Part shown: positions 1 through 64,000 of the stretch, one piece after another | How the letters are laid out: each line of letters starts with the position of its first letter | How positions within the stretch are numbered: the first letter of the stretch is position 1 | Origin: Brevundimonas sp. | Lineage (GTDB): Bacteria > Pseudomonadota > Alphaproteobacteria > Caulobacterales > Caulobacteraceae | Assembly: GCF_016742135.1 (NCBI RefSeq) | Contig: NZ_JACVCG010000004.1 | Location: 1-64,000, forward strand | DNA length: 64,000 nucleotides | Direction of reading: 5' to 3' | The notes under the pieces: generated by a model | What the model was told of the DNA's origin: nothing | Database searches by the model: none | The model's input: only the letters and a program-made list of their open reading frames with translations | Position numbers and translations under genes: made by a program

Positions 1-4
1 CAAG

Positions 5-568
5 GTGACAGTCGGCACAATTCTGCTCGTTTTCCGGCGAAAGCCGGATTCCAGGGGCGGTGGGCACAAGATCGCTCTGGGCTCCGGCTTTCGCCGGAGA
101 ACGGGTTTGGCTGCCTTGGCGGTGATCGCCGCGATACCTGCGCGCGCCGAAGCGCCGACGCCCGAGGCCGAAATTCGCACGGTGATTGCCGACATGGAAG
201 CGGCCTGGAATCGAGGCGATTTCGAAGGCTATATGCGCGGCTTTCTGAACCCCGGCGTGGTGTTCGTCTCGCGCGGGCAGTTCCAGCGCGACTGGCAGGG
301 GACGCTCGACCATTATGTCCGCGATTATGGCGGATCGCCGGAGAAGCGCGGGACGCTGCATTTCTATGACATCAGGGTGGAGATGCTGGCCCCGGATGCG
401 GCGCAGCTGATCAGCCGCTACCATCTCGATCGGGCAGAAAGCCCGCAATATGGCATCAACACGCGGCTGATGCGCAAGGTGGGTGGCCGCTGGGTGATCG
501 CGCTCAACCATGTCTCGTCGAGTGAGACGCCCGATCCCAACGACCCGGTCGAAGCGCACCGCCCATAA
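5..568 (+). CDS. SnoaL/DUF4440-like secreted protein, 5' end uncertain
   Basis: The mature part (from about residue 50) reads like a SnoaL/DUF4440 alpha+beta barrel: an opening helix around AEIRTVIADMEAAW, then WNRGDF, and a final strand pair around RKVGGRWVIALNH. Such proteins are small ligand-binding or ketosteroid-isomerase-like folds; the substrate is unknown. A hydrophobic stretch (LAALAVIAAIPARA) ending in an AxA site suggests export. The first 34 codons run through a palindromic intergenic repeat (28-104), so the GTG at 5 may not be the true start. The frame is open to the window edge, and TTG codons just after the repeat are alternatives. The family call is moderate and the start weak. 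Confidence 0.6.
   Translation: MTVGTILLVFRRKPDSRGGGHKIALGSGFRRRTGLAALAVIAAIPARAEAPTPEAEIRTVIADMEAAWNRGDFEGYMRGFLNPGVVFVSRGQFQRDWQGTLDHYVRDYGGSPEKRGTLHFYDIRVEMLAPDAAQLISRYHLDRAESPQYGINTRLMRKVGGRWVIALNHVSSSETPDPNDPVEAHRP
28..104. repeat. Palindromic intergenic repeat, family A, copy 1
   Basis: Two inverted arms contain CCGGCGAAAGCCGG (about 33-47) and CCGGCTTTCGCCGG (about 83-97), separated by about 35 bp. Each arm is itself a hairpin. A related copy lies at 44347-44472. Here it overlaps the 5' end of a coding frame. Confidence 0.7.
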
Positions 569-570
569 AA

Positions 571-690
571 AAACCTCCCCTGCAAGGGGAGGTGGCTCGC
601 CAGAGGCGAGACGGAGGGGTTTCCACTTCCAATCCGGGCGACACCCCTCCACCATCCTGCGGATGGTCCCCCTCCCCCGATGGGGAGGAA
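571..690. repeat. CTCCCC-type intergenic repeat, family B, copy 1
   Basis: The copy starts just after the stop codon of the SnoaL-like gene. It has a short hairpin CCTCCCCTGCAAGGGGAGG, a middle part with GGAGGGG and CACCCCTCC, and a terminal CCTCCCCCGATGGGGAGG. The same architecture recurs at 42163-42297 and 49646-49790. The first hairpin, next to an A/T-rich stretch, could also stop transcription. Confidence 0.65.
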
Positions 691-695
691 TGGAC

Positions 696-731
696 TTCAG
701 ACCATTCAGACTGTTCAGACGGTTCAGGCGG
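696..731 (+). repeat. 9-bp direct repeat array, four units
   Basis: Four consecutive 9-bp units match TTCAGACNN (the last is TTCAGGCGG), in exact 9-bp register. The second array is at 871-897. The 300-bp stretch around them has no convincing gene: overlapping frames there are arginine- and proline-rich artefacts. Confidence 0.75.
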
Positions 732-870
732 CAATTTATGGAGTCCCACCTGGAGTCCCTCCACCCGACTCCACACCCGCCACCGCCCCAAACCCCAAAG
801 CCTGCAACGGTTTGCGGGCCCTATGGAGAAAGTGGAGTCTGTTTTCGCAGACTCTCTCCATCGCCGGCAT

Positions 871-897
871 TTCAGACGGTTCAGACCATTCAGACGG
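871..897 (+). repeat. 9-bp direct repeat array, three units
   Basis: Three units TTCAGACGG, TTCAGACCA and TTCAGACGG lie end to end, 139 bp after the first array and about 57 bp before the radical SAM start codon. A hairpin with AGTCTG/CAGACT arms (about 834-855) lies between the arrays. The position fits a regulatory region, but no function is known. Confidence 0.7.
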
Positions 898-954
898 TGT
901 TTCGACAAAAGGCAAGTTCTTGAGTTGTTCTCACGCCCGACCCATATTGCCGAC

Positions 955-1227
955 ATGGTCCAGACGACAGCCCGCAAGGCGCCAAAGGGCAGGGGCGCGC
1001 GCTCCAATGCCACCGGCCGCTATGAGGCCCATGTGGCCGAGGCCATGGACGACGGCTGGACCTCTGACGACGCCGAGGTCGCCCCGCTGCGCACCGAGCA
1101 GCTGATCGAGCGGCCGAAGACCATCATCTCGAAGAACACCAGCCCGGATGTCGGCTTTGACCGCTCCATCAATCCCTACAAGGGCTGCGAGCACGGCTGG
1201 CCCTATTATTCTGTTACACACCCATGA
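955..1227 (+). pseudogene. PA0069-family radical SAM protein, 5' fragment cut by element insertion
   Basis: This is the N-terminal part of the host gene: ATG at 955, GRGARSNATGRYE, a TIISKNTSPDVGFDRSINPY segment, then the start of the cluster motif at GCEHG. At 1199 host sequence gives way to the element, inside the codon for the second cluster cysteine (TGT becomes TGG). The frame then reads nine foreign codons and stops at TGA 1225-1227, which overlaps the start of the element-borne copy. The rest of the gene lies at 16268-17116. The fragment keeps only one cluster cysteine and should be inactive, but its transcription and translation probably serve the downstream copy. Confidence 0.9.
1180..1222. 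other. attL, left junction of the element
   Basis: Host sequence ends at GGCTG (1195-1199), and element sequence GCCCTATTATTC follows. The same GGCTG occurs at the right junction (16268-16272). In a serine-integrase reaction the exchanged dinucleotide would be TG (1198-1199), because it sits at the centre of the dyad in the rebuilt attP. Confidence 0.8.
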
Positions 1228-2312
1228 CCGAGGCTGTGAAACTGAGGTCATCCGTTCGAGGGCGCGGCGCAAAATCGAACGCCAGCGGCCGCTTCGAAGC
1301 CACCCAGGTCGAGGCTTTCGACGACGGGTGGACCGATGAAGACGCCACCGCTTCGACCCAGATTCCGACGACGATAACCCCACTCCGCTCTCGAACCATC
1401 ATCAGTAAGAACCAGAGCCCCGACATCGGCTTTGAGCGTTCCATCAACCCATACAATGGTTGCTCCCATGGATGTAGTTACTGCTATGCGCGCCCGTCCC
1501 ATGCCTACTTGGGCCTATCCCCGGGCCTGGATTTCGAGAGCCGCATCTTCTTCAAGCCCGACGCCGCGCGTCTCTTGGAACAGGAACTCAGCGCCAGGAA
1601 ATACGTCTGCAAGCGCATCCACATAGGCGGCAATACAGACCCCTATCAGCCGGACGAGCGCGAACTGAAGATCACGCGTAGCGTGCTGGAGGTGGCGGCT
1701 CGGTTCAACCAGCCTGTCAGCGTCATAACTAAATCCAGCCTGATCACGCGCGACCTCGACATCTTGGGCCCGATGGGGTGCGACCGGCTGGCGACGGCAT
1801 TTGTCTCCATCACGACCCTGGATCGCGGTCTGGCCCGCGCGATGGAGCCCCGGGCCTCGACACCCGCTAGACGGTTGGTAGCGATTTCCCGTCTGGCCGA
1901 CGCCGGCGTGCCCGTCGGTGTCGGTTTTGCCCCTGTCATTCCCGGACTGAACGACCATGAGTTAGAGTCCGTCTTGGAAGCGGCCGCCAAGGCCGGTGCG
2001 GTGACCGCTATGTACGTCACCTTGCGCCTGCCGCTGGAGATCAAGGACCTGTTTCGCGAATGGCTGGCAGACGCCCGACCGGACCGTGCGGCCCGGGTCA
2101 TGTCGCTGGTTCGCCAAACGCGCGGGGGCAAGGACTACAACGCTGACTGGGCCCAGCGGATGAAGGGCGCCGGCCCCGTAGCCGACCTGATCGGGGCTCG
2201 GTTTAAGGCGGCCGTCAAACGCTATGGGCTGGACGGACCCCGCCACGATCTGGATACGACGAGGTTCACCGTTCCACACGGGTCAAGAAGCCAGATGGAC
2301 CTTTTTGAGTAG
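1224..2312 (+). CDS. PA0069-family radical SAM protein, element-borne intact copy
   Basis: A full-length 362-residue protein of the PA0069/Rv2578c family, radical SAM enzymes related to SplB whose substrate is unknown. The 4Fe-4S motif CxxxCxxC is intact at C80, C84 and C87. The N-terminal GRGAKSNASGRFE and the C-terminal QMDLFE match the family. It closely resembles the disrupted host gene over its whole length but has many synonymous and some amino-acid differences, so it is a diverged homologue rather than a duplication. ATG 1224 overlaps the TGA of the truncated host frame, and no independent strong RBS is visible, so translational coupling is likely. Integration therefore swaps the gene rather than simply destroying it. 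Confidence 0.93.
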   Translation: MTEAVKLRSSVRGRGAKSNASGRFEATQVEAFDDGWTDEDATASTQIPTTITPLRSRTIISKNQSPDIGFERSINPYNGCSHGCSYCYARPSHAYLGLSPGLDFESRIFFKPDAARLLEQELSARKYVCKRIHIGGNTDPYQPDERELKITRSVLEVAARFNQPVSVITKSSLITRDLDILGPMGCDRLATAFVSITTLDRGLARAMEPRASTPARRLVAISRLADAGVPVGVGFAPVIPGLNDHELESVLEAAAKAGAVTAMYVTLRLPLEIKDLFREWLADARPDRAARVMSLVRQTRGGKDYNADWAQRMKGAGPVADLIGARFKAAVKRYGLDGPRHDLDTTRFTVPHGSRSQMDLFE

Positions 2313-2444
2313 ACCGCGCGAGTATGTCTGCGATGCGCCAGAAGCGGTCATTGACCTATCGCTGGGGAGCGGACGTTCAGGTCACCGGGATATAGACGGT
2401 CGAACAGAACAAGGTGCTGGTGTCAGCGGCAAACCTACGAGCGG

Positions 2445-2713
2445 CTAGTTTGAAAACTCCCACTCCTGAGTGACGAAGTGGCGGGCGACTTCGGCGCTCG
2501 CGTAGCAGCAGGCGTCGTGCAGGCGATCATCTTTTTCAGGACCACAAGCATCAGCGACCGCCTTGATGCAGATGAATTGAGGCGGAGCGGCCCTCGAATG
2601 CTTGCACGCGTAGTAGAAGCCATATGATTCCATGTCTACGCCCCCGATATTGTCGTTAAGAGACTGGATGCTTTCGACAACGTCAGTGTCCGCAATCACC
2701 GCAGAGCCAGAGA
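2445..2713 (-). pseudogene. Truncated nucleoside phosphorylase/nucleosidase (PNP_UDP family), 3' remnant
   Basis: About 89 C-terminal residues remain, with NDNIGGVDMESYGFYYAC, the PNP/UDP-family signature in which the Met-Glu pair binds ribose, then FICIKAVAD and a closing helix. The 5' part is missing: coding similarity stops at the inverted repeat of the IS at 2714, and the ORF upstream of that point is IS sequence. Related domains hydrolyse or phosphorolyse purine nucleosides, including methylthioadenosine. The loss probably came from an IS-mediated deletion. Confidence 0.75.
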
Positions 2714-3523
2714 GTGCTGTCAACTTAACTCCCACGCATCGCCAAGTTGAGCGGCTTCGATCACGACGCCACAGCCGCATTCCAGGCAGCATGCGCCTGC
2801 GCCCGGAACGTCCGAAGCGTGCTTCGGCTGACCAAATGCCGCTGGGTGTAGAAGGTGTTGTAGACGGCGGCGTGGACCGTCAGGAACCGCTGCGCTGAGG
2901 CGGCGCTCTTGAAGCCGATCATCTGCCGCTCGCGCTTTCGGATCGGCAGATGCGAGTTCTCAGCACGGTTGTTCTCGCGGAGGCGGCCGGGGTGATGGCG
3001 GTCGCTGAGACCCAGCCGATCCAGAGCGGTCTTGTACGAGCCGAGGCCGTCCGTGACGATCGTCTCCGGCACAACTGGCTGATCCCGCAGCAGCTTTCTC
3101 AGGAAGCTTTCGGCGGTCGCGGCATCCCTTCGGCGCTCGACGGTGGAACCGAGCACCTCCCCTTCGTCGTCGACCGCGCGCCAGACGTACATGTACCGCC
3201 CGCCGATCGAGCTCACCATCTCGTCCAGATGCCAGCGCGGCGAAGGCGCCGGTCGGCGTCGCCGGAGGTTCCTGGCGATCTGCAGTCCGAACTTCCGGCA
3301 CCAGTCGCGGATCGCCTCGTAGGAGACGTCGATGCCGCGTTCGGCGAGGATCTCCTCAACGTCCCGGAGGCTGAGATTGAAGCGGTAGTAGAGCCAGACC
3401 GCGCGCTTGATGACGTCGCTTTCGAACCGGTGCCGCTTGAAGCTGATTTTCGCCATAAGTCCCTGCCCTGCATGAACTTTTCAGCATATCAGTAGAGACG
3501 GGTTAGGGTTAGACTGACAGCAC
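2714..3523 (-). mobile_element. IS6-family insertion sequence
   Basis: An 810-bp element has terminal repeats GTGCTGTCA (2714-2722) and TGACAGCAC (3515-3523); the similarity continues imperfectly inward to TAAC. It holds one transposase gene. The 8 bp outside each end (gccagaga and catcgcag) do not match, so no target duplication is visible, as expected after an IS6-type adjacent deletion or recombination between copies. Confidence 0.8.
2761..3456 (-). CDS. IS6-family transposase
   Basis: A 231-residue DDE transposase of typical IS6 length. The N-terminal helix-turn-helix is followed by the catalytic residues D78 (HLDEM), D136 (VTDGLGSY) and E166 (NRAENSH). The RxxHHPGR stretch and the YNTFYTQRHL ending also fit the family. 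The frame is intact and the terminal repeats are present, so it may be active. IS6 elements move by replicative transposition and often delete neighbouring DNA, which would explain the cut nucleosidase next to it. Confidence 0.92.
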   Translation of the reverse strand: MAKISFKRHRFESDVIKRAVWLYYRFNLSLRDVEEILAERGIDVSYEAIRDWCRKFGLQIARNLRRRRPAPSPRWHLDEMVSSIGGRYMYVWRAVDDEGEVLGSTVERRRDAATAESFLRKLLRDQPVVPETIVTDGLGSYKTALDRLGLSDRHHPGRLRENNRAENSHLPIRKRERQMIGFKSAASAQRFLTVHAAVYNTFYTQRHLVSRSTLRTFRAQAHAAWNAAVAS

Positions 3524-3618
3524 CATCGCAGCGGCGGTTGGCTCCGCATCCAACCACTGCCTACAGTCCCAGTATCGCCTCAAGTCGTTCCATTCTCCTC
3601 GAACCGGAGCCATAACTG

Positions 3619-4422
3619 ATGAAATCCCTCCTAAGCGCCGCCGTTCTCGTCGCCACAACTTGCGGCGTAGCGCCTTGCCTGGCTCAGTCCATCGTACCCG
3701 GGCAGGTAGTTTTCGGAGCATTGGCTCCGGAGGACCGGGTGGATCACAGGGACGCACACTACGATTGTCATGATTTTGCGGGCGTCGCAGGCCAGTCGAT
3801 CGAAATCGTCATGCGCTCCATCGACGTGGATGCCTGGGTCGCGTTGCATCGTGGACCCGGCTGCCAGGGGGACTGGGAGGACGCCGACGACGACGGCGGG
3901 TTCGGCTTTCGAGCAGCGCATCTGGAGGCGACGCTGGATCAAGGGGGCACTTGGTCGTTCCGGGCCAGCAGCGCGGATTCACGGGACGTCGGAGACTACA
4001 TGATCGGGCTGGCTGTGGCGGACACGCCCGACGCCGCCCGCCTGCGCGCGGATCCCCTGACGATGACCGTCGGCAGTGAGGTGTCCGGCGAGTTGTCTCC
4101 GGTTGATGCCAACCTGGCGCCTGGGCGATATTTCGACTGCTATGAGGTCACCGTCGCCGGACCGGTGCAGGTGATGCTGAATGTCCGATCTGCGGATTTC
4201 AGCCCTGTCGGGCACGTCTACAGGGACCCGTCGTGCCGGCGGGGGTATATTGTAGAACTAGATTCCACGTCCGGGTCGGGCGAGGTTGATCCTCAAGAAT
4301 TTCGCGCGTCTGGGCTGCTCCCCAGAGCAGGGAGTTATTTCATCGCGGTGACCAGCGGCGGCCTTCGGGAGACGGGCGCTTACTCGATGAACATCACCGC
4401 GGCTCCTGCGACCCGACCGTAG
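3619..4422 (+). CDS. Secreted protein with two PPC-like beta-sandwich domains
   Basis: A 267-residue protein starts with a signal peptide (MKSLLSAAVLVATTCGVAPC, then LAQS). Two similar halves follow (about 25-135 and 140-260), each with a gSIxG..l...D.......Y.DC....aG..v...mrS.D pattern and a closing strand such as GDYMIGL or GAYSMNI. This is the pattern of bacterial pre-peptidase C-terminal (PPC) domains, which accompany secreted enzymes or bind at the surface. Each half has a conserved Cys pair (DC and the Cys in PGCQ or PSCRR) that could form a disulfide. It is the first gene after the IS, with GGAG upstream of the ATG. No catalytic domain is seen. Confidence 0.6.
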   Translation: MKSLLSAAVLVATTCGVAPCLAQSIVPGQVVFGALAPEDRVDHRDAHYDCHDFAGVAGQSIEIVMRSIDVDAWVALHRGPGCQGDWEDADDDGGFGFRAAHLEATLDQGGTWSFRASSADSRDVGDYMIGLAVADTPDAARLRADPLTMTVGSEVSGELSPVDANLAPGRYFDCYEVTVAGPVQVMLNVRSADFSPVGHVYRDPSCRRGYIVELDSTSGSGEVDPQEFRASGLLPRAGSYFIAVTSGGLRETGAYSMNITAAPATRP

Positions 4423-4567
4423 GGTAGATCAAGCTGGGCCCCGGCTCCGGCGTGTGCGGCGCAGAACGCTTCGGCGGCAGGCGAATGACGCAACCTGACG
4501 TCCTCTCCTTCTGACCTTGACGCTGGATGCCGCCTCCAGCTTCACTTCGATCTCCAAGGAGTGAGCG

Positions 4568-4993
4568 ATGTCTCTGGATCGTACGATTTTGGCGTTTGCA
4601 GCGGCTCCCCTTGCGTCGAGTCTTTCGCTCGGAGCCGCCCTCAGCGCGTCCTCAGGCGCGGACCCGACGTCTTGGGTTTTCGGGACCTTGATGATCGGAC
4701 TCTTCGGCCTCCTGTTCACCGTTCCTGCGACGGTGGTCGGAGGCGGCTCTTCACTTCTTTTGCTCAAGGCGACCCGCCGCGACAGCCTGCCCTGGTTCAT
4801 TCTGGCAGGGGCGATCGTCGGTCTGCTCTCGGGATTGATCGTGTTGTCCAGCGGCGGAACCCCTGACGAGCACAGAGAGCCGGGCTGGGTGTTGTTGCTG
4901 ATGACCGCATTCGCAGGAGCGGTGGGCGGCGCAGCGTTCGGTTTGGTCCGCGGCCATCCGACCACTGATGGCGAGGTGTCTAATGTTCTTTGA
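4568..4993 (+). CDS. Small integral membrane protein, four predicted helices
   Basis: A 141-residue protein with about four hydrophobic segments (roughly 8-28, 36-64, 74-94 and 105-126), the second rich in glycine and serine. AAGGAG lies 7 bp before the ATG. The 3' end overlaps the next start codon (4983) by 11 bp, suggesting co-translation with the following gene. I do not recognise the family. The stretch 4423-4567 before it shows no gene. Confidence 0.6.
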   Translation: MSLDRTILAFAAAPLASSLSLGAALSASSGADPTSWVFGTLMIGLFGLLFTVPATVVGGGSSLLLLKATRRDSLPWFILAGAIVGLLSGLIVLSSGGTPDEHREPGWVLLLMTAFAGAVGGAAFGLVRGHPTTDGEVSNVL

Positions 4994-5693
4994 GTTCATC
5001 GCGACTTCTCCGGCTCTGGCCGGTCACATTCAGGATCCGGCCGAGTGCCGCGTCGCGTCTCCCGAGCAGATCGCGCGGTTCGAAGCCGTCCGCACCGATC
5101 CCGCCTATGCCGACGCCCGCGCTCGCAACCTCGCTTACGAGGACGAGCTGTTCGCTGAGTTCGTCATTCCCGATGGCCCATGGCGATCGCCGCCTCCCGA
5201 CGCCCGCGTGCTGTTTCGAACGATCGCGCCGCCGGGCGGCCTCTACGGCAACACGATCTGGACGGCCGTCTGGCAGGAGAGCGACGGCTCCTGGTGGTTC
5301 TGGAAACAGGACCGTGACCCGCGGGTCGTCCAGCAGCCGCCCCAGCCCGGCTCCGCGCCCTCGGCCGCATCGGACACCGAGCGGTGGAAACCCTTGAGCG
5401 GTCGCCTTCGGGCGCAGAACGCGCAGGCGATCGAGGCGAGCCTCGAGGATCCTTGCCGCGCCGCGGCGGGACCTTTCTGGCCCGGCGAGGTTCCCTACGT
5501 GCCACCGCCTCCCCCTCCGGGCGTGCCCATGATTCCCCCGCCGCCTCCGACTCCGCCCGTTCCTGACTCCACCGTCGTCCATGTTCAGATGACCGAGCGG
5601 GGCCAACCGATGCGGCGGCTCGGCGCGTGGCGGACAGGGCATGGCAACCGGCTCATCGGCGCCGTCGCTTGGCCCCAACCGGAACTGGAGTAG
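4983..5693 (+). CDS. Unknown protein with a proline-rich linker
   Basis: About 236 residues. An N-terminal segment (FEFIATSPALAGHI) may be a weak signal peptide. A globular part with many Trp follows (WTAVWQESDGSWWFWKQ), then a proline-rich tract around residues 165-190 (PPPPPPG, PPPPPTPP), then a basic C-terminal strand pair (LGAWRTGHGNRLIGAVAW). The start at 4983 is preferred over 4968 because GGCGAGG sits just upstream of it. It overlaps the membrane protein gene before it and ends 3 bp before the next ATG, so the three genes look like one operon. The family is not recognised. Confidence 0.55.
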   Translation: MFFEFIATSPALAGHIQDPAECRVASPEQIARFEAVRTDPAYADARARNLAYEDELFAEFVIPDGPWRSPPPDARVLFRTIAPPGGLYGNTIWTAVWQESDGSWWFWKQDRDPRVVQQPPQPGSAPSAASDTERWKPLSGRLRAQNAQAIEASLEDPCRAAAGPFWPGEVPYVPPPPPPGVPMIPPPPPTPPVPDSTVVHVQMTERGQPMRRLGAWRTGHGNRLIGAVAWPQPELE

Positions 5694-5696
5694 GCG

Positions 5697-6191
5697 ATGG
5701 TCCGTGCCGCTCTTGCCCTGGTCCTCGTCCAGGCCCCGCTGACCCCCGTGCCCGACGCTCTCCGCGCTCCTGAGGCGGAGATCGTCGTGCTCGCCACAGG
5801 CGGCCCCGGAGACCCCGTCGCCGACCGGACCGTGCGACTGATCGAGGCGCTCGAAGCCGACGGCCGGCTCATTTACGGCCGGCCTTCCTTCGACGGCGAG
5901 GTGTTTCGACACTGCGTGACGGAAGACCCGAACCCCACCACCGAACGCCGCGACTGCGTGCGGGCCGCCATTCCTGAGCGCGCCTCGGCAACGCCGTTGG
6001 TGGTCATCGTCCTCGGCGACACGCGCGAGCGCGGCTCCTATCAGAGAATGGAGTGCATAGGTCCGCTCAGCGAAGGCTATCGCCGGTCGATCTACGTCAG
6101 GGATTTCGATCACCCCAGACCCGACGTGTCGGGCGGCACGCGCGACGCGGCTCTTCGGTGCATCGAGCAGGCGCTCGCAGCCAGCAGATAA
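5697..6191 (+). CDS. Unknown secreted protein
   Basis: 164 residues with a short N-terminal hydrophobic stretch (MVRAALALVLVQAP). The body has alternating strands and helices (EIVVLATGG, PLVVIVLGDT, RRSIYVRDF), which suggests a Rossmann-like or flavodoxin-like sheet, and four cysteines (CVTED, DCVR, MECIG, RCIE). It begins 3 bp after the previous stop with GGAG as RBS, so it is translated with the genes before it. Function unknown. Confidence 0.5.
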   Translation: MVRAALALVLVQAPLTPVPDALRAPEAEIVVLATGGPGDPVADRTVRLIEALEADGRLIYGRPSFDGEVFRHCVTEDPNPTTERRDCVRAAIPERASATPLVVIVLGDTRERGSYQRMECIGPLSEGYRRSIYVRDFDHPRPDVSGGTRDAALRCIEQALAASR

Positions 6192-6212
6192 ACACTCCCG
6201 CGTAACCAGCCC

Positions 6213-6758
6213 ATGATCGCCAGGATGTCGCCCAGGATGCGCAATCTGTTTTGGACCTTCGCCTTCTGCCTTGTGACGGCTCTAGCGGCTCCATCGGCGC
6301 GGGCCGCGCAGATGACGCCTGCGGCGGAGGCCCCCGAGACGCAGGAACAGCGGCTCGACTGCAGCCGGCTCACCGACAGCCTTTACTGGTTCTGCTACGC
6401 GCTTGATCGGAGAAACTGCGGCGTGGCGGATCGCAGCCACTACTGGTTCTGCAGGGCGATCTCCGAGCGCAAATGCAATTTCGCGGATCGCTCGGACTAC
6501 TGGGAGTGCCGTGCGCTCACCGAGAGGCGGTGCAACTTCGCCGACACAGATCGGTACTGGCTGTGCAAGGCGTTCACCGAGGATTGCGCCCTTGCACCGA
6601 TCGAGCACCGCGACTTCTGCTATGCGATCGCTCCGGTCTATCGCGGCAGGGAGCCTTGGTGCCTCGTGAGTGAATGGTGCCCCCGTTGTCCGATGCGGAC
6701 ACGAAGGCATGGCTGCGTGGCGTTGGCGAAGGGACACGCCGCCGGACAGTCCGGCTAA
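6213..6758 (+). CDS. Secreted cysteine-rich repeat protein
   Basis: After a signal peptide (FWTFAFCLVTALAAPSARAA), about five tandem units of 19-20 residues follow the pattern C..xxDxxYWxCxAxxxRx: CSRLTDSLYWFCYALDRR, CGVADRSHYWFCRAISER, CNFADRSDYWECRALTER, CNFADTDRYWLCKAFTED, then a weaker CALAPIEHRDFCYAIAP. Each unit has two Cys about 11-12 apart plus a Tyr-Trp pair, so units could be disulfide-linked in the periplasm. The tail (WCLVSEWCPRC) has more Cys. I do not recognise the family. The start is uncertain among three close in-frame ATGs. Confidence 0.6.
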   Translation: MIARMSPRMRNLFWTFAFCLVTALAAPSARAAQMTPAAEAPETQEQRLDCSRLTDSLYWFCYALDRRNCGVADRSHYWFCRAISERKCNFADRSDYWECRALTERRCNFADTDRYWLCKAFTEDCALAPIEHRDFCYAIAPVYRGREPWCLVSEWCPRCPMRTRRHGCVALAKGHAAGQSG

Positions 6759-6785
6759 ATGGCCGATTGCTCACGGAGAACGGAA

Positions 6786-7211
6786 ATGTCGCGGACGCAT
6801 ATGTTCCAGGCTGCGGTGCTGGCGATCTCACTGGGCCTTGCAGCCCCCGCCGGCCCAGCTTGTGCATGCACCTGCCTTCCCCCGGATCCCGCCGACCAGG
6901 TGGACGAGGCCGACGTCATCTTCGTCGGCAGGGTCGAGCGCGTCGTTCGCGTGGGCCAGGCTGGCGGCCGACCGATCAGCGCGACCGTCTTCAGGATCGA
7001 ACGGTCGCTCAAGGGCGACGTCGGAACGTGGACCGCCGTTCGTCACCAGTCCGGTGACAGCAGCCTTTGCGGCATGCAGTTCGACCGCGACCGCGAACAC
7101 GTCGTCTTCGCGCGTCGAGCCGAAGGGCGCCTTTACGCCCAGGCTTGCAGCCGGGACTGGCTGCCGCTCGAGCGATATGAAGCGGAGCTGATTAAGCTTC
7201 AGACTCGATGA
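6786..7211 (+). CDS. TIMP/NTR-like secreted protein
   Basis: About 141 residues. The signal peptide ends at PAGPAC, and the mature part begins CACTCLPPDPADQVDEADVIFVGRV. The CxC near the N-terminus followed by adviF.G.V is the hallmark of the TIMP/netrin-like (NTR) fold found in many bacterial secreted proteins. Later features are a central fRIERSLKGDVG strand, a single CG (SSLCGMQF) and a C-terminal AQACSRDWLP. The start at 6786 is preferred because GGAG precedes it; the 6759 start overlaps the previous stop. Bacterial members have no settled role. Confidence 0.65.
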   Translation: MSRTHMFQAAVLAISLGLAAPAGPACACTCLPPDPADQVDEADVIFVGRVERVVRVGQAGGRPISATVFRIERSLKGDVGTWTAVRHQSGDSSLCGMQFDRDREHVVFARRAEGRLYAQACSRDWLPLERYEAELIKLQTR

Positions 7212-7263
7212 TCACAGGCATTGCTGAGTGGGCGAGATGGTGCCCGCATTCCTGTGGTCCCGT

Positions 7264-7611
7264 TCAGGTTCCCCAAGCCTCGCAGGATCCCGGCATCCAA
7301 TCCACGCTGGCGCCTTCCGGTACTTGTCCGCGCCCGAGAAGCAGCTTTTCCGTGTTCGCCGGCGCCGTCACGAGCTGCTTGCCGCCCGCACGAGCCACCA
7401 CCACGCAGTAGGGGGTGTTCGACGTATTCTTCGCCCAGAGCTCTCGGTACCCGTAGGTCGAGCTGTTGTAGCCGGGGGGATAATGCCAAACGGTGATTTG
7501 CCCCCATTCGGTGCTGTGAACTTCCGGTTCGGGAGACAGGAATATCGTCTCACACCCCAACAAAACCGTGGATGCCGAAACGATGAAGAAGGCTTTCAGT
7601 AGTCGCGCCAT
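7264..7611 (-). CDS. Small lipoprotein
   Basis: 115 residues with a lipobox: the hydrophobic leader AFFIVSASTVLLGC places the lipidated Cys at residue 20, followed by E, which suggests outer-membrane sorting. The mature part is about 95 residues with several Tyr and Trp (WHYPPGYNSSTYGY) and two Cys. It runs opposite to the 3619-7211 gene block and converges on the TIMP-like gene. The family is not recognised. Confidence 0.6.
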   Translation of the reverse strand: MARLLKAFFIVSASTVLLGCETIFLSPEPEVHSTEWGQITVWHYPPGYNSSTYGYRELWAKNTSNTPYCVVVARAGGKQLVTAPANTEKLLLGRGQVPEGASVDWMPGSCEAWGT

Positions 7612-7627
7612 TTGCAGGATACTCTCC

Positions 7628-7801
7628 TTAAGTCAGACATTTGTGGAATACTTGGATGGCCCCCGATTCAGGTATCCAAGCCTCGTAGAGGAGTCCGAAT
7701 CCAGCAGCGCCTCGATCGTGGAGGTTGAGAAAGAGGAAATCAGATTCCAGCACCGCAACGTCGAAGCGCTTGCGCGGCAAGAAAGTCGGATCCCAAGTCA
7801 T
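7628..7801 (-). CDS. Short ORF coupled to the serine hydrolase gene
   Basis: A 57-codon frame whose ATG overlaps the TGA of the upstream hydrolase (ATGA, 7798-7801). The peptide is well mixed (FDVAVLESDFLFLNL, GLLYEAWIPESGAIQVF), unlike the arginine- or proline-rich shadow frames in this GC-rich DNA. It may be a real small gene or the tail of a lost one. No family is recognised. Confidence 0.35.
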   Translation of the reverse strand: MTWDPTFLPRKRFDVAVLESDFLFLNLHDRGAAGFGLLYEAWIPESGAIQVFHKCLT

Positions 7802-8889
7802 GGCCGCCACCCGGGGATCGCGGCCGTCATGCGCCACATCATCTGGTCCAGCTTCAGGGTGACGTCCGAGCCAGGGCCGCCGGTGTTGGTCAGTGCCGCC
7901 ATCACATAACCCGAGCGCGTCTTGCACATGAAGGCGGCCGTGCCGTGGATGATGCCCGTATGCCACCAGTTGTCCCACTGGTTGATCTGCCATCCGTGGC
8001 CGTAGGCCGCGCCGGCGAACGGCCCGGTGGCCATCAACCTCGCCGAGGCAGGACGCAGGATTCGTCCCGGGCCCTCCGTCCCGTCGACGGCCGTCACGAA
8101 TCCGACCAACTCCCTGGCGCTGGCGATCCAGCCGCCGTTCGCGTCCATGCGGCGCACGTCCACCGCGGTCGGATCATCGAAGATCGTCAGCGCGCGATAC
8201 TCCACCTCGCCGACGCCCCGCGCGCGGTCCCCGACGCGCATGCCCCCCGCACCGCAACGGGACAGGACGTCGCGACGAACCCAGCCCTCATAGGGTTCCC
8301 CCGTCACCTGCTCGATGACCCTGCCAAGGATGAGATAGGCGAAGTTCGAATAGCTTTGCCGTGTGCCGGGCGCGGCTTCCAGCGGACGCTCGGCCAGGGT
8401 TCTGGCGATGAGCTGACGTTGATCGAGGTCGGGGTGGGCGAAGACCGGATCACGCCCGTCGTTGGTCCACCCTCCTGCCGTGTGGTTGAGCAGGTGACGC
8501 ACACGAAGCGCCCGGAGCGGCCCGGAGGTCGGGCCGAACCGATCGCCAAGAATGGACCCCGGTCCGAAGATCGTGGAGTCCAGGGTCAGTCGGCCCGTTT
8601 CGATGAGCCGCATGACGGCCGCCGCCGTGATCGGTTTGGAAAGGCTGGCGATGCGGAACCGGTGATCATGCGTCAGCGGGGCGCCGGCCTGGTCGGCCCT
8701 CCCCCAAGCCCCGACGAAGCCGAGCGTGCCGTTGCGCGCCATCGCGACCTGCAATCCCGGCGCGCGCGTCGCGGCGAGGAAGCTCGCGGCCTCGGCGTCG
8801 ATGGCGGGGTTAGCTTGCCGCGCAAAGGTTGGCGACGTCGCCGCGAGGGCCAGTCCCCCAGCCAAGAGGTTTCTGCGCGTCTGGCTCAT
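7798..8889 (-). CDS. Serine hydrolase, beta-lactamase/penicillin-binding class C-like
   Basis: 363 residues with an N-terminal Tat-like signal (QTRRNLLAGGLALAATSPTFA). Catalytic motifs are in family order: SxxK as SLSK near residue 82, YxN as SYSN near 180, and HTG (WWHTG) near 313. This is the layout of class C beta-lactamase-like esterases and D-aminopeptidases, exported to the periplasm. The real substrate cannot be told from sequence; resistance should not be assumed. The length is normal for a stand-alone domain. Confidence 0.85.
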   Translation of the reverse strand: MSQTRRNLLAGGLALAATSPTFARQANPAIDAEAASFLAATRAPGLQVAMARNGTLGFVGAWGRADQAGAPLTHDHRFRIASLSKPITAAAVMRLIETGRLTLDSTIFGPGSILGDRFGPTSGPLRALRVRHLLNHTAGGWTNDGRDPVFAHPDLDQRQLIARTLAERPLEAAPGTRQSYSNFAYLILGRVIEQVTGEPYEGWVRRDVLSRCGAGGMRVGDRARGVGEVEYRALTIFDDPTAVDVRRMDANGGWIASARELVGFVTAVDGTEGPGRILRPASARLMATGPFAGAAYGHGWQINQWDNWWHTGIIHGTAAFMCKTRSGYVMAALTNTGGPGSDVTLKLDQMMWRMTAAIPGWRP

Positions 8890-8969
8890 TACCCCTCTCT
8901 CTTCTCGCCAATTTTCAAGCGAGCCATAGACCGCGATTTTTCCCGGCCCCGCGTGCTTCAGACATGGCG

Positions 8970-9434
8970 TCAGTCGACTGCGCTATCTGTGATGCGCAAG
9001 GTGGCGTCGGGCGTCGCCCATTCTTCCTTTGCACCGACCCAGATGTCGTATTGGCCCGATGGCGCGGCAAAGATCACCAAGCCAGGATCGCCGCCGTTGA
9101 GGCCACTGTCGTCGTCACACGCCCAGCTCCCGTTCGGAAAATTGACCAACAAGGTCGTGTCCGCTTTCGAATGCACCAAGAACACCAAGGGGGCTTCGCC
9201 AGCGGTGTAGTCGACCACGAAGTGAGGGCCTCGCGACACGAAGCCCCGGCAACTTGGAAGCAGTTCAGTGACGTCGATGTTCTCCAGTCCGCCGGCCTTT
9301 AGCTCCACGGCGTGCTCCCCGCCTGCGGCCAAGCTCACCCGACCATAGATGGGCTCAATTCCTATCTCCTGCGCGTTCACCGATGCGGCGAGCGTGAGCT
9401 GCAGCGCCGAGGCGACGAAAAGAGCTTTGATCAT
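8970..9434 (-). CDS. Secreted PPC-like single-domain protein
   Basis: About 154 residues: signal peptide (MIKALFVASALQLTLAASVNA, then QE), then one beta-sandwich domain. Family-type motifs are DLLP-like SCRGFVSRGPHFVVDYTA, DTTLLVNFPNGSWACDDDSG, GDPGLVIFAAPSGQYDIWVG. The W.CDDD....DP..........G.YDIWVG pattern is common in small alphaproteobacterial periplasmic proteins. The start at 9434 is chosen over 9443 because AAAGG lies about 9 bp before it. No enzymatic motif is visible. Confidence 0.65.
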   Translation of the reverse strand: MIKALFVASALQLTLAASVNAQEIGIEPIYGRVSLAAGGEHAVELKAGGLENIDVTELLPSCRGFVSRGPHFVVDYTAGEAPLVFLVHSKADTTLLVNFPNGSWACDDDSGLNGGDPGLVIFAAPSGQYDIWVGAKEEWATPDATLRITDSAVD

Positions 9435-9719
9435 GACTGTCATCCTTTCCCCAAGACGATGAAGGTTTTCGTTTAGACCTCCAACCCTCTTAAAGCTGAT
9501 GGTTGCGACCCGGAGGTTGTCGCGCGCGCTATTGCAGCGTCGCAATCCTTGCACTGCTGGCGACGGGAAACGATCGCTCCCGTTGCCTGCTACGAGTGAG
9601 ACGCGGATGTGCTGGGTCTTAGCTCCAGTGCCGGGCCTGAAGCGGACGGGTCGAAGGTCGGCCATGAGTCAGTTCCGGTCATCGGTCGTCTAATCCGCTA
9701 GCACTTCGCGGCGTCGGGA

Positions 9720-10169
9720 CTACAGGTACCCTCCCCCCGCGCGCCACGCGGCCACGGCGCCATTGAGCGGCGCGTTGGTGTCGCGGATCATCATCTGATC
9801 AGGCAGCGTGCCGACCGCGAAGGCCGTGTGTTCGTTGAGCCAGACGTCAACGTGGCCTTCAACATAGCCTGGGTACTGGTCCGCCAGACCGCGGATGGCG
9901 TGGTCGCTACCGATGAGAACCAAGCCAAGGGCAAACCGCAGGTCGGACCCGTCGCTATTCCCTTCCAGATGACATTTCATTGTTCCGGGCAGATCGGCCA
10001 CGTGATGCGAATACAGCGTGATACCCGGCGTCAGGTCCACCCAGCCTTGGCCCGGGATTTTGACCGTCAGCGTTGACTGCATGATCAGTGCGATGTCGCC
10101 CGGACCCGGACGCAGGACCGGGCCGCTACGGAAGCAGTGCGCGTGTTGAAAAACGTAGTCAGGCACCAT
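9720..10169 (-). CDS. Unknown 149-residue protein coupled to the serine recombinase
   Basis: The ATG lies 2 bp after the stop of the large serine recombinase, so it is probably the last gene of that operon. It is soluble with no signal peptide. It has alternating strands (STLTVKIPGQGWVDLTPGITLYSHHVADL, LRFALGLVLIG) and several His. I do not recognise the family. Its position makes a role with the recombinase possible, for example as a directionality factor, but cargo is equally possible. The stretch 9435-9719 between it and the PPC-like gene shows no gene. Confidence 0.5.
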   Translation of the reverse strand: MVPDYVFQHAHCFRSGPVLRPGPGDIALIMQSTLTVKIPGQGWVDLTPGITLYSHHVADLPGTMKCHLEGNSDGSDLRFALGLVLIGSDHAIRGLADQYPGYVEGHVDVWLNEHTAFAVGTLPDQMMIRDTNAPLNGAVAAWRAGGGYL

Positions 10170-10171
10170 GT

Positions 10172-12271
10172 CTATTCATCTTCCGTGGGGACGCCGAACT
10201 GTCCGATGACGACGACGAAGGCTTCCGGAGCGCCAATGCGGATCGGCGGCAACGGCAGGTGCATCGACGGGATGGGCTCGGCGAACGCGAGGCGTTTCCA
10301 CTCTTCGTCGGAGCGTTCGATGTGGTTCCAGACATGGCCCGAGCGCTTCGGGCCGCACGAGATGCTCCGAATTTCGCCAGCCCTGTCGAGGTAGCGGAGT
10401 ACATTCAGGACGCGTCGCCCGTGTGATCCGGCCGGGCTATAGTCGGGCTCCCAGTCCGACGCGTAGCCCTCCGCCTTGACGATGGCATCGATGATGGAAC
10501 GGCGGGTCAGGGGAACGTCCGTGTCGTCCAACATCCGCGCCACCAAGGGCAAGTCGGCGTAAGTCTGGGCGTCAAGTCGGTCATCTTCCGGAATGTAATC
10601 AGTATAATAGCGGAACCGCACAGTCGCGGGGTCCTGCACTGTTCCCGGATGTGAAGAATGCAGGATGACACCAGCGTCGTCCGCCAGGTCGACCAGGGCC
10701 GAGAGCGGGCCTTCGACGGTGACGCGCACGGGTCCCTGGCCGCGCTTGTCGATGCGCTCCAGCTCGATGGGGGTCAGGGTGACGCGCTCGATCAGGCCGC
10801 GCAGGGTGTCGCGGGCGCGGCCGGCTTCGCGGTCGTCGCCGGCGAGGGCGGAGCGCAGGTCGTCGAGCATGGCGTCCAGGCGGGCGATCACGGCCTCGGC
10901 CTCCAGGGGCGCGGGGGCGGGACGCGGCTTGACCTTGGTCTGGCGCTCGAAGCGCTGGCGCTCGGCCTCCAGCCGGTCCAGCTCCTTCATCATCAGCTCG
11001 CCCGCCAGGCCCTGGACGCGGCCGTCGCGGACCGTGTCCATGATATTGGCGATCTGGCGCTCCACCTCATTTAGATGGGTGGCCCCGGCCTCGGTGCGGG
11101 CGGCCAGTTCGGCGTTGGCGCGCTCGATCTCGGCGCGATACTCGGCGAGGTAGGGCTCAATCAGTTCGGGCTTCAGCAGCCGGCCCTTGAGGCCCCATAG
11201 CACCAGGTCCTCCAGGTCCTCGCGGGCCACGCGGCGGCGGTTGTCGCAGGTCCCCTCGCGGGCCGAGCCGATGCAGCTCAGCTTGTCGGAGACGACCGCA
11301 TAGGCCTTGCCGCAGACGCCGCAGCGGATGAGACCCGAGAGCAGATAGTCGGGGCGACGCCGTCCCCGGAAACTTGAGGGGGCGACGCGGCGGGCCTCGA
11401 TGCGATCCTGGACGGCCTGGAACAGTTCGTCCTCGACGATGCGCAGGTGGGGCACGGGGATGACCAGGCGTTCGCCCTGGGGGGTGACCTTGGCCTTGGA
11501 GGTGCCCTTGTGGCGGTTGTGCTTGGTGACGGTGCGGCCCCATTCGTTGACGCCGACATAGAGCCTGTTGCGCAGGATTCCGGTGCCGACGTCGCGGTTG
11601 CCGTAGATGGCGCCGGGCAGCCAGGGTCCGCCTCGGGGACCGGGCACGCCCTCGGCGTTGAGGGCCTTGGCGATCTCCAGGGGGGTCATGCCGGCGACGT
11701 AGTCGGTCATGATGCGGCGGACGACGGCGGCCTGGACGGGATCGGGCTCGCGCTGGCCGTTCTTGCCGTTCAGCGCCAGGACCATGCGATAGCCGTAGGC
11801 GGGCTGCCCGGAGATGCGGCCGTCCTTGACGGTGCCCTCCTGGCCTCGGCGGGTCTTCTCGGCCTGCCCCTTCACATAGCGGGCGTTCTGGGCGGCCTTG
11901 AAGGCGACCTCCATGTCGCTGACCACGCCGGAGGAGACGGTGCAGACGACGATGTCCAGGGCCTCCATTTCCTCCAGCATCCCGTGGGTGCCCGAGGCGC
12001 TGCGGCTGAGGCGGTCCAGGTCCTCGACGAGGATGACGGTGAACTCTCCCCGGTCGGCGGCGGCCAGCATGGCGAACAGGCCGGAGCGCCCGATCACCGT
12101 GGTGCCGCTGCGCTCGGCGTCGTGATAGGCGCCGGCCTCGACCCAGCCTTGGCGCTCGGCGTAGGCGCGGCAGAGGGTCAACTGGTCCTCGATCGACTTG
12201 AACGTCTGGTGGCCGGTCGAATAGCGGGCGTAGACGGCGTAGCGGGTGCCCGACGGCGGCAGGGCGCTCAA
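10172..12271 (-). CDS. Large serine recombinase (second of the element)
   Basis: 699 residues. The resolvase domain (about 10-150) has YARYST with the nucleophile at S18 and LVEDLDRLSR with the conserved arginines near 87-90. A recombinase domain (about 155-300), a zinc ribbon with C317, C320, C333 and C342, and a coiled-coil region (about 375-445) follow. About 140 extra residues at the C-terminus go beyond the usual integrase architecture. It starts with TTG, overlapping the stop of the gene before it (TTGA, 12268-12271). All catalytic residues seem present, so it should be active. It lies 4 kb from the element end, so it is probably not the integrase that formed attL and attR. Confidence 0.9.
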   Translation of the reverse strand: MSALPPSGTRYAVYARYSTGHQTFKSIEDQLTLCRAYAERQGWVEAGAYHDAERSGTTVIGRSGLFAMLAAADRGEFTVILVEDLDRLSRSASGTHGMLEEMEALDIVVCTVSSGVVSDMEVAFKAAQNARYVKGQAEKTRRGQEGTVKDGRISGQPAYGYRMVLALNGKNGQREPDPVQAAVVRRIMTDYVAGMTPLEIAKALNAEGVPGPRGGPWLPGAIYGNRDVGTGILRNRLYVGVNEWGRTVTKHNRHKGTSKAKVTPQGERLVIPVPHLRIVEDELFQAVQDRIEARRVAPSSFRGRRRPDYLLSGLIRCGVCGKAYAVVSDKLSCIGSAREGTCDNRRRVAREDLEDLVLWGLKGRLLKPELIEPYLAEYRAEIERANAELAARTEAGATHLNEVERQIANIMDTVRDGRVQGLAGELMMKELDRLEAERQRFERQTKVKPRPAPAPLEAEAVIARLDAMLDDLRSALAGDDREAGRARDTLRGLIERVTLTPIELERIDKRGQGPVRVTVEGPLSALVDLADDAGVILHSSHPGTVQDPATVRFRYYTDYIPEDDRLDAQTYADLPLVARMLDDTDVPLTRRSIIDAIVKAEGYASDWEPDYSPAGSHGRRVLNVLRYLDRAGEIRSISCGPKRSGHVWNHIERSDEEWKRLAFAEPIPSMHLPLPPIRIGAPEAFVVVIGQFGVPTEDE

Positions 12272-12519
12272 GACCCGGCCTCCTCGACCCCGTCGTCATC
12301 GAAGATGCTGTCATCGAAGACCTCGATGACGATGTCCATCTCCTCCATGGCCTCCATCGCCTCCAGCAACGCCTGGGCGCCCAAGGCGCCGTGGTCGGGC
12401 CGGTCCAGGTCCTCGACCCCGCCATCCTGCTCGGCACAGGCCCGGCACCGGGGCTGCCGGTCGGTGGAGTAGCGGGCGTAGAGGGCGACGCGTGCGCGGG
12501 GCGGCGGCGGGGCGCTCAC
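12268..12519 (-). CDS. Cut-down resolvase-domain protein
   Basis: 83 residues. It opens with RVALYARYSTDRQ, an almost perfect resolvase active-site strand (S18). It then skips about 40 residues of the normal domain and resumes at VEDLDRPDHGALGAQALLEAMEA, where the catalytic SR is replaced by DH. It ends with an acidic tail (FDDSIFDDDGVEE). It overlaps both neighbours by 4 bp (GTGA and TTGA). Preservation of the frame and couplings argues against random decay. It is unlikely to cut DNA alone; it could pair with the large recombinase. Confidence 0.6.
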   Translation of the reverse strand: MSAPPPPRARVALYARYSTDRQPRCRACAEQDGGVEDLDRPDHGALGAQALLEAMEAMEEMDIVIEVFDDSIFDDDGVEEAGS

Positions 12520-13259
12520 GACTTGACCTTCCGGCGCTTCTTCTCAGCGTGGCCGTAACGCGCCCTGAGCGAACGCTCCTGGCGGAGAGACTCGGTCATG
12601 ACGCTCCTGAACGCCACGTCCAGATCGGTGACGACGCCGCCGACGACGGTGTGGACGGCGACGCCCAGGGTCTTCAGCTCCGCCAGCAGACGAGGGACCT
12701 GCGAGGCGTCGCGGCTCAGGCGGGACACGTCCTCGACCAGCACGACGTCGAAGGCGCCACGTCCGGCCTCCGCGATCATCGCATCGAGGCTGGGGCGGGA
12801 CCCCGTCATGCCGCTGACGGCGTTGTCCTTGTAGACCGTGACCGTCTCCCAGCCCCGCTCGGCCGCATAGGCCTCGCAGGCGTTCCACTGGTCGGCGAGC
12901 GGATAGGGCGTCGCCCGAGAGGCGCTGGCGCAGCGCAGATAGATCGCGCAGCGGTGAGCCGGGCTGGGGGCCGGAACGGGGGCGGCGGCGGGAACATCGT
13001 CTTGCGGCCCGTCATCTTGCGGGACGGCGGCGATGGTGACGACGCGGCCGGCGCCGGCGTCGGCGACGATGACCTCGAACTCCCCGTCGCCGAGGCGATC
13101 GACCAGGCCGTTCAATCGGGCTCCCGCCAGCCCGACACCGGGGCGATCCTCGTCGATCATGGTCACGACCCGCAGACCGGCGCGCTCGGCGTGCCGGGCG
13201 CAGGTCGTCAGGGTCGATCCTCCGGCCATGTAGAGCGCGGCCCGCGCCGGGGCCGTCAC
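12516..13259 (-). CDS. Protein with two degenerate resolvase catalytic domains
   Basis: 247 residues. Domain 1 (about 6-80) keeps the outline (ALYMAGGST, FEVIVADAGAGR) but lacks the catalytic Arg and the YxRxS motif. A Pro/Ala linker follows (85-101). Domain 2 (about 103-240) is much better preserved: CAIYLRCASAS, YKDNAVSGMTGSRPSLDAMI, VVLVEDVSRLSRD and a C-terminal helix with a basic end. In domain 2 the nucleophile position of YxRxS is Ala (A111), with Ser at 112. It carries no recombinase or zinc domain. It overlaps the flanking genes at GTGA sites. A catalytically impaired partner or regulator of the large recombinase is the best guess. Confidence 0.65.
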   Translation of the reverse strand: MTAPARAALYMAGGSTLTTCARHAERAGLRVVTMIDEDRPGVGLAGARLNGLVDRLGDGEFEVIVADAGAGRVVTIAAVPQDDGPQDDVPAAAPVPAPSPAHRCAIYLRCASASRATPYPLADQWNACEAYAAERGWETVTVYKDNAVSGMTGSRPSLDAMIAEAGRGAFDVVLVEDVSRLSRDASQVPRLLAELKTLGVAVHTVVGGVVTDLDVAFRSVMTESLRQERSLRARYGHAEKKRRKVKS

Positions 13260-13495
13260 TGGACGCCTCCCAGGACCTCGGCGCGGGCCGTAATCCGCGC
13301 CAGCGACAGCATCAGGGGCAGCAGTTCGGCCGTCTCATCATCGAGGCCGTTGCTCAGGCGGTGTTCGGCCTGGGCCTGGCGCTGATGGCTGAGCAGGCAG
13401 CCGAACGAGGCGTCGCCGTGGATCGGCCGGGGTTGAAAGGCCGATGCGCCGTCCGGTTCGAACGGCGCATCATGGATGGGATCGGCATAGGACAT
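13256..13495 (-). CDS. Small unknown protein, first gene of the recombinase operon
   Basis: 79 residues with no signal peptide or membrane segment. The C-terminal half looks helical (LSNGLDDETAELLPLMLSLARITARAEVL), and the N-terminal half is loop-like. AAGGAG lies 7 bp before the ATG. A promoter-like pair and a direct repeat lie just upstream. Its stop overlaps the GTG of the next gene. Not recognised; it could be a regulator of the operon or a partner of the recombinase proteins. Confidence 0.55.
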   Translation of the reverse strand: MSYADPIHDAPFEPDGASAFQPRPIHGDASFGCLLSHQRQAQAEHRLSNGLDDETAELLPLMLSLARITARAEVLGGVQ

Positions 13496-13509
13496 CAGGC
13501 GGCTCCTTC

Positions 13510-13555
13510 ATTGTGAGTGGAGCGCCTATTAGGTCTACGGTCTATTGTGAGTCAA
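13510..13555 (-). promoter_or_regulatory. Promoter and direct-repeat operator of the recombinase operon
   Basis: Read on the minus strand, TTGACT (13555-13550) and TAATAG (13531-13526) are 18 bp apart and resemble a sigma-70 promoter. ACTCACAAT occurs twice in the same orientation (13552-13544 and 13518-13510): one copy covers the -35 box and the other lies near the expected start of transcription. This arrangement suits repression by a DNA-binding protein, perhaps the one encoded just upstream. Confidence 0.55.
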
Positions 13556-13560
13556 GGTCT

Positions 13561-14310
13561 TTATGAGGTGGACTCGGGCGGCGGCAGGTCGTTGACGGCC
13601 GCGTGGAGCGCCAGAAGGGTGGGCAGGCCGACCTCGATGGTGATCAGACAGTCGGTCTGCGCGGATGCGTCACCGGCATTGGGAGGTTCCGACCAGGCCT
13701 CGGCGGGGGCGTAATGTTCGTGGAAGGCCTCGACCTCCTCCAGCCGTTTCCAGGGGCGGCCCAGATGAATCTCAGCCGCGAGGCCGGGCACATAGCTGAC
13801 GACGCGCAGGGCGCGGGCGTAACCGGGGCGGAACGAACCGCCGGCGGCGGCCGACTTGACCACCATCCACTGCATTGAGAACTCCGCCTCGGATACGCCG
13901 CTCGTCGGTTGTTCCCAGTCCGTCATATAGGCCTCGTGCCACTCGGCTATCGCCGGAGCGTTGGCGATCAGCCGTTCGACGGCGTCGGCGAACCCGACCT
14001 TCTCGCGCAGGAAATCCATCCAGGCCGGCATGTCCTCGCGCTGCATGTCCCGGTTCGGATCGTCGGGGTGCGGAACCAGGGATCGCAGGTTATGGACGGC
14101 GGCGACGGTGCCTTGGGGACTGCTGTCGCCACAGGTCGCCAGCAGCAGGGTCGCGGCGTCCTTGACGGTCATGATCGCCGCGCCGACGCCCCGCTTCGAG
14201 GACCGGATCAATCCCTCGTCGCGGACCTGCCGGGCGATATGAGCGATGGTCGCCTGGCCCCGACGGTCATGCCGAGCGATGGCTTCGATGAGAGCGGGAA
14301 GGCGCGCCAA
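13561..14310 (-). CDS. Unknown protein with a probable N-terminal DNA-binding domain
   Basis: About 249 residues, probably starting with TTG, with AGGAG about 9 bp upstream. Residues 15-60 (GQATIAHIARQVRDEGLIRSSKRGVGAAIMTVKDAATLL) look like a helix-turn-helix region of the type seen in regulators near alphaproteobacterial mobile genes. The remainder is mixed alpha/beta without a recognised fold. It is transcribed in the same direction as the recombinase operon and ends 66 bp before that operon's first ATG, immediately upstream of the promoter-like repeats. A role as the regulator is inference. Confidence 0.5.
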   Translation of the reverse strand: MARLPALIEAIARHDRRGQATIAHIARQVRDEGLIRSSKRGVGAAIMTVKDAATLLLATCGDSSPQGTVAAVHNLRSLVPHPDDPNRDMQREDMPAWMDFLREKVGFADAVERLIANAPAIAEWHEAYMTDWEQPTSGVSEAEFSMQWMVVKSAAAGGSFRPGYARALRVVSYVPGLAAEIHLGRPWKRLEEVEAFHEHYAPAEAWSEPPNAGDASAQTDCLITIEVGLPTLLALHAAVNDLPPPESTS

Positions 14311-14450
14311 ACGTGATGTCTCCTGACGTGGAACTATCTCCCCTTAGCGCATTGTGCTCTCAACTCCAAAAGAGCCTTGGCGTGCCGGTCTTATCATCCA
14401 CGGCTTGAATCGCGACGTCCTCGACATCGAGGTGGGAACGGCATTCGTAG

Positions 14451-16220
14451 TCAGTTTCCCTTGCGATGACGCCGGATGTAAGTGGCCAACCAGCCCGCGT
14501 TCGCGGGGGCCGGTCCGGTCCAAGGTTGCTCGTCTACCGGATAGTTTGAGAGGGTCGTTTCCACTCGCTCCGCCAAGGCCGGAGCGTCCAAATCTGGAAA
14601 CACCGCTTGCGTGAATGCCAGTCCATCGAAGCGCATGATGACCTTCCCATTGTTGTCGAACAGGCAGGCTAAGACACCTCCCGGCAGGAACAGGCCGATC
14701 TGACGTCCATCGCCGGGATCGACGCTGCACACGACCTTGCAGCCCAGTCCGACGATCGCATTGTGGACGCGCAGCCGCGCCGCCTGGCGGGTCGCCGGAT
14801 CGGGGTCGTCAAGAGCGTCGCGAACGTCCCGGACCCGCTCCAGGTGCTCGGCCGGGCTCACAGCTCCCTTCGCCGCTTCCAGCGCCTTGGCGGCGTCGTC
14901 ACGTTGCTCCATCAGATTGCGGAGGGATCGTTCGGCATCGACCAGCTTCGCTTCGATCGCCTCCGAGGCGCCAATCCGGCCAAGGGCCTCGACCCACCGA
15001 TCGACCTGCTCCTTCTGGTTGGAGATCGCCTTCTCAAGGTCGGCGAGAACCGCCGCCGAGGAAGCGGTCTGGTCCGGCTCGGCGAAGTAGCGATCATCGA
15101 GCGCGAGGTGGAGGATTTCATCCAACGCGGCGCGCTCGAATGGGTCGTAACGGAACATGGCCTTCTGCGAGCATCCGCGCCGGCGCGCCGCGAAGTTGCA
15201 CTGCCAATAGCGGTTGGCATTCGGCTGTCCGCTGGACCGAAGATGCATCCGGTTGCCGCAGGACTCGCACACGACAACGCCGGCGAACAAATTGGCGACG
15301 CTTCGGGTGTGGCGCCCCCCTTTCCGGGGGCCGGTCTTTCGCGATTCCACCTGAGCCCGAGCTCGCGCCACAAGGTCCGCATCGACGATCCGGGGGTAGT
15401 AGCCGACGATGCGTTGGTCGAACTTGGTCCGCTTGGCGCTAGTGTTGGAGAAGCCAGGCACATAGTCGCCTTCGACCGAAGGCTGGCTGAGGATCAGCTT
15501 GACCGAGCCGATTTCCCACGTCGGAGTCGACTCTGGCTTGCGCCATTTGCCCCACGCGGGGATGCCCCGCTCATTCAGCTCCTTCGCGATCCAACGCGCA
15601 CCCTTGCCCTGGGCCGCCATCTCATAGACGTCGCGGACCATCTGCGCGCGATCCTCGATAATCTCGAAGCCGCTCCGGTCGGCCTTGGCGATCAACCAAC
15701 CGGGCGCCTTTGCGGTGATGATCTGCCCCGTGGTCCGAGCCCGTTCCATGTTGCGGCCTATGCGGTCGAGCACACGTTCCGACTTCTGCTGGCTCTCGTC
15801 GTTCGCCAGCTTGGCTCGCATCAGAATTTCGAACACGCCCATGAGGTCGGCGCGAAGCCCCGCATCGTCAAAGACCTTGCCGCCATCGACAGTGGCGATG
15901 GTCAGCCCCGCCGCACACAGGTCCTCCATCCAGCGGAGGGTCGTCCGGGTCTCCTGACGAGACAGCCGATCCAGCTTCTCGACAACCAGGACCGTTCCAG
16001 CTCCGACGCTGCCGTCACGCACGCGGTTGGCAAAGAGGCCGAGTTCTCCGGCGGACAGGTGCGCCCCTGTCCATGCCGACCGTCCCAAGTCCTCAATCAC
16101 CTCATCGACAGGCCATCCCCGCTGCTCACAGAATTGTTGGCAGAGCTCCAGTTGCCGGTCGCGACTGGCTCCCCTCTCCTGCTTGGGCGTCGAAAAGCGT
16201 ATGTAGATAACAGCACGCAT
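14451..16220 (-). CDS. Large serine integrase of the element
   Basis: 589 residues. The resolvase domain has YIRFST with the nucleophile at S10 and VVEKLDRLSR near 79-88. A recombinase domain (about 165-295), a zinc ribbon with C318, C321, C341 and C350, and a helical segment (about 385-450) that can form the coiled-coil arm follow. The start codon is 48 bp inside the right junction, the usual place of a serine integrase next to its attP. It is therefore the natural candidate for inserting this element at the radical SAM cluster motif. After integration the sequence upstream of its start is host DNA, so any promoter in the other attP arm has been separated from it. The 140-bp gap 14311-14450 shows no gene. 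Confidence 0.92.
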   Translation of the reverse strand: MRAVIYIRFSTPKQERGASRDRQLELCQQFCEQRGWPVDEVIEDLGRSAWTGAHLSAGELGLFANRVRDGSVGAGTVLVVEKLDRLSRQETRTTLRWMEDLCAAGLTIATVDGGKVFDDAGLRADLMGVFEILMRAKLANDESQQKSERVLDRIGRNMERARTTGQIITAKAPGWLIAKADRSGFEIIEDRAQMVRDVYEMAAQGKGARWIAKELNERGIPAWGKWRKPESTPTWEIGSVKLILSQPSVEGDYVPGFSNTSAKRTKFDQRIVGYYPRIVDADLVARARAQVESRKTGPRKGGRHTRSVANLFAGVVVCESCGNRMHLRSSGQPNANRYWQCNFAARRRGCSQKAMFRYDPFERAALDEILHLALDDRYFAEPDQTASSAAVLADLEKAISNQKEQVDRWVEALGRIGASEAIEAKLVDAERSLRNLMEQRDDAAKALEAAKGAVSPAEHLERVRDVRDALDDPDPATRQAARLRVHNAIVGLGCKVVCSVDPGDGRQIGLFLPGGVLACLFDNNGKVIMRFDGLAFTQAVFPDLDAPALAERVETTLSNYPVDEQPWTGPAPANAGWLATYIRRHRKGN

Positions 16221-16245
16221 GGGCGAAGTTTAAGCTGCGTGCTCC

Positions 16246-16292
16246 CGTGCGTGCAATAGGATCGTAGGGCTGTATCTACTGCTATGCCCGAC
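16246..16292. other. attR, right junction of the element
   Basis: Element sequence ends in TAGGGCTG; the host gene resumes in frame at TGT ATC TAC TGC (from 16271). GGCTG (16268-16272) is shared with attL. Joining this arm to the left arm gives TAGGGC-TG-GCCCTA, with weaker symmetry extending about 14 bp further on each side. Confidence 0.8.
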
Positions 16293-17116
16293 CCTCTCAC
16301 GCCTGGATGGGCCTGTCCCCGGGGCTGGATTTCGAGAGCCGGATCTTCGTCAAGCCGGACGCCGCCCACCTGCTGGAGCAGGAGCTGGCCCATCCGAAAT
16401 ACGTCTGCAAACGCATCCACGTCGGCGGCAACACCGACCCCTATCAGCCGGTCGAGGACGAGCGGCAAACAACCCGCAGCCTATTGCAGGTCATGCAGCG
16501 CTTCAATCAGCCCTTCAGCCTGATCACCAAGTCGTTCCGGGTCACCCGCGACCTCGACATCCTCGGCCCCATGGGGCGCGAGAACCTGGCCCAGGTGTTC
16601 ATCTCGATCACCACGCTGGACCGCTCGCTGGCCCGGGCGATGGAGCCGCGCGCCTCGACCCCCGAGCGGCGGCTGGAGGCGATCAAACGCCTGTCCGATG
16701 CCGGCGTGCCCGTCGGCGTCGGCTTTGCCCCCGTCATCCCGGGCCTCAACGACCATGAGCTGGAGGATGTGCTGAAGGCGGCGGCAAAGGCCGGGGCCAG
16801 CCGCGCCATGTATGTCACCCTGCGCCTGCCGCTCGAGATCAAGGATCTGTTCCGCGAGTGGCTGGAGGATGCCCGGCCGGACCGCGCGAAACGGGTCATG
16901 TCGCTGGCCCGCCAGACGCGGGGCGGCCGCGACTATGACGCCGACTGGTCCCAGCGGATGAAGGGCACCGGTCCGGTCGCCCAGCTGATCGCCACCCGCT
17001 ATCGCGCGGCTGCCAGACGCTATGGCCTCGACCAGCCCCACCCCCTGCTGGACATCACCCGCTTCCGCGTCCCGCCCGAGTTCCGACCCCAGATGGACCT
17101 GTTCGACCTGGCGTGA
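16268..17116 (+). pseudogene. PA0069-family radical SAM protein, 3' fragment of the split host gene
   Basis: This continues the host frame of 955-1199: GCIYCYARPSHAWMGLSPG, then NTDPYQP, DILGPMG, MEPRASTP, GVPVGVGFAPVIPGLNDHE and the ending QMDLFDLA. The frame is open from the junction to TGA. An internal ATG at 16307 could give a peptide without the iron-sulfur motif. The sequence is not visibly decayed, so the insertion may be recent. It shares most residues with the element copy at 1224-2312. Confidence 0.9.
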
Positions 17117-17119
17117 GGC

Positions 17120-18355
17120 CTAGCGTCGGAAGGTGCCGACCAGTTCGACGTGGGCGGACCACAGGAACTGGTCCACGGGGGTGACGGCCTCCAGCACAAA
17201 GCCCGCGTCGACCAGCAGCCGGGCATCGCGGGCAAAGGTCACGGGGTTGCACGACACCCCGACCACGGTCGAGGCGCCCGAGGCCGCGATCTGCTCGACC
17301 TGGGCCTGGGCTCCGGCGCGGGGCGGGTCGAAGACCACCGTGTCGATGCCCTTCAGGTCATGCGGTGTCAGGGGCCGGCGGAACAGGTCGCGGGCTACCG
17401 CCTCGATCGGCGACAGGCCCTTCAGCCCCGCCCGCCCGGCCTTCAGCGCGGCAATGCCGCCCTCGGCGGCGTCGGCGGCCAGCACCGGCGCGACCGAGGC
17501 CAGCGGAAAGGTAAAGGTGCCCGCGCCACAGAACAGGTCGGCGATCCGCTTCGCCCCCTTCACGCCGTCGAGCACCCGGGCGACCATGGCGGCCTCGGCC
17601 TCGGGCACGGCCTGCAGGAAGCCGCCGGGCGGAAGAGTCACCTCGGCGCCCCCGAAGCGAACCCGCGGCGCCCGGCGCATGGCCAGCACCTCGCCCGCCA
17701 GACTCAGCCGCGCCAGATCGGCGGCCACGGCGGCGCGGATGGCCTGCTGGCGGCGGTCGGCGGGCAGGCCGCCCGAGCGCCGCTCGACCCCGGTGACGTC
17801 GACGTCCAGACCGGTCTCGGTCAGGGTCACATGCAGGGTCGGGGCCGACTTCGGATGGTCGAGAAAGGCCGCCGCCACCGGGATCAGCCGGGGCAGGGCC
17901 GCGACCAGGCGCGGATCGGCGATGACGCAGGTCTGGATCGGCACCAGCGCCCACGACCGTCGCCCCTTGAAGCCGAGGCTGACGGTGCCGTCAGCGGCCC
18001 GCCGGGCATGCAGGGCCAGCCGACGCCGCGTGGCGGGCGGGACGCCGACGGTCGGCCGGATGTCGGTCTCCAGCCCCTGTCGGCCAAGCGCCATTCGCAC
18101 CTGCTCGCCCTTCCACGCCAGATAGGGCTCGGTCCGCCAGTGCTGCAGGGCGCAGCCGCCGCAGGTGCCGAAGTGGGGACAGGGCGGCACCTGTCGCTCG
18201 GGCGAAGGCGCGACCAGCGTCAGCCCCTCGGCGCGGCCGTCGCGCACCTCGGCCTCGATCACCTCCCCCGCCAGGGTCAGGGGGGCGAACACCGGACCGG
18301 GGGCCACCCCGTCGCCCTGGGCGCCCACATGGGAAATCGTCAGCCGTTCGCGCAT
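17120..18355 (-). CDS. RumA/TrmA-family RNA (uracil-5-)-methyltransferase
   Basis: About 411 residues. A short N-terminal TRAM-like barrel is followed by an iron-sulfur site (CPHFGTCGGCALQHW) and a Rossmann methyltransferase domain with LFCGAGTFTFPLA, FDPPRAGA and the catalytic-cysteine motif GVSCNPVTFARD. This is the architecture of the 23S rRNA m5U methyltransferases RlmC/RlmD; which position it modifies cannot be told. The start at 18355 is preferred because GGAGGC lies just before the ATG; the longer frame to 18427 has no such site. It converges on the radical SAM 3' fragment with only 3 bp between. Confidence 0.88.
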   Translation of the reverse strand: MRERLTISHVGAQGDGVAPGPVFAPLTLAGEVIEAEVRDGRAEGLTLVAPSPERQVPPCPHFGTCGGCALQHWRTEPYLAWKGEQVRMALGRQGLETDIRPTVGVPPATRRRLALHARRAADGTVSLGFKGRRSWALVPIQTCVIADPRLVAALPRLIPVAAAFLDHPKSAPTLHVTLTETGLDVDVTGVERRSGGLPADRRQQAIRAAVAADLARLSLAGEVLAMRRAPRVRFGGAEVTLPPGGFLQAVPEAEAAMVARVLDGVKGAKRIADLFCGAGTFTFPLASVAPVLAADAAEGGIAALKAGRAGLKGLSPIEAVARDLFRRPLTPHDLKGIDTVVFDPPRAGAQAQVEQIAASGASTVVGVSCNPVTFARDARLLVDAGFVLEAVTPVDQFLWSAHVELVGTFRR

Positions 18356-18501
18356 GGCGCCTCCAAGCAGCTTTCTGGCGGCAGGGCAAACGCCTGAAAC
18401 CTGAACGAAGATGAACGGCCCGCTCAAATCCCGTTCAGTCGCGGTCCCCTACAAGGACGGTGACAGGGGCCAGAGGGCTCCGGGATTTCAAGGAGCCGAC
18501 C

Positions 18502-19128
18502 ATGCAGAAGACCACGATCCGCGCCGGTATCATTGCCTCGGCTCTGGCCGCCGCCGGCCTCATGGCCGCCAGCCCGACCGCTGCCCAGAGCTATGGCGGC
18601 TACGGTTACGGCCAAGGCTATGGCCAATCCTACCCGCAGCAATCGTATTGCCAATCCGACCGCCAGCAACGCCAGGCCGCCGGTGCTACCTTCGGCGCCG
18701 TACTTGGGGCCGTCGCCGGATCCCAGGTCAGCGCCCGGGGCCGTCGCACCGAAGGCAGCGTCATCGGCGGCGTGCTTGGCGCTGTGGTCGGCGCCGGCGT
18801 CGGCGGAGGCTCCGCCCAGCAGTGCCAGCCCGGCTATGACCAGCGCGGCTATGCCCATCAGGGCTATGGCTATGACGATCGTGGCTACGACAACCGCAGC
18901 TACGGCTATCAGCAGCCCCAGCCCCGCCAGCCCTACGGCTACGACCCCCGCTACGATGACCGTCGTTACGACGACCGTCGTTACGATGACCGGGGCTACG
19001 ACTACGACGCTCGCGGCCAGGACTGCCGCCTGAGCGAAAGCATCATCCGCCTTCCCGACGGCCGTCAGGAGGTGCGCTACGTCCGCGCCTGCCGCGACGC
19101 CCGGGGTCAGTATCGCGTCGTCGACTAA
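18502..19128 (+). CDS. Glycine-zipper envelope protein with Tyr/Asp/Arg repeats
   Basis: About 208 residues starting after AAGGAG. Signal peptide (AGIIASALAAAGLMAASPTAAQ), a Tyr/Gly-rich stretch, a glycine-zipper 2TM-like segment (AGATFGAVLGAVAGSQ and GSVIGGVLGAVVGAG), then a low-complexity region with tandem YDDRR units, and a short conserved end with two Cys (DCRLSES and RACRDARGQY). Glycine-zipper proteins sit in or against the outer membrane. The low-complexity part is probably variable in length between strains. Confidence 0.75.
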   Translation: MQKTTIRAGIIASALAAAGLMAASPTAAQSYGGYGYGQGYGQSYPQQSYCQSDRQQRQAAGATFGAVLGAVAGSQVSARGRRTEGSVIGGVLGAVVGAGVGGGSAQQCQPGYDQRGYAHQGYGYDDRGYDNRSYGYQQPQPRQPYGYDPRYDDRRYDDRRYDDRGYDYDARGQDCRLSESIIRLPDGRQEVRYVRACRDARGQYRVVD

Positions 19129-19157
19129 TTTCAGCCCCCCTGTCTGTCGACGACGTG

Positions 19158-19198
19158 GAGGGACGCCGCCGGAGGAGCAATCCCCCGGTGGCGTCTCC
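19158..19198. terminator. Hairpin between convergent genes
   Basis: GACGCCGCCGG and CCGGTGGCGTC form an 11-bp stem with one mismatch around a short loop, between the glycine-zipper gene and tlyA. No long T-tract follows, so it could act as a two-way terminator or simply protect the 3' ends. Confidence 0.45.
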
Positions 19199-19936
19199 TC
19201 AATTGGGGGAACCCTTTGCCCACAGCAGATATTCGACATTGCCGTCGCCGCCGGTGACCGGGCTTTCGGCTGAGGCCTTGATGGTCCAGCCCAGCGCTTC
19301 CAGTCCGGCGGACACGCGGTCGAGCGCCGCCTGACGCGCCTCAGGGTCGCGCACCACCCCGCCGCGCCCGACGTCCCTGGGCCCGTCCGCCTCGAACTGG
19401 GGTTTGACCAGGGCGACCAGATCGGCACCGGGCGCCGCCAGCGACAGGGGCACGGGCAGCACCTTCAACAGGCTGATGAAGCTGGCGTCGCAGACGATCA
19501 GCGCGGGTGCCGGATCGATCTGGTCCGCCGTCAGGTCGCGGGCATCCGTGCGCTCCAGAACCACCACGCGCGGGTCCGCCGCGATCCGCTCGTGCAACTG
19601 GCCGTGGCCGACATCGACCGCGTGGACCTTGGCCGCCCCCCGGATCAGGCAGACCTCGGTAAAGCCGCCGGTCGAAGCCCCGACGTCCAGCACGCTCCGC
19701 CCCTCGACCGCGATGGGCCACAGGGTCAGGGCATGATCCAGTTTCAACGCGCCGCGCCCGACGAACGGGTGGGCGGCCTCGGCCTCGATCAGGGCATCCT
19801 CGGCGACCCTGGCTGCAGGCTTCGTGACCACCTGCCCCGCCACCGTCACGCCGCCCGCCTCAATGGCCGCGCGCGCCTGGGCCCGGCTATCGAACAGGCC
19901 GCGCGTGATCAGCAGCTGGTCCAGGCGGACGCTCAC
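19199..19936 (-). CDS. tlyA: TlyA-family rRNA 2'-O-methyltransferase
   Basis: 245 residues: an N-terminal S4 RNA-binding domain ([19 protein letters not shown], about 3-60), then an FtsJ-like methyltransferase with [14 protein letters not shown] as SAM site, [16 protein letters not shown] and LVKPQFE. This order defines the TlyA (hemolysin A) family, which methylates rRNA cytidines on the ribose; the old hemolysin name is misleading. The start overlaps the valS stop by 4 bp, so the two are co-translated. Confidence 0.9.
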
Positions 19937-22647
19937 CCCAGTCGGCTCAGTCGCTCCAGAGCCTCCTCCAGCCGCGCCTTGCCGGCTTCGGCCTCGGCCA
20001 GCTTGTCGCGCTGTTCCTGAACCACCTCGGGGGCGGCGCGCGAGACGAAGTTCGGGTTGTTCAGCTTCTTGCCGAAATGGCCGATGTCGCTGTCAAAGGC
20101 CGCGATCTCCTTGTTCAGGCGGGCGCGTTCGGCGGTGATGTCGACCAGACCGGCCAGGGTCAGGGCCGCGGTGGCACCCCCCGCGACGAAGGTCACGGCG
20201 CCTTCGGGTGCGGCCCCGGCGACCGACACTTCGGACACCCGGGCCAGCATCATCAGGATCTCGCGATAGCGGTCGATGCGGGCCGTGGTCGCCGCGTCCG
20301 GCGCAATGAAGCTCAGCGGCGGGCGGGCCGTGGCCACGCTCATCTCGCCCTTCAGCGAACGCACCGCCTCCACCGTTTCGATCAGCCAGCTGACCTCGGC
20401 CGCAGCCTCCGCGTCGATCAGGCTGTCGGCCAGATCGGGCCAGGCGGCACCGATCAGCAGGGGCTCGCTGCGCGCTGCGCCATTGTCGGCGGTCTGGGCC
20501 CACAGCTCCTCGGTGATGAAGGGCATGACCGGGTGCATCAGCTTGATGGTCTGGTCCAGCACCCAGGCGGTCATGGCCCGCGTCTCGTCGCGCGCCGCCG
20601 CGTCCGATCCCTGGAAGACCGGCTTGGCCAGCTCCAGATACCAGTCGCAGAACACGTTCCAGACAAAGCGGTAGAGCGCGCCCGCCGCATCGTCGAAGCG
20701 GCCCCCCTCGATGGCCGACGCCACCTCACGCTCGGCCTTGACCAGTTCGCCGCGGATCCAGCGGTTGATGGTCTGCTCCGCCGCGGCCGGATCAAAGCCT
20801 TCGACCCGGGCGCAGCCGTTCATCTGGCTGAAGCGCGCCGCATTCCACAGCTTGGTACCGAAGTTGCGATAGCCCTCGATCCGCTGGCGGCTCAGCTTGA
20901 TGTCGCGCGTGCCCGACAGGATCGCCATGGTGAAGCGCAGCGGATCGGCGCCCAGATCATCGATGATCTCCAGCGGGTCGATGACATTGCCCTTGGACTT
21001 GCTCATCTTCTGGCCCTTCTCGTCGCGGACGAGGCCATTGATGATGACGCGGTGGAAGGGCACCTCGTCCATGAAGTGCAGGCCCATCATCATCATCCGG
21101 GCGACCCAGAAGAAGATGATGTCGGCGGCGGTGACGAGGTCCGAGGTCGGATAGAAGCGCGCGAGGTCTTCCGTCTTCTCCGGCCAGCCCATGGTCGAAA
21201 AGGGCCACAGGGCCGAGGAGAACCAGGTGTCGAGGACGTCCTCGTCCTGCTTCAGGGGCTTGCCGCCCGCCTCGGCCAGGGCCTCGTCCTCGGTTTCGGC
21301 GACATAGATGTTGCCGTCGGCGTCATACCAGGCCGGGATCCGGTGCCCCCACCACAGCTGGCGCGAGATGCACCAGGGCTCGATGTTGCGCAGCCACTCG
21401 AAATAGATCTTGGCATAGCTGGCGGGCTCAAAGGTCGTTCGCCCGTCCTCAACCGCGGCAATGGCCGGCTGGGCCAGGGTCTTGGCATCAACGTACCACT
21501 GGTCCGTCAGCCACGGCTCGATGACCACACCCGAGCGGTCGCCGTGCGGGACCATATGCTTGGTCTTCTCGATGGCCTTCAGCCAGCCCTCTTCCTCGGC
21601 GCGGGCGACGATGGCCTTCCGCGCCGCAAAGCGGTCCATGCCCTCATAGTCGGCAGGCACATCGGGGCAGTCGGCGGCCGTTATCCGGGCCAGAGAGTCC
21701 ATGACGTTGAGCGTGGCCAGCCCGGCCCGCTTGCCGACCTGGAAGTCGTTGAAGTCGTGTGCCGGCGTGATCTTCACCGCGCCCGAGCCCTTGGTCGGAT
21801 CGGCATAGTCGTCGGCAACGATCGGCACGCGTCGCCCGGTGATCGGCAGGATCACGGCCTTGCCCACCAGCCCGGCATAGCGTTCATCCTCCGGGTGCAC
21901 GGCCACGCCGGTGTCGCCCAGCATGGTCTCGGGCCGGGTGGTGGCGACGACGATATAATCGCGGGTCTCCCATTCCGTGGCCTTGCCGTCGTCATCGAAG
22001 GCGACCGGATGCTCATAGGTCACGCCGTCGGCCAGCGGATAGGCGAAGTGCCAATAGGCGCCGTCGACCTCCTTCTGCTCGACCTCGAGGTCCGAGATCG
22101 CCGTCTGGAAGTGCGGGTCCCAGTTCACCAGCCGCTTGTCGCGGTAGATCAGGCCGTCGCGGTGCAACTGGACGAACACCTTGCGTACCGCCGCGTTCAG
22201 GCCCTCGTCCAGGGTGAAGCGCTCACGGCTCCAGTCGCACGAGGCCCCCAGCCGACGCAGCTGGCGCACGATGGTGCCGCCCGACTCAGCCTTCCACTCC
22301 CAGACCTTGTCGATAAAGGCCTCGCGGCCCATGTCGCGCCGCCCGACATTGCCGGCGGCCGCCAGTTGCCGTTCGACCACCATCTGGGTGGCTATCCCCG
22401 CATGGTCCGTGCCCGGCAGCCACAGCACCGCCTTGCCCTTCATCCGGTGATAGCGGGCCAGGATATCCTGCAGCGTATTGTTCAGCGCATGGCCGATGTG
22501 CAGCGATCCGGTCACATTCGGCGGCGGAATGACGATGGAATAGGCCTCGGCCGCGCCGTCCGTTTTCGGGGCGAACAGGCCGCTGTCCTCCCACGCCTGA
22601 TACAGACGGGGCTCGGCGCTTTGCGGTTCGAAATTCTTATCGAGCAT
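19933..22647 (-). CDS. valS: Valyl-tRNA synthetase
   Basis: 904 residues, the normal bacterial length. The class I signatures are both present: [17 protein letters not shown] (HIGH) near residue 42 and [12 protein letters not shown] near 553. The editing domain lies between ([11 protein letters not shown]). The C-terminus has the Val-type coiled coil ([20 protein letters not shown]...[16 protein letters not shown]). It charges tRNA-Val and clears mischarged threonine. It is translated together with tlyA downstream. Confidence 0.98.
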
Positions 22648-22659
22648 GGTTTTGGCCGG

Positions 22660-22983
22660 TCAGGAAATTTGGGGGAGGAAGAAATTGAAATACACGGCGG
22701 CAGTGACCGCTACGCCAAAGGGCCAGCAGAAGAGGATGGCTCGCCAAAGCCTCATGCGGCGCATGGCGAGGTCATGGCGGATCGCGTCGCTCTCATACCA
22801 AAGAAACTGCAGGCTGGCCGACGGATTCAGGGTCGGGTCGAATCTCTCACGTTCTTCAACAGTCATGAGCCCGCGTTTGCGGATCATCAGGGGGAACCAC
22901 AGCCCAAGACATCCGACAATCGCAGGAAATACGGACATCAAAAGCAGATAGACAATGGTGGTAAGCAGATCGGCCAAGGTCAT
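22660..22983 (-). CDS. Small inner-membrane protein
   Basis: 107 residues with two membrane segments (about 5-33 and 82-103) joined by a polar loop that contains ERFDPTLNPSASLQFLWYES. It lies between popZ and valS on the same strand, 12 bp before valS. Not recognised. Confidence 0.6.
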   Translation of the reverse strand: MTLADLLTTIVYLLLMSVFPAIVGCLGLWFPLMIRKRGLMTVEERERFDPTLNPSASLQFLWYESDAIRHDLAMRRMRLWRAILFCWPFGVAVTAAVYFNFFLPQIS

Positions 22984-23000
22984 TTCGATGAATTGAAAGA

Positions 23001-23023
23001 GGGCGGCCCCGCCGGAGCCGCCC
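23001..23023 (-). terminator. Terminator-like hairpin after popZ
   Basis: Arms GGGCGGC (23001-23007) and GCCGCCC (23017-23023) form a strong stem; in the minus direction TCTTTC follows. It lies between the popZ stop and the next gene. Confidence 0.5.
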
Positions 23024-23056
23024 CCTCAGTCTTTAGGACGAAGTCAGGGTCAGAGG

Positions 23057-23686
23057 CTAGCGGGGCGCACCGTTCAGCCGCGATACGCGGTCGACTTCCT
23101 TGCGGACCTCGGTCTCGACGATGCCCTGCAGATTGGCGTCGAGCCAATCCTTCAGCATCTCGCGCAGCATGGGGGTGAGCAGGGCGCGGACCAGTTCGTC
23201 GATGGTGGCGCTGCTGCCCGCCGTAGTGCCGGTCGGGGCGGCGGGTGCCGGACGCAGGGCGGCGGCGAGGCCGGCAAAGGCTCCGGCGGCCGAGGCGGCG
23301 GTCGCATCGCTGACCAGAGCCTCGTCCGACGACGGCGCGGCGCGCGGGGCGGGGGCAGGTTCCGGCTCGGGCTCCGGCGCGGCCTCATCGACGGGGAAGG
23401 GATCGGCCGCGCCGATGTCGAGATCGCCCAGGGTCTCCTGCGCGGGGGCGAACTGTTCCTCGGCCGCTTCCTCGGCGGGGGCCTCATAGCGCTCGGTCAA
23501 TTCCAGCACGTCCTCGGCCGGCTCGGACTCGGCATAGGTCTCGGGTTCCGGCTCGGCTTCCGGTTCCGGCTGGGGCGCGGCCGCCGCCGGGGCCGTCTCG
23601 GCCGGGGCGTCGTCTTCCGAGATGATCCGGCGGATCGACGCCAGGATCTCCTCCATCGTCGGTTCCTGGGCGGTCGGATCAGTCAT
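23057..23686 (-). CDS. popZ: Polar organizing protein PopZ (DUF2497)
   Basis: 209 residues with the PopZ plan: an N-terminal conserved helix (QEPTMEEILASIRRIISED), a long Pro/Glu/Ala-rich disordered middle (about 25-145), and a conserved C-terminal helical bundle (TIDELVRALLTPMLREMLKDWLDANLQGIVE...EVDRVS). In Caulobacter it self-assembles at the cell poles, anchors ParB-parS and recruits cell-cycle proteins. Together with cckA and chpT in this window it marks the organism as Caulobacter-like. It is followed by valS and preceded by the TolC-like gene on the same strand. Confidence 0.92.
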   Translation of the reverse strand: MTDPTAQEPTMEEILASIRRIISEDDAPAETAPAAAAPQPEPEAEPEPETYAESEPAEDVLELTERYEAPAEEAAEEQFAPAQETLGDLDIGAADPFPVDEAAPEPEPEPAPAPRAAPSSDEALVSDATAASAAGAFAGLAAALRPAPAAPTGTTAGSSATIDELVRALLTPMLREMLKDWLDANLQGIVETEVRKEVDRVSRLNGAPR

Positions 23687-23827
23687 GTGTTTTAACCCCT
23701 GGCATGGTCGCTACGCTCGCGCGCAGACGGGATCGGAATGGACCGATGCGGCCCCGTGTGTCCTGTCGTCGCATCAACGCGGCCCGGAATCAACGGACCT
23801 TTTTCGCCTCTTTGGTTAAATCCCGGG

Positions 23828-25375
23828 CTAGTTGCGCGGCGCGGTCCGGATGACGTCGCCCTTGAGATGGCTGTCGATCGGCGCGTCCTCGGCATCGTTG
23901 GCGGGCAGGATCGGCGGCGCGGCGATGCGGTCGATGGCCTCGATTACCCCGTCCCACGGCAGGCCGCCCCGGTTGCGCACGCGGTCATAGTTGACGGCCG
24001 GATCATAAAGGTCCTCGGCCGGCACCAGCACGGTGACGTCCAGACGGCCCATGGCCAGCAACAGCTGGGCCATGGCGACGTATTCGTTGCGGCGGGCGGA
24101 CGCCAGGGCGACCTGGGCCGAACGCAGTTCCAGCTCGCCGTTCAGCACATCGAGGGTCGTACGCAGGCCGACCTGGGCTTCCTGACGGACTCCCTCGGCG
24201 GCGACGGTGGCGGCGCGGACGGCTTCCTCACCGGCGCGCAGGGTCGAACGGGCCGAGATCAGCTGGGCATAGGCCGAGCTGATGGATTGCAGCACGCTGC
24301 GGCGCTGGCCCTCGATGCTGATCTGGGCGGCATTGGCCCGCTCCAGCGCCTGGGCCACGCGTGACTGGTTCAGGCCGCCGGTGAACAGCGGCACCGACAG
24401 GGTGGCCCCGGCCTGGAAGGTGGTGCGGTCGGCCAGGTCAAAGCTGGACAGGTCATTGGTCGACCCGCCGTAGGAGGCGCTGACCCGCACGGACGGCAGG
24501 TATTCGGCGCGCGCCAGGGCGACATTGGCCTCGGCGGCGGCCAGGGCGTATTCGGCGGCGCGGATATTGGGGTTCTCGACCAGGGCGATGTCGAGGGCCA
24601 CCTCGAAGTCGTCCGGCACACCGGGCAGCGGGGGCAGGGGGGCCAGACGGCCCGGGGTCTGGCCGACGATAGCGGCATAGGAGGCGCGGCTGACCGACAG
24701 CTGGGCCTGGGCATTGGCCAGATCGGCCTCGGACTGGGCGAGACGCGCTTCGGCTTGGGCCACGTCGGTGCGGGTGATCTCGCCGACCTCGAAGCGGGCC
24801 GAGGCCTCATCCAGTTGGCGTTGCAGGACGGTCAGGTTCTCCTCGCGGATCCGGACGATCTCCTCATCGCGCAGCACATCGGCATAGACCTGGATGACGG
24901 TGGCCAGCACCTGTTGTTCGACCGAGCGCAGATCCTCGCGGCCCGCCAGGATGTTGGCCTCGGTGGCCGTGATCCCCAGCGAAATGCGGCCCCCCGAATA
25001 GAGGGTCTGGGACAGGCCGATGCTGGCGCTGCCCGAGGTGCCGTCACTGGTGCTGGAAGGGACATTGACGGTGGTGTCGGGGATACCGTCGCCGTTGGTG
25101 TCGACCTGCTGCGGTCCGCCGGCGATGCGGGTCTGTGTATAGCCGGCCGAGGCGCTGACATCGATCGAGGGGCGCAGGCCCGAGCGCGCCTGGACAATCG
25201 ATTCGTCCAGCGCCCGCTGGTTGGCGCGCTGGCCCAGCAGGGTCGGGTTGGTCCGGTAGGCCATCCGGAGGGCGTCGGGCAGGGTGTCCTGGGCGAAGGC
25301 CGGCAGGGCCAGACCCGAACCCAGGGCCAGGGCCGCAAGCGAAATCAGCGCACGGGTGCGATTGAGCATCTTCAT
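23828..25375 (-). CDS. tolC: TolC-family outer-membrane efflux/secretion channel
   Basis: About 515 residues: signal peptide (ALISLAALALGSGLALPAFA, then QD), then two structural repeats of the TolC fold, each with long coiled-coil helices (SVEQQVLATVIQVYADVLRDEEIV; SAYAQLISARSTLRAGEEAV) and Gly/Ser-rich beta segments. The phrases TDVAQAEARLAQSEADLANAQAQL and GLRTTLDVLNGELEL are typical. It would form the trimeric outer-membrane channel for type I secretion or efflux. The start at 25375 gives a clean signal peptide. The upstream neighbour on the same strand is the PCMT-like gene. Confidence 0.9.
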   Translation of the reverse strand: MKMLNRTRALISLAALALGSGLALPAFAQDTLPDALRMAYRTNPTLLGQRANQRALDESIVQARSGLRPSIDVSASAGYTQTRIAGGPQQVDTNGDGIPDTTVNVPSSTSDGTSGSASIGLSQTLYSGGRISLGITATEANILAGREDLRSVEQQVLATVIQVYADVLRDEEIVRIREENLTVLQRQLDEASARFEVGEITRTDVAQAEARLAQSEADLANAQAQLSVSRASYAAIVGQTPGRLAPLPPLPGVPDDFEVALDIALVENPNIRAAEYALAAAEANVALARAEYLPSVRVSASYGGSTNDLSSFDLADRTTFQAGATLSVPLFTGGLNQSRVAQALERANAAQISIEGQRRSVLQSISSAYAQLISARSTLRAGEEAVRAATVAAEGVRQEAQVGLRTTLDVLNGELELRSAQVALASARRNEYVAMAQLLLAMGRLDVTVLVPAEDLYDPAVNYDRVRNRGGLPWDGVIEAIDRIAAPPILPANDAEDAPIDSHLKGDVIRTAPRN

Positions 25376-25504
25376 ATCCTGCCTGACGCGGCCGGCCCGC
25401 GTCATCTCATTCTCGGTGACGAGCGTAGTGCGAGATCGTTGTGCCCGACGCCAGTTAAGTTTTTTTCACGCGGCATACGGGCCATTCCGTCGCCGTTCCT
25501 GATG

Positions 25505-26134
25505 CTAGAGGCTGAAGGCCGGTTCGGGGCGCAACTCGTCCAGCACCGGCGGAGTGGCGTCGAACAACTGCCGGCGCGACCAGCCCTCGGGTGTGCGGAG
25601 GTGCAGGCCCGCCTTGCCGACCGGGCCGCTGCGTTCCACCAGCACCGCGCGACCGCCGACCTTCAGGCTGTCCAGCCAGGCGTCGGGGCGGACGGGCACG
25701 GCCAGCTCGGAGACGATCAGATCCCAGCCGTCGGAGGCGGGACGGTCCAGCGGTGCCTCAACCAGGGTCACGCCGGCGGCGCCCAGGGTCGGGGCGGCAA
25801 GCGCCAGGGCCTCGGCGTCCGAGTCCTGAAGGGTGACCGCAAGACCCATCTCGGCCAGCACGGCGGCGGCATAGGCACCCGACATGACCAGCGCCCGCTC
25901 ACCCGCCTTCGGGGCGGCGGCCATCAACAGCTTCGACAGATCGCGGGGCAGCATCAGACTGCGCCGCGCCGTGACCGGCACCTCGACCTCGGCATAGGCG
26001 GAAAAGGCGCGCTCCGGCGCGCACAGCGCTTCGCGCGGCACCGCCAGCAGGGCCGCCTGCAGGGCGCGATCCGTGACATCATTCACGCGGACCTGACTGT
26101 CCACCATCACCTTGCGTGCCGTCTGGAAGTCCAT
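25505..26134 (-). CDS. Protein-L-isoaspartate methyltransferase-like protein
   Basis: 209 residues with the PCMT layout: an N-terminal FQTARKVMVDSQVRVNDVTDRALQAAL, VPREALCAPERA, and a C-terminal LKVGGRAVLVERSGPVGKA. The SAM-binding motif I, normally VLEIGTGSGY, reads ALVMSGAYAAAVLAEMG here, without the glycine-rich loop, so activity is doubtful. The gene precedes tolC on the same strand. Confidence 0.75.
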   Translation of the reverse strand: MDFQTARKVMVDSQVRVNDVTDRALQAALLAVPREALCAPERAFSAYAEVEVPVTARRSLMLPRDLSKLLMAAAPKAGERALVMSGAYAAAVLAEMGLAVTLQDSDAEALALAAPTLGAAGVTLVEAPLDRPASDGWDLIVSELAVPVRPDAWLDSLKVGGRAVLVERSGPVGKAGLHLRTPEGWSRRQLFDATPPVLDELRPEPAFSL

Positions 26135-26242
26135 GCGTCGATCGATCCCTGGGGAGAGGAGAATGAAAAAGCTGGCCCGCTTATAGGAGTGTGCGTTGCG
26201 GGGGACAATGCGATCTGATAGCGAACGCGGCTCGCGATCAAT

Positions 26243-26316
26243 GGCCTGATGGCGGAGTGGTTACGCAGCGGACTGCAAATCCGTGCACCCCGGTTCGATT
26301 CCGGGTCAGGCCTCCA
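26243..26316 (+). tRNA. tRNA-Cys (GCA)
   Basis: A 74-nt cloverleaf. The acceptor stem GGCCTGA pairs with TCAGGCC, the anticodon loop is CTGCAAA with anticodon GCA, the T-loop is GGTTCGATTCC, and a CCA end is encoded. No integrated element adjoins it. Confidence 0.95.
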
Positions 26317-26343
26317 TCGCGGTTCCCGAACCGCCAGACCGTC

Positions 26344-26772
26344 TCAGCGCCAGCGCGAGCCCTCGCCGTGCTTGCCGATGCTGGAGAATTCGGGCGGCGC
26401 GGCGCTGCGGGCGTACTGTTCGGCCACCATCCAGGCCTTGAATGGTCTGAGACTGCCGAGGCACAGCACCAGAATCAGCGGCAGGGTCACCAGCAGGTGC
26501 ACCCAGAACGGCGGGTGCAGCCCCAGCTCCAGCGCCATCAGGGCGGCCATGCCGATCACCCCGACGATCGACATGACGAAAAAGGCGGGGCCGTCGGCCG
26601 GATCGGCAAAGCTGTAGTCCAGGCCGCACGCGGGGCAGGCCTCGCGCACCGTCAGATATCCCTTCAGCAGGGGGCCCTCGCCACAGCGCGGGCAACGGCA
26701 TCGCAGCGAGACCTTCCACAGATCGGCCCTGGGCTTTTCAGTGGGCTCCGGTCCGGGTTCCGGCGGTGTCAT
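26344..26772 (-). CDS. DUF983 family membrane protein
   Basis: About 142 residues. An N-terminal zinc-ribbon-like pair (RCRCPRCGEG and EACPACGLDY) precedes two membrane segments (about 60-80 and 86-106). This is the DUF983 arrangement; family members are sometimes found near cytochrome oxidase genes, but the role is unknown. The start at 26772 is preferred for the GGA upstream and because the longer frame adds an unlikely leader. Confidence 0.8.
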   Translation of the reverse strand: MTPPEPGPEPTEKPRADLWKVSLRCRCPRCGEGPLLKGYLTVREACPACGLDYSFADPADGPAFFVMSIVGVIGMAALMALELGLHPPFWVHLLVTLPLILVLCLGSLRPFKAWMVAEQYARSAAPPEFSSIGKHGEGSRWR

Positions 26773-26917
26773 GGGGAGTCCTTCCTCGTCTGTTCTGCAT
26801 CTGGGGCGCGGGAGTCGCGTGAACAAGTCCGGCGCAGTGTCGCACACCGGTCTGGCAGAGGGGCGGGTCAGGAACCGTTAACCGTGAAGCAACGCCTTGT
26901 TGCGAAGGTCGGCCATC

Positions 26918-29776
26918 ATGTCCCGAACCAAGGCCAGCAAGGGCGTCCTGAGGTCGACCGTGGCGCTGGCCGCGGCCGGGTCGGTCGCGTTCGCGCCCTT
27001 GCTCACCCTGGCCCAGGAGGTTCCGGCCTCGGCCGTAACCGAGCCGCTGGCCATCCGTATCGGGACCACGGCCGACTATACGCGGATCGAGTTCGCCGGC
27101 GTGGTCGGTGCGCGCTCACGCGTATCCGTCGACGGGCGCACCGTCGTGGTGCGGCTGGGCACGACGGCCGCCCCGGATGTCTCGCGGCTCAAGGTCGATC
27201 CTCCGCCGGGCCTCGCGGCCATCGAAACCCGGGCTGTGCCCAACGGCACCGAACTGGTGCTGACCCTGGCCGAGGGGGCGTCGGTCACCCGGGGCCAGGC
27301 CGACGGGGCCGTCTGGATCAATCTCTATCGACCGGGCCAGACCCCGCCGCCGTCGGCAGCCGCCGGCGCCGCGACGACCGTCGCCGTTCGCGCCGCGCCG
27401 TCTCCGGACTCGGTCACCCTGACCTTCAACTGGGACCGTCCGGTCGGGGCCGCCGTGTTCCGCCGGGGAGAGGCCGTCTGGATTGTCTTCGATCAGGCCG
27501 CGATGCTGGACATGCAGGGCGCGGGCGATCTTGGCCCGGCGGGCGAGGCGCACTGGGCGCGCGGCCCTGACTACACCTCCCTTCGCATCGATGCCCCGCG
27601 CAACCTGCAGGTCGCCGCCTCCGGACAGGGCAATGTCTGGACTGTGACCCTTGGCGGCCGGGCCGTACCGCCGGGCGGCGTCCGCGTCGGTCGGGATGAA
27701 GAGGGCCGCGCGTCCCTGGTCGTGACCATGGCCGGGGCGACCAAGGCCGTGTGGCTGACCGACCCCCTGGTCGGCGACCGCTTTGCCGCCGTGACGGCGC
27801 TGGCCCCGGGCAAGGGGTTCTCCGGCCGTCGCCAGACCGTCGATCTGACCCTGCTGCCGTCGGCGCAGGGGCTGGGAATCGAGACCCCGACCGATGACCT
27901 GACCATTCAGGCCGCCGGTGATCGCGTGCTGGTCAGCCGGCCCGGTGGGTTGACCCTGTCTCCCCCCTCGGCCGCGCTGGAAACCGCCGATCTGGCGGCC
28001 GATACGCCGAAAAAGGCCGCCCATCCCGCGCTGATCCTGAGCCGTTGGGCGGACACGGGCGATGTCGGCTTTGTCGCCGCGCACCGCCGCCTGCAGGAGG
28101 CCGCCACGGATGAGGCCCAGCAGGCCGGCGACAATCCGCGCGCGCCGGTCGAGGCCCGTCTGGCGCTGGCGCGGTTTCTGGTCGGGTCGGGTCTTCACTA
28201 TGAGGCGATCGGCGTCCTGAACGCGATCGTGGCCGCAGCCCCCGGCATGCTGGGCGAGGCCGAGGTTCGGGGGCTGCGCGCCGCCGCCCGGATCGCCATC
28301 GGCCGCCATGACGAGGCGGCGACCGACCTGGCCGGGGCGGCCCTGGCCGGCGATCCCTCCGCCCGGGCCTGGCAGGGCTATCTGGCCACCCAGCAGGGGG
28401 ACTGGACCGGCGCGCGCGAGAATTTCGCCCGCGCATCCGCCGTCATTGATGATTTTCCGCCGGTGTGGCGTGCCCGGTTCGGGGCCGCCCATGCCCGGGC
28501 CGCGCTGGAAACCGGCGACACCCAGGCGGCCAGGGCCCTGATCGCCTACTGCCTCAGCCAGGACATCAGCGCGGCCGAACAGCTGGCGGTGCGCCTGGTC
28601 CAGGCCCGGCTGTTCGAACTGGAAGGCCAGACCGACCGGGCGCGGGCGGTCTATCAGGCCGTGGGTCGGGCCCCGCTGGACCAGGTGGCGGTTCCGGCCC
28701 GGCTGGCGGCGGTCCGGATCGATCTTGCGCGCGGAGCGATCACCCCGGTCGAGGCGGCGCGGATTCTGGAAGGCCTGCGCTGGCGCTGGCGCGGCGACAT
28801 GACCGAGCTGGAGGTGATCCGCACCCTCGGCGAACTCTACATGTCCCAGGGCATGTACCGCGAGGCCCTGACGGCGCTTCGCAGCGCCGGAACGCGGCTG
28901 TCGCGCCTGCCGGGGGCCGAGACGCTGCAGGCGGATCTGGCGCGGGTATTCCGGGCGCTGTTCCTGGAAGGCGGGGCTGACGGCATGCCCCCCATCCAGG
29001 CGCTGGGCCTGTTCTACGATTTCCGGGAGCTGACTCCGGTCGGGGCCGATGGCGACGAAATGGTGCGGCGTCTGGCCCGGCGCCTGATCGACGTCGACCT
29101 GCTGGACCAGGCAGCCGAACTGCTGAAGCACCAGGTCGAGAACCGGCTGGAGGGCGTGGCCCAGGCCTCGGTCGCCGCCGATCTGGCCACGGTCTATCTG
29201 ATGGACCGCCAGCCCGAGGCCGCGCTTCAGGTCCTGTGGGCGACACGGACGACCCTGCTGCCCACGGCGCTGGCGTCAAAGCGGCGGGTGCTGGAGGCGC
29301 GTGCCTTGCTGGGCCTGGGGCGTCTGGACCATGCGCTCGAGGTGCTGGGCAACGACACCAGCCCCGAGGCCCGCGCCGCTCGCGCCGAGGTGTTCTGGAA
29401 ACAGGAAAAATGGGGCGAGGCCGCGGTCCTTTACGAACAGGGGCTTGGCGATCGCCACGCGGACACGGCCACCCCGCTGACCCGGGACGAGGAAAACCGC
29501 CTGCTGCGCGCCGCGGTCGGCTATTCCCTGGCCAGGGACGAGGCCGCCTTGCAGAGGCTGTCACGCAACTGGACACCGTTCGTTGCCCGGGCGCGGGCCC
29601 CCGATGCGCTGCGGGTCGCCCTGGCCGGTCTGAACGGGCTTGAGGATGCCGCCAGCGTCCGCGACTTCGCCGCCATGGCCGGCCGTGCCGATACCTTCAC
29701 CGGTTGGGTCGAGGGCGTGAAGGGGCGTTTCAGAAACGAAGACGGCGGCAGGGTCGCCCCTGCCGCCGCCGGTTAA
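26918..29776 (+). CDS. Large secreted TPR-repeat protein
   Basis: About 952 residues: a signal peptide (STVALAAAGSVAFAPLLTLA, then QE), then a beta-rich N-terminal region (about 40-380) with two AMIN-like passages (YTRIEFAG, VTLTFNWD). A long helical region with many TPR-like pairs follows (about 390-930): LARFLVGSGLHYEAIGVLNAIV, LGELYMSQGMYREALTALR, VEALxxxQ-type ends. It is likely periplasmic or outer-membrane associated. It lies just before HU and the flagellar cluster. A flagellar or envelope assembly role is possible but unproven. The start is the ATG at 26918, with AGG upstream. Confidence 0.75.
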   Translation: MSRTKASKGVLRSTVALAAAGSVAFAPLLTLAQEVPASAVTEPLAIRIGTTADYTRIEFAGVVGARSRVSVDGRTVVVRLGTTAAPDVSRLKVDPPPGLAAIETRAVPNGTELVLTLAEGASVTRGQADGAVWINLYRPGQTPPPSAAAGAATTVAVRAAPSPDSVTLTFNWDRPVGAAVFRRGEAVWIVFDQAAMLDMQGAGDLGPAGEAHWARGPDYTSLRIDAPRNLQVAASGQGNVWTVTLGGRAVPPGGVRVGRDEEGRASLVVTMAGATKAVWLTDPLVGDRFAAVTALAPGKGFSGRRQTVDLTLLPSAQGLGIETPTDDLTIQAAGDRVLVSRPGGLTLSPPSAALETADLAADTPKKAAHPALILSRWADTGDVGFVAAHRRLQEAATDEAQQAGDNPRAPVEARLALARFLVGSGLHYEAIGVLNAIVAAAPGMLGEAEVRGLRAAARIAIGRHDEAATDLAGAALAGDPSARAWQGYLATQQGDWTGARENFARASAVIDDFPPVWRARFGAAHARAALETGDTQAARALIAYCLSQDISAAEQLAVRLVQARLFELEGQTDRARAVYQAVGRAPLDQVAVPARLAAVRIDLARGAITPVEAARILEGLRWRWRGDMTELEVIRTLGELYMSQGMYREALTALRSAGTRLSRLPGAETLQADLARVFRALFLEGGADGMPPIQALGLFYDFRELTPVGADGDEMVRRLARRLIDVDLLDQAAELLKHQVENRLEGVAQASVAADLATVYLMDRQPEAALQVLWATRTTLLPTALASKRRVLEARALLGLGRLDHALEVLGNDTSPEARAARAEVFWKQEKWGEAAVLYEQGLGDRHADTATPLTRDEENRLLRAAVGYSLARDEAALQRLSRNWTPFVARARAPDALRVALAGLNGLEDAASVRDFAAMAGRADTFTGWVEGVKGRFRNEDGGRVAPAAAG

Positions 29777-29794
29777 CAGGTCTGAACGTCAGAC

Positions 29795-30073
29795 TTAGCT
29801 GTTGACCGCATCCTTGAGCGGCTTGGACACGCGGAAGCGCACCGCCTTGGAGGCCGGGATCTTGATGGTGGCGCCGGTGGCCGGGTTGCGGCCTTCGCGG
29901 GCGGCGCGGGCGGCGGTGTCGAAGACGCCGAGGTTCGAGATGCGGACGTCGCCGCCGCTCTTCAGGCTCTTGTGAATGTTCTCGACGATGGCCGTCAGAA
30001 CGCGGCCGGCATCGGCCTGGGAAACACCGGCATCCTTGGCGACGGCGGCAATCAGTTCAGCTTGAGTGGTCAT
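29795..30073 (-). CDS. HU-family DNA-binding protein
   Basis: A protein of about 92 residues: TTQAELIAAVAKDAGVSQADAG, a helical dimerisation part, then GGDVRISNLGVF and the DNA-binding arm with GRNPATGATIKIPASK. It bends DNA as a dimer in the nucleoid. The start at 30073 uses GGAAAC upstream; the frame extends further but adds no HU sequence. The hairpin GCCCGC/GCGGGC (about 30094-30108) lies in its leader region. Confidence 0.92.
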   Translation of the reverse strand: MTTQAELIAAVAKDAGVSQADAGRVLTAIVENIHKSLKSGGDVRISNLGVFDTAARAAREGRNPATGATIKIPASKAVRFRVSKPLKDAVNS

Positions 30074-30185
30074 TTGGGTCGTTTCCATTTTTTCGCCCGC
30101 TGCGGGCGATGACGAGCGGATCAACGCGCGTTTCCGGCGATATTGCAAGCCATGTCGGCCCAGATCGCCTGTGGATGAAAGGGTT

Positions 30186-31010
30186 TCAGCCGCTGCCGGC
30201 CGCCCTCTGGAAGCTCTCGACCAGGCTGCCCGCGACCAGTCGCCAGCCGTCCACCAGCACGAAAAAGATCAGCTTGAACGGCAGGGAAATCACCACCGGC
30301 GGCAGCATCATCATACCCATGGACATGAGCACGCTGGCGACCACCAGATCGATCACAAGGAACGGAACAAAAAGGAGAAATCCGATCTCGAAGGCGCGCT
30401 TCAGCTCACTGATCATAAAGGCGGGGGTGACCACCCGGATCGGCAGGTCGACGGCGGTTTCGGGGGCCTCGATGTTGGACAGGCGGGTAAACAGCGCCAG
30501 GTCGTCCTGGTCTACCTGCGAGAGCATGAAAATTTTTACCGGTTCCGAGGCCGCATCGAAGGCCTGGGGCAGCTCCATCTCCTGATCCATCAGGGGCCGG
30601 ATGCCCGAATCATAGGCCGCCTGCCAGGTCGGGGCCATGACGATGGCGCTCAGAAACAGGGCCAGCGACACCAGAACGGCATTGGGCGGCGACTGCTGCA
30701 TGCCCAGGGCGGTGCGCAGCAGGGACAGCACCACGACGATCCGCACGAAGCTGGTCGTCATGATGACGATCGACGGCGCCAGCGACAGGACGGTCATCAG
30801 TCCGACCAGTTGCACGACCCGCTCGGTCAGGCCGGCACCGGTGCCCAGATCGATGTTGATCGCGCTGCCCGAGGCCACTTCCTGGGCGAGTGCAGCCACC
30901 GGCCAGATCAGCGAGACCAGGGTCACCAGCAGCGACAGTGTAGCCGCGCGCTTCAGCTCCTGGCGGGTGGGCAGGGCGAAAAGGGCGGGGCGGGTGCCGG
31001 CCCGGCTCAT
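30186..31010 (-). CDS. fliP: Flagellar export protein FliP
   Basis: 274 residues with a cleavable-type leader (LVTLVSLIWPVAALAQE), then the FliP core: LSLAPSIVIMTTSFVRIVVVLSLLRTALG, QQSPPNAVLVSLALFLS, a periplasmic loop with DLALF, FMISELKRAFEIGFLLFVPFLVIDLVV and MMMLPPVVISLPFKLIFFVLVDGW. It forms the export gate with FliQ and FliR in the flagellar basal body. The start overlaps the fliO stop by 4 bp. Confidence 0.97.
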   Translation of the reverse strand: MSRAGTRPALFALPTRQELKRAATLSLLVTLVSLIWPVAALAQEVASGSAINIDLGTGAGLTERVVQLVGLMTVLSLAPSIVIMTTSFVRIVVVLSLLRTALGMQQSPPNAVLVSLALFLSAIVMAPTWQAAYDSGIRPLMDQEMELPQAFDAASEPVKIFMLSQVDQDDLALFTRLSNIEAPETAVDLPIRVVTPAFMISELKRAFEIGFLLFVPFLVIDLVVASVLMSMGMMMLPPVVISLPFKLIFFVLVDGWRLVAGSLVESFQRAAGSG

Positions 31011-31300
31011 GGCTGTGACCCGGGTGGCAGGGGGGCCAGCGACTGGCGCGGCTCGATCAGTTCGCGGCCTTCACCCAGCAGGATCAACCGCTCTTCCTGA
31101 TCGATGCGGACCAGCACCAGACGGCGGGCCGGGTCCAGCACCAGGGTCTCCACGACCTTCAGCCGCCGCTCGCCCCGCTCGGTTCCAAAGCGGGCCAGCA
31201 GTTGCGGCGCATAGCGGCGACCCACCCAGGCCGCCAGACCGATCAGGCCGAGCGTGAAGGCCAGACCGAAGATCGCCCGGGCAAGGTCAAGAAAGGACAT
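31007..31300 (-). CDS. fliO: Flagellar biosynthesis protein FliO
   Basis: A short FliO of about 97 residues: one N-terminal membrane helix (FGLAFTLGLIGLAAWVG), then a cytoplasmic part with RLKVVETLVLDPARRLVLVRIDQEERLILLGEG, the family core. It helps assemble the FliP ring. The start at 31300 keeps only the FliO core; upstream codons are leader. It runs divergently from flgB. Confidence 0.9.
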   Translation of the reverse strand: MSFLDLARAIFGLAFTLGLIGLAAWVGRRYAPQLLARFGTERGERRLKVVETLVLDPARRLVLVRIDQEERLILLGEGRELIEPRQSLAPLPPGSQP

Positions 31301-31373
31301 GAAGGCTCGACATGGCAGGCTCGAATCGACGCGCCCGCACGGGCGGGTTCGGGCCAAAGGTTAACCGTGAGGG

Positions 31374-31404
31374 TTAACGCCGCGTTTAGATAACCCGTGA
31401 TTAA
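31374..31404. promoter_or_regulatory. Two CtrA-like boxes between fliO and flgB
   Basis: TTAA-N7-TTTA (31374-31388) and ATAA-N7-TTAA (31390-31404) each differ by one base from TTAA-N7-TTAA, the site of the cell-cycle regulator CtrA. They lie in the divergent gap of early flagellar genes, where such sites are expected in Caulobacter. Confidence 0.6.
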
Positions 31405-31469
31405 CCATAGAGGCGGCATTTTATGCCCAGCCCGCCCGTTGCGGGTCCTCGCGCGCCAAGGAGGCTGAC

Positions 31470-31871
31470 ATGGGTGTGGCCGACCTGCCCCTGCTGACCC
31501 AGATCAAGGGTCGCCTGACCTGGCTGGATGAGCGCCAGCGCGTCATCGCCCAGAACGTGGCCAACTCCGATACGCCCGGCTATGTGGCGCACGACCTGGC
31601 CCTGCCCAAGGATTTCGCCTCGGCCATGACGGCCCGGCCGGTGACCCTGGCCCGCACCCAGGCGGGCCATATCGCGCCGCCGTCGCCAGCCGCCCGCTAT
31701 GCTGCCGTCGAGGCTCCGGACTCCGAGACCACGCTGGACGGCAACTCCGTGGTGGTCGAGGAGCAGATGCTGAAGATGACCGAGAGCCGCATGGCCTATG
31801 AAGCGGCGATCGGCTTCTACCAGAAATCCATGGCCATGCTGCGGATGGCCGCGCGGCCGCCGGGCCGATGA
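31470..31871 (+). CDS. flgB: Flagellar proximal rod protein FlgB
   Basis: 133 residues starting after AAGGAGG. The flagellar rod signature is RVIAQNVANSDTPGYVA near residue 28; the C-terminal helix (MLKMTESRMAYEAAIGFYQKSMAML) is the other half of the coiled-coil core. It is the first gene of the flgB-flgC-fliE operon. Confidence 0.96.
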   Translation: MGVADLPLLTQIKGRLTWLDERQRVIAQNVANSDTPGYVAHDLALPKDFASAMTARPVTLARTQAGHIAPPSPAARYAAVEAPDSETTLDGNSVVVEEQMLKMTESRMAYEAAIGFYQKSMAMLRMAARPPGR

Positions 31872-31895
31872 GCACGGTTGAAGGAAGCCTGACCC

Positions 31896-32315
31896 ATGCC
31901 CGATCCCGTTCCGCCCAGAAATCCCGCCATGGCCGTGGCCGCCGGCGCCATGAAGGCCCAGCAGTCCCGCATGCGGGTCATCGCCGAAAACATCGCCAAT
32001 GCCGATTCGACCTCGCCGGTCGCGGGGGGCGAGCCCTATCGCCGTCAGGTGCCGGTGTTCCAGTCGCGCACCGTCGATGGCGTGACCGGCGTGGTGCTGG
32101 CTGAGGTGCGACCCGACCGGGGTGACTTCCGCATGGACTACGACCCCTCGCACCCGGCCGCGGACGAGAATGGCTATGTGATGCGTCCGAACGTCAACAC
32201 CCTGGTCGAGGCCATGGACATGCGCGAGGCCCAGCGCGCCTATGAGGCCAACCTCAACATCATCGAGACGGCGCGCGCCATGGAAAGCCGCCTGCTCGAG
32301 ATCCTGAAGAAATAG
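31896..32315 (+). CDS. flgC: Flagellar proximal rod protein FlgC
   Basis: 139 residues with MRVIAENIANADST (rod motif, near 26-39), a Pro/Asp-rich middle (DYDPSHPAADENGYVMRPNVN) and the closing helix EAQRAYEANLNIIETARAMESRLLEIL. AAGGAAG precedes the ATG. It polymerises with FlgB on the export apparatus through FliE. Confidence 0.96.
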   Translation: MPDPVPPRNPAMAVAAGAMKAQQSRMRVIAENIANADSTSPVAGGEPYRRQVPVFQSRTVDGVTGVVLAEVRPDRGDFRMDYDPSHPAADENGYVMRPNVNTLVEAMDMREAQRAYEANLNIIETARAMESRLLEILKK

Positions 32316-32329
32316 GGGGACAGGTCGCC

Positions 32330-32626
32330 ATGAATCCGATTGCCGCCGCCCGCGCCTATCAGGCCGTTCAGGGCACCGGCGCGCCCGGCGGGGTCAGCCC
32401 GACCGATGCCCCCGGCTTTGCCGAAGTGGTTCAGAACGTTATCGCCAGCGCCACGACCCAGACCCGCGCCGCCGAGACCCAGATGACCCAGGTGGTTCAG
32501 GGGCAGGGTAGTCTGATCGATGTGGTGACCGCCATCAGCTCGGCCGAGGCCTCTCTGGAAACCGCCATGGCGGTCCGCGACCAGATGATCCAGGCCTATC
32601 AGGAAATCATGCGTATGCCGATCTGA
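32330..32626 (+). CDS. fliE: Flagellar hook-basal body protein FliE
   Basis: 98 residues, mostly helical, with FAEVVQNVIASATTQTRAAE and the C-terminal ISSAEASLETAMAVRDQMIQAYQEIMRMPI signature. FliE links the export gate or MS ring to the rod. Its last 20 bp overlap the end of the oppositely directed acyltransferase gene. Confidence 0.95.
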   Translation: MNPIAAARAYQAVQGTGAPGGVSPTDAPGFAEVVQNVIASATTQTRAAETQMTQVVQGQGSLIDVVTAISSAEASLETAMAVRDQMIQAYQEIMRMPI

Positions 32627-33746
32627 CGGCCTTCTTCGGGGCCGGAGCGCGGTGGCGGGTCCGGGCCTTGAGCCAGTCCTGCAGCGGCCCGTCGACCGTG
32701 TGGTGAAAGGCAAAGGCAAAGGCGACCGCTGCGGCGACTCCCGTGGCCCACAGCCCCCACTGGACCGGTTCGGACAGGTTCAGGCGGATGACGGCGACAT
32801 TGACCACGCCGAACCAGGCGATCCGCACCACCTCATTGCTGATGAACATCGAAAACGACACCAGCGCCGCCCGCTCGATCAGGCGCGAGGGCCTCCGGAC
32901 CGGAATGGCCCCGGCCGCCAAGATGATCAGCGCGATCATTGCCAGGCTGGGCAGGGCATTCTTGCCGTAGAACTGCAGGGTGATGAGGCCGACGGTCGCC
33001 AGCACGCCGACCCAGCGGGCCAGCTTGGGATTGATCCAGACCCGGTGCGCGAAGGCCGCCAGCGCCATGCCGAGGAAGAACAGCGGCAGGGCCCGGAAGA
33101 AGCCGAACTTCATCGGCATCTGATAGACGGGATAGCCCAGCAGGGTCCGGGCCAGCTCATTGGCGATCAGGTACAGGCCGATCCCCAGCACCAGCCAGGT
33201 CCAGGGGCCGAGGCGCGCACAGCCGCGCACGATCCACGGAAAGGCCAGATAGCAGCCGATCAGGGCCGAGATCGACCAGGTCGGCGCATTCCAGCCCAGC
33301 CCGCCGGGCACGCCAAACGCCTGGACCAGACCCAGTTGCGCCGGCAGCTGGCTCCAGTCGAACCATTCGGGATTACGCGGCGCCAGCCCGATGGCCGCCC
33401 CGCCGACCACCAGCGCCACCAGCGCCAGCCCCATCATCAGGTGCGCGGGCACGACCCGCAGCACCCGGCGCGTCAGGAACTCGGCGGGCGAGACCCGGCC
33501 GGTCGTCAGATTCTGGGCATACAGCCGCATCAGCACATAGCCGCTGTCGATGATGAACAGATTGGTCAGCAGAAAACCGGTGTGCTCGAACGCCGGGTGC
33601 AGCCCTTCGGCCAGGGCGATCGGACCCGCCGCCTGAAAGTGATGCAGGATGATCAGGAAGGCCACGATGAAACGGATCGCGTCCAGCCAGCCGCCCCGGG
33701 CGATGGCGGTTGTCTCTTTTCGGGTCGAAATCCAGCGATCCGGCAT
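32607..33746 (-). CDS. Acyltransferase-3 family membrane protein
   Basis: About 379 residues with around ten membrane helices. The N-terminus has WLDAIRFIVAFLIILHHF, the His of which is the catalytic residue of Acyltransferase_3 enzymes, and later NLFIIDSGYVLM and NAPTWSISALIGCYLAFPW. Such proteins acylate sugars or lipids of the envelope. The start at 33746 has GAGGAG upstream. It interrupts the flagellar cluster on the opposite strand, and its 3' end overlaps fliE. Confidence 0.85.
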   Translation of the reverse strand: MPDRWISTRKETTAIARGGWLDAIRFIVAFLIILHHFQAAGPIALAEGLHPAFEHTGFLLTNLFIIDSGYVLMRLYAQNLTTGRVSPAEFLTRRVLRVVPAHLMMGLALVALVVGGAAIGLAPRNPEWFDWSQLPAQLGLVQAFGVPGGLGWNAPTWSISALIGCYLAFPWIVRGCARLGPWTWLVLGIGLYLIANELARTLLGYPVYQMPMKFGFFRALPLFFLGMALAAFAHRVWINPKLARWVGVLATVGLITLQFYGKNALPSLAMIALIILAAGAIPVRRPSRLIERAALVSFSMFISNEVVRIAWFGVVNVAVIRLNLSEPVQWGLWATGVAAAVAFAFAFHHTVDGPLQDWLKARTRHRAPAPKKAVRSAYA

Positions 33747-33806
33747 GGTCCGCGCTCCTCTGACCCCCATGGTCGCAAGGTCCGGGCCAGCGAAAGCGGC
33801 GCATCG

Positions 33807-33821
33807 TTAGGCGGGCGTTAA
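33807..33821 (+). promoter_or_regulatory. CtrA-like box before fliQ
   Basis: TTAG-N7-TTAA, one base from the CtrA consensus, 57 bp before the fliQ start codon. In Caulobacter the fliQ promoter is a known CtrA target. A small palindrome (CCGGCAG...CTGCCGG) follows it. Confidence 0.6.
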
Positions 33822-33877
33822 CCACACTCCCGGCAGTTTCTGCCGGGTACGCGTGCCGGTCTGGAGAGTTCTGAGCA

Positions 33878-34141
33878 ATGAATGGTGCCGAGGTCATGGA
33901 CGTGGGGCGCGATGCCCTGTGGCTGACCATCCAGCTGTGCGCGCCGGCCCTGATCGTCGCCCTGCTGGTCGGGGTCGGCATCGGCCTGTTCCAGGCTCTG
34001 ACCCAAATTCAGGAACAGACCCTGATCTATGCCCCCAAGATCCTGGCCATCTTTATTTCCCTGCTGCTGTTCCTGCCCATGATGGGCGCCCTGCTGGGCA
34101 GCTTCATGCAGACCATCGCCGCCCGCATCGCGGGCATGTAG
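33878..34141 (+). CDS. fliQ: Flagellar export protein FliQ
   Basis: 87 residues, two membrane helices (about 17-40 and 52-80) around the conserved FQALTQIQEQTLIYAPKI. It is part of the FliPQR export gate. fliR starts 5 bp after its stop. Confidence 0.96.
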   Translation: MNGAEVMDVGRDALWLTIQLCAPALIVALLVGVGIGLFQALTQIQEQTLIYAPKILAIFISLLLFLPMMGALLGSFMQTIAARIAGM

Positions 34142-34145
34142 GCGG

Positions 34146-34916
34146 GTGGACGGCTACGCCACTGCCGATCAGGTCTGGGGTGCCGCCCTCGTGTTCGCGC
34201 GGCTAGGCGCCATCCTCATGCTGCTGCCGGGTCTGGGCGAGACCTATGTGCCGCCGCGCATCCGCCTGTCGCTGGCGCTGGTGATCACCCTGGTCGTCTG
34301 GCCGATCGCCGCGCCCTCCCTGCCGGCCCTGCCCGCCAGCGTCGGGGGCATGGCCGGCTGGGTGATCCGCGAGGTCGCCACCGGCCTGATGATCGGTGCC
34401 ATCCTCAGGGCCTTCATGACGGCGCTCGCCACGGCGGGCGAGGTGGTGTCACTCCAGACCACGCTCAGCTTTGCCCAGAGCACCAACCCGATGCAGGCCC
34501 AGCCGGGATCGACCCTCTCGGCCTTCCTGACGCTGTTGGGGGTGACCCTGCTGTTTGCGACCAACACCCACCATCTGTTCCTCGCCGGGCTGGCCGGGTC
34601 GTATCAGCTGATCGCCCCGGTGCAGCCGCTGATCACCGCGGACTTCGTGACCCTGGCCGTGCGCACGCTGGGCGACAGCTTCATGCTGGGCATCCAGCTG
34701 GCCGCGCCGGTGATCGTCTTCGCCATCATCTTCAACCTGGCGTCCGGTCTGGTCGGGAGGGTGATGCCGCAGTTCCAGGTGTTCTTCGCCACCGCGCCGC
34801 TCAGCATCCTGCTGGGCCTGTCGATCTTCACCCTGTCGCTGGGGGTAGTAGGCACGATCTTCATCGACCGCTACCGCAGCCTGGCGCAGATCTTCGCCGG
34901 AGGCGCAGGTGGCTGA
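34146..34916 (+). CDS. fliR: Flagellar export protein FliR
   Basis: 256 residues, GTG start, about six membrane helices. Family motifs are VFARLGAILMLLPGLGE, YVPPRIRLSLALVITL, GEVVSLQTTLSFAQSTNP and QFQVFFATAPLSILLGL. It ends overlapping flhB by 8 bp, so fliQ, fliR and flhB form an operon. Confidence 0.95.
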   Translation: MDGYATADQVWGAALVFARLGAILMLLPGLGETYVPPRIRLSLALVITLVVWPIAAPSLPALPASVGGMAGWVIREVATGLMIGAILRAFMTALATAGEVVSLQTTLSFAQSTNPMQAQPGSTLSAFLTLLGVTLLFATNTHHLFLAGLAGSYQLIAPVQPLITADFVTLAVRTLGDSFMLGIQLAAPVIVFAIIFNLASGLVGRVMPQFQVFFATAPLSILLGLSIFTLSLGVVGTIFIDRYRSLAQIFAGGAGG

Positions 34917-35982
34917 GGACAAGGATCCCGAGTCCAAAACAGAAGAAGCCACCCCGCGAAAACTCGAGGACGCGCGAAAGAAGGGCGATGTCGCCAAGTC
35001 GCCCGATGTGGCCTCGGCCCTGTCGCTGCTGGGCGCGGCCGCCGTGCTGCTGCTGGCGGGCGGGCCGTTCGCCGGCATGATGGCCGAAAGCCTGCTGCCG
35101 TTCATCGCCTCGCCCCACACCATGATGGGCGCGCTGGATGCCGGGGCCGGGGTCGAGATCGGGGCCCGGGCCCTGTGGGCGGCGGCACCCTTCCTCGGCG
35201 CACTGGCGCTGGCGGTGATCCTTGGGGGCGTGGGGGGGAACCTGGCCCAGTCCGGGCTTATCTTCAGCGCCGAGAAGATGAAACCCAAGTGGAGCAAGAT
35301 CAATCCACTGGAGGGGGTCAAGCGCATCTATGGCCCGGACGGGCTGATGAATTTCGTCAAGACCTTCGTCAAGCTGCTGGCCGTGATCGCGGTCTGCTGG
35401 ATGGTGCTGCGGCCGCACCTGCGCGAGCTCGAGAACATGGCCGCCATGTCGCCGGCCAGTATCCTGCCCTTCGCCCGCGACCTCGCCGTCTGGCTGATGG
35501 CCTCGACCCTGGCCTTTCTCGCGGTCACGGCCGGGGCCGACTATCTCTGGCAGCGGATGCGCTTTGCCAAACGCATGCGGATGACCCGCGAGGAGCTCAA
35601 GGAAGACTACAAGCAGTCCGAGGGCGACCCCCACGTCAAGGCCCGGCTGAAGCAGATCCGGGCCCAGCGCGGTCGCCAGCGGATGATGCAGAATGTGCCC
35701 AAGGCGACCGTCATCGTCACCAACCCGACCCACTATTCCGTGGCGCTCCGCTACGAGCCGGATCAGGGCGACGGGGCACCCGTATGTCTGGCCAAGGGGG
35801 TCGACACCCTGGCGCTGAAAATCCGCGAGGTGGCGAAAGAGCACAATGTGCCGATCGTCGAGAATGTGCCGCTGGCCCGCGCCCTTTACGCCTCGGTCGA
35901 TGTCGACCAGACCATCCCGCGCGAGCATTTCGAAGCCGCCGCCCAGGTGATCGGCTTCGTCTTCAAGAAACGTCGGCGGTAA
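34909..35982 (+). CDS. flhB: Flagellar export switch protein FlhB
   Basis: 357 residues, GTG start inside the fliR end. The N-terminus has the KTEEATPRKLEDARKKGDVAKS signature, four membrane helices follow, and the cytoplasmic part contains the self-cleavage site NPTH (VIVTNPTHYSVALRY), then VDTLALKIREVA and VPLARALYASVD. Cleavage at NPTH changes export specificity from rod/hook to filament. cckA follows downstream, as in Caulobacter. Confidence 0.97.
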   Translation: MAEDKDPESKTEEATPRKLEDARKKGDVAKSPDVASALSLLGAAAVLLLAGGPFAGMMAESLLPFIASPHTMMGALDAGAGVEIGARALWAAAPFLGALALAVILGGVGGNLAQSGLIFSAEKMKPKWSKINPLEGVKRIYGPDGLMNFVKTFVKLLAVIAVCWMVLRPHLRELENMAAMSPASILPFARDLAVWLMASTLAFLAVTAGADYLWQRMRFAKRMRMTREELKEDYKQSEGDPHVKARLKQIRAQRGRQRMMQNVPKATVIVTNPTHYSVALRYEPDQGDGAPVCLAKGVDTLALKIREVAKEHNVPIVENVPLARALYASVDVDQTIPREHFEAAAQVIGFVFKKRRR

Positions 35983-35990
35983 CTCAATCC

Positions 35991-36074
35991 GCTCATCCCC
36001 ACGGAAGTGGGGCCCAGTCCTGAGCCCGGAGCACGATGGCCAAATCACTGGGTCCTGCTTCCGCAGGGATGAGC
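35991..36074. repeat. Palindromic intergenic repeat, family C
   Basis: Arms of about 28 bp (35991-36018 and 36047-36074) are inverted with a few mismatches: CTCATCCCcaCGGAAG and its partner CTTCCGcaGGGATGAG. It occupies most of the flhB-cckA gap and may end flhB transcription. Confidence 0.65.
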
Positions 36075-36147
36075 GGGGGATATTCGGGCTCTACCCGGCG
36101 GATATGGCATAAGAGGGCAGGCGATTCGCCTCGCAGGAGAGAGCGGG

Positions 36148-38226
36148 ATGACCACCCCGGCCCGGCCGCTGCCCCGAGGGGCGCCGATTGATCTGACGCT
36201 GGTGCTCATGGCCATAGGCTGCGCCTTGCTGGTCGGAGCCCTGGCCTATCCGGCGTTTCGCACCAATCCATTCAGCGCGCCGGGCCTGATCCTGATCGCA
36301 GCGGCGGGCGGCGTGGCCCTGATCGGTCTGATGATCTTCACCCGCAGCGAGTCCCGCAAGCCGACCGGCGACGCGGCGGTCGAAATGCTGGAAGCCCTGG
36401 CCGAGCCTGCTGCCCTGGTCTGGTCCGACGGCCGGGTGCTGGCCTTCAATGCGGCGTGGGCCGAGGCGGAGGGGGCCACCGGCAGCTTGCCCAGACGGGG
36501 GGGAAAGGCGGCCCAGGCCCTCTATGCCGCCTTTGCCCAGGCGCGGGCGGGAGAACAGGGGCGCGCCCTGATCCCGCTGGGAAACAAGGATGTGGAGGCC
36601 TTGATCGGCCATGCCGGCCCGGGCCGGTTTCTGGTCCGGGCCGCCCCGGAAACCGTGCTGGCAGGGACCCCGGGCCGCGAGGTGGTCCCCGCCGAGGCCC
36701 AGCGTCCCCGCGCGACCGGCACCCTGCGTGAAGGCCATGCCATGGCGGCCGGTGCGCCGTTCGGCTCGGCCATCATCCGCCATGATGACCTGTTTGCCGG
36801 GCGGGTGGAACAGCCGAATGCGGCACTGGCCCTGCTGACCGGCCCGGCGTCGGCCCGCGACGCCGCCTTTGGCCATCTGTTCGATCCTGCGGGCGTGACC
36901 GAGGCGCGGGCTCGCCTGGCGGCCGGTTCGGCCGGTCCGATCGAGCTGGTCGCCCGTGCCCATCCCGAACGTATCCTGCACCTCTATGTCGCGCCCGAGG
37001 ATGATGCTCGCCGGGTCTGGCTGTTCGACGCCTCGGCCCAGAAGTCGATGGAGCTGCAGCTGTCGCAGGCCCAGAAGATGCAGGCCGTCGGCCAGCTGGC
37101 CGGGGGGGTGGCGCACGATTTCAACAATCTGCTGACGGCCATACAGCTGCAGCTGTCAGGCCTGCTGGAACGGCACCCGGTGGGCGATCCCTCCTATGAG
37201 GGCCTGAACGAGATTCGCCAGACGGCCATCCGCGCGGCCGATCTGGTGCGCAAGCTCCTCGCCTTTTCGCGCAAGTCGACGGTGCGGCGCGAGCGTCTGG
37301 ATCTGGGCGAGCTGGTCGGCGAGTTCGCGGTGCTGCTGCGGCGGCTGCTGCGCGAAGACGTGCGGCTGGAAACCGATCACGGGCGGGACCTGCCGGTGGT
37401 GCTGGCCGACAAGAGCCAGCTGGAAACCGCCGTCATGAATCTGGCGGTCAATGCCCGCGACGCCATGCGTGGCGTGGTCGAACCGGGCGCGGGTGTGGTC
37501 ACCATCAAGACCCGCCGCCTGACGCCTGACGCCGCGCGCGACATGGGCTGGCATGATGCGCCGGACCTCGACGTGGCCATGATCGAGGTGTCGGACACGG
37601 GCCCCGGCGTGCCCCCCGAAATCCTCGACAAGATCTTCGAGCCCTTCTTCACGACCAAGGCGGTCAATGAGGGCACGGGCATGGGTCTGGCCACCGTCTA
37701 TGGCATCGTCGAGCAGGCGGGCGGCCATATCAATGTGACGAACCTCGAAGGAGCTGGCGCGGCGTTCCGCATCTTCCTGCCCGCCGCCGCGGCCGCCGAG
37801 CTGGAAGCCGTCGCCCCGGTCGAGGTCAAGGTCAAGGCGCCGCGCGACCTGTCCGGCGCCGGGCGCATCCTGTTCGTCGAGGACGAGGCCGCCGTGCGGG
37901 GCATCGCCGCCCGCCTGCTGCGCCAGCGCGGCTATGAGGTGATCGAGGCCGGCGACGGCGAGGAAGCCCTGGCCCTTGCCGAGGAACACGCCGGCCAGAT
38001 CGACATGCTGATCTCCGACGTCATCATGCCCGGTCTGGACGGCCCCAAGATGCTGAAACGGGCCCGGCCGTGGCTGGGCGACATCCCGGTCATGTTCATC
38101 TCCGGCTATGCGGAGAGTGATTTTTCCGACCTCCTGCAGGACGAGGTCGGCGTCTCCTTCCTGCCCAAGCCGCTGGACATCAAGACCCTGGCCGAACGGG
38201 TCAAACAGGAGCTGCACGGCGGATAG
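36148..38226 (+). CDS. cckA: Cell-cycle hybrid histidine kinase CckA
   Basis: 692 residues. Two membrane helices (about 14-34 and 45-64), two PAS-like regions (about 75-295), then a DHp domain with the phosphorylated histidine H323 in [14 protein letters not shown], a HATPase with [17 protein letters not shown] and [11 protein letters not shown], and a receiver with D624 in [10 protein letters not shown]. Through ChpT it passes phosphate to CtrA and CpdR and controls DNA replication start, flagellar genes and division. ChpT is encoded at 55482-56177. Confidence 0.95.
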
Positions 38227-38298
38227 GACGACCGGGCCCTTGCCGGATCGCGGATGCGGTGCCCTTATGCGCGCCGACCTCATCCAAGGGAGCCTGCC

Positions 38299-40119
38299 AT
38301 GATCGACCGTCGCCGCCTTCTGCTGACCGCCGCCGCAGGGGCGGGCCTTGCGGCCTCGGGGCCGGCCCTGGCCCGGACGATTGCTTCGGCCAGCCCCGTC
38401 GCCACCCTCAACGACTGGATGGACCGGGTCTTCAAGGAGCTGGTCATGACCTCGCCCGAGGCCCTGACCTCGCTGGGCTTTGACAAGGGGCCGATGGCCG
38501 CCGCCAAGGGTCAGCTGGACGACCGCTCGCAGGCCAAGATCGATGCCGACGAGGTCAAGTTCAACGCCTTCATGGACGAGCTGAACGCCATCGACCGCGC
38601 GGCCCTGAGCGGACGGGATGCGGTCAATTACGACACCGTCAAATTCTTCGGAGAGACCGTCCAGATCGGTCAGGGCTTTGACTACGGGACCGGCAACTCG
38701 CCCTACACCGTCTATCAGCTGGGCGGCTCGTACAGCAACATCCCCGACTTCCTCGACAGCCAGCATCAGATCGAGACGGCCGAGGATGCCGAGGCCTATC
38801 TGTCGCGCCTGTCCGCCTTCCCGACGGCCCTGGATCAGGAAACCGAGCGCATGCGGGCCGATTTCGCCGCAGGTGCCGTGCCGCCCGACTTCGTCATCGA
38901 CAAGACCCTGCTGCAGCTGGCCAATCTGCACGACACCCCGGCGGATCAGTCGATCATGACCACCTCGATCCAGCGACGCGCGACCGAAAAGGGCATCCCT
39001 GGCGACTGGGCCGCCCGCGCCGAGCGGATCGTTGAGGGCGAGATCTATCCCGCCCTGATCCGTCAGGCCGAGGCCATGAAGGCCCGTCGGGCCGAGGCGG
39101 TGCACGACGCCGGCGTCTGGCGTCTGCCGGACGGCGAGGCCTGGTACAGCTATGGCCTGCGCTATTCCACCACCACCACCATGACCGGCGACGACGTCCA
39201 CCAGATGGGCCTGGAACAGGTCGCCGAGCTGACGGCGCGCGCCGACGCCCTGCTGCGGGCCGAGGGCATGACCCAGGGCACGGTCGGTGAACGCATCGCC
39301 GCCATGGGCAAGGACCCGCGCTTCATCTATCCCAATACTGATGCCGGCAAGGAACAGCTGCTGGCCGACCTGAACCTGCAGATGCAGGACATGCAGGCCC
39401 GCCTGCCCCAATATTTCGGTCGCATTCCGAAAAGCCCGGTCGAGGTGCGCCGCGTACCGGTCTTCACCGAGGCGGGCGCGCCGGGTGGCTATTATCAGGG
39501 ACCGGCGCTGGATGGCTCACGCCCCGGCGCCTACTACATCAATCTGCGCGACACGGCGGAATGGCCGAAATGGACCCTGCCGACCCTGACCTATCACGAG
39601 GCCTCGCCCGGCCATCACCACCAGATCGCCCTGCAGCAGGAAAACGACGAGGCGCCACTGCTGCTCAAGATCCTCGGCTTCTCGGCCTATTCCGAGGGCT
39701 GGGGCCTTTATGCCGAACAGCTGGCCGATGAGATGGGCGTCTATGCCGACGATCCCTGGGGTCAGATCGGCTATCTGCAGTCGCTGATGTTCCGGGCCAC
39801 CCGGCTGGTCGTCGACTCAGGCCTGCACCACAAGCGCTGGAGCCGCGAACAGGCCATCCGCTACATGGTCGACACCCTGGGCGATCAGGAAAGCGCGGTG
39901 ACCACCGAGGTCGAACGCTATGCCGTCTGGCCGGGTCAGGCCTCGTCCTACAAGATCGGCCACACCGAATGGGTGCGGATGCGGTCCGAGGCCATGGCTG
40001 CCCTGGGCGACCGCTTCGACATCCGGGGCTTCCACGACACCGGCCTCGCGGTCGGCGGCGTGCCCCTGACGGTGCTGGACCGGGTGATCACCGACTGGGT
40101 CGCCGGCCAGCAGGCCTGA
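38299..40119 (+). CDS. DUF885 family secreted metallopeptidase-like protein
   Basis: About 606 residues with a Tat-like leader (DRRRLLLTAAAGAGLAASGPALA). The zinc-site motif of the DUF885 family, YHEASPGHHHQI, is near residue 435 of the mature frame, with SEGWGLYAEQLADEMG after it, which carries the third ligand Glu. It is probably a periplasmic peptidase; no substrate can be inferred. AAGGGAG precedes the ATG at 38299. Confidence 0.85.
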   Translation: MIDRRRLLLTAAAGAGLAASGPALARTIASASPVATLNDWMDRVFKELVMTSPEALTSLGFDKGPMAAAKGQLDDRSQAKIDADEVKFNAFMDELNAIDRAALSGRDAVNYDTVKFFGETVQIGQGFDYGTGNSPYTVYQLGGSYSNIPDFLDSQHQIETAEDAEAYLSRLSAFPTALDQETERMRADFAAGAVPPDFVIDKTLLQLANLHDTPADQSIMTTSIQRRATEKGIPGDWAARAERIVEGEIYPALIRQAEAMKARRAEAVHDAGVWRLPDGEAWYSYGLRYSTTTTMTGDDVHQMGLEQVAELTARADALLRAEGMTQGTVGERIAAMGKDPRFIYPNTDAGKEQLLADLNLQMQDMQARLPQYFGRIPKSPVEVRRVPVFTEAGAPGGYYQGPALDGSRPGAYYINLRDTAEWPKWTLPTLTYHEASPGHHHQIALQQENDEAPLLLKILGFSAYSEGWGLYAEQLADEMGVYADDPWGQIGYLQSLMFRATRLVVDSGLHHKRWSREQAIRYMVDTLGDQESAVTTEVERYAVWPGQASSYKIGHTEWVRMRSEAMAALGDRFDIRGFHDTGLAVGGVPLTVLDRVITDWVAGQQA

Positions 40120-40125
40120 ACCCGG

Positions 40126-40440
40126 TCAGTCGTCGCGGTCGCGATCGCGGTCGCGGCGGCGGTCCCGCCGGTCCCGGCGGTCGCGACGGTCGTCATCCCG
40201 CCAGGAACCCGGATAGACGGTGACCGGCGGCACATAGCCATAGTCCCCGGGGCAGTAGCGCTGCGAGCCATAGGGATTGCCGGGCGGCGGCGCGTAATAG
40301 CAGTTCCGGTTTTCCCACTCGAGCTGGGCGTTCACCTCGCTCAGCCCCATGGCAATGCCCTCCATCAGGTCAGGGTCGTTGCAGCCGGACAGTCCGAGCG
40401 CGCCGACCAGCGCGGCGGCCAACAAGTGGGATCGGGACAT
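40126..40440 (-). CDS. Small lipoprotein with an Arg/Asp repeat tail
   Basis: 104 residues. The lipobox ALGLSGC gives a lipidated Cys near residue 20. The middle has NCYYAPPPGNPYGSQRYCPGDYGY, and the last 25 residues are almost only Arg and Asp (DRRDRRDRRDRR, then RDRDRDRDD), a mixed-charge tail. It converges on the DUF885 gene, 6 bp away. Unknown function. Confidence 0.6.
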   Translation of the reverse strand: MSRSHLLAAALVGALGLSGCNDPDLMEGIAMGLSEVNAQLEWENRNCYYAPPPGNPYGSQRYCPGDYGYVPPVTVYPGSWRDDDRRDRRDRRDRRRDRDRDRDD

Positions 40441-40464
40441 CGCGGGGCTCCTTCGGTTCAGGGG

Positions 40465-40752
40465 TCAGCGGGGCCGGGGCTTGTGCGGCCTGTGCGGCGG
40501 ATGCGGCCGGGGCCGGTAGTCCCGGTCGTCAGGGCAGATCTGATACGGATACCCCCAAGCGTCGATCCGGGTATAGCAGTCCGAATCCAGGATCAGCGCA
40601 AGGGCCACCAGATCGGCGGCAAGCGACACCCCGTGCCAGAACAGCGGATCGGACAGCGGGTCATCTGTCGCGCAGGCCGAAACCAGCAGGCCACAGGCGG
40701 CCAGCGCCGCGGCCCCTCTGGAACGGGTGGAACGCATCGGCATCGCGGTCAT
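40465..40752 (-). CDS. Small lipoprotein
   Basis: About 95 residues with lipobox GLLVSAC, a hydrophobic middle (GVSLAADLVALALIL), two Cys (DCYTRI, QICPDD) and a Pro/His/Arg-rich tail. GGGAGG before the ATG at 40752 decides the start. The protein before the tail resembles the neighbouring lipoprotein in style (YP.Q.CP.D.......P). Unknown function. Confidence 0.55.
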   Translation of the reverse strand: MTAMPMRSTRSRGAAALAACGLLVSACATDDPLSDPLFWHGVSLAADLVALALILDSDCYTRIDAWGYPYQICPDDRDYRPRPHPPHRPHKPRPR

Positions 40753-40947
40753 GGTCAAGCCTCCCATGACCCGACCCTAGTCCGGGACCGGACCCGGAGG
40801 CCGTGACGGAATCTGATACCGGTGTGAGGGGACCCGCCGGGGAGCCTGCTCCCCTGCCCTCTGCCGTAGAAGGGCGGGGTTTCGCCCGGGCGCGCGGCTC
40901 GCTATACCGCCCCCACATTTTCCCTCCCCCAGAGACAGAGAGCGCAC

Positions 40948-42159
40948 ATGGCGAAGATCAAGGTCGACAACCCCATCGTGGACATCGACGGCGACGAGAT
41001 GACCCGGATCATCTGGCAGATGATCAAGGACAAGCTGGTCTTCCCCTATCTCGACCTCGAGCTCGACTATTACGATCTGGGCATGGAGCACCGCGACGCC
41101 ACCGACGATCAGGTGACCATCGACGCCGCCCACGCCATCCAGAAGCACGGCGTCGGCGTGAAGTGCGCCACCATCACCCCGGACGAGGCGCGCGTGGCCG
41201 AGTTCGGCCTGAAGAAGATGTGGAAGTCGCCGAACGGCACCATCCGCAACATCCTGGGCGGTGTGGTCTTCCGCGAGCCGATCATCTGCTCGAACGTGCC
41301 GCGTCTGGTGCCCGGCTGGACCCAGCCGATCGTGGTCGGCCGTCACGCCTTCGGCGACCAGTACAAGGCCACCGACTTCCTGATGCCGGGCGCCGGCACA
41401 CTGTCGATCAAATTCGTCGGCGACGACGGTCAGGTGATCGAGCACGAGGTGTTCAAGTCGCCGGGCGCGGGCGTCGCCATGGGCATGTACAACCTCGATG
41501 CCTCGATCCGAGACTTCGCCCATGCCTCGTTCGGCTATGGCCTGGCGCGCAACTATCCGGTCTATCTGTCGACCAAGAACACCATCCTCAAGGCCTATGA
41601 CGGGCGCTTCAAGGACATCTTCCAGGAGGTGTTCGACGCCGACTACGCCGAGGAGTTCAAGAAGCGCGGCCTGACCTATGAGCACCGCCTGATCGACGAC
41701 ATGGTGGCTGCTGCCATCAAGTGGTCGGGCGGCTTCGTCTGGGCGTGCAAGAACTACGACGGCGACGTCCAGTCCGACATCGTCGCCCAGGGCTTCGGCT
41801 CGCTGGGCCTGATGACCTCGGTCCTGATGACGCCGGACGGCAAGGTCATGGAGACCGAGGCCGCCCACGGCACCGTCACCCGCCACTATCGCCAGCACCA
41901 GAAGGGCGAGGCCACCTCGACCAACTCCATCGCCTCGATCTTCGCCTGGACCCGCGGCTTCAAGCACCGCGCCAAGCTGGACAACAACGCCGAACTGGAC
42001 CGCTTCGCCGACACGCTCGAAAAGGTCGTCGTCGACACTGTCGAGTCGGGCTTCATGACCAAGGACCTGGCCCTTCTGGTCGGCGACCAGCAGTCCTGGC
42101 TGACCACCGAAGGCTTCCTCGACAAGGTCGCCGAGAACCTCGACAAGGCGATGGCCTAG
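40948..42159 (+). CDS. icd: NADP-dependent isocitrate dehydrogenase
   Basis: 403 residues of the dimeric, eukaryote-like type II family: [47 protein letters not shown] (substrate loop with phosphorylatable Ser), [30 protein letters not shown] with the metal-binding Asp residues, and [11 protein letters not shown] at the NADP site. It oxidises isocitrate to 2-oxoglutarate in the citric acid cycle. Confidence 0.97.
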
Positions 42160-42162
42160 AAA

Positions 42163-42297
42163 TCCTCCCCTGCGCAGCGGGGGAGGGGGACCGCGTAGCG
42201 GTGGAGGGGGCAAGCCTCTCCGCCGCGCCCGATTTCGCCCCCTCCACCCCTCCGGGGTCCCCCTCCCCCATACGCTGCGCTTATGGGGGAGGATTGG
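42163..42297. repeat. CTCCCC-type intergenic repeat, family B, copy 2
   Basis: It begins TCCTCCCCTGCGCAGCGGGG just after icd and ends CTCCCCCATACGCTGCGC and GGGGGAGGA, with GGTGGAGGGGGC and CCCCTCCACCCC inside. This matches the layout of the copies at 571-690 and 49646-49790. It may end icd transcription. Confidence 0.7.
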
Positions 42298-42375
42298 ACT
42301 CGCGTCGGCGGGGCTTTTGTTTGTGGCCGGGCCGGGTTCGTGCATTCTGGGGCTGACACAGCCACGGAGAGGCAC

Positions 42376-42954
42376 GTGAAAATCATCGGCAATCTGATCC
42401 TGGCGGCGGTGGTTCTGCTGGTCGTCAGCTTCTTCGCGGCCCCCGGTGTCGCCTTTTTTGCGCTGCGCGGCGCGGCGGACAGCGGTGATGTGGCCGAGCT
42501 GGACCGGCTGGTCGACTATGGCGCCATGCGCAAGGCCCTGGGCCCGCAGCTGACCGGGCGGGTCGACACCCTGACGCCGCCGCCCTCCATCCTCGAGGAT
42601 CCCATCGGCGCCGTTCAGCGCCAGTTCCAGCGCGGGCCGGTGGCCGAAGGACCGAGGGCCGACGCCTACCTGACGCCTGCGGCCCTGGGCGCCCTGACCC
42701 GGGGCGAGGGACGCGCCGCCGCCCTGCGCTCCGAGGCGACGGGTCCGGATGCCGAGCCGCCCCGTGGCGGCCCGTGGCCGCGCCCGGTCTACTGGGGCAT
42801 GGACCGCGCCCGCATGGCGGTGACCGGGAACAGCGGCGACGACACCGTCTTCACCTTTGCCCGGACCGGCTTCTTCAGCTGGCATCTGGTGCACGTCAGC
42901 CTTCCGGAAGAGCGCCTGCCCATCGTCGGCCAGAGCGGTCGCAAGGGCGGCTGA
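42376..42954 (+). CDS. DUF2939 family protein, copy 1
   Basis: About 192 residues. GTG start after ACGGAGAGG, an N-terminal membrane anchor (LILAAVVLLVVSFFAAPGVAFF), then the family core ALRGAADSGDVAELDRLVDYGAMRKALGPQL and a C-terminal beta part (FTFARTGFFSWHLVHVSLP). It shares the layout of the next gene and looks like a tandem paralogue. The family has no known role. Confidence 0.75.
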   Translation: MKIIGNLILAAVVLLVVSFFAAPGVAFFALRGAADSGDVAELDRLVDYGAMRKALGPQLTGRVDTLTPPPSILEDPIGAVQRQFQRGPVAEGPRADAYLTPAALGALTRGEGRAAALRSEATGPDAEPPRGGPWPRPVYWGMDRARMAVTGNSGDDTVFTFARTGFFSWHLVHVSLPEERLPIVGQSGRKGG

Positions 42955-43057
42955 CCGGATGGCCGAACGCGGCGACTCACGGCAACCCTGATCCCCGGGA
43001 AGCGTTGGGGTGGCGGGAGTGCCCGGTCCGTGACCGGTCAGGTAAGGTGAGGGGATC

Positions 43058-43606
43058 ATGCGTAAACTTGTGACCGGCGTGGCCGGTCTGGCCATCGTGC
43101 TGCTGCTCGGGGCCTGGGCCCTGTCACCCGTCTTCGCCATGCAGGCCCTGACCCGGGCGGCCGAACAGGGCGATGAGGCCGCGCTGGAGCGGCTGGTCGA
43201 CTTTCCCGCCGTGCGACAGAGCCTGAAGGATCAGGTGAACGCCCGCATGCTGGCCGAGATGCGGAATGGCGGCTCCGACCTCGATCCCGCCCTGGCCGGG
43301 ATCGGCATGTTACTGGGGCCGGCCATCGTCTCGGGGGCCATCGATGCCGTCATTACCCCCCAGGGCGTCGCCACCATGGTCCGCACCGCCGAGGCGCCCG
43401 AGCCCCAGGACGTGCTCAACCGCCCCCGGCCGACCCCCGGCAAGACCGGGGACGACGTCCGCAAATCCTGGATCTATCGCGGCGCCAACCGCGTCGAGGT
43501 GCGCCTGACCAAAACCGACCGCCCCGACCAGCCCCTGATCCTCAACATGGACCGCCAGGGCCTGTTCGGCTGGCGCCTCGTCGAAATCGACCTGCCGGAC
43601 GCGTAG
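43058..43606 (+). CDS. DUF2939 family protein, copy 2
   Basis: 182 residues. N-terminal anchor (GVAGLAIVLLLGAWALSPVFAM), then ALTRAAEQGDEAALERLVDFPAVRQSLKDQ, the DUF2939 signature, and a C-terminal FGWRLVEIDLP like that of copy 1. It is probably anchored in the inner membrane with a periplasmic body. Confidence 0.8.
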   Translation: MRKLVTGVAGLAIVLLLGAWALSPVFAMQALTRAAEQGDEAALERLVDFPAVRQSLKDQVNARMLAEMRNGGSDLDPALAGIGMLLGPAIVSGAIDAVITPQGVATMVRTAEAPEPQDVLNRPRPTPGKTGDDVRKSWIYRGANRVEVRLTKTDRPDQPLILNMDRQGLFGWRLVEIDLPDA

Positions 43607-43622
43607 GGTCAGTCCCCACTCG

Positions 43623-44243
43623 TTAAAGCCACAAACCAGCCCAAGGCTTCACTTGGGACCACCATTCTGGGGGCGTTAATATTCGAATGGGGAGTTGGCG
43701 CAGCTGATCGCGCTTCTTTACGATCGTGCGCCGGTCACATGTACAGAACACGTCGCAGTCGAGGCCTATCGCGTTGCCGATTAGCTCTCGATCTGCCGGA
43801 TCAGGCAGTGAGGCCGTGAACGGAGCGTCGATAAGCCGGCGTCCTAAATCATTGGCGAAGGGCACGTCCTCGCCCTCGGGGTCGACGAGTTGGGTGCCAT
43901 AGGCCAAAAGTTCCGCCCGCTGGTCCGCGTCCGGCGTCTGGTCGAGCTCGTAGAGTGACTTTTCGGATGCGTAGATCGGCCATCCCATTCGCTGCCCGAC
44001 TTGAAAGATGTGCATCAGCGCTTCCACGTCGTTGGCCCGGGTCTCGTCGACAGGCATACTCAATGGGGCTTGCTCAAAGACGGTGGACGAGTAGCGCACC
44101 AGCAAGTTGAGCACATTCGTATCAAGGAATATGCGGCGTGGGATGTCGGCGTATGGGTATCGAGCGCAATCTGCAGAAGCCTCAGCTTGGCTGCGGTAAA
44201 GAACCCATTTGCCTCGCGATTCATCCCACTGCTCTAAAGCCAC
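43623..44243 (-). CDS. PIN-domain-like protein
   Basis: 206 residues. After 35 N-terminal residues, RRIFLDTNVLNLLVRY gives the first acidic residue of a PIN ribonuclease site; ASEKSLYEL, DPADRELIGNAIGLDCD and TCDRRTIV fit the other acidic positions. PIN domains cut RNA, often as toxins, but no antitoxin gene is next to it. It converges on the DUF2939 gene 17 bp away. Confidence 0.65.
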   Translation of the reverse strand: MALEQWDESRGKWVLYRSQAEASADCARYPYADIPRRIFLDTNVLNLLVRYSSTVFEQAPLSMPVDETRANDVEALMHIFQVGQRMGWPIYASEKSLYELDQTPDADQRAELLAYGTQLVDPEGEDVPFANDLGRRLIDAPFTASLPDPADRELIGNAIGLDCDVFCTCDRRTIVKKRDQLRQLPIRILTPPEWWSQVKPWAGLWL

Positions 44244-44346
44244 GAGACGTCCCTGAAATTCAGCATTGTGGCTTTATCCTGGAAGAAGGGTTGGCCCGGC
44301 TCTCCTGCCTGAATGTGCGTTCGATGTTGACCTGAAAAGTTCTAAC

Positions 44347-44472
44347 CGTTTCCCCGGCGAAAGCCGGGGTCCAGATGGTCGACACTGCGTCCTTGAGCCC
44401 GCGTTTCATCCTTACACCCAAGGATATGGGCATCATCCCTGTGATCTGGATCCCGGCCTTCGCCGGGAAGGC
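44347..44472. repeat. Palindromic intergenic repeat, family A, copy 2
   Basis: The arms hold CCCCGGCGAAAGCCGGGGTCCAG (44353-44374) and CTGGATCCCGGCCTTCGCCGGG (44446-44468), about 70 bp apart. They match the arms at 28-104. Confidence 0.75.
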
Positions 44473-44504
44473 AGATATCAGCGTCACCAACACCTGACGT
44501 GAGT

Positions 44505-44717
44505 TCAGTTTGCCCTCGGCGAGGCGCTCGAGTTCAAACTACAACTCTCGCTTTGCGGCAGGTTCACGGAACATCGCTTGCCTTCGATGAAGGCCTCAAA
44601 GTCGAAAGCCGTCGACGGACCGCTGGCCTCACCAACGGCGAGAGCGGCCCGGAGTGCGTCTCGGTCGACGAACTCACCAAAGTGATCGCTGAGGGTCACG
44701 GAGGAGTTCTTGCCCAT
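44505..44717 (-). pseudogene. ParD-like antitoxin gene with internal deletion
   Basis: The start MGKNSSVTLSDHFGEFVD is the N-terminus of ParD antitoxins, and ALRAALAVGEASGPS then FDFEAFIEGKR is their C-terminal, toxin-binding part. About 30-35 residues in between, normally the helix-rich part with SASEVVRAGLRLLEE, are missing without a frameshift. No parE follows. It looks like a degraded toxin-antitoxin locus. Confidence 0.65.
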
Positions 44718-44755
44718 GGAGCACGAATACCACGATCAGGGACGTCTGGGCAGAC

Positions 44756-47416
44756 TCAGCCCCCCAGCGCATCCCGCACGGCCTGAAGCCCGGCTTCGGC
44801 TTTTGCCCCGTCCGGGGCGCCGCCCTGGGCGAAGTCGGGCTTGCCGCCGGCGCCTTGTCCGCCCATGGCCAGGACCGCGGCGCGGGCCAGGTCGGCGGCG
44901 TTGATCCGGTCGGTGACGTCCGAGGTCACGGCCACGGTCACAGCCGCCTTGCCGTCGGTCGTGCCGATCAGGGCGACGACGCCCGAGCCGACCTGTTTCC
45001 GGAAATCCTCGGCCACGCCGCGCAGGCCCTTGCCGTCGACGCCGTCCAGCACGCGCGCGATCAGCTTGATGCCGTTGACCTCTTCCGGGGCGGCATTGCT
45101 GCCCCCGCCGCCGCCCAGGGCGACCTGTTTCTTCAGCTCGGCGACCTGTTTCTCCAGCGTCTTGACCGAGCCCTGCAGGGCCTCGACCCGCCCCGGCACA
45201 TCCGCCGGCTGGATCTTGAAGTCGCGGGCCAGACCCCGGGCCACGCGGGCCTGTCCTTCCAGATACTGGCGGGCCGCCTCGCCGGTCAGGGCCTCGATGC
45301 GGCGGACGCCGGCGGCGATGCCGCTTTCGGAGACGATCTTGAACAGGGCGATGTCGCCGGTGCGCGCCACATGGGTGCCGCCACACAGCTCGACCGAATA
45401 GGGTTTGTCCTCCACCAGGCTGTGGCCCAGCGTCAGCACCCGCACTTCGTCGCCGTATTTCTCGCCGAACAGGGCGATGGCGCCAGCCTCGATCGCCGCC
45501 TCGGGGGCCATCAGCTTCGTCTCGGCCGGGATGTTCTGGCGGATGACGGCATTGACCTCGGCCTCGATGGCTTCCAGCTCGGCCTCGGTCACGGGCGCAT
45601 TGTGGCTGAAGTCAAAGCGCGCGCGTTCGGCATCGACCATCTGGCCCTTCTGCGCCACCTGCGGGCCCAGCACATTGCGCAGCGCCGTGTGCAGCAGGTG
45701 GGCGGCCGAGTGGTTGGCGCGCGTGGTCCGGCGCTTGTCCGCATCGACCGACAGGGCCGCGCGGGTGCCGGTCGCCAGCGTGCCGGCAGTGATCTCGGCG
45801 ACATGCACATACAGGTCGCCGGCCTGCTTCTTCACATCGATGACCTCGGCCGAACCGCGTGATCCATCGGAATTGGGCCATTCGATCACGCCGTGGTCGC
45901 CCGCCTGGCCGCCGCCCTCGCCATAGAAGGGGGTGGTGTCGAACAGGACCTCGACGATGTCGCCGACCGTGGCGCTGTCCGCCGACTGGCCCTCCTTCAT
46001 GATGACCAGCACCTCGCCCGAGCCGTCGATGGCCTCATAGCCGGTGAAGACCGTCGGCCCCAGCCGGTCGCGGATCGACATCCATTCGGCTGCATTGGCC
46101 ACCTGGCCCGAGCCCTTCCAGTGTTCGCGCGAGCGGGCGCGCTGCTCGGCCATGGCGTGCTGGAAGCCGTCGACATTGACCGAAAACCCGCGCCGGCGGG
46201 CCTCGTCCTGGGTCAGGTCCAGCGGGAATCCATAGGTGTCATAAAGGGTAAAGGCCGTCTGGCCGTCCAGCATGTCGCCGGCCCGGAACCCTTCGGTGGC
46301 CGTCTCGAACAGGCTCATCCCCTTCGACAGGGTGGTGCGGAAGCGGATCTCTTCCTGCTTCAGCGTATCCTCTACAAAGGCCTGGGCCCGCTTCAGTTCG
46401 GGGAAGGCCTCGCCCATCTCATCGACCAGGGTCGGCACCAGCCGGTGCATCAGCGGATCCGACGCGCCCAGCAGGTGGGCATGGCGCATGGCCCGGCGCA
46501 TGATCCGGCGCAGCACATAGCCCCGGCCCTCGTTCGACGGCGTCACCCCGTCGGCGATCAGGAAGGAGGCCGACCGCAGATGGTCGGCGATCACCCGGTG
46601 CGAGGGGGCGCGCGTCTCGTCCGACGGCGTCGAGGTCAGCTCTTCCGAGGCCCGGATCAGGGTCTGGAACAGGTCGGTGTCGAACACCGAATTCTTGCCC
46701 TGCAGCACCGAGGCGATCCGCTCCAGCCCCATGCCCGTATCGACCGAGGGCCTGGGCAGGTCGCGAACGATCGCGTCGTTCTCCTTCTCGAACTGCATGA
46801 AGACGTTGTTCCAGATCTCGACGAAGCGGTCGCCGTCCTCGTCGGGGCTGCCCGGAGGCCCGCCGGGAACATGGTCGCCATAGTCGTAGAAGATCTCGGT
46901 GCACGGGCCGCAGGGGCCGTTGTCGCCCATGGCCCAGAAATTGTCCGAACCCGCGATCCGCACGATCTTGTGGTCCGGAAAGCCCGTCACCTTCTTCCAG
47001 ATGTTCCAGGCCTCGTCGTCATCGATATAGACGGTGACCATCAGCCGGTCAGGCGACAGGCCGAAATCGCCGGTCACCAGCTGCCAGGCCTTCTCGATGG
47101 CGTGGTCCTTGAAATAGTCGCCGAACGAGAAATTCCCCAGCATTTCAAAGAAGGTCAGGTGCCGCGCCGTATAGCCGACATTGTCCAGATCATTGTGCTT
47201 GCCGCCCGCGCGCACGCATTTCTGGCTCGAGGTCGCCCGCGGCGCCGGCGGCCGGGCCGCGCCGGTGAAATAGTCCTTGAACGGCACCATGCCCGCGTTG
47301 ACGAACAACAGCGTCGGATCATTCTGCGGCACCAGCGGCGCCGAATGGATCGGCATGTGGCCGTCCGCCTTGAAATAATCGAGGAAGGTCGAACGGATCT
47401 GCTTCAGGCTGGACAT
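44756..47416 (-). CDS. alaS: Alanyl-tRNA synthetase
   Basis: 886 residues: class II catalytic core with RSTFLDYFKADGH, SAPLVPQNDPTLLFVNAGMVPFK and FEMLGNFSFGDYFK; the editing domain with HSAAHLLH and CGGTHVARTGD (zinc ligands); and a C-terminal coiled coil with a glycine-rich loop (GGGGGSN) and C-Ala domain. It charges tRNA-Ala. In Caulobacter recA is also its upstream neighbour. Confidence 0.98.
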   Translation of the reverse strand: MSSLKQIRSTFLDYFKADGHMPIHSAPLVPQNDPTLLFVNAGMVPFKDYFTGAARPPAPRATSSQKCVRAGGKHNDLDNVGYTARHLTFFEMLGNFSFGDYFKDHAIEKAWQLVTGDFGLSPDRLMVTVYIDDDEAWNIWKKVTGFPDHKIVRIAGSDNFWAMGDNGPCGPCTEIFYDYGDHVPGGPPGSPDEDGDRFVEIWNNVFMQFEKENDAIVRDLPRPSVDTGMGLERIASVLQGKNSVFDTDLFQTLIRASEELTSTPSDETRAPSHRVIADHLRSASFLIADGVTPSNEGRGYVLRRIMRRAMRHAHLLGASDPLMHRLVPTLVDEMGEAFPELKRAQAFVEDTLKQEEIRFRTTLSKGMSLFETATEGFRAGDMLDGQTAFTLYDTYGFPLDLTQDEARRRGFSVNVDGFQHAMAEQRARSREHWKGSGQVANAAEWMSIRDRLGPTVFTGYEAIDGSGEVLVIMKEGQSADSATVGDIVEVLFDTTPFYGEGGGQAGDHGVIEWPNSDGSRGSAEVIDVKKQAGDLYVHVAEITAGTLATGTRAALSVDADKRRTTRANHSAAHLLHTALRNVLGPQVAQKGQMVDAERARFDFSHNAPVTEAELEAIEAEVNAVIRQNIPAETKLMAPEAAIEAGAIALFGEKYGDEVRVLTLGHSLVEDKPYSVELCGGTHVARTGDIALFKIVSESGIAAGVRRIEALTGEAARQYLEGQARVARGLARDFKIQPADVPGRVEALQGSVKTLEKQVAELKKQVALGGGGGSNAAPEEVNGIKLIARVLDGVDGKGLRGVAEDFRKQVGSGVVALIGTTDGKAAVTVAVTSDVTDRINAADLARAAVLAMGGQGAGGKPDFAQGGAPDGAKAEAGLQAVRDALGG

Positions 47417-47574
47417 GGACGGCGCGGGCTCGGTCAGGCGGGAGGAGAGGGGAGGCAGCCGTCATATAGGGGATCGCGTCCGATTGCATCACCTGCCCGT
47501 GATCGATGAGGAGGGATCGGAGGCGCGACACTGCGGCGGGCGACGGTGCGACGCCGGCGGGATAGGGTCCATCC

Positions 47575-47700
47575 ATGCGCGAAGTGGTCGTCTGGTATGA
47601 CGGGGCCTGTCCCCTGTGTCGCCGCGAGATCGGCGTGATGCGGCGGCTGGACCGGCGCGGGGCCCTCTTGCAAAGGCGCCTGCCTGTCGTCTGCGGCTGA
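47575..47700 (+). pseudogene. Truncated DCC-family (DUF393) thiol oxidoreductase-like gene
   Basis: The frame starts MREVVVWYDGACPLCRREIGVMRRLDR, the N-terminus of DCC proteins with the CxxC active-site motif, but stops after 41 codons where members have about 110-140 residues. The end coincides with the start of an inverted repeat at 47704. The 3' part has been lost or replaced by the repeat. Confidence 0.65.
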
Positions 47701-47703
47701 TCA

Positions 47704-47830
47704 GGTTCATCACAGAGAGCACGGAGGCGACACGGAGGGCACAGGGGGGCTCTGGTCCTGGCTCAGCCTCTCGTCAGTCTCGCCCCTGCCGTGGTCTCTG
47801 TGACTCCTCTGTGACCTCTGTGATGAACCC
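47704..47830. repeat. Palindromic intergenic repeat, family D, copy 1
   Basis: Left arm (47704-47744) GGTTCATCACAGAG followed by GCACGGAGG units; right arm (about 47790-47830) is its inverse, ending CTCTGTGATGAACC. A half copy lies at 49585-49629. The remaining 150 bp to recA show no gene. Confidence 0.65.
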
Positions 47831-47976
47831 CTTTCAGGCCCGTCCACAACGGACGAAGCCGCCCGACCGGGGGGTCGAGCGGCCTCTTTCCCCGGACGGG
47901 GTCGCGGGGTCGGTGGCGGGTCGCGAGGAACCCGACCGGGGAAGTCTTTAGCGAGGCCTGGGAAAGGGGAGGGCGA

Positions 47977-49056
47977 TCAGCCCTCCAGGTCCTGCCCCTC
48001 GTCGGGCTCGGGCGAGCCCAGCAGTTCGTCGTCGATCTTGCTGGTCGACTGACGCACCGCCTTTTCGATGGCGTCGGCCACATCCGGATTGGCCTTGAGG
48101 AATTCGCGCACATTCTCGCGGCCCTGACCGATGCGCTGGCTGTCGTAGGAGAACCAGCTGCCGGCCTTTTCGATCACCCCGGCCTTGACGCCCAGGTCAA
48201 TGATCTCGCCCAGCTTGGAGATGCCCTCGCCATACATGATGTCGAAGATCACCTCGCGGAACGGCGGGGCCACCTTGTTCTTGACCACCTTGACCCGGGT
48301 GGTGTTGCCGACCACCTCGTCGCGGTTCTTGATGGCGCCGGTGCGACGGATATCGAGGCGCACCGAGGCGTAGAACTTCAGCGCATTGCCGCCCGTGGTC
48401 GTCTCGGGCGAGCCGTACATGACACCGATCTTGTGCCGGATCTGGTTGATGAAGATGACGATGCAGTTGGTCCGCGAGATCGAGGCAGTCAGCTTGCGCA
48501 GCGCCTGGCTCATCAAGCGGGCCTGAAGGCCGGGCAGGCTGTCGCCCATCTCGCCCTCGATCTCGGCCCGGGGGGTCAGGGCGGCGACCGAGTCGACCAC
48601 CACAATGTCCACCGCGCCCGAACGCACCAGGGTGTCGGTGATTTCCAGCGCCTGTTCGCCATTGTCCGGCTGGCTGACCAGCAGATCATCCAGGTTCACG
48701 CCCAGCTTCTGGGCATAGACCGGGTCCAGCGCATGTTCGGCGTCAACGAAGGCGGCCACACCGCCGACCTTCTGGATTTCCGCCACCGTGTGCAGCGCCA
48801 GCGTGGTCTTGCCCGAGCTTTCCGGGCCAAAAATCTCGATCACCCGGCCATACGGCAGACCGCCGATCCCCAGCGCCATGTCCAGGCCCAGCGAGCCGGT
48901 GGAGATGCTCGCTATCTCGGCCACAACCCCGCCCTTGCCCAGCTTCATCACCGAGCCCTTGCCGAACGCCCGGTCAATCTGGGCCAGCGCCGCTTCCAGA
49001 GCCCGCGCCTTGTCGCCGTCTTCCTTGCCCACCAGTTTCAAAGCCGCCTGTGCCAT
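47977..49056 (-). CDS. recA: Recombinase RecA
   Basis: About 359 residues. Walker [19 protein letters not shown], Walker [12 protein letters not shown], loops L1 and L2 ([26 protein letters not shown]), [15 protein letters not shown] and the acidic C-terminus. It binds single-stranded DNA, drives homologous recombination and triggers LexA cleavage. The start at 49056 has AAGGGAG 8 bp upstream; longer frames lack family sequence. An SOS-like box lies about 120 bp upstream. Confidence 0.98.
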
Positions 49057-49172
49057 TGCCTTTGTCTCCCTTGCCATGATTCCCATCCGACTTCGGGAGA
49101 GACCCGCCACGGGGATGGACATCCACCCCCGGCCCCGTCCCGGTGACCGGCATATGTGCATGTTTTGTTCTG

Positions 49173-49187
49173 GTTGCCAATATGTTC
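49173..49187. promoter_or_regulatory. LexA (SOS)-like box before recA
   Basis: GTTG-N7-GTTC differs by one base from the alphaproteobacterial LexA site GTTC-N7-GTTC. It lies about 117 bp before the recA start codon, where SOS control of recA is expected. Confidence 0.5.
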
Positions 49188-49269
49188 TTTTCCGGGGTGC
49201 GACCGGGATTGACGTAGGGGGCAAATGGCGCGCCCCCTACGAGGCGCGGCGGCCGCTCCCTTGGCGTGC

Positions 49270-49497
49270 CTAGAGCGCGCCGGGCGGAAAGAAGTCAGCG
49301 CGCTCCCTGAAGCGCTTCTGCATGTAGCGGAGGCAGATCAGAAATCCCACGGCACCCAAGGCACCGGCCCCGGCCAGCAGCGCGTCCCCCCTGTCGCCGC
49401 GCAGAGCGGCCAGAACGGCAACGATCAGCGCCCCGACGCCCACAACGGCGCCTATGATCTCGTTCAGCCGGAGCATGAGGAAGAAGAGGCGGTTCAT
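49270..49497 (-). CDS. Small inner-membrane protein
   Basis: 75 residues with two membrane segments (about 12-33 and 38-58) and a basic-aromatic end (RYMQKRFRERADFF). It lies upstream of recA on the same strand. Not recognised. Confidence 0.5.
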   Translation of the reverse strand: MNRLFFLMLRLNEIIGAVVGVGALIVAVLAALRGDRGDALLAGAGALGAVGFLICLRYMQKRFRERADFFPPGAL

Positions 49498-49584
49498 CCC
49501 TCAAGGAAACCAGATTTCCGGCCCTTCGGCCATGGGTACAGCGCCGCCGTCAAACGTCAGGAGGACGGCGCGTAGTAGCCAATC

Positions 49585-49629
49585 GGGTTCATCACAGCGA
49601 TCACGGCGCATTCACAGCGACCACAGCGG
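49585..49629. repeat. Palindromic intergenic repeat, family D, half copy
   Basis: GGGTTCATCACAGCGATCAC, then ATTCACAGCGACCACAGCG, matches one arm of the repeat at 47704-47830; the inverted arm is missing. Confidence 0.55.
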
Positions 49630-49645
49630 TGTCGAGCGCGATACA

Positions 49646-49790
49646 TCGTCTCCTCCCCATCTCTTTGATGGGGAGGGGGACCACGAAGTGGTGGAGGGGT
49701 TTTTGACCGCGCGCTCCGGCCTCCAGAACCCCTCCGTCACGGCGCTGACGCGCCGCGCCACCTCCCCATCTGCGACAGGGAGGAGACAGA
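49646..49790. repeat. CTCCCC-type intergenic repeat, family B, copy 3
   Basis: It starts CTCCTCCCCATCTCTTTGA, TGGGGAGGGGGACCACGAAG, TGGTGGAGGGG, and ends GCGCCACCTCCCCATCTGCG, ACAGGGAGGAG. The layout is the same as in copies 1 and 2. Confidence 0.7.
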
Positions 49791-50278
49791 TGATAGGATA
49801 GCCGCCCCCCAATTCCCCAGCCCCTTCAACGCCCCCACCGTTTCTCGCACCGTTCTTCCCGACCGGGTCGCGGGGTGTGCAACCCTCTGCCTGTCTCCGT
49901 CGCAGGAGAGGCGCCTCGGGACCCAGGCACTGAAGCGGCGGCGGGGGCCGGTCGAGCGGGATTGCCCGGTGTAAACGCCGGGGCCCGGGGTGTTTCTGGA
50001 CACCCCGCCCGTCGCGGGCCGAGACGTCTGAAAGAGGTCGAACCGGGTCAAACGAGCCGGGGTGCGCAAGTTCGTCGGCGCCCCCGGTCCCGGCGGAAGA
50101 GACCGGAGCTTCAGACCGCTCGCGTGAACCGACCGGGGCGGCGCATAGGTCAGGTGCCGAAAATTCACACAGCGCCCGTAACGCGAAAGCAGGGCGCATA
50201 CGGTTCCGGGCCCCCGGCCCGCGCGCCGCCCGCCTCTCCCTCACCTCTGCCCCCCGGGCGAGAGGGGCTTTCGCGTGC
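49791..50278. other. Gene-free GC-rich stretch
   Basis: About 490 bp without a convincing protein gene: frames on both strands are arginine- and proline-rich. It contains several short hairpins, for example GGGGTGTTTCTGGACACCCC (about 49986-50007). I looked for RNase P RNA, SRP RNA and tmRNA core motifs and saw none. It may hold an unrecognised structured RNA. Confidence 0.35.
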
Positions 50279-50452
50279 CTATCTGACCTTTTTGTAGACC
50301 GTCAGCCCCAGCACGAAGACGGCGACCGCGATGATGACGGCCAGCCAGAACAGGATGACGGCGATGTCGACGAACACCCCGGCCAGGCCTCCGAAGCCGA
50401 GCACGGCGAGAACCAGGGCGATGATGGCGAATATGACGGCCCATTTCAGCAT
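50279..50452 (-). CDS. DUF1328 family small membrane protein
   Basis: 57 residues, MLKWAVIFAIIALVLAVLGF, GGLAGVFVDIAVILFWLAVI: two helices with the WA.if.iiA..a..lGf.g.a pattern of the DUF1328/YtjA family. GGAGGAG before the ATG at 50452 decides the start. Function unknown. Confidence 0.85.
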   Translation of the reverse strand: MLKWAVIFAIIALVLAVLGFGGLAGVFVDIAVILFWLAVIIAVAVFVLGLTVYKKVR

Positions 50453-50619
50453 GGGGGGAACTCCTCCGGATGACGGGTATGACCTCGCAACGCCGCGCGG
50501 CAGGCCGCGTTCCGCCGCGCGGTCGCCCCGGCGGGGCTTCCCAAGCCTGCAACAGCCCCGGTTTCGGAAATATCTGTCCGGCCGGTGATCCAATGGCCAA
50601 GCTTTGCGTTGGAAGCGGC

Positions 50620-52167
<1,548 letters not shown>

Positions 52168-52168
52168 C

Positions 52169-54088
52169 CTAGCCCGGCAGGACCATCGGGGCCGAGGCCG
52201 AGACGGAGGTGGCCGCCACGATCAGCACCAGTCCCGCGACCGCAAGCCCCCGCCACGGCCCGGCACCCGGGCTGTTGGGGGTCATGAGGGCCAAGGGTGC
52301 CGCGAGGCTGAGCCAGAGGAGGGCGATCAGGGCCAGTATGCCCGGCAGGTCCATGCCGATGCCGAGGAAGACCGGATGGGCCATGGCCAGCAACCAGGCG
52401 CCGACCAGAACGGCCGCGACCAGGGGCACCAGAGCGATCCGCGCCCGCATCAACTCCGGATCGATGCCGGCGACCAGGGCGGCCGCGCCCGCCGCGACCA
52501 ATCCGGGCCACAGGAACAGGAAGGCGGCCTCCGGCAGCAGGGCCTGGGTAAGGGTGCCCATCGCCAGCACCAGGGCGATCAGCCCCAGCCAGCGCGGCCA
52601 GGGACTGGCGGCGGGGGGCGGTACCGCGATGGCGGCGACGAGGGCCAGCCCCGTCATGCCCGCGCTGACCGGATCCCAGCCGCCGATCAGCTGGACCATG
52701 AGCCCGAGGACCGCGACGACCCCCATCCACCCCAGACGCAACCGGCCGCCCAGGCCCGCCAGAAACACCAGTGCCGCCCCGAACAGGGCCAGCCCCGTGG
52801 CCACCTCCATCAGCGGCAGCCGTTCCAGCAGCTGGTAATAGACCTCGGCCGACTCGACGCGCCGCAGCATCGGCCCCGCCGCCAGCCGCACCGCCTGCGC
52901 CAGTACAAAGGCCCCGGCCAGAAAGGCGACGCCGTCGACGGCCCCGCGCAGCAGGCTGGCCAGCGCGGTGCGGCTGCGAAAGGCGGCAAAGGCCAGCAGG
53001 CCCAGCGACACGACCACCAGTCCCCAGCCCCAGGGCGCCGCCATGACGATCATCGCCCTGCCGAACGCATCGGCATAGACGCGGTCAGGGCCGGCCTCGG
53101 GCAGGCTTTCGGCCCGCAGCAGCCGGTCGGTGACCTCCAGCGCCTGCGACCCGATGTGCTGCAGGCTGCCCCTGTCCAGCGCCTCCGGCGTCGAGGACGG
53201 CCGATGGTATTGCTCCGCCCGGCCGATGAAGGCGAAGTTCAGACCGGCCAGTCCCCGGTCGCGCGGCACGGAAAAGTCCGTGTCGTTCTGCATCATCCGA
53301 TAGATGGCCACGGCCAGGGAGTTGCTGGTCACCCCGCCGTCGACATGGGGCGCGACCTCCGCCAGCAGGCCGACCGCGCCGGCGTTGCCGGGTCCGGTCT
53401 CAAACATCATGGCGCGGCCCCCGCCTCCCCGCGCCTCAAGGTTGATGACGAACCCGATCCGCGCCCGGTCGGGATAGTCTCCGAAGAAGACCCGGGCACC
53501 GTCCAGCCCCAGTTCCTCGGCATCGGTGATCAGGACGATCAGGGTGCGCTGGGTCGGCCCCCGCGCCTGGATGGCACGCACGCTCTCGAGGATGGCGGCG
53601 ACGCCGGTCGCATCGTCGGCCGCGCCGGGCGACCCGGGCACGCTGTCGTAATGGGCCATCAGCACCACGGGGGCGGCGGTCGGGTCGCGCCCCGGCAGGT
53701 GACCGACCAGATTGCGCACCCGATAGCCGGCGGCCTCGGGCGACAGGTCCCAGCGCTCCATCCGCCGGATGGAGCCGGGCGACAGGGGGCCCTCCATGAC
53801 GACCGGGTCGAGCCCCAGCGCCTGCATCCGGTCCAGCAGATACGCCCGGGCCTCGGCATGCTCGGGGGTGCCCAGCGGACGCGGCGCGCGCGCCAGCCGC
53901 TCGACGTCGACCATGGCGCGCCCGGCCGAGAAGCGCGCGGCTTCGGCGTCCGCGGGGCGCGGGGCGGGCGAGCGGGTCAGCAGGGCGGCCAGCCCCAACC
54001 CCATCAGAAGCGACACCAGCAGCAGAATGCCCAGCGCGGGGCGACCCCTCGGGCTCCGCGCTCGCGGCTTCGGACGGGTTGTCGACAT
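52169..54088 (-). CDS. M28 family membrane metallopeptidase
   Basis: About 639 residues: one N-terminal membrane helix (LGILLLVSLLMGLGLAALL), then an M28 aminopeptidase domain (about 40-325) with zinc ligands in MAHYDSVPGSPGAADDATGV and ITDAEELGLDGARVFF and a later NSLAVAIYRMMQNDTDF, followed by about eight or nine membrane helices to the C-terminus. This is the layout of vacuolar-membrane-protease-like M28 enzymes; the peptidase domain should face the periplasm. The start at 54088 has GGGGG upstream. Confidence 0.88.
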   Translation of the reverse strand: MSTTRPKPRARSPRGRPALGILLLVSLLMGLGLAALLTRSPAPRPADAEAARFSAGRAMVDVERLARAPRPLGTPEHAEARAYLLDRMQALGLDPVVMEGPLSPGSIRRMERWDLSPEAAGYRVRNLVGHLPGRDPTAAPVVLMAHYDSVPGSPGAADDATGVAAILESVRAIQARGPTQRTLIVLITDAEELGLDGARVFFGDYPDRARIGFVINLEARGGGGRAMMFETGPGNAGAVGLLAEVAPHVDGGVTSNSLAVAIYRMMQNDTDFSVPRDRGLAGLNFAFIGRAEQYHRPSSTPEALDRGSLQHIGSQALEVTDRLLRAESLPEAGPDRVYADAFGRAMIVMAAPWGWGLVVVSLGLLAFAAFRSRTALASLLRGAVDGVAFLAGAFVLAQAVRLAAGPMLRRVESAEVYYQLLERLPLMEVATGLALFGAALVFLAGLGGRLRLGWMGVVAVLGLMVQLIGGWDPVSAGMTGLALVAAIAVPPPAASPWPRWLGLIALVLAMGTLTQALLPEAAFLFLWPGLVAAGAAALVAGIDPELMRARIALVPLVAAVLVGAWLLAMAHPVFLGIGMDLPGILALIALLWLSLAAPLALMTPNSPGAGPWRGLAVAGLVLIVAATSVSASAPMVLPG

Positions 54089-54150
54089 CGTCACCCCCTT
54101 ATCGACCATGGCCCGACCCTAACCCAGCCGGTCGCGGTGCGTAAGGCGGT

Positions 54151-54972
54151 TCAGGCGGCGCGCTGCAGGAAGCCGGGGGATTTGACGTGCAGGCCTCGCC
54201 GCCCGCTGACGGGACGGAACGCCAGGCTGTCGCCGTTCAGGCTTTCGTCCGGCCCGAGGAACAGGCAGCCGTCATCGACCAGTCGCCGTTCCAGGCCTTC
54301 CAGCACCAGGGCCCGGGCGGCGGGCTCCATGTCGGTCAGCACATGGCGGCAGAAGATGACGTCGAAGCGATCGTCAGGATCGGCCTCGGTCGGGTCGACC
54401 AGATTGGTACGCTCGAACCGCACGACCCGCTTCAGGGAGTCGGCCGCCGTCCACAGATCGCCCTGCGGATGGAACCAGCGCACCATGGCGGCCGCCGACA
54501 GGCCCCGCTGGATTTCAAAGCCGGTATAGGCCGCCTGGTGGGCCCGCTCGAGCGCCATGCGGTTCAGGTCGCTGCCCAGCACTTCGACCTCGAGCTTGAG
54601 ATCGAGCGCGGCCATGGCCAGCGACCAGGCTTCCTGGCCGGTCGAACATCCCGCCGACCAGATGCGCAGGGTGCGTCCCCGGCGGGCCTGGGCCAGGGCG
54701 GGCAGCAGCTCCTCGGTCATGACGCGAAAGGCCGCGCGGTCGCGGCGGAACCAGGTCTCGCCGTTCAACAGGCACTCGATGATCTCCCACGCCAGACTGG
54801 CGACCGGCTTGCTCCACAGGGCCGCCAGCATGGCCTCGACGCTGTCGAAGCCGGCGCGCCGCGCGACCGGGCCCAGCCGGTGTTCGGCCAGATTCAGCCG
54901 GTCCCGCCGAAGCCGGTTTCCCGTGCGCGTCGCGACCAGGGCCTGCAGTCTGTCAAAGTCTTCGGGGCTCAT
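54151..54972 (-). CDS. cheR: CheR-type chemoreceptor methyltransferase
   Basis: About 273 residues: an N-terminal helical domain (FDRLQALVATRTGNRLRRDRLNLAEHRLGP) and a SAM domain with TWFRRD, RIWSAGCSTGQEAWSLAMAAL and VIFCRHVLTDME. CheR methylates chemoreceptor glutamates. It is the last gene after chpT and the receiver gene on the same strand; the region 54973-55006 separates it from the receiver. Its partner need not be a classical chemosensory cluster. Confidence 0.85.
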   Translation of the reverse strand: MSPEDFDRLQALVATRTGNRLRRDRLNLAEHRLGPVARRAGFDSVEAMLAALWSKPVASLAWEIIECLLNGETWFRRDRAAFRVMTEELLPALAQARRGRTLRIWSAGCSTGQEAWSLAMAALDLKLEVEVLGSDLNRMALERAHQAAYTGFEIQRGLSAAAMVRWFHPQGDLWTAADSLKRVVRFERTNLVDPTEADPDDRFDVIFCRHVLTDMEPAARALVLEGLERRLVDDGCLFLGPDESLNGDSLAFRPVSGRRGLHVKSPGFLQRAA

Positions 54973-55006
54973 GGCGTGGCCTGGTGGAGGTCTGGGATCG
55001 GCACCG

Positions 55007-55378
55007 TCAGACGGCACCGACCTCGGCGAATTTGGCGTGAAGGATTTCTCCGTCGAAGGGCTTCATCACATAGTCGTCGGCCCCGGCGGCCAGGGCCTCG
55101 GTAATCCGGTCGACGGCCGTTTCGATGGTGCAGAACAGCACCTTGGGCCGGTCGCCGTCCGCAAGGGCCCGCAGCCGCCGCAGAAAGGTCAGCCCGTCCA
55201 TGACCGGCATGTTCCAGTCCAGCAGGATCACATCCGGCATGGCCCCGGTGCAGAAGGTCAGGGCTTCGGCTCCGTCCGCGGCTTCATCGACGTCAAATCC
55301 CAGGGCCTCGACGATGCGACGCGAGACCTTGCGGATGATGCGACTGTCATCGACGATCAGGCAAAGTCTGGAGCTCAA
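55007..55378 (-). CDS. Single-domain response regulator
   Basis: 123 residues, only a receiver: acidic pocket IVDDSRIIR, phosphorylation site D54 in VILLDWNMPVMDG, a Thr at FCTIET and Lys in DDYVMKPFD. It resembles CheY-like proteins that bind motor or other proteins. It sits between chpT and cheR on the same strand, so it may take phosphate from ChpT or another kinase. Confidence 0.9.
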   Translation of the reverse strand: MSSRLCLIVDDSRIIRKVSRRIVEALGFDVDEAADGAEALTFCTGAMPDVILLDWNMPVMDGLTFLRRLRALADGDRPKVLFCTIETAVDRITEALAAGADDYVMKPFDGEILHAKFAEVGAV

Positions 55379-55481
55379 GGTCGAATTCCGTTCGGGTGCA
55401 GGTCGGATAGAGGGGGCCTCGCGGTCTCCATGATCGCAAACTGCCGGTTAACGAGGCGTTGGGAAGGGCTGTTAAGACATC

Positions 55482-56177
55482 TTAACCGTGGGAAGACAGG
55501 GGCAGGCGGACGATCAATTCGACCCGACTTTCGTCCGTCGAGACCTGCAGCGTGCCGCCCTGGCCGCGCACCGAGCGCCACAGCCAGTGAGGCTGGATCC
55601 ACTGACCGGGCAGGCCGTCGGTCAGCTGGGCCCCCGACAGTCCCTGAACGGCCTCGGGCTTGAGGCGGGCGCGGGGGCCTTCCGATACGGTCGTCAGGAT
55701 CAGATCCCCGTCCATGCGTCGGGCGTCGAGCGTGGCGGTCCCCCCGGTCGGCAGGGCACCCAGCGCGACATAGGCCAGATTGACCAGGATGCGGGCATGC
55801 GGCTTGGCATAGTCGCCGTCGGGAATCCGCCAGTCGATGGAGGCACGCCCCCCGCCCAGCAGGTCGGTGACCGTGGTCCTCAGCTCGTCGCTCGAGAAAT
55901 TCTGGTTGGAGGTCGCGGCCCCATAGGCCACCCGGGCAAAGCGGACCAAGGCGACCATCCTGGCGGCGCTTTGCTGCATCAGGTCCAGCGCGTCGGCGTG
56001 CATGTCGGCCGAGTTCGGGTCGGTCATCAGGTCCAGTGCCGAGGTCATGGCCCCGGCCGGGCTGATGAAGTCGTGGCACAGTTTGGCGACGATCTGGGTG
56101 GCCAGCTCCGTCTCGTCGTGGTCGGCGGTCGCCCCCGTCGCGTCGTCGGGTTGAGGGGCAAAGGCTTGGGACATCAT
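55482..56177 (-). CDS. chpT: Histidine phosphotransferase ChpT
   Basis: 231 residues. The DHp-like helix has the phosphorylated histidine H35 in VAKLCHDFISPAGAMTSAL; the C-terminal half is an ATPase-like fold without nucleotide-binding motifs (ARILVNLAYVALGALPTGG, GGTLQVSTDESRVELIVRLPL). It carries phosphate from CckA to CtrA and CpdR. Near the stop codon, TTAAGACATCTTAA (55472-55485) is a small palindrome. Confidence 0.92.
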   Translation of the reverse strand: MMSQAFAPQPDDATGATADHDETELATQIVAKLCHDFISPAGAMTSALDLMTDPNSADMHADALDLMQQSAARMVALVRFARVAYGAATSNQNFSSDELRTTVTDLLGGGRASIDWRIPDGDYAKPHARILVNLAYVALGALPTGGTATLDARRMDGDLILTTVSEGPRARLKPEAVQGLSGAQLTDGLPGQWIQPHWLWRSVRGQGGTLQVSTDESRVELIVRLPLSSHG

Positions 56178-56263
56178 GGGGGCAGGGCTCCGGCAACAGC
56201 GTGGCGCAAGGCTGACCTGATTTGCCGGTTCGGGAAACCGCCGGGATCGTCTATCAGGCCGGG

Positions 56264-57043
56264 ATGCACGATTCCCTGATGTCCGATTTCGAAAGCGGCG
56301 CGCTGGTCGAAATCCTGGCCGACCTTGCCGAGGCAGCCTCCGCGATCATCCTGCCCTACTGGCGGGCCGGTACCGAAGTCATCACCAAGGCCGACGACAG
56401 CCCCGTCACCCTGGCCGACCGTGAGGCCGAGGCCCTGATCCTGCAGCGGCTGACGGCCCTCTATCCCGGCGTGGCCGCAGTGGCTGAAGAAGCGTGTGAG
56501 GCAGACGGCCGGCCGGGCGAGGCTGCGGACTGCTTCTGGCTGATCGATCCGCTGGACGGCACCAAGGGGTTTGTCCGGGGCGGCGAGAGCTTCAGCGTCA
56601 ACATCGCCCTGGTCGATCAGCAGAGAGTGGTGGCGGGTGTCGTATCCGCTCCGGCGACGGGTCTGACCTGGGCGGGCGATGCCTCCGGTGCACGCCGCCG
56701 CCGCTTCGGCGAGGCCTGGCAGCCGATCCGGGTGCGGGACCGCCCGGATCAGGCCCTCGCCCTGCTGAGCCACAGTCTGAAGGACGACGAAGCCGACAAG
56801 CTGGCGGCCCGCTATGGCTGCGGCAGTTGGACCGGCATGGATTCCTCGCTGAAATTCTGTCTGATCGCCGAAGGGCGGTTCGACGTCTATCCCCGCACCG
56901 GCCCGACCTCGGAATGGGATACGGCGGCCGGCCAGGCCGTGCTGGAGGCCGCCGGCGGTCGCGTCATGGACATGAACGGCGGCCCGCTGGCCTATGGCAA
57001 ACCCGGGTTCATGAACGGTCCGTTCGTGGCCATGGGCGGCTAA
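56264..57043 (+). CDS. cysQ: 3'(2'),5'-bisphosphate nucleotidase CysQ
   Basis: About 259 residues of the inositol-monophosphatase fold. Metal-binding motifs are VAEEACEADG (Glu), WLIDPLDGTKGF and, at the end, SEWDTAAGQAVLEAAGG. It hydrolyses 3'-phosphoadenosine 5'-phosphate left from sulfate assimilation. Starts at 56264 and 56279 are both possible. Divergent from chpT. Confidence 0.92.
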   Translation: MHDSLMSDFESGALVEILADLAEAASAIILPYWRAGTEVITKADDSPVTLADREAEALILQRLTALYPGVAAVAEEACEADGRPGEAADCFWLIDPLDGTKGFVRGGESFSVNIALVDQQRVVAGVVSAPATGLTWAGDASGARRRRFGEAWQPIRVRDRPDQALALLSHSLKDDEADKLAARYGCGSWTGMDSSLKFCLIAEGRFDVYPRTGPTSEWDTAAGQAVLEAAGGRVMDMNGGPLAYGKPGFMNGPFVAMGG

Positions 57044-57045
57044 GG

Positions 57046-58299
57046 TTAGTCCCGAACCTGACGCAGCAGATGATCGGCCCGGTCCGCGATCAGGTCGGCG
57101 CCTTCCTCGCGCGCCGCGCTCGCGGCCTCGATCAGCACCAGGCGGACCGGGCCGGCGGGCTTGTCCAGCAGGCGCGCCCTGGCCAGTGCAATCCGGGCCA
57201 GCCCGATCTGATCGACCGACCAGGCAAGGGGACGAGGGGCGTCCATGGCCAGCCGGGACCGCAAGCGGGCAGCCAGCCGGTCGAGCGCCAGAAGGTCGCC
57301 CTGAGTTTCGGCCTGCATCACGCCAGCCTCGACCACCGTATCGGCGAGGGCCAACCCCAGGACCGTGCGGGACTTGATCAGCGCAGCCGGAATCGCCGAT
57401 GGCCCGCCGTCCCCGGTCAGACAGGCCGCCCCGGGCAGGGCGGCGGACCGCGCGAGGGTCACGGCGGCCCAGTCCATCGGGCTGTGGTCGGCCGTGAACT
57501 GGTCGCAGGCGGCATCGAACAGGGCGCGGCCCTGCTCCACCGCCTCATCATTGTCCGCGAGGGTGGCCAGCGCCGACAATCCCGCCCCGCACAGGGCCAG
57601 GGCGCGGGCCCGGGTCAGGGGCCTGCGATCCGACGGACAGGTCTCGACCAGATCGCGCAGTTCCCGGCCGGCCTGGTCGAGGAGACGCGCGTCGCGCTGC
57701 TGAATCCCGAACATCAGGGTCAGGGCCGCCCGGTCCAGCTTTAGCGCGTCCAGCAGCGGACCGGGACGACGCGACAGCTCGTGGACGGCCTGATCCAGAA
57801 AGGCCATGGCTTCCAGACTGTCGCCCTCCGACAGGCGAGCCTGTCGGGCCTTGATGCGGGCGTGAAGGGCGGTCAGCCGGGCCTTGAGCGCGGGCCGTGT
57901 GGCGTGATCCTTCAGGCCGTCGGTCAGGCTCAACGCGCGACCGAGGGATTCGGGCCCGCCATACAGGTCGAAACTTAGCACCATGGTTTCGGCCAGGGCC
58001 ATGACGGCCTCGGCCCGTTCATCATTGGTACGCGCCGCCTTGCGGGCGTCGAGAGCCGTCAGCCGCGCGTGTTGCAGGCTGTCGGCGGCACCGGACCGGC
58101 GGGTGTGCTCGCGCCACAGCGCCGAGGCCAGCAGCCAGGCCTGAACGGGGCGCGGACAGGTGGCCCGACCCGCATCGATGGTCTGACGCCGGGCCTCGCC
58201 GCGCAGCACATCGACGTCGACGACCTCAAGCCAGCCGAGATCCTGATCGGCCTGGGGGCCGTCAAAAAGCCGCCTGAGATCTCGCCCGAACTCGAACAT
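57046..58299 (-). CDS. Unknown helical, TPR-like protein
   Basis: About 417 residues, mostly helical, rich in Ala, Leu and Arg, with segments like ALMALAETMVLSF and ARALALCGAGLSALATLADN. No clear signal peptide or membrane helix. The helix-pair rhythm suggests tetratricopeptide-like repeats. It converges on cysQ, 3 bp away. GGAGCG before the ATG at 58299 decides the start. Not recognised. Confidence 0.6.
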   Translation of the reverse strand: MFEFGRDLRRLFDGPQADQDLGWLEVVDVDVLRGEARRQTIDAGRATCPRPVQAWLLASALWREHTRRSGAADSLQHARLTALDARKAARTNDERAEAVMALAETMVLSFDLYGGPESLGRALSLTDGLKDHATRPALKARLTALHARIKARQARLSEGDSLEAMAFLDQAVHELSRRPGPLLDALKLDRAALTLMFGIQQRDARLLDQAGRELRDLVETCPSDRRPLTRARALALCGAGLSALATLADNDEAVEQGRALFDAACDQFTADHSPMDWAAVTLARSAALPGAACLTGDGGPSAIPAALIKSRTVLGLALADTVVEAGVMQAETQGDLLALDRLAARLRSRLAMDAPRPLAWSVDQIGLARIALARARLLDKPAGPVRLVLIEAASAAREEGADLIADRADHLLRQVRD

Positions 58300-58407
58300 G
58301 GGCCACGCTCCGATCGTCCCGACGCGGGACGTATCGCCCGCCACAGACCCTGACGAAGCAAACGCGGTGCCGCCCGTCCGGTTCGCCCCGGCCGGACGAC
58401 GCCGGCA

Positions 58408-58917
58408 TCACAGACCGAGCGCCTCGATCATCCGCTCGACCAGAACGTCGGATATGTTCAGAAATTCATTCAGTTCGCGCGAGACATGCTCCAGGGTCAC
58501 CCCTCCGTCGGTGATGACGTAGCGCTCAATGGCGATGGCTTCGTCAAAGACGATGACCTTGGCGATGCTGTACTGGCCGTTGAAGGTGTTGGCCAGTTCC
58601 TCGAGGGTCGGGCGTTGTTCGGGCGAATAGCCCCAGCTGGCCATGATCGACAGGCCGAGGCAGCCTTCGGGCTGACCCTCCTCGTCGCAGACCCGCTGCT
58701 CGACCGTCATCTTGAATCCGCCTTCGACGGTGATGTTGAAGATGCCGGGCTCGACCTGCTTCAGCTCGTCATAGCCCTGACGCGACAGAACGGTCTGAAG
58801 ATCGGCATGGGTGAGGGCGAAGTAGACCTCTTCCGTGCCCCGGCGGCTCTGGGCCTCGGCCGGCACGGCCATCCCCAGGCTGAAGACAGCCAGCATGGCC
58901 GCGATGACGTAACGCAT
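58408..58917 (-). CDS. YbjN-domain secreted protein
   Basis: 169 residues with a signal peptide (AAMLAVFSLGMAVPAEA, then QS). The body has the YbjN layout: LQTVLSRQGYDELKQVEPGIFNI, a central strand pair with two Cys (VCDEEG and GCLGLSI), then LEELANTFNGQYSIAKVIVFDEAIAIERYVI and a final helix (NEFLNISDVLVERMI). The fold resembles type III secretion chaperones; role unknown. Confidence 0.8.
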   Translation of the reverse strand: MRYVIAAMLAVFSLGMAVPAEAQSRRGTEEVYFALTHADLQTVLSRQGYDELKQVEPGIFNITVEGGFKMTVEQRVCDEEGQPEGCLGLSIMASWGYSPEQRPTLEELANTFNGQYSIAKVIVFDEAIAIERYVITDGGVTLEHVSRELNEFLNISDVLVERMIEALGL

Positions 58918-58995
58918 GATGATCCCTCTCCCTTGATCTGTCAGCAGCTTAAACAGAACAGGCTCTGCCTGACCAGATGACGAAGGCTGACGGGC

Positions 58996-60639
58996 TCAGC
59001 CCCGCTCCTTGGTCTTCAGGAACCGCACCTTGGGGAAGCGTTCGCTGACATAGCCGGTTTCCCAGCTGCTCTTGGCCAGGAAGACGGGGTCGGCGTCGAT
59101 GTCACCGGCCATCTGCGGGCGGTATTTGCCCATGAAGTCCTCTAGGTCGGCCCTGGTCGCGCCTTCGGCGGGGGCGATCCAGCGGGCCTCGGCGTAAGGG
59201 CTGGGCTCGAAGATGACGTCGAGGCCGTATTCCTCGCCCAGGCGGTCGGCCATCACCTCGAACTGCAGCTGGCCGACGGCACCGACGATGAAGTCCGCAC
59301 CCAGCTCGGGCCGGAACAGCTGGGTGACGCCTTCCTCGGCCAGACCCTCCAGCGCCTTCTTGAGGTGCTTGGCCTTGAGCGGATCCCTGACCCGTACGCG
59401 CTGCAGGATTTCAGGCGCGAAGTTCGGCAGGCCCTGAAAGCGGACCAGGCCGCTCTCTGAAAGACTGTCGCCGACGCGCAGGACGCCGTGGTTGGGAATG
59501 CCCATGACGTCGCCGGCGTGGGCTTCCTCGGCCAGTTCGCGGTCCGAGGCGAAGAACATGATCGGCGCGTTGACGGACAGCGACTTGCCGGTGTTCTGCA
59601 CCTTCAGCTTCATGCCCCGTTTGAAGCTGCCCGAGGCCATGCGGAACATGGCGATCCGGTCGCGGTGATTGGGGTCCATATTGGCCTGGACCTTGAAGAC
59701 GAAGCCCGTGACCTGATCCTCTCCCGGCTGAACGATGATGTCCTCGGGCGGGGGGGCGTTGCGGGTGTCGGGCGGCGCGGCCTTCTGGGCCTTCAACGGC
59801 TTGGGCGACGGGGCCCAGTCGCCGATAGCCTTGAGCAAGGCCTCGATACCGAAGTGGCGCAGGGCCGAGCCCCACAGCACGGGCGTCATATGGCCTTCGA
59901 GGAAGGCATTGACGTCAAAGGTCGGATAGCCCTCGCGGACCAGCTCCAGCGCCTCGTTCAGATCCGCGTGCTCGCCGCCCTCGAAATAGCGGTCGGCCTG
60001 ATCCAGCGGCAGGGCCTCGGGGTGGTCCGGCTCCTCGGCGGCGCCGGGGGCCTTGCGGGCATAGGGCTGGAAGGTGCCGGTCGCGACCTCGACCATGCCG
60101 CGCAGGCGATTGCCGCTTTCGGCCGGCCACCAGATGGGGGCGGGATCCAGCTGCAGGCGGCTGGCGATCTCGTCCAGCAGGGCCATGGGATCCTGGGCCT
60201 CGCGGTCCAGCTTGTTGATGAAGGTGATGATCGGGATGTCACGCAGGCGGCAGACCTCGAACAGCTTGAGCGTCTGCGGCTCGATGCCCTTGGCGGCGTC
60301 CAGCACCATGATGGCGCAGTCGGCGGCGGTCAGGGTGCGATAGGTGTCTTCCGAAAAGTCCTCGTGGCCCGGGGTGTCCAGCAGGTTGAAGCGCTTGCCG
60401 TCATGCTCGAACGTCATGACCGACGCGCTGACGGAGATGCCGCGCTCCTTTTCGATCTTCATCCAGTCCGACCGGGTGCGGCGGTTCTCGCCGCGCGCCC
60501 GCACGGCCCCGGCCGCGCGGATGGCACCACCGGCCAGCAGGATGTGCTCGGTCAGGGTGGTCTTGCCCGCGTCCGGGTGGGCGATGATGGCGAAGGTCCG
60601 GCGGCGGGACGCTTCCTGGGCGAGGGAGGCTTGCGACAT
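58996..60639 (-). CDS. prfC: Peptide chain release factor 3
   Basis: 547 residues, translational GTPase: P-loop AHPDAGKTTLTE, switch region RGISVSASVMTFE, DTPGHEDFSEDT, NKLDREAQD. The RF3-specific middle (GNRLRGMVEVATGTF) and C-terminal domain (FMGKYRPQMAGDIDADPVFLAKSSWE) follow. It removes RF1 and RF2 from ribosomes after termination. Confidence 0.96.
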   Translation of the reverse strand: MSQASLAQEASRRRTFAIIAHPDAGKTTLTEHILLAGGAIRAAGAVRARGENRRTRSDWMKIEKERGISVSASVMTFEHDGKRFNLLDTPGHEDFSEDTYRTLTAADCAIMVLDAAKGIEPQTLKLFEVCRLRDIPIITFINKLDREAQDPMALLDEIASRLQLDPAPIWWPAESGNRLRGMVEVATGTFQPYARKAPGAAEEPDHPEALPLDQADRYFEGGEHADLNEALELVREGYPTFDVNAFLEGHMTPVLWGSALRHFGIEALLKAIGDWAPSPKPLKAQKAAPPDTRNAPPPEDIIVQPGEDQVTGFVFKVQANMDPNHRDRIAMFRMASGSFKRGMKLKVQNTGKSLSVNAPIMFFASDRELAEEAHAGDVMGIPNHGVLRVGDSLSESGLVRFQGLPNFAPEILQRVRVRDPLKAKHLKKALEGLAEEGVTQLFRPELGADFIVGAVGQLQFEVMADRLGEEYGLDVIFEPSPYAEARWIAPAEGATRADLEDFMGKYRPQMAGDIDADPVFLAKSSWETGYVSERFPKVRFLKTKERG

Positions 60640-60695
60640 GGCGCGGGGGGTTAGCCTGTCCCGTGCGCGAAGTCACGCCGGGAACAGGCGGGAGA

Positions 60696-62210
60696 TCATT
60701 CCGCTGCGGCCTCGATCTCCGCCCCGGCCTGGGCGTTGTCCTCACGGACGACCCCGTTGGCCTGATCGATCAGCTTTTGCGCCTGCTCGGCCCCTTCGCC
60801 GCCATGGGGGGCGTTGGCCAGTGGTTCCAGCAGGGCGATGGCAGTGGCCTTGTCCCCGGCCGCGAGGAAGGCGTGCCCCGCCCCCAGACGGATGCCCGAC
60901 AGTTGCGGGGCGGCGATGAAGGCCATCTCCCACGTCGCCAGGTCATTGTCGTTGGGATAGCCGGGTGCGCCCTGGCGAGAGCGGGCGATAAGCAGCAGGG
61001 TCAGATAGTTGTCTGGATCCGCACGATAGGCGGTGGCCAGATAGCCGCGCGCGAGGTTCATGAGGTCGGTCGGGTCTTCCGACTGCTCGGCGGCATCCTC
61101 GATACGGGCCATGGCCATGAACTGCAGGGCTTCGACGTTGTCGGGCTGCTGCTCCAGAAGCCGGGTGAAGGCCGCCTCACCGGCTGCCCGGTCGCCCATG
61201 TGCAGCTCGGCGTGACCCAGCACCAGCAGCGCCAGCGGGTCGTCCGGATGGCGCGCGGCCATCCGTCGGGACTCTGCCAGCGCGGCGGCACGGTGTTCCT
61301 CGGACATCGGCATCTTGAGACGCTGCCCCAGCAGCAGCAGATCATTGGCCGAGGGCGGCAGGCGGCTGACTTCGATCTGGATGTCCAGGTCGATGTTGTA
61401 TGTGTTCAGCTCGATCCGGCCGTACAGATGGTCGCGAAGCACATTGCGAAGCTGGTCCAGCGTCAGGCCGGTCGCCTGCTGCATGGCGGTTGTCGGATCA
61501 ACCCCCTGCCGGATCAGGCCCAGATAGGCCTCCAGCTTCACGACGCGATCCGGGGCGCTCATGAACCAGTGGGTCAGCAGCCAGGCGACCGGGTAATAGG
61601 TGGCCCGGTGGATGTCGCGTTCGACCTCTCCGAAGCGTTTGCTGAGCAGCACGCCCAGCGGCAGCCATTGCACATTCGTCAGCCATGAGGCGCGCGCCTC
61701 GCTGTGGGCACCGACCTGGATACGGTTGGGCCAGACCCGGGCCGTCATGACGTATTCGGCCAGGCCCTCGACCAGCCAGCCGGGATAGTAGGTCGAGAAA
61801 TGCTGGAAAAAGAAGTGGTGCGCATATTCGTGCAGCAGGGTGAAGTCCCCGTCGCCGGTCACGGCAACGGCAAAGATGTCCTCTTCCCCCGGGTAGTAGA
61901 AGCCTGCGACCGAGCCGGAGATGCCGGGGGCAACCTTGCGAAGGTCGGCGCTGCGTCGCACCAGATAGATGGGCAGCTTGCGGGCCACGGGGCGATCAAT
62001 CGGTACGCCGAAGCGCATACGCAGGAAGCGGTCGAACACCTCAAGCTTCATGGCGTATTCGCGCAAGGGGCGTTCGCCACCCTCGGAATAGATGATGAAA
62101 TTGGGCGTCTCGGCCTTCAGCCAGTCGGCGCGCGCCGGTGACGCGCCGGTGGCGACGGCCAGCAGAAGCGCGGCGGACAGGGCCAGGCCCAGACGTGTGA
62201 TGATGCTCAT
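60696..62210 (-). CDS. Secreted metallopeptidase-like protein with TPR repeats
   Basis: 504 residues. Signal peptide (LGLALSAALLLAVATGASPARA), then a DUF1570-type gluzincin-like domain (about 30-270) with the zinc motif HEYAH in FTLLHEYAHHFFF and WLVEGLAEY carrying the third ligand, then a C-terminal TPR-like part (about 300-480: ALAESRRMAARHPDDPLALLVLGHAELHMGDRAAGEAAF). Probably a periplasmic peptidase or scaffold. Confidence 0.75.
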   Translation of the reverse strand: MSIITRLGLALSAALLLAVATGASPARADWLKAETPNFIIYSEGGERPLREYAMKLEVFDRFLRMRFGVPIDRPVARKLPIYLVRRSADLRKVAPGISGSVAGFYYPGEEDIFAVAVTGDGDFTLLHEYAHHFFFQHFSTYYPGWLVEGLAEYVMTARVWPNRIQVGAHSEARASWLTNVQWLPLGVLLSKRFGEVERDIHRATYYPVAWLLTHWFMSAPDRVVKLEAYLGLIRQGVDPTTAMQQATGLTLDQLRNVLRDHLYGRIELNTYNIDLDIQIEVSRLPPSANDLLLLGQRLKMPMSEEHRAAALAESRRMAARHPDDPLALLVLGHAELHMGDRAAGEAAFTRLLEQQPDNVEALQFMAMARIEDAAEQSEDPTDLMNLARGYLATAYRADPDNYLTLLLIARSRQGAPGYPNDNDLATWEMAFIAAPQLSGIRLGAGHAFLAAGDKATAIALLEPLANAPHGGEGAEQAQKLIDQANGVVREDNAQAGAEIEAAAE

Positions 62211-62285
62211 GACCTGATGCTCCCCCGAACAGACCGTCAGGCTAAAGGGGAAAACAGGGGGGAGGCAAGCTTGGGTGTTTACGTC

Positions 62286-62666
62286 TCAGGCTGCGAGGCG
62301 GCCCCAGACGGCGCGATCCACGGCCGCGGCGTCGGGCTTTCCGCCCCGGGCGCGGGCATGGAGCTGGGAGAGGACCTCGTCCGGCAGGGCGCAGAATTGC
62401 GGCTCGACCAGCGCCGGGTCACAGCCGACGGCAGGGGCAGCGAACAGGGCGGCGGTGATATCCGGACCCCGGTCGTGGATCAGCCAGGCCAGACGGCGTG
62501 CCCGGGCCGGGTCGTTGCGATGCAGCAACGGGTCTTCGGCAAACAGTTCGCACCCCAGCTCCAGCAGATAGTCAAAGCCCAGCTTCTCGAACCGGCGCGC
62601 GTCGGCGGGCGTGACCGGCGAGGCCTCGTCCAGATCGAAGACAACGTCGTTGAGAAGGAACAGCAT
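62286..62666 (-). CDS. Unknown protein with conserved-looking N-terminus
   Basis: About 126 residues starting MLFLLNDVVFDLDEASPVTPADARRFEKLGFDYLLELGCELF; soluble, mixed helix. The start at 62666 has GGTGGG upstream; 62693 is an alternative. No family name known to me. Confidence 0.5.
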   Translation of the reverse strand: MLFLLNDVVFDLDEASPVTPADARRFEKLGFDYLLELGCELFAEDPLLHRNDPARARRLAWLIHDRGPDITAALFAAPAVGCDPALVEPQFCALPDEVLSQLHARARGGKPDAAAVDRAVWGRLAA

Positions 62667-62780
62667 AGGCACACCCACCATCACCAGGGTCATGATCGCC
62701 CCGTTGTGATCACCCTAGCGGGCAGCGTTTGAGGTTCCGTTCCCGAACGCGGTTAAGCATTTACGACCAGCCTAACGCGG

Positions 62781-63107
62781 TCAGGCGACCTTCTCGGTGA
62801 GGAAGTGACGGCCCTCGCGGTCCTCGATCTCGACCACCCAGAGGTCGCCGTCGAAGCGGGCCTGTCGCTCTATATAGGCGTCGATCTCGGACTCGACTTC
62901 GGTGTCGAGGGGGCGCATCCACAGGGGCTGGCCGTCCGGTCCGGTCGCCTCGGAATAGAGGCGGGCGGTGCGGTTGGCGCTGTCATAGACCTTGACCAGA
63001 ACGGCACCCGCGCGTTCGTCGCCCTTGCGCGCAACCGTGGCGAAGGCCCCGCCCGACTGGGCCCGTCGGATCAGGGCCCCGACCCAGACATCGGTGGCGA
63101 GAAGCAA
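62781..63107 (-). CDS. DUF1491 family protein
   Basis: 108 residues: LATDVWVGALIRRAQSGGAFATVARKGDERAGAVLVKV, then a YSEATGPDG and VESEIDAYIERQARFDGDLWVVEIEDR ending. This is the compact DUF1491 layout common in alphaproteobacteria. Role unknown. Confidence 0.85.
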   Translation of the reverse strand: MLLATDVWVGALIRRAQSGGAFATVARKGDERAGAVLVKVYDSANRTARLYSEATGPDGQPLWMRPLDTEVESEIDAYIERQARFDGDLWVVEIEDREGRHFLTEKVA

Positions 63108-63163
63108 TTCGATAACCCTGCTTTGAAACCCGGCTGGAAGGTCTGAGCCTTAGGCTGCCGCCC

Positions 63164-64000
63164 ATGTCGAGGAAAGCACAGATTGGTCGTGCAGGGTCTG
63201 CCATGGCCATGGCGGTCGCCTTGCTGACTGCCGCCGGTCCTGTGGTGGCCGCAGGATCGGTGCCCTTCTATGAACGCAGCTTTGTGCTGGCGGCGCATGA
63301 ACGGTGCGGCCTGTTCAGCGCCGATCTGGGCGCGGCTCTGACGGTATCCACGCGGCAGGCGCGCAGCGCGGCGCTGCGGGCGGGAACCGAGACGGCCGAG
63401 GTCAACGCCACGGCGCGAAGGGCGCAGGCGAGGGCGGCCGCAGTCGCCTGCGACGACCCCGAACTGGCCATGGTGGCGGGCCGGGTCGAGACCGCCTTTG
63501 ACGGCTGGCGGCGCATTCCCTCACTGAGCTTTCCCGGGCTGAAGCAGCCCTGGCTGGCGGACCGGCGGGCCTATTCACAGGAGACCTGGGCACTCAGCCA
63601 GGCGTCGCACACCGGGGCCTCGCCGGTGCGGTTCGGCCAGACCTCGGCCCGGGGCGAGATGAAGGTGGTGGTGTCCTTCGTCGGGGCCCCGCGGCCCTAT
63701 GCGGCCCGCGTCGTGATGCGGGACACGGGCGTCATGGCGCGCCCCTGGCTGGGACGTGCCGGGGCGATGCCGCCCGCGCCCTCGCGCCGGGCGGTGATGG
63801 CCATGTCCCAGGCACCGGCGACGCGGATGCTGCTGGCTGCGGATCGCCGGGCCGGCGAGGTCTGGACCTTCCCCGCCAGCCTGGGCAGCCAGCTGGAGGG
63901 GCTGGATCCGCGCGAAGGATTCTGGGTCGAATTCCTGTTCCGCGACGGCAGTGTGGCGCGGGCGGCCTTTGAGGTCGGCGATGTCTCGGCGGGCCGGGCC
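63164..64000 (+). CDS. Unknown secreted protein, cut by the window end
   Basis: The frame is open from ATG 63164 to the last base (279 codons). Signal peptide (AMAVALLTAAGPVVAAG), then a helical part with two Cys (HERCGLF, VACDDPEL) and a beta-rich part (MKVVVSFVGAPRPYAARVVMRD, GFWVEFLFRDGSVARAAFEVGD). Not recognised; the C-terminus is missing. Confidence 0.65.
   Translation, partial: MSRKAQIGRAGSAMAMAVALLTAAGPVVAAGSVPFYERSFVLAAHERCGLFSADLGAALTVSTRQARSAALRAGTETAEVNATARRAQARAAAVACDDPELAMVAGRVETAFDGWRRIPSLSFPGLKQPWLADRRAYSQETWALSQASHTGASPVRFGQTSARGEMKVVVSFVGAPRPYAARVVMRDTGVMARPWLGRAGAMPPAPSRRAVMAMSQAPATRMLLAADRRAGEVWTFPASLGSQLEGLDPREGFWVEFLFRDGSVARAAFEVGDVSAGRA

Follow-up and report, generated by a model that had tools for sequence, protein, structure and literature searches.

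Mobile elements that restore the gene they enter are already known, as are phages with large serine recombinases (LSRs) that integrate into a sister family of the gene described here. Passages of one published account (PMC10111431) present replacement segments at attachment sites as the rule for gene-targeting islands such as icd prophages and tRNA gene islands, which leave the target gene usable after integration; in these islands attP rebuilds one end of the target, fused to what is left of the native gene. The same passages suggest that in helper-embedded satellites a captured intact back-up gene may stand in for the interrupted one; the genes concerned are prophage late genes, and neither att recoding nor ATGA coupling is described there. 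Excerpts of a report on the Streptomyces phage Samy (PMC12924846) describe an LSR phage that integrates into a radical-SAM gene of the Rv2578c family; they report the target as inactivated in the native host and mention no replacement. Rv2578c is the sister family of PA0069, and the PA0069-family protein P0002 encoded by the element presented here scores 200 bits against it. The Rv2578c family also houses selfish elements in the form of inteins (NF038136), apparently at the same cysteine motif, as far as the profile offset alone locates the intein site (the best-matching stretch of P0002 starts at residue 87 and model position 335). In phage T4, the homing endonuclease SegF lies beside a resistant target variant, gene 56, and acts by endonuclease-driven gene conversion.

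The element presented here lies in the window, the whole 64,000-nucleotide stretch of Brevundimonas DNA that was analysed. Like the icd prophages and tRNA gene islands, it carries a replacement at its attachment site and would leave the target gene usable. Unlike them, it supplies a whole second gene and abandons both native pieces: the native gene is not restored by fusion, a long attL/attR identity block is absent, and the identity at the junctions amounts to just the TG core (GGCTG in the window, TG alone in the related element of genome G267). Like Samy, it has a large serine integrase; however, it brings a copy of its target. Inteins depend on protein splicing, whereas this element depends on DNA integration. 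As in the T4 system, the target variant that travels with the selfish element should be safe from the element's own enzyme; by contrast, the present element moves by site-specific integration. No description of a whole-gene, recoded and ATGA-coupled replacement was found in the open-access literature, and the combination is new as far as found.

Anatomy of the element

The crossover dinucleotide TG occurs at 1198-1199 and 16271-16272, and the element is therefore 15,073 bp long (1200-16272). The insertion splits a PA0069-family radical-SAM gene within its CxxxCxxC codons. Joining the flanks (1-1199 and 16273 onward) gives back a gap-free 362-aa open reading frame with 95% identity to the intact Brevundimonas genes at L036/L037, which corresponds to a precise empty site in a relative. 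The LSR at one end (P0003) scores above the Pfam cut-offs for PF00239, PF07508 and PF13408. The ends of the elements in the window, G267, the outer element of G219 and Marinicauda define the attP consensus GTGyAAy-N13-TG-N13-GTTACAC, which is mirror-symmetric around the 2-bp TG core; the right arm of Marinicauda reads GTTGCAC instead of GTTACAC. Coordinates of the features are given in Table 1.

Table 1 Features of the element and of the flanking host gene in the window.
Positions	Strand	Feature	Basis or comment
916..930	+	LexA (SOS) box of the host gene, GTTC-TTGAGTT-GTTC	motif match to GTTCN7GTTC
943..948	+	-10-like hexamer CATATT, 6 nt before host ATG; putative leaderless-type promoter	same position in 34/36 native genes
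955..1227	+	truncated host rSAM_PA0069 frame; host part to 1199, element DNA from there to TGA	
1198..1199	.	attL crossover dinucleotide TG	element-end comparison
1200..1219	.	attP right half: N13, then GTTACAC (1213-1219)	mirrored at the opposite end; geometry shared with G267, G219-outer, Marinicauda
1224..1227	+	ATGA overlap of copy start and host-frame stop	ORF coordinates
1224..2312	+	element-borne full-length rSAM_PA0069 copy, 362 aa, CxxxCxxC intact	NF033668, 497.8 bits
1452..1493	+	recoded attB-equivalent patch in copy, codons 77-90; crossover codons 83-85 at 1470-1478	codon alignment
2445..10169	.	cargo, mostly unnamed proteins	
2761..3456		IS6-family transposase, cargo	
7798..8889		beta-lactamase-fold protein, cargo	
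10172..12271	-	second large serine recombinase, 699 aa	relatives adjoin first LSR in G267 and Marinicauda
12516..13259	-	resolvase-domain protein, 247 aa	
13561..14310	-	protein of 249 aa, no family assigned	adjoins LSR in G267 too (47% identity)
14451..16220	-	large serine recombinase (integrase), 589 aa; Resolvase, Recombinase and Zn-ribbon domains	Pfam
16251..16272	.	attP left half: GTGCAAT (16251-16257), N13, TG core (16271-16272)	element-end comparison
16273..17116	+	host gene 3' remainder, attR side, severed from its promoter	

The second LSR, the resolvase-domain protein and the 249-aa protein adjoin the integrase (10172-14310), and relatives of the second LSR are encoded at L051 (G267) and L096 (Marinicauda). 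One cargo protein (6759-7211) matches the Pfam TIMP family with 25.9 bits against a cut-off of 23.1. A search of the element cargo for defence systems found none.

The copy (P0002) belongs to the PA0069 family: its 497.8 bits exceed the NF033668 cut-off of 360, the match covers model positions 1-348 of 348, and all three cysteines of the CxxxCxxC motif are kept. It is under purifying selection (dN/dS 0.07/0.60 between the window and the inner element of G219). Element copies from other genomes and the native gene of G279 form one clade with it in a tree of nearly the whole gene (support 98/98). The closest relative of the element copies is the G279 gene (L064:6349-7435), which is native in style, lies behind a LexA promoter of its own and may represent the donor lineage. 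A tree of the 3' part had hinted at two separate captures, an idea dropped in view of the single clade; the later part of the G267 copy looks mosaic.

Recoding of the copy at the integrase site

Native genes compared with each other are least divergent around the core (3.7% quantile); the divergence of the copy from native genes is average there (62% quantile). Codons conserved in native genes are altered from the native majority in all three distinct copies at 7 of 13 positions within codons 77-90 and at 4 of 76 elsewhere (p=6e-5). The limits of the patch were set after the alignment had been viewed, and this p value and the following one are therefore only indicative. Part of the patch divergence is common to the copies and native G279, so only codons 83, 84 and 85, at the crossover, and codon 89 count as recoding; with the changes shared with G279 removed, the comparison of the copies with both natives and G279 gives 4 of 13 codons inside the patch and 1 of 76 outside it (p=0.0013). 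Since the copy is altered at DNA positions that the integrase would need, it is probably a poor target for the integrase of the same element.

It is somewhat unlikely that the divergence of the patch reflects drift or ancestry instead of immunity to the integrase. Such an origin would accord with the small number of copies, just three being distinct, and with the native-style gene G279, which has a LexA promoter of its own and agrees with some or all of the copies at codons 78, 79, 81 and 90. However, codons 83, 84, 85 and 89 differ from both G279 and the native majority in every copy, the lineages differ in their choice of codon (AGT, TCC, AGC), and codons 91-103 are nearly unchanged.

Overlap and control of the replacement copy

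The truncated host frame translates to 90 residues, the last of which are CEHGWPYYSVTHP, followed by the stop. Re-derivation of both reading frames confirmed what had been read from the sequence alone, namely that the ATG of the copy (1224-1226) and the TGA of the host frame (1225-1227) form a four-nucleotide stop/start overlap in one direction. Since the core TG ends at 1199, the start codon lies 24 nt past the core. The frame and base composition alone would give an ATGA in about 4-9% of cases (the upper figure reflects a 40% chance of A after ATG), and a single case is therefore not striking.

The sequence-only reading had pointed to the left ends of related elements as the place where a conserved ATGA should appear. 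It does: G267, G319 and the inner G219 element all have it, with the window's spacing of 30 nt, measured from the core TG to the end of the TGA. The outer element of G219 lacks it; there the host TGA is at 27 nt and the ATG of the copy about 130 nt further on. The copies share ancestry from one capture, and the four ATGA cases are therefore not independent events: they have one origin and have been kept across a synonymous divergence (dS) of 0.6-0.9. A general rule by which whatever gene sits at attL would overlap as ATGA was dropped: where elements lack a copy and have the LSR at attL, the overlap leads into the LSR in G344, whereas G147 and Marinicauda have none.

It is unlikely that the copy is ordinary cargo captured beside the integration site and that the ATGA, a frozen accident, contributes nothing to its expression. 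The chance of a single overlap, the shared descent of the four cases, the outer G219 copy, which is of the same lineage and has no overlap, and the inconsistent overlaps of the copy-less elements are all compatible with an accident. By contrast, the copy has stayed at the same end, at the same distance and in the same frame in four elements despite their synonymous divergence, it is under purifying selection, and it has no control signals of its own.

A LexA box, GTTCN7GTTC, lies 23-36 nt before the ATG in all 36 native Brevundimonas genes examined, and 34 of the 36 have an A2/T6 -10-like hexamer 6-9 nt before it. The box is kept at most loci across the class, and its sequence equals the LexA motif published for Caulobacter (PMC12700426). 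Caulobacter commonly makes leaderless mRNAs, of which 375 have been mapped (PMC4117421). In view of the boxes, the hexamers, the published motif and the frequency of leaderless mRNAs, the native PA0069 gene is probably SOS-controlled and leaderless. The host RBS assumed by the sequence-only reading is not supported: no Shine-Dalgarno-like stretch was found before the native genes, which look leaderless.

At their starts, all four element copies lack both the LexA box and the close -10-like hexamer. A scan of 860-2400, which does not model all alphaproteobacterial promoters, found neither a terminator-like nor a sigma-70-like site. The earlier prediction that the copy is served by the promoter and the translation of the host gains support from this absence of control signals and from the overlap kept in relatives. 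Coupling or reinitiation through ATGA overlaps is established in Escherichia coli and Haloferax (PMC6728339). The host promoter is the simplest source of expression of the copy, with reinitiation at the ATGA; since all native genes examined have the LexA box, nearly all the -10-like hexamer, and the four copies neither, the host SOS promoter combined with termination-reinitiation is the best explanation for control of the copy.

It is very unlikely that a promoter within the attP arm, with TATTAT at 1204-1209 as one candidate, drives the copy through a near-leaderless transcript that does not depend on the host frame. The abundance of leaderless mRNAs in Caulobacter would suit such a promoter, and TATTAT is present both in the window and in the inner G219 element; however, it is not conserved in G267 and G319 (TTTACCACC), the scan found no sigma-70 site, and the GTTACAC of the attP arm occupies the -10 position that native genes use.

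In G147 (L057:6168) and G344 (L063:5823), a LexA box at the right end of the copy-less element points at attR. In the circular form this box would drive the LSR, and together with the host promoter it may place the integrase under SOS control both in the circle and after integration.

Need for the target gene and proposed course of integration

The sequence-only reading had considered the target essential or useful, and "essential" is unsupported. Among 105 genomes that are at least 95% complete, four have no strong match to the gene, including G147, which carries a split gene, and three have no match even at E<=1e-8. In G147, G344 and Marinicauda the gene is split and no copy was found; therefore the replacement is not required, and the target gene is useful at most, not essential. 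In G219 (C6; L058:6700-8150) two elements are nested at one site, the second within the copy of the first. With the first copy interrupted and the second ending at residue 241, G219 may have no working gene. The nesting, the probable SOS control of the target and the recoding of the copy at the integrase site had escaped the earlier reader.

The LSR of Marinicauda pacifica (L096:9600-10120) is 76% identical to that of the window, enters the same target and lies at attL of an element of about 40 kb without a copy. A related LSR in G002 apparently lies within a radC-like gene, as judged from the DNA of L013 upstream of the LSR. A class-wide LSR search returned the window genome and G002 only, and a class-wide rSAM search gave no clear further split gene with a copy among the matches listed. 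Viral contigs contained no relative of the LSR, whether single or aligned sequences were used, and one match to the copy, L146; this contig has the 3' part next to an LSR that shares 58% identity with the G219 LSR. Plasmid and phage records contained no close LSR and no close copy.

That the copy serves the element, for example in DNA repair or excision, instead of replacing the host gene is very improbable indeed: same-site insertions without a copy, in which the host survives without it, would fit, but the tree places the copy close to native genes of its genus, its position would restore native regulation, and the integrase needs no copy, since Marinicauda with its 76% identical LSR has none.

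The joint explanation considered probable is that LSR insertion splits an SOS gene and that a host-driven, ATGA-coupled and recoded copy replaces it. The attP would recombine with an attB of 40-50 bp located where the SOS-controlled rSAM_PA0069 gene encodes CxxxCxxC. The whole-gene copy begins 4 nt beyond the attP arm, so that integration would place it directly downstream of the host promoter and the broken frame. The host promoter, with its LexA box and leaderless-type start, would transcribe both; ribosomes would finish the 90-codon host fragment at the TGA and reinitiate at the overlapping ATG, and through the shared transcript and reinitiation the copy would inherit SOS control and may yield a working protein. 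Altered at positions that the integrase needs, it would probably be a poor target of the same element. Quite possibly, although this is put forward tentatively, the element is a natural cut-and-replace selfish element that breaks an SOS gene and supplies a whole, integrase-resistant, promoter-capturing coupled replacement; this would keep the cost of carriage to the host low and block reinsertion of the same element.

It is well known that islands can repair the end of a gene on entering it; the element in the window seems to replace the whole gene. It seemingly keeps damage-inducible control without carrying the promoter, and the copy is seemingly changed where its own integrase would cut. 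If this is true, the element shows how a highly conserved coding site can be used without harm to the host and provides a simple, testable case of integrase self-immunity. Reading frames annotated as a truncated gene with an intact paralogue downstream may then be coupled units.

Follow-up and report, generated by a model that had tools for sequence, protein, structure and literature searches.

The locus raises the question of why a complete large serine recombinase (LSR) should be encoded in one operon with reduced relatives of its own N-terminal domain, and whether these are remnants or working parts. Within the window, the whole stretch of 64,000 nucleotides that was analyzed, ORF calling returned five ORFs exactly at the coordinates first described, all on the minus strand. 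Their stop-start overlaps were confirmed (GTGA at 13256-13259, GTGA at 12516-12519 and TTGA at 12268-12271), as was the 2-bp gap before the last ORF, p149, and a purine-rich, Shine-Dalgarno-like stretch lies just 5' of every overlap. While all five ORFs are present, the extent of the operon had to be corrected. It starts one gene earlier, with p249 (13561-14310, minus strand; no Pfam hit), which is 78% identical in genome G170 and 47% identical in G139, and it does not include p149 (9720-10169, minus strand). The latter is a downstream cargo ORF without a Pfam hit and with only remote homologues (∼30% identity), none of them beside a recombinase of the type encoded here, and it was rejected as a part of the module because comparable loci have nothing that corresponds to it.

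The operon lies in a 15.07-kb island (1200-16272) of a Brevundimonas-like bacterium, so called after its named relatives. The island was delimited by alignment with the sister genome G004 and lies between GGCTG cores at 1195-1199 and 16268-16272. The uninterrupted G004 gene aligns to 912-1199 (92.4%) and to 16268-18317 (91.7%), the two halves overlapping by GGCTG, and this core, within a radical-SAM gene that we take from family knowledge to be of the PA0069 type, is the insertion point. The right junction is abutted by p589 (14451-16220, minus strand), which shows the Pfam architecture of an LSR and differs from the recombinase of the operon, p699. In G139, a Caulobacterales MAG, this gene carries an interruption at the identical position, and the Marinicauda alignment with the intact gene breaks off at the very same base, with a relative of p589 alongside in both cases. 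Given its place at the junction and the position of its relatives at the same target in two other genomes, p589 is probably the integrase of the island and p699 a second recombinase; the island ends and the target position led us to reject p699 as the integrase. The island also carries a complete radical-SAM gene (1224-2312, plus strand), ∼77% identical to the one that it splits, which might stand in for the host gene damaged by the insertion. A transposase-like ORF, of IS6 type by eye, lies inside the island at 2761-3456. Scans against Rfam and for promoters and terminators returned no signal beyond the chance level.

For its part, p699 (10172-12271, minus strand), hereafter LSR2, was confirmed as a full recombinase of 699 residues with a C-terminal extension, its N-terminal resolvase, recombinase and zinc-ribbon domains matching PF00239, PF07508 and PF13408, respectively, all above cut-off. 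Residues R16, S18, Q22, D86, R87 and R90 are invariant in the alignments and every intact relative keeps all catalytic residues, by which LSR2 is putatively catalytically competent. The extension (approximately residues 565 to 670) is a predicted winged helix, with a pLDDT of >90 over the wHTH core and weak Foldseek matches to winged helices of the Fur/MepR type, and it may be of another origin. After residue 510, the GC3 of p699 drops from ∼0.95 to ∼0.7 to 0.8 (10172-10740), a fall that is similar in G040 and smaller in G170 and G139. Neither a repeat search in the island (no repeat pair) nor a comparison of LSR2 flanks (nothing shared) revealed an att-like site for LSR2.

Among 398 genomes of the order, 11 had a C-extended LSR2; among 384 sampled from the class, none did apart from the window's own genome. 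The viral contigs, phages and plasmids searched yielded ordinary LSRs only, with no C-extended LSR2 and no relative of p247. LSR2s form a subfamily of Caulobacterales and Maricaulales in which the C terminus is a predicted winged helix, p79 is the constant partner directly upstream, and a further integrase lies nearby in almost every case.

When the gene order was searched for in other genomes, as had been suggested, the same order with start-stop overlaps was recovered from three (44 to 78% protein identity). In G170 it reads tyrosine recombinase, p249, p79, p247, a 122-aa protein and LSR2; in G040, p79 (cut), p247, a 193-aa protein that is an LSR recombinase domain without an N-terminal domain, and LSR2; and in G139, p589, p249, p79, a 112-aa (mini) protein, a 72-aa protein, a dead 190-aa protein and LSR2. 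The coupled junctions are conserved in all three, and the recurrence of order and overlaps is, on the sequences compared, more than chance. Catalytically dead N-terminal-domain proteins do recur beside LSRs of the LSR2 type, with independent companions in G139, G195, G016 and G170. A second type of locus (Brevundimonas vesicularis, Brevundimonas sp. ACE_PRO1, Brevundimonas albigilva and G177) has a divergent MerR gene followed by p79, a mini protein and LSR2, often with a tyrosine recombinase next. In Oceanicaulis, Maricaulis and Marinicauda the cluster consists of p79 and LSR2 only, and dead companions are also absent from p79-LSR2 at loci of the Brevundimonas huaxiensis type. The initial annotation had missed these companion-free relatives, along with p249, the island and the separate putative integrase p589.

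The main dead protein is p247 (12516-13259, minus strand). It had been described as two resolvase domains with altered nucleophile positions, which is accurate for the second, a complete but nucleophile-less N-terminal domain (approximately residues 100 to 245), whereas the first (approximately residues 1 to 80) is a much more reduced, mini N-terminal-domain remnant. Residues 105 to 243 match PF00239 (E value, 4e-22), the only Pfam family above cut-off, so that no recombinase, zinc or HTH DNA-binding domain accompanies it. The R-x-S of active enzymes is replaced by R-C-A, leaving no nucleophilic serine, while both catalytic arginines (SRLSR) are present; the change from serine to alanine occurs in all three orthologues (R-C-A or R-S-A). 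In the predicted model, built from three sequences and usable only for the second domain, this domain folds like the catalytic domain of an LSR, to which Foldseek matched it (E value, 7.5e-7). The first domain is poorly modeled (mean pLDDT, 55), and solely profile-profile comparison recognizes it as a recombinase N-terminal domain (hhalign Prob 92; E value, 6e-7). In G040 and G170, p247 ends short of helix E, the one that usually forms the dimer.

The tree places p247 with its two orthologues in a single clade (support, 97/99) that is separate from the active LSR2s and includes, beyond these three, just two divergent companions on long branches. The differences among them by codon position (0.29/0.18/0.35) resemble those of LSR2 (0.20/0.18/0.31), and under simulated neutral substitution, a simulation that counts no indels, the frame stayed free of stops in 0.1 to 7% of runs per comparison. 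From these patterns, p247 looks preserved by selection.

The same applies to p79 (13256-13495, minus strand), the small partner, which also looks preserved: its dN/dS in the type-A branch is ∼0.25, indicating constraint (the dN/dS values given here and below are NG86 estimates, which are rough at extreme GC3). It sits upstream of LSR2, or of the dead companions of LSR2, in every intact cluster, and an alignment of 14 sequences shares the motif L-L-P-L-x-L-x-(L/I)-A-R-(L/I)-x-A-R. No family in Pfam, PHROGs or NCBIfam matches it. Its profile found matches only next to C-extended LSR2s, with G051, a decayed relative, as the one addition; of the ordinary LSRs that were fetched, none had a match alongside. 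Homologues of p249, in turn, adjoin an LSR or a tyrosine recombinase in 10 of the 10 genus genomes that have one (L209-L214), the neighbor in G129 being only a 50-aa recombinase fragment. Judging from this neighborhood, p249 is an integrase-linked gene family.

Since p79 and p247 are apparently kept by selection, they may control when LSR2 works. The reading that we prefer, and hold with about even confidence, is that the operon is a second recombination module of the island, in which LSR2 is made with a constant partner, p79, and a selected pseudo-recombinase, p247, gates LSR2 assembly. Against this reading stand the p79-LSR2 loci with no dead companion, by which the companions are not essential in every lineage, the end of p247 short of helix E in G040 and G170, the poor model of its first domain and the lack of an att-like sequence shared by LSR2 flanks. 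We infer the physical interaction, the direction of its effect and all functions of the module. Thus, p589 would integrate the island into the radical-SAM gene; p247 would bind LSR2 through the catalytic-domain interfaces of dimer and tetramer assembly and so limit or gate synapsis; p79 would be a directionality or activation factor of LSR2; and p249 would regulate the operon. The remaining protein, p83, would be a by-product: a partial LSR2 copy in decay, of a kind that has originated independently several times among the relatives.

That by-product is where the best of the alternatives, decay only, draws its strength. According to this explanation, LSR2 was duplicated in tandem, by repeated insertion of related elements or by unequal recombination, and the upstream copies are eroding without function, their overlaps surviving as broken frames would be polar on LSR2. 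p83 (12268-12519, minus strand; no Pfam hit) is a copy of the LSR2 N-terminal domain with an internal deletion. It is indeed a cut-down resolvase, with ∼57 residues of the fold missing, although its nucleophile motif, R-Y-S, is kept. It shares direct repeats of 74 and 76 nucleotides with LSR2 (81% and 76% identical, respectively), and its dN/dS against the parent LSR2 is ∼1.2, which shows no constraint and on which it was rejected as a selected protein. From these comparisons, p83 looks like a decaying partial copy of LSR2. The slot that it occupies turns over fast, holding proteins of 83, 122, 193 or 72 plus 190 aa depending on the relative. In the tree, the 122-aa protein of G170 nests among the LSR2s of its own group, and the 190-aa protein encoded in G195 forms a pair with that genome's LSR2; for the 190-aa protein of G139, the closest DNA is its own LSR2. 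Decay is further consistent with the broken cluster of G051 and with what remains of a foreign LSR2, 77 aa of its C terminus, directly behind the intact LSR2 of G040 (L027:2157-2473). Across this remnant and the adjoining metal-transport genes, the DNA identity to G139 is 95%, which suggests replacement or deletion between related islands.

What decay does not readily explain is p247, a single clade in three genomes whose frame, overlaps and codon bias have been kept at 44 to 61% identity, whose mini domain has a dN/dS of ∼0.36 in type A, indicating constraint, and which has lost its nucleophile yet retained its fold and arginines. The separate clade of p247, taken with the nesting of slot members among their own LSR2s, points to a single pseudo-recombinase that is old and has been retained, next to a slot that is quickly refilled with partial copies of recent origin. 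Duplicate decay thus accounts fully for p83 and its slot and not for p247 or p79, and as an explanation of the operon we consider it somewhat unlikely. The couplings had been taken to suggest selection rather than decay, a claim that appears to stand for p79 and p247 (orthologues elsewhere, codon-position bias and conserved overlaps) and probably falls for p83, given its dN/dS and a slot refilled differently in each relative.

The initial annotation had proposed that the inactive proteins form mixed dimers or tetramers and set site choice or direction. In its strict form this would be an obligate multi-subunit serine recombinase, with dead N-terminal-domain subunits, p79 and LSR2 in mixed tetramers. 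It would be a hitherto undescribed means of controlling serine recombination, in islands already equipped with a separate integrase. We regard such an enzyme as unlikely. Mixed complexes as such would be plausible. The recombinase-in-trio (RIT) tyrosine recombinases, with which the initial annotation drew its comparison, likewise have overlapping recombinase genes in one operon, but they belong to another recombinase class and serve as an analogy only.

It is quite improbable that the upstream ORFs serve mainly as translated leaders that bring ribosomes to LSR2 and set its dose, with the frame and the junction selected and the protein sequence hardly so. Start-stop overlaps with Shine-Dalgarno-like stretches do occur at nearly all junctions despite the differing contents of the slot before LSR2, and p83 has an open frame and a GC3 of 0.92 with no protein-level constraint. 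However, p79 and p247 are constrained as proteins, each start has a Shine-Dalgarno-like stretch of its own, and loci of the Oceanicaulis type have no companion ORF between p79 and LSR2. A nested mobile element, made up of LSR2 and its neighbors and inserting next to integrases rather than helping the island, would fit the varied surroundings of p79-LSR2 (p589 or several tyrosine recombinases, with a MerR gene or p249 at the left edge), but it is very improbable, as the left and right edges share no att-like sequence, p589-p249-p79-LSR2 is one arrangement in two species, and in G177 and B. albigilva a conserved small ORF bridges LSR2 directly into the integrase gene.

The locus can be compared with several known systems. 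Among these, CcrA and CcrB of the staphylococcal cassette chromosomes are also of the LSR family, with more than one recombinase per element; both are complete, active enzymes. LSR2 reaches only 50 bits against the CcrB model (E value, 1e-13), with a cut-off of 900, and is thus no CcrA, CcrB or CcrC by NCBIfam equivalog. Serine integrases have recombination directionality factors, such as phiC31 gp3, Bxb1 gp47 and SPbeta SprB. A small partner controlling an LSR is also what we suspect in p79, which differs from them in matching no family and being known from genomic association. The known control of large serine recombinases lies in their own coiled coil and in directionality factors. If the preferred reading is true, a conserved operon that coproduces an enzyme and an inactive version of the enzyme's own catalytic domain would represent a new control principle and a possible switch for serine integrases.

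The nearest described case is that of the serine-integrase triplets of streptococcal ICEs, adjacent genes that apparently arose from duplications and whose members all have PF00239 and PF07508 and form position-specific clades (PMC4701971). In both, an integrative element has several large serine recombinase genes next to one another, is bordered by very short direct repeats and inserts inside genes. The locus differs in having one complete enzyme per operon, nucleophile-less N-terminal-domain companions and a separate integrase; moreover, p247 stands as a separate clade and several of the companions group with LSR2s. The earlier statement that no system of this form had been described therefore needs qualification, the triplets having been published, although their members carry complete integrase domains. 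No serine recombinase operon with nucleophile-less companions was found in the open-licence literature.

The link of LSR2 to a second, different integrase is nearly constant. Of 11 C-extended LSR2 loci, which include those where the link was first noticed, 10 had another recombinase gene in the surrounding ∼5 kb. For ordinary LSR loci the figure was 2 of 39 (P = 7e-8 by Fisher's test), a control count that may be too low since its tyrosine-recombinase profile was trained partly on integrases from LSR2 loci. With an assumed 6 of 39 ordinary loci, the contrast would still give a P value of 1e-6. When the window and G170 are added, 12 of 13 LSR2 clusters have another integrase within ∼5 kb. Why an island would need two unrelated recombinases is a question that could be tested in cultured strains of Brevundimonas and Maricaulales. 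In PADLOC, no module protein matched a defence family. In two relatives, the LSR2 module adjoins type III and type IIG restriction genes (L026:11770-14826 and L029:3526-7712).
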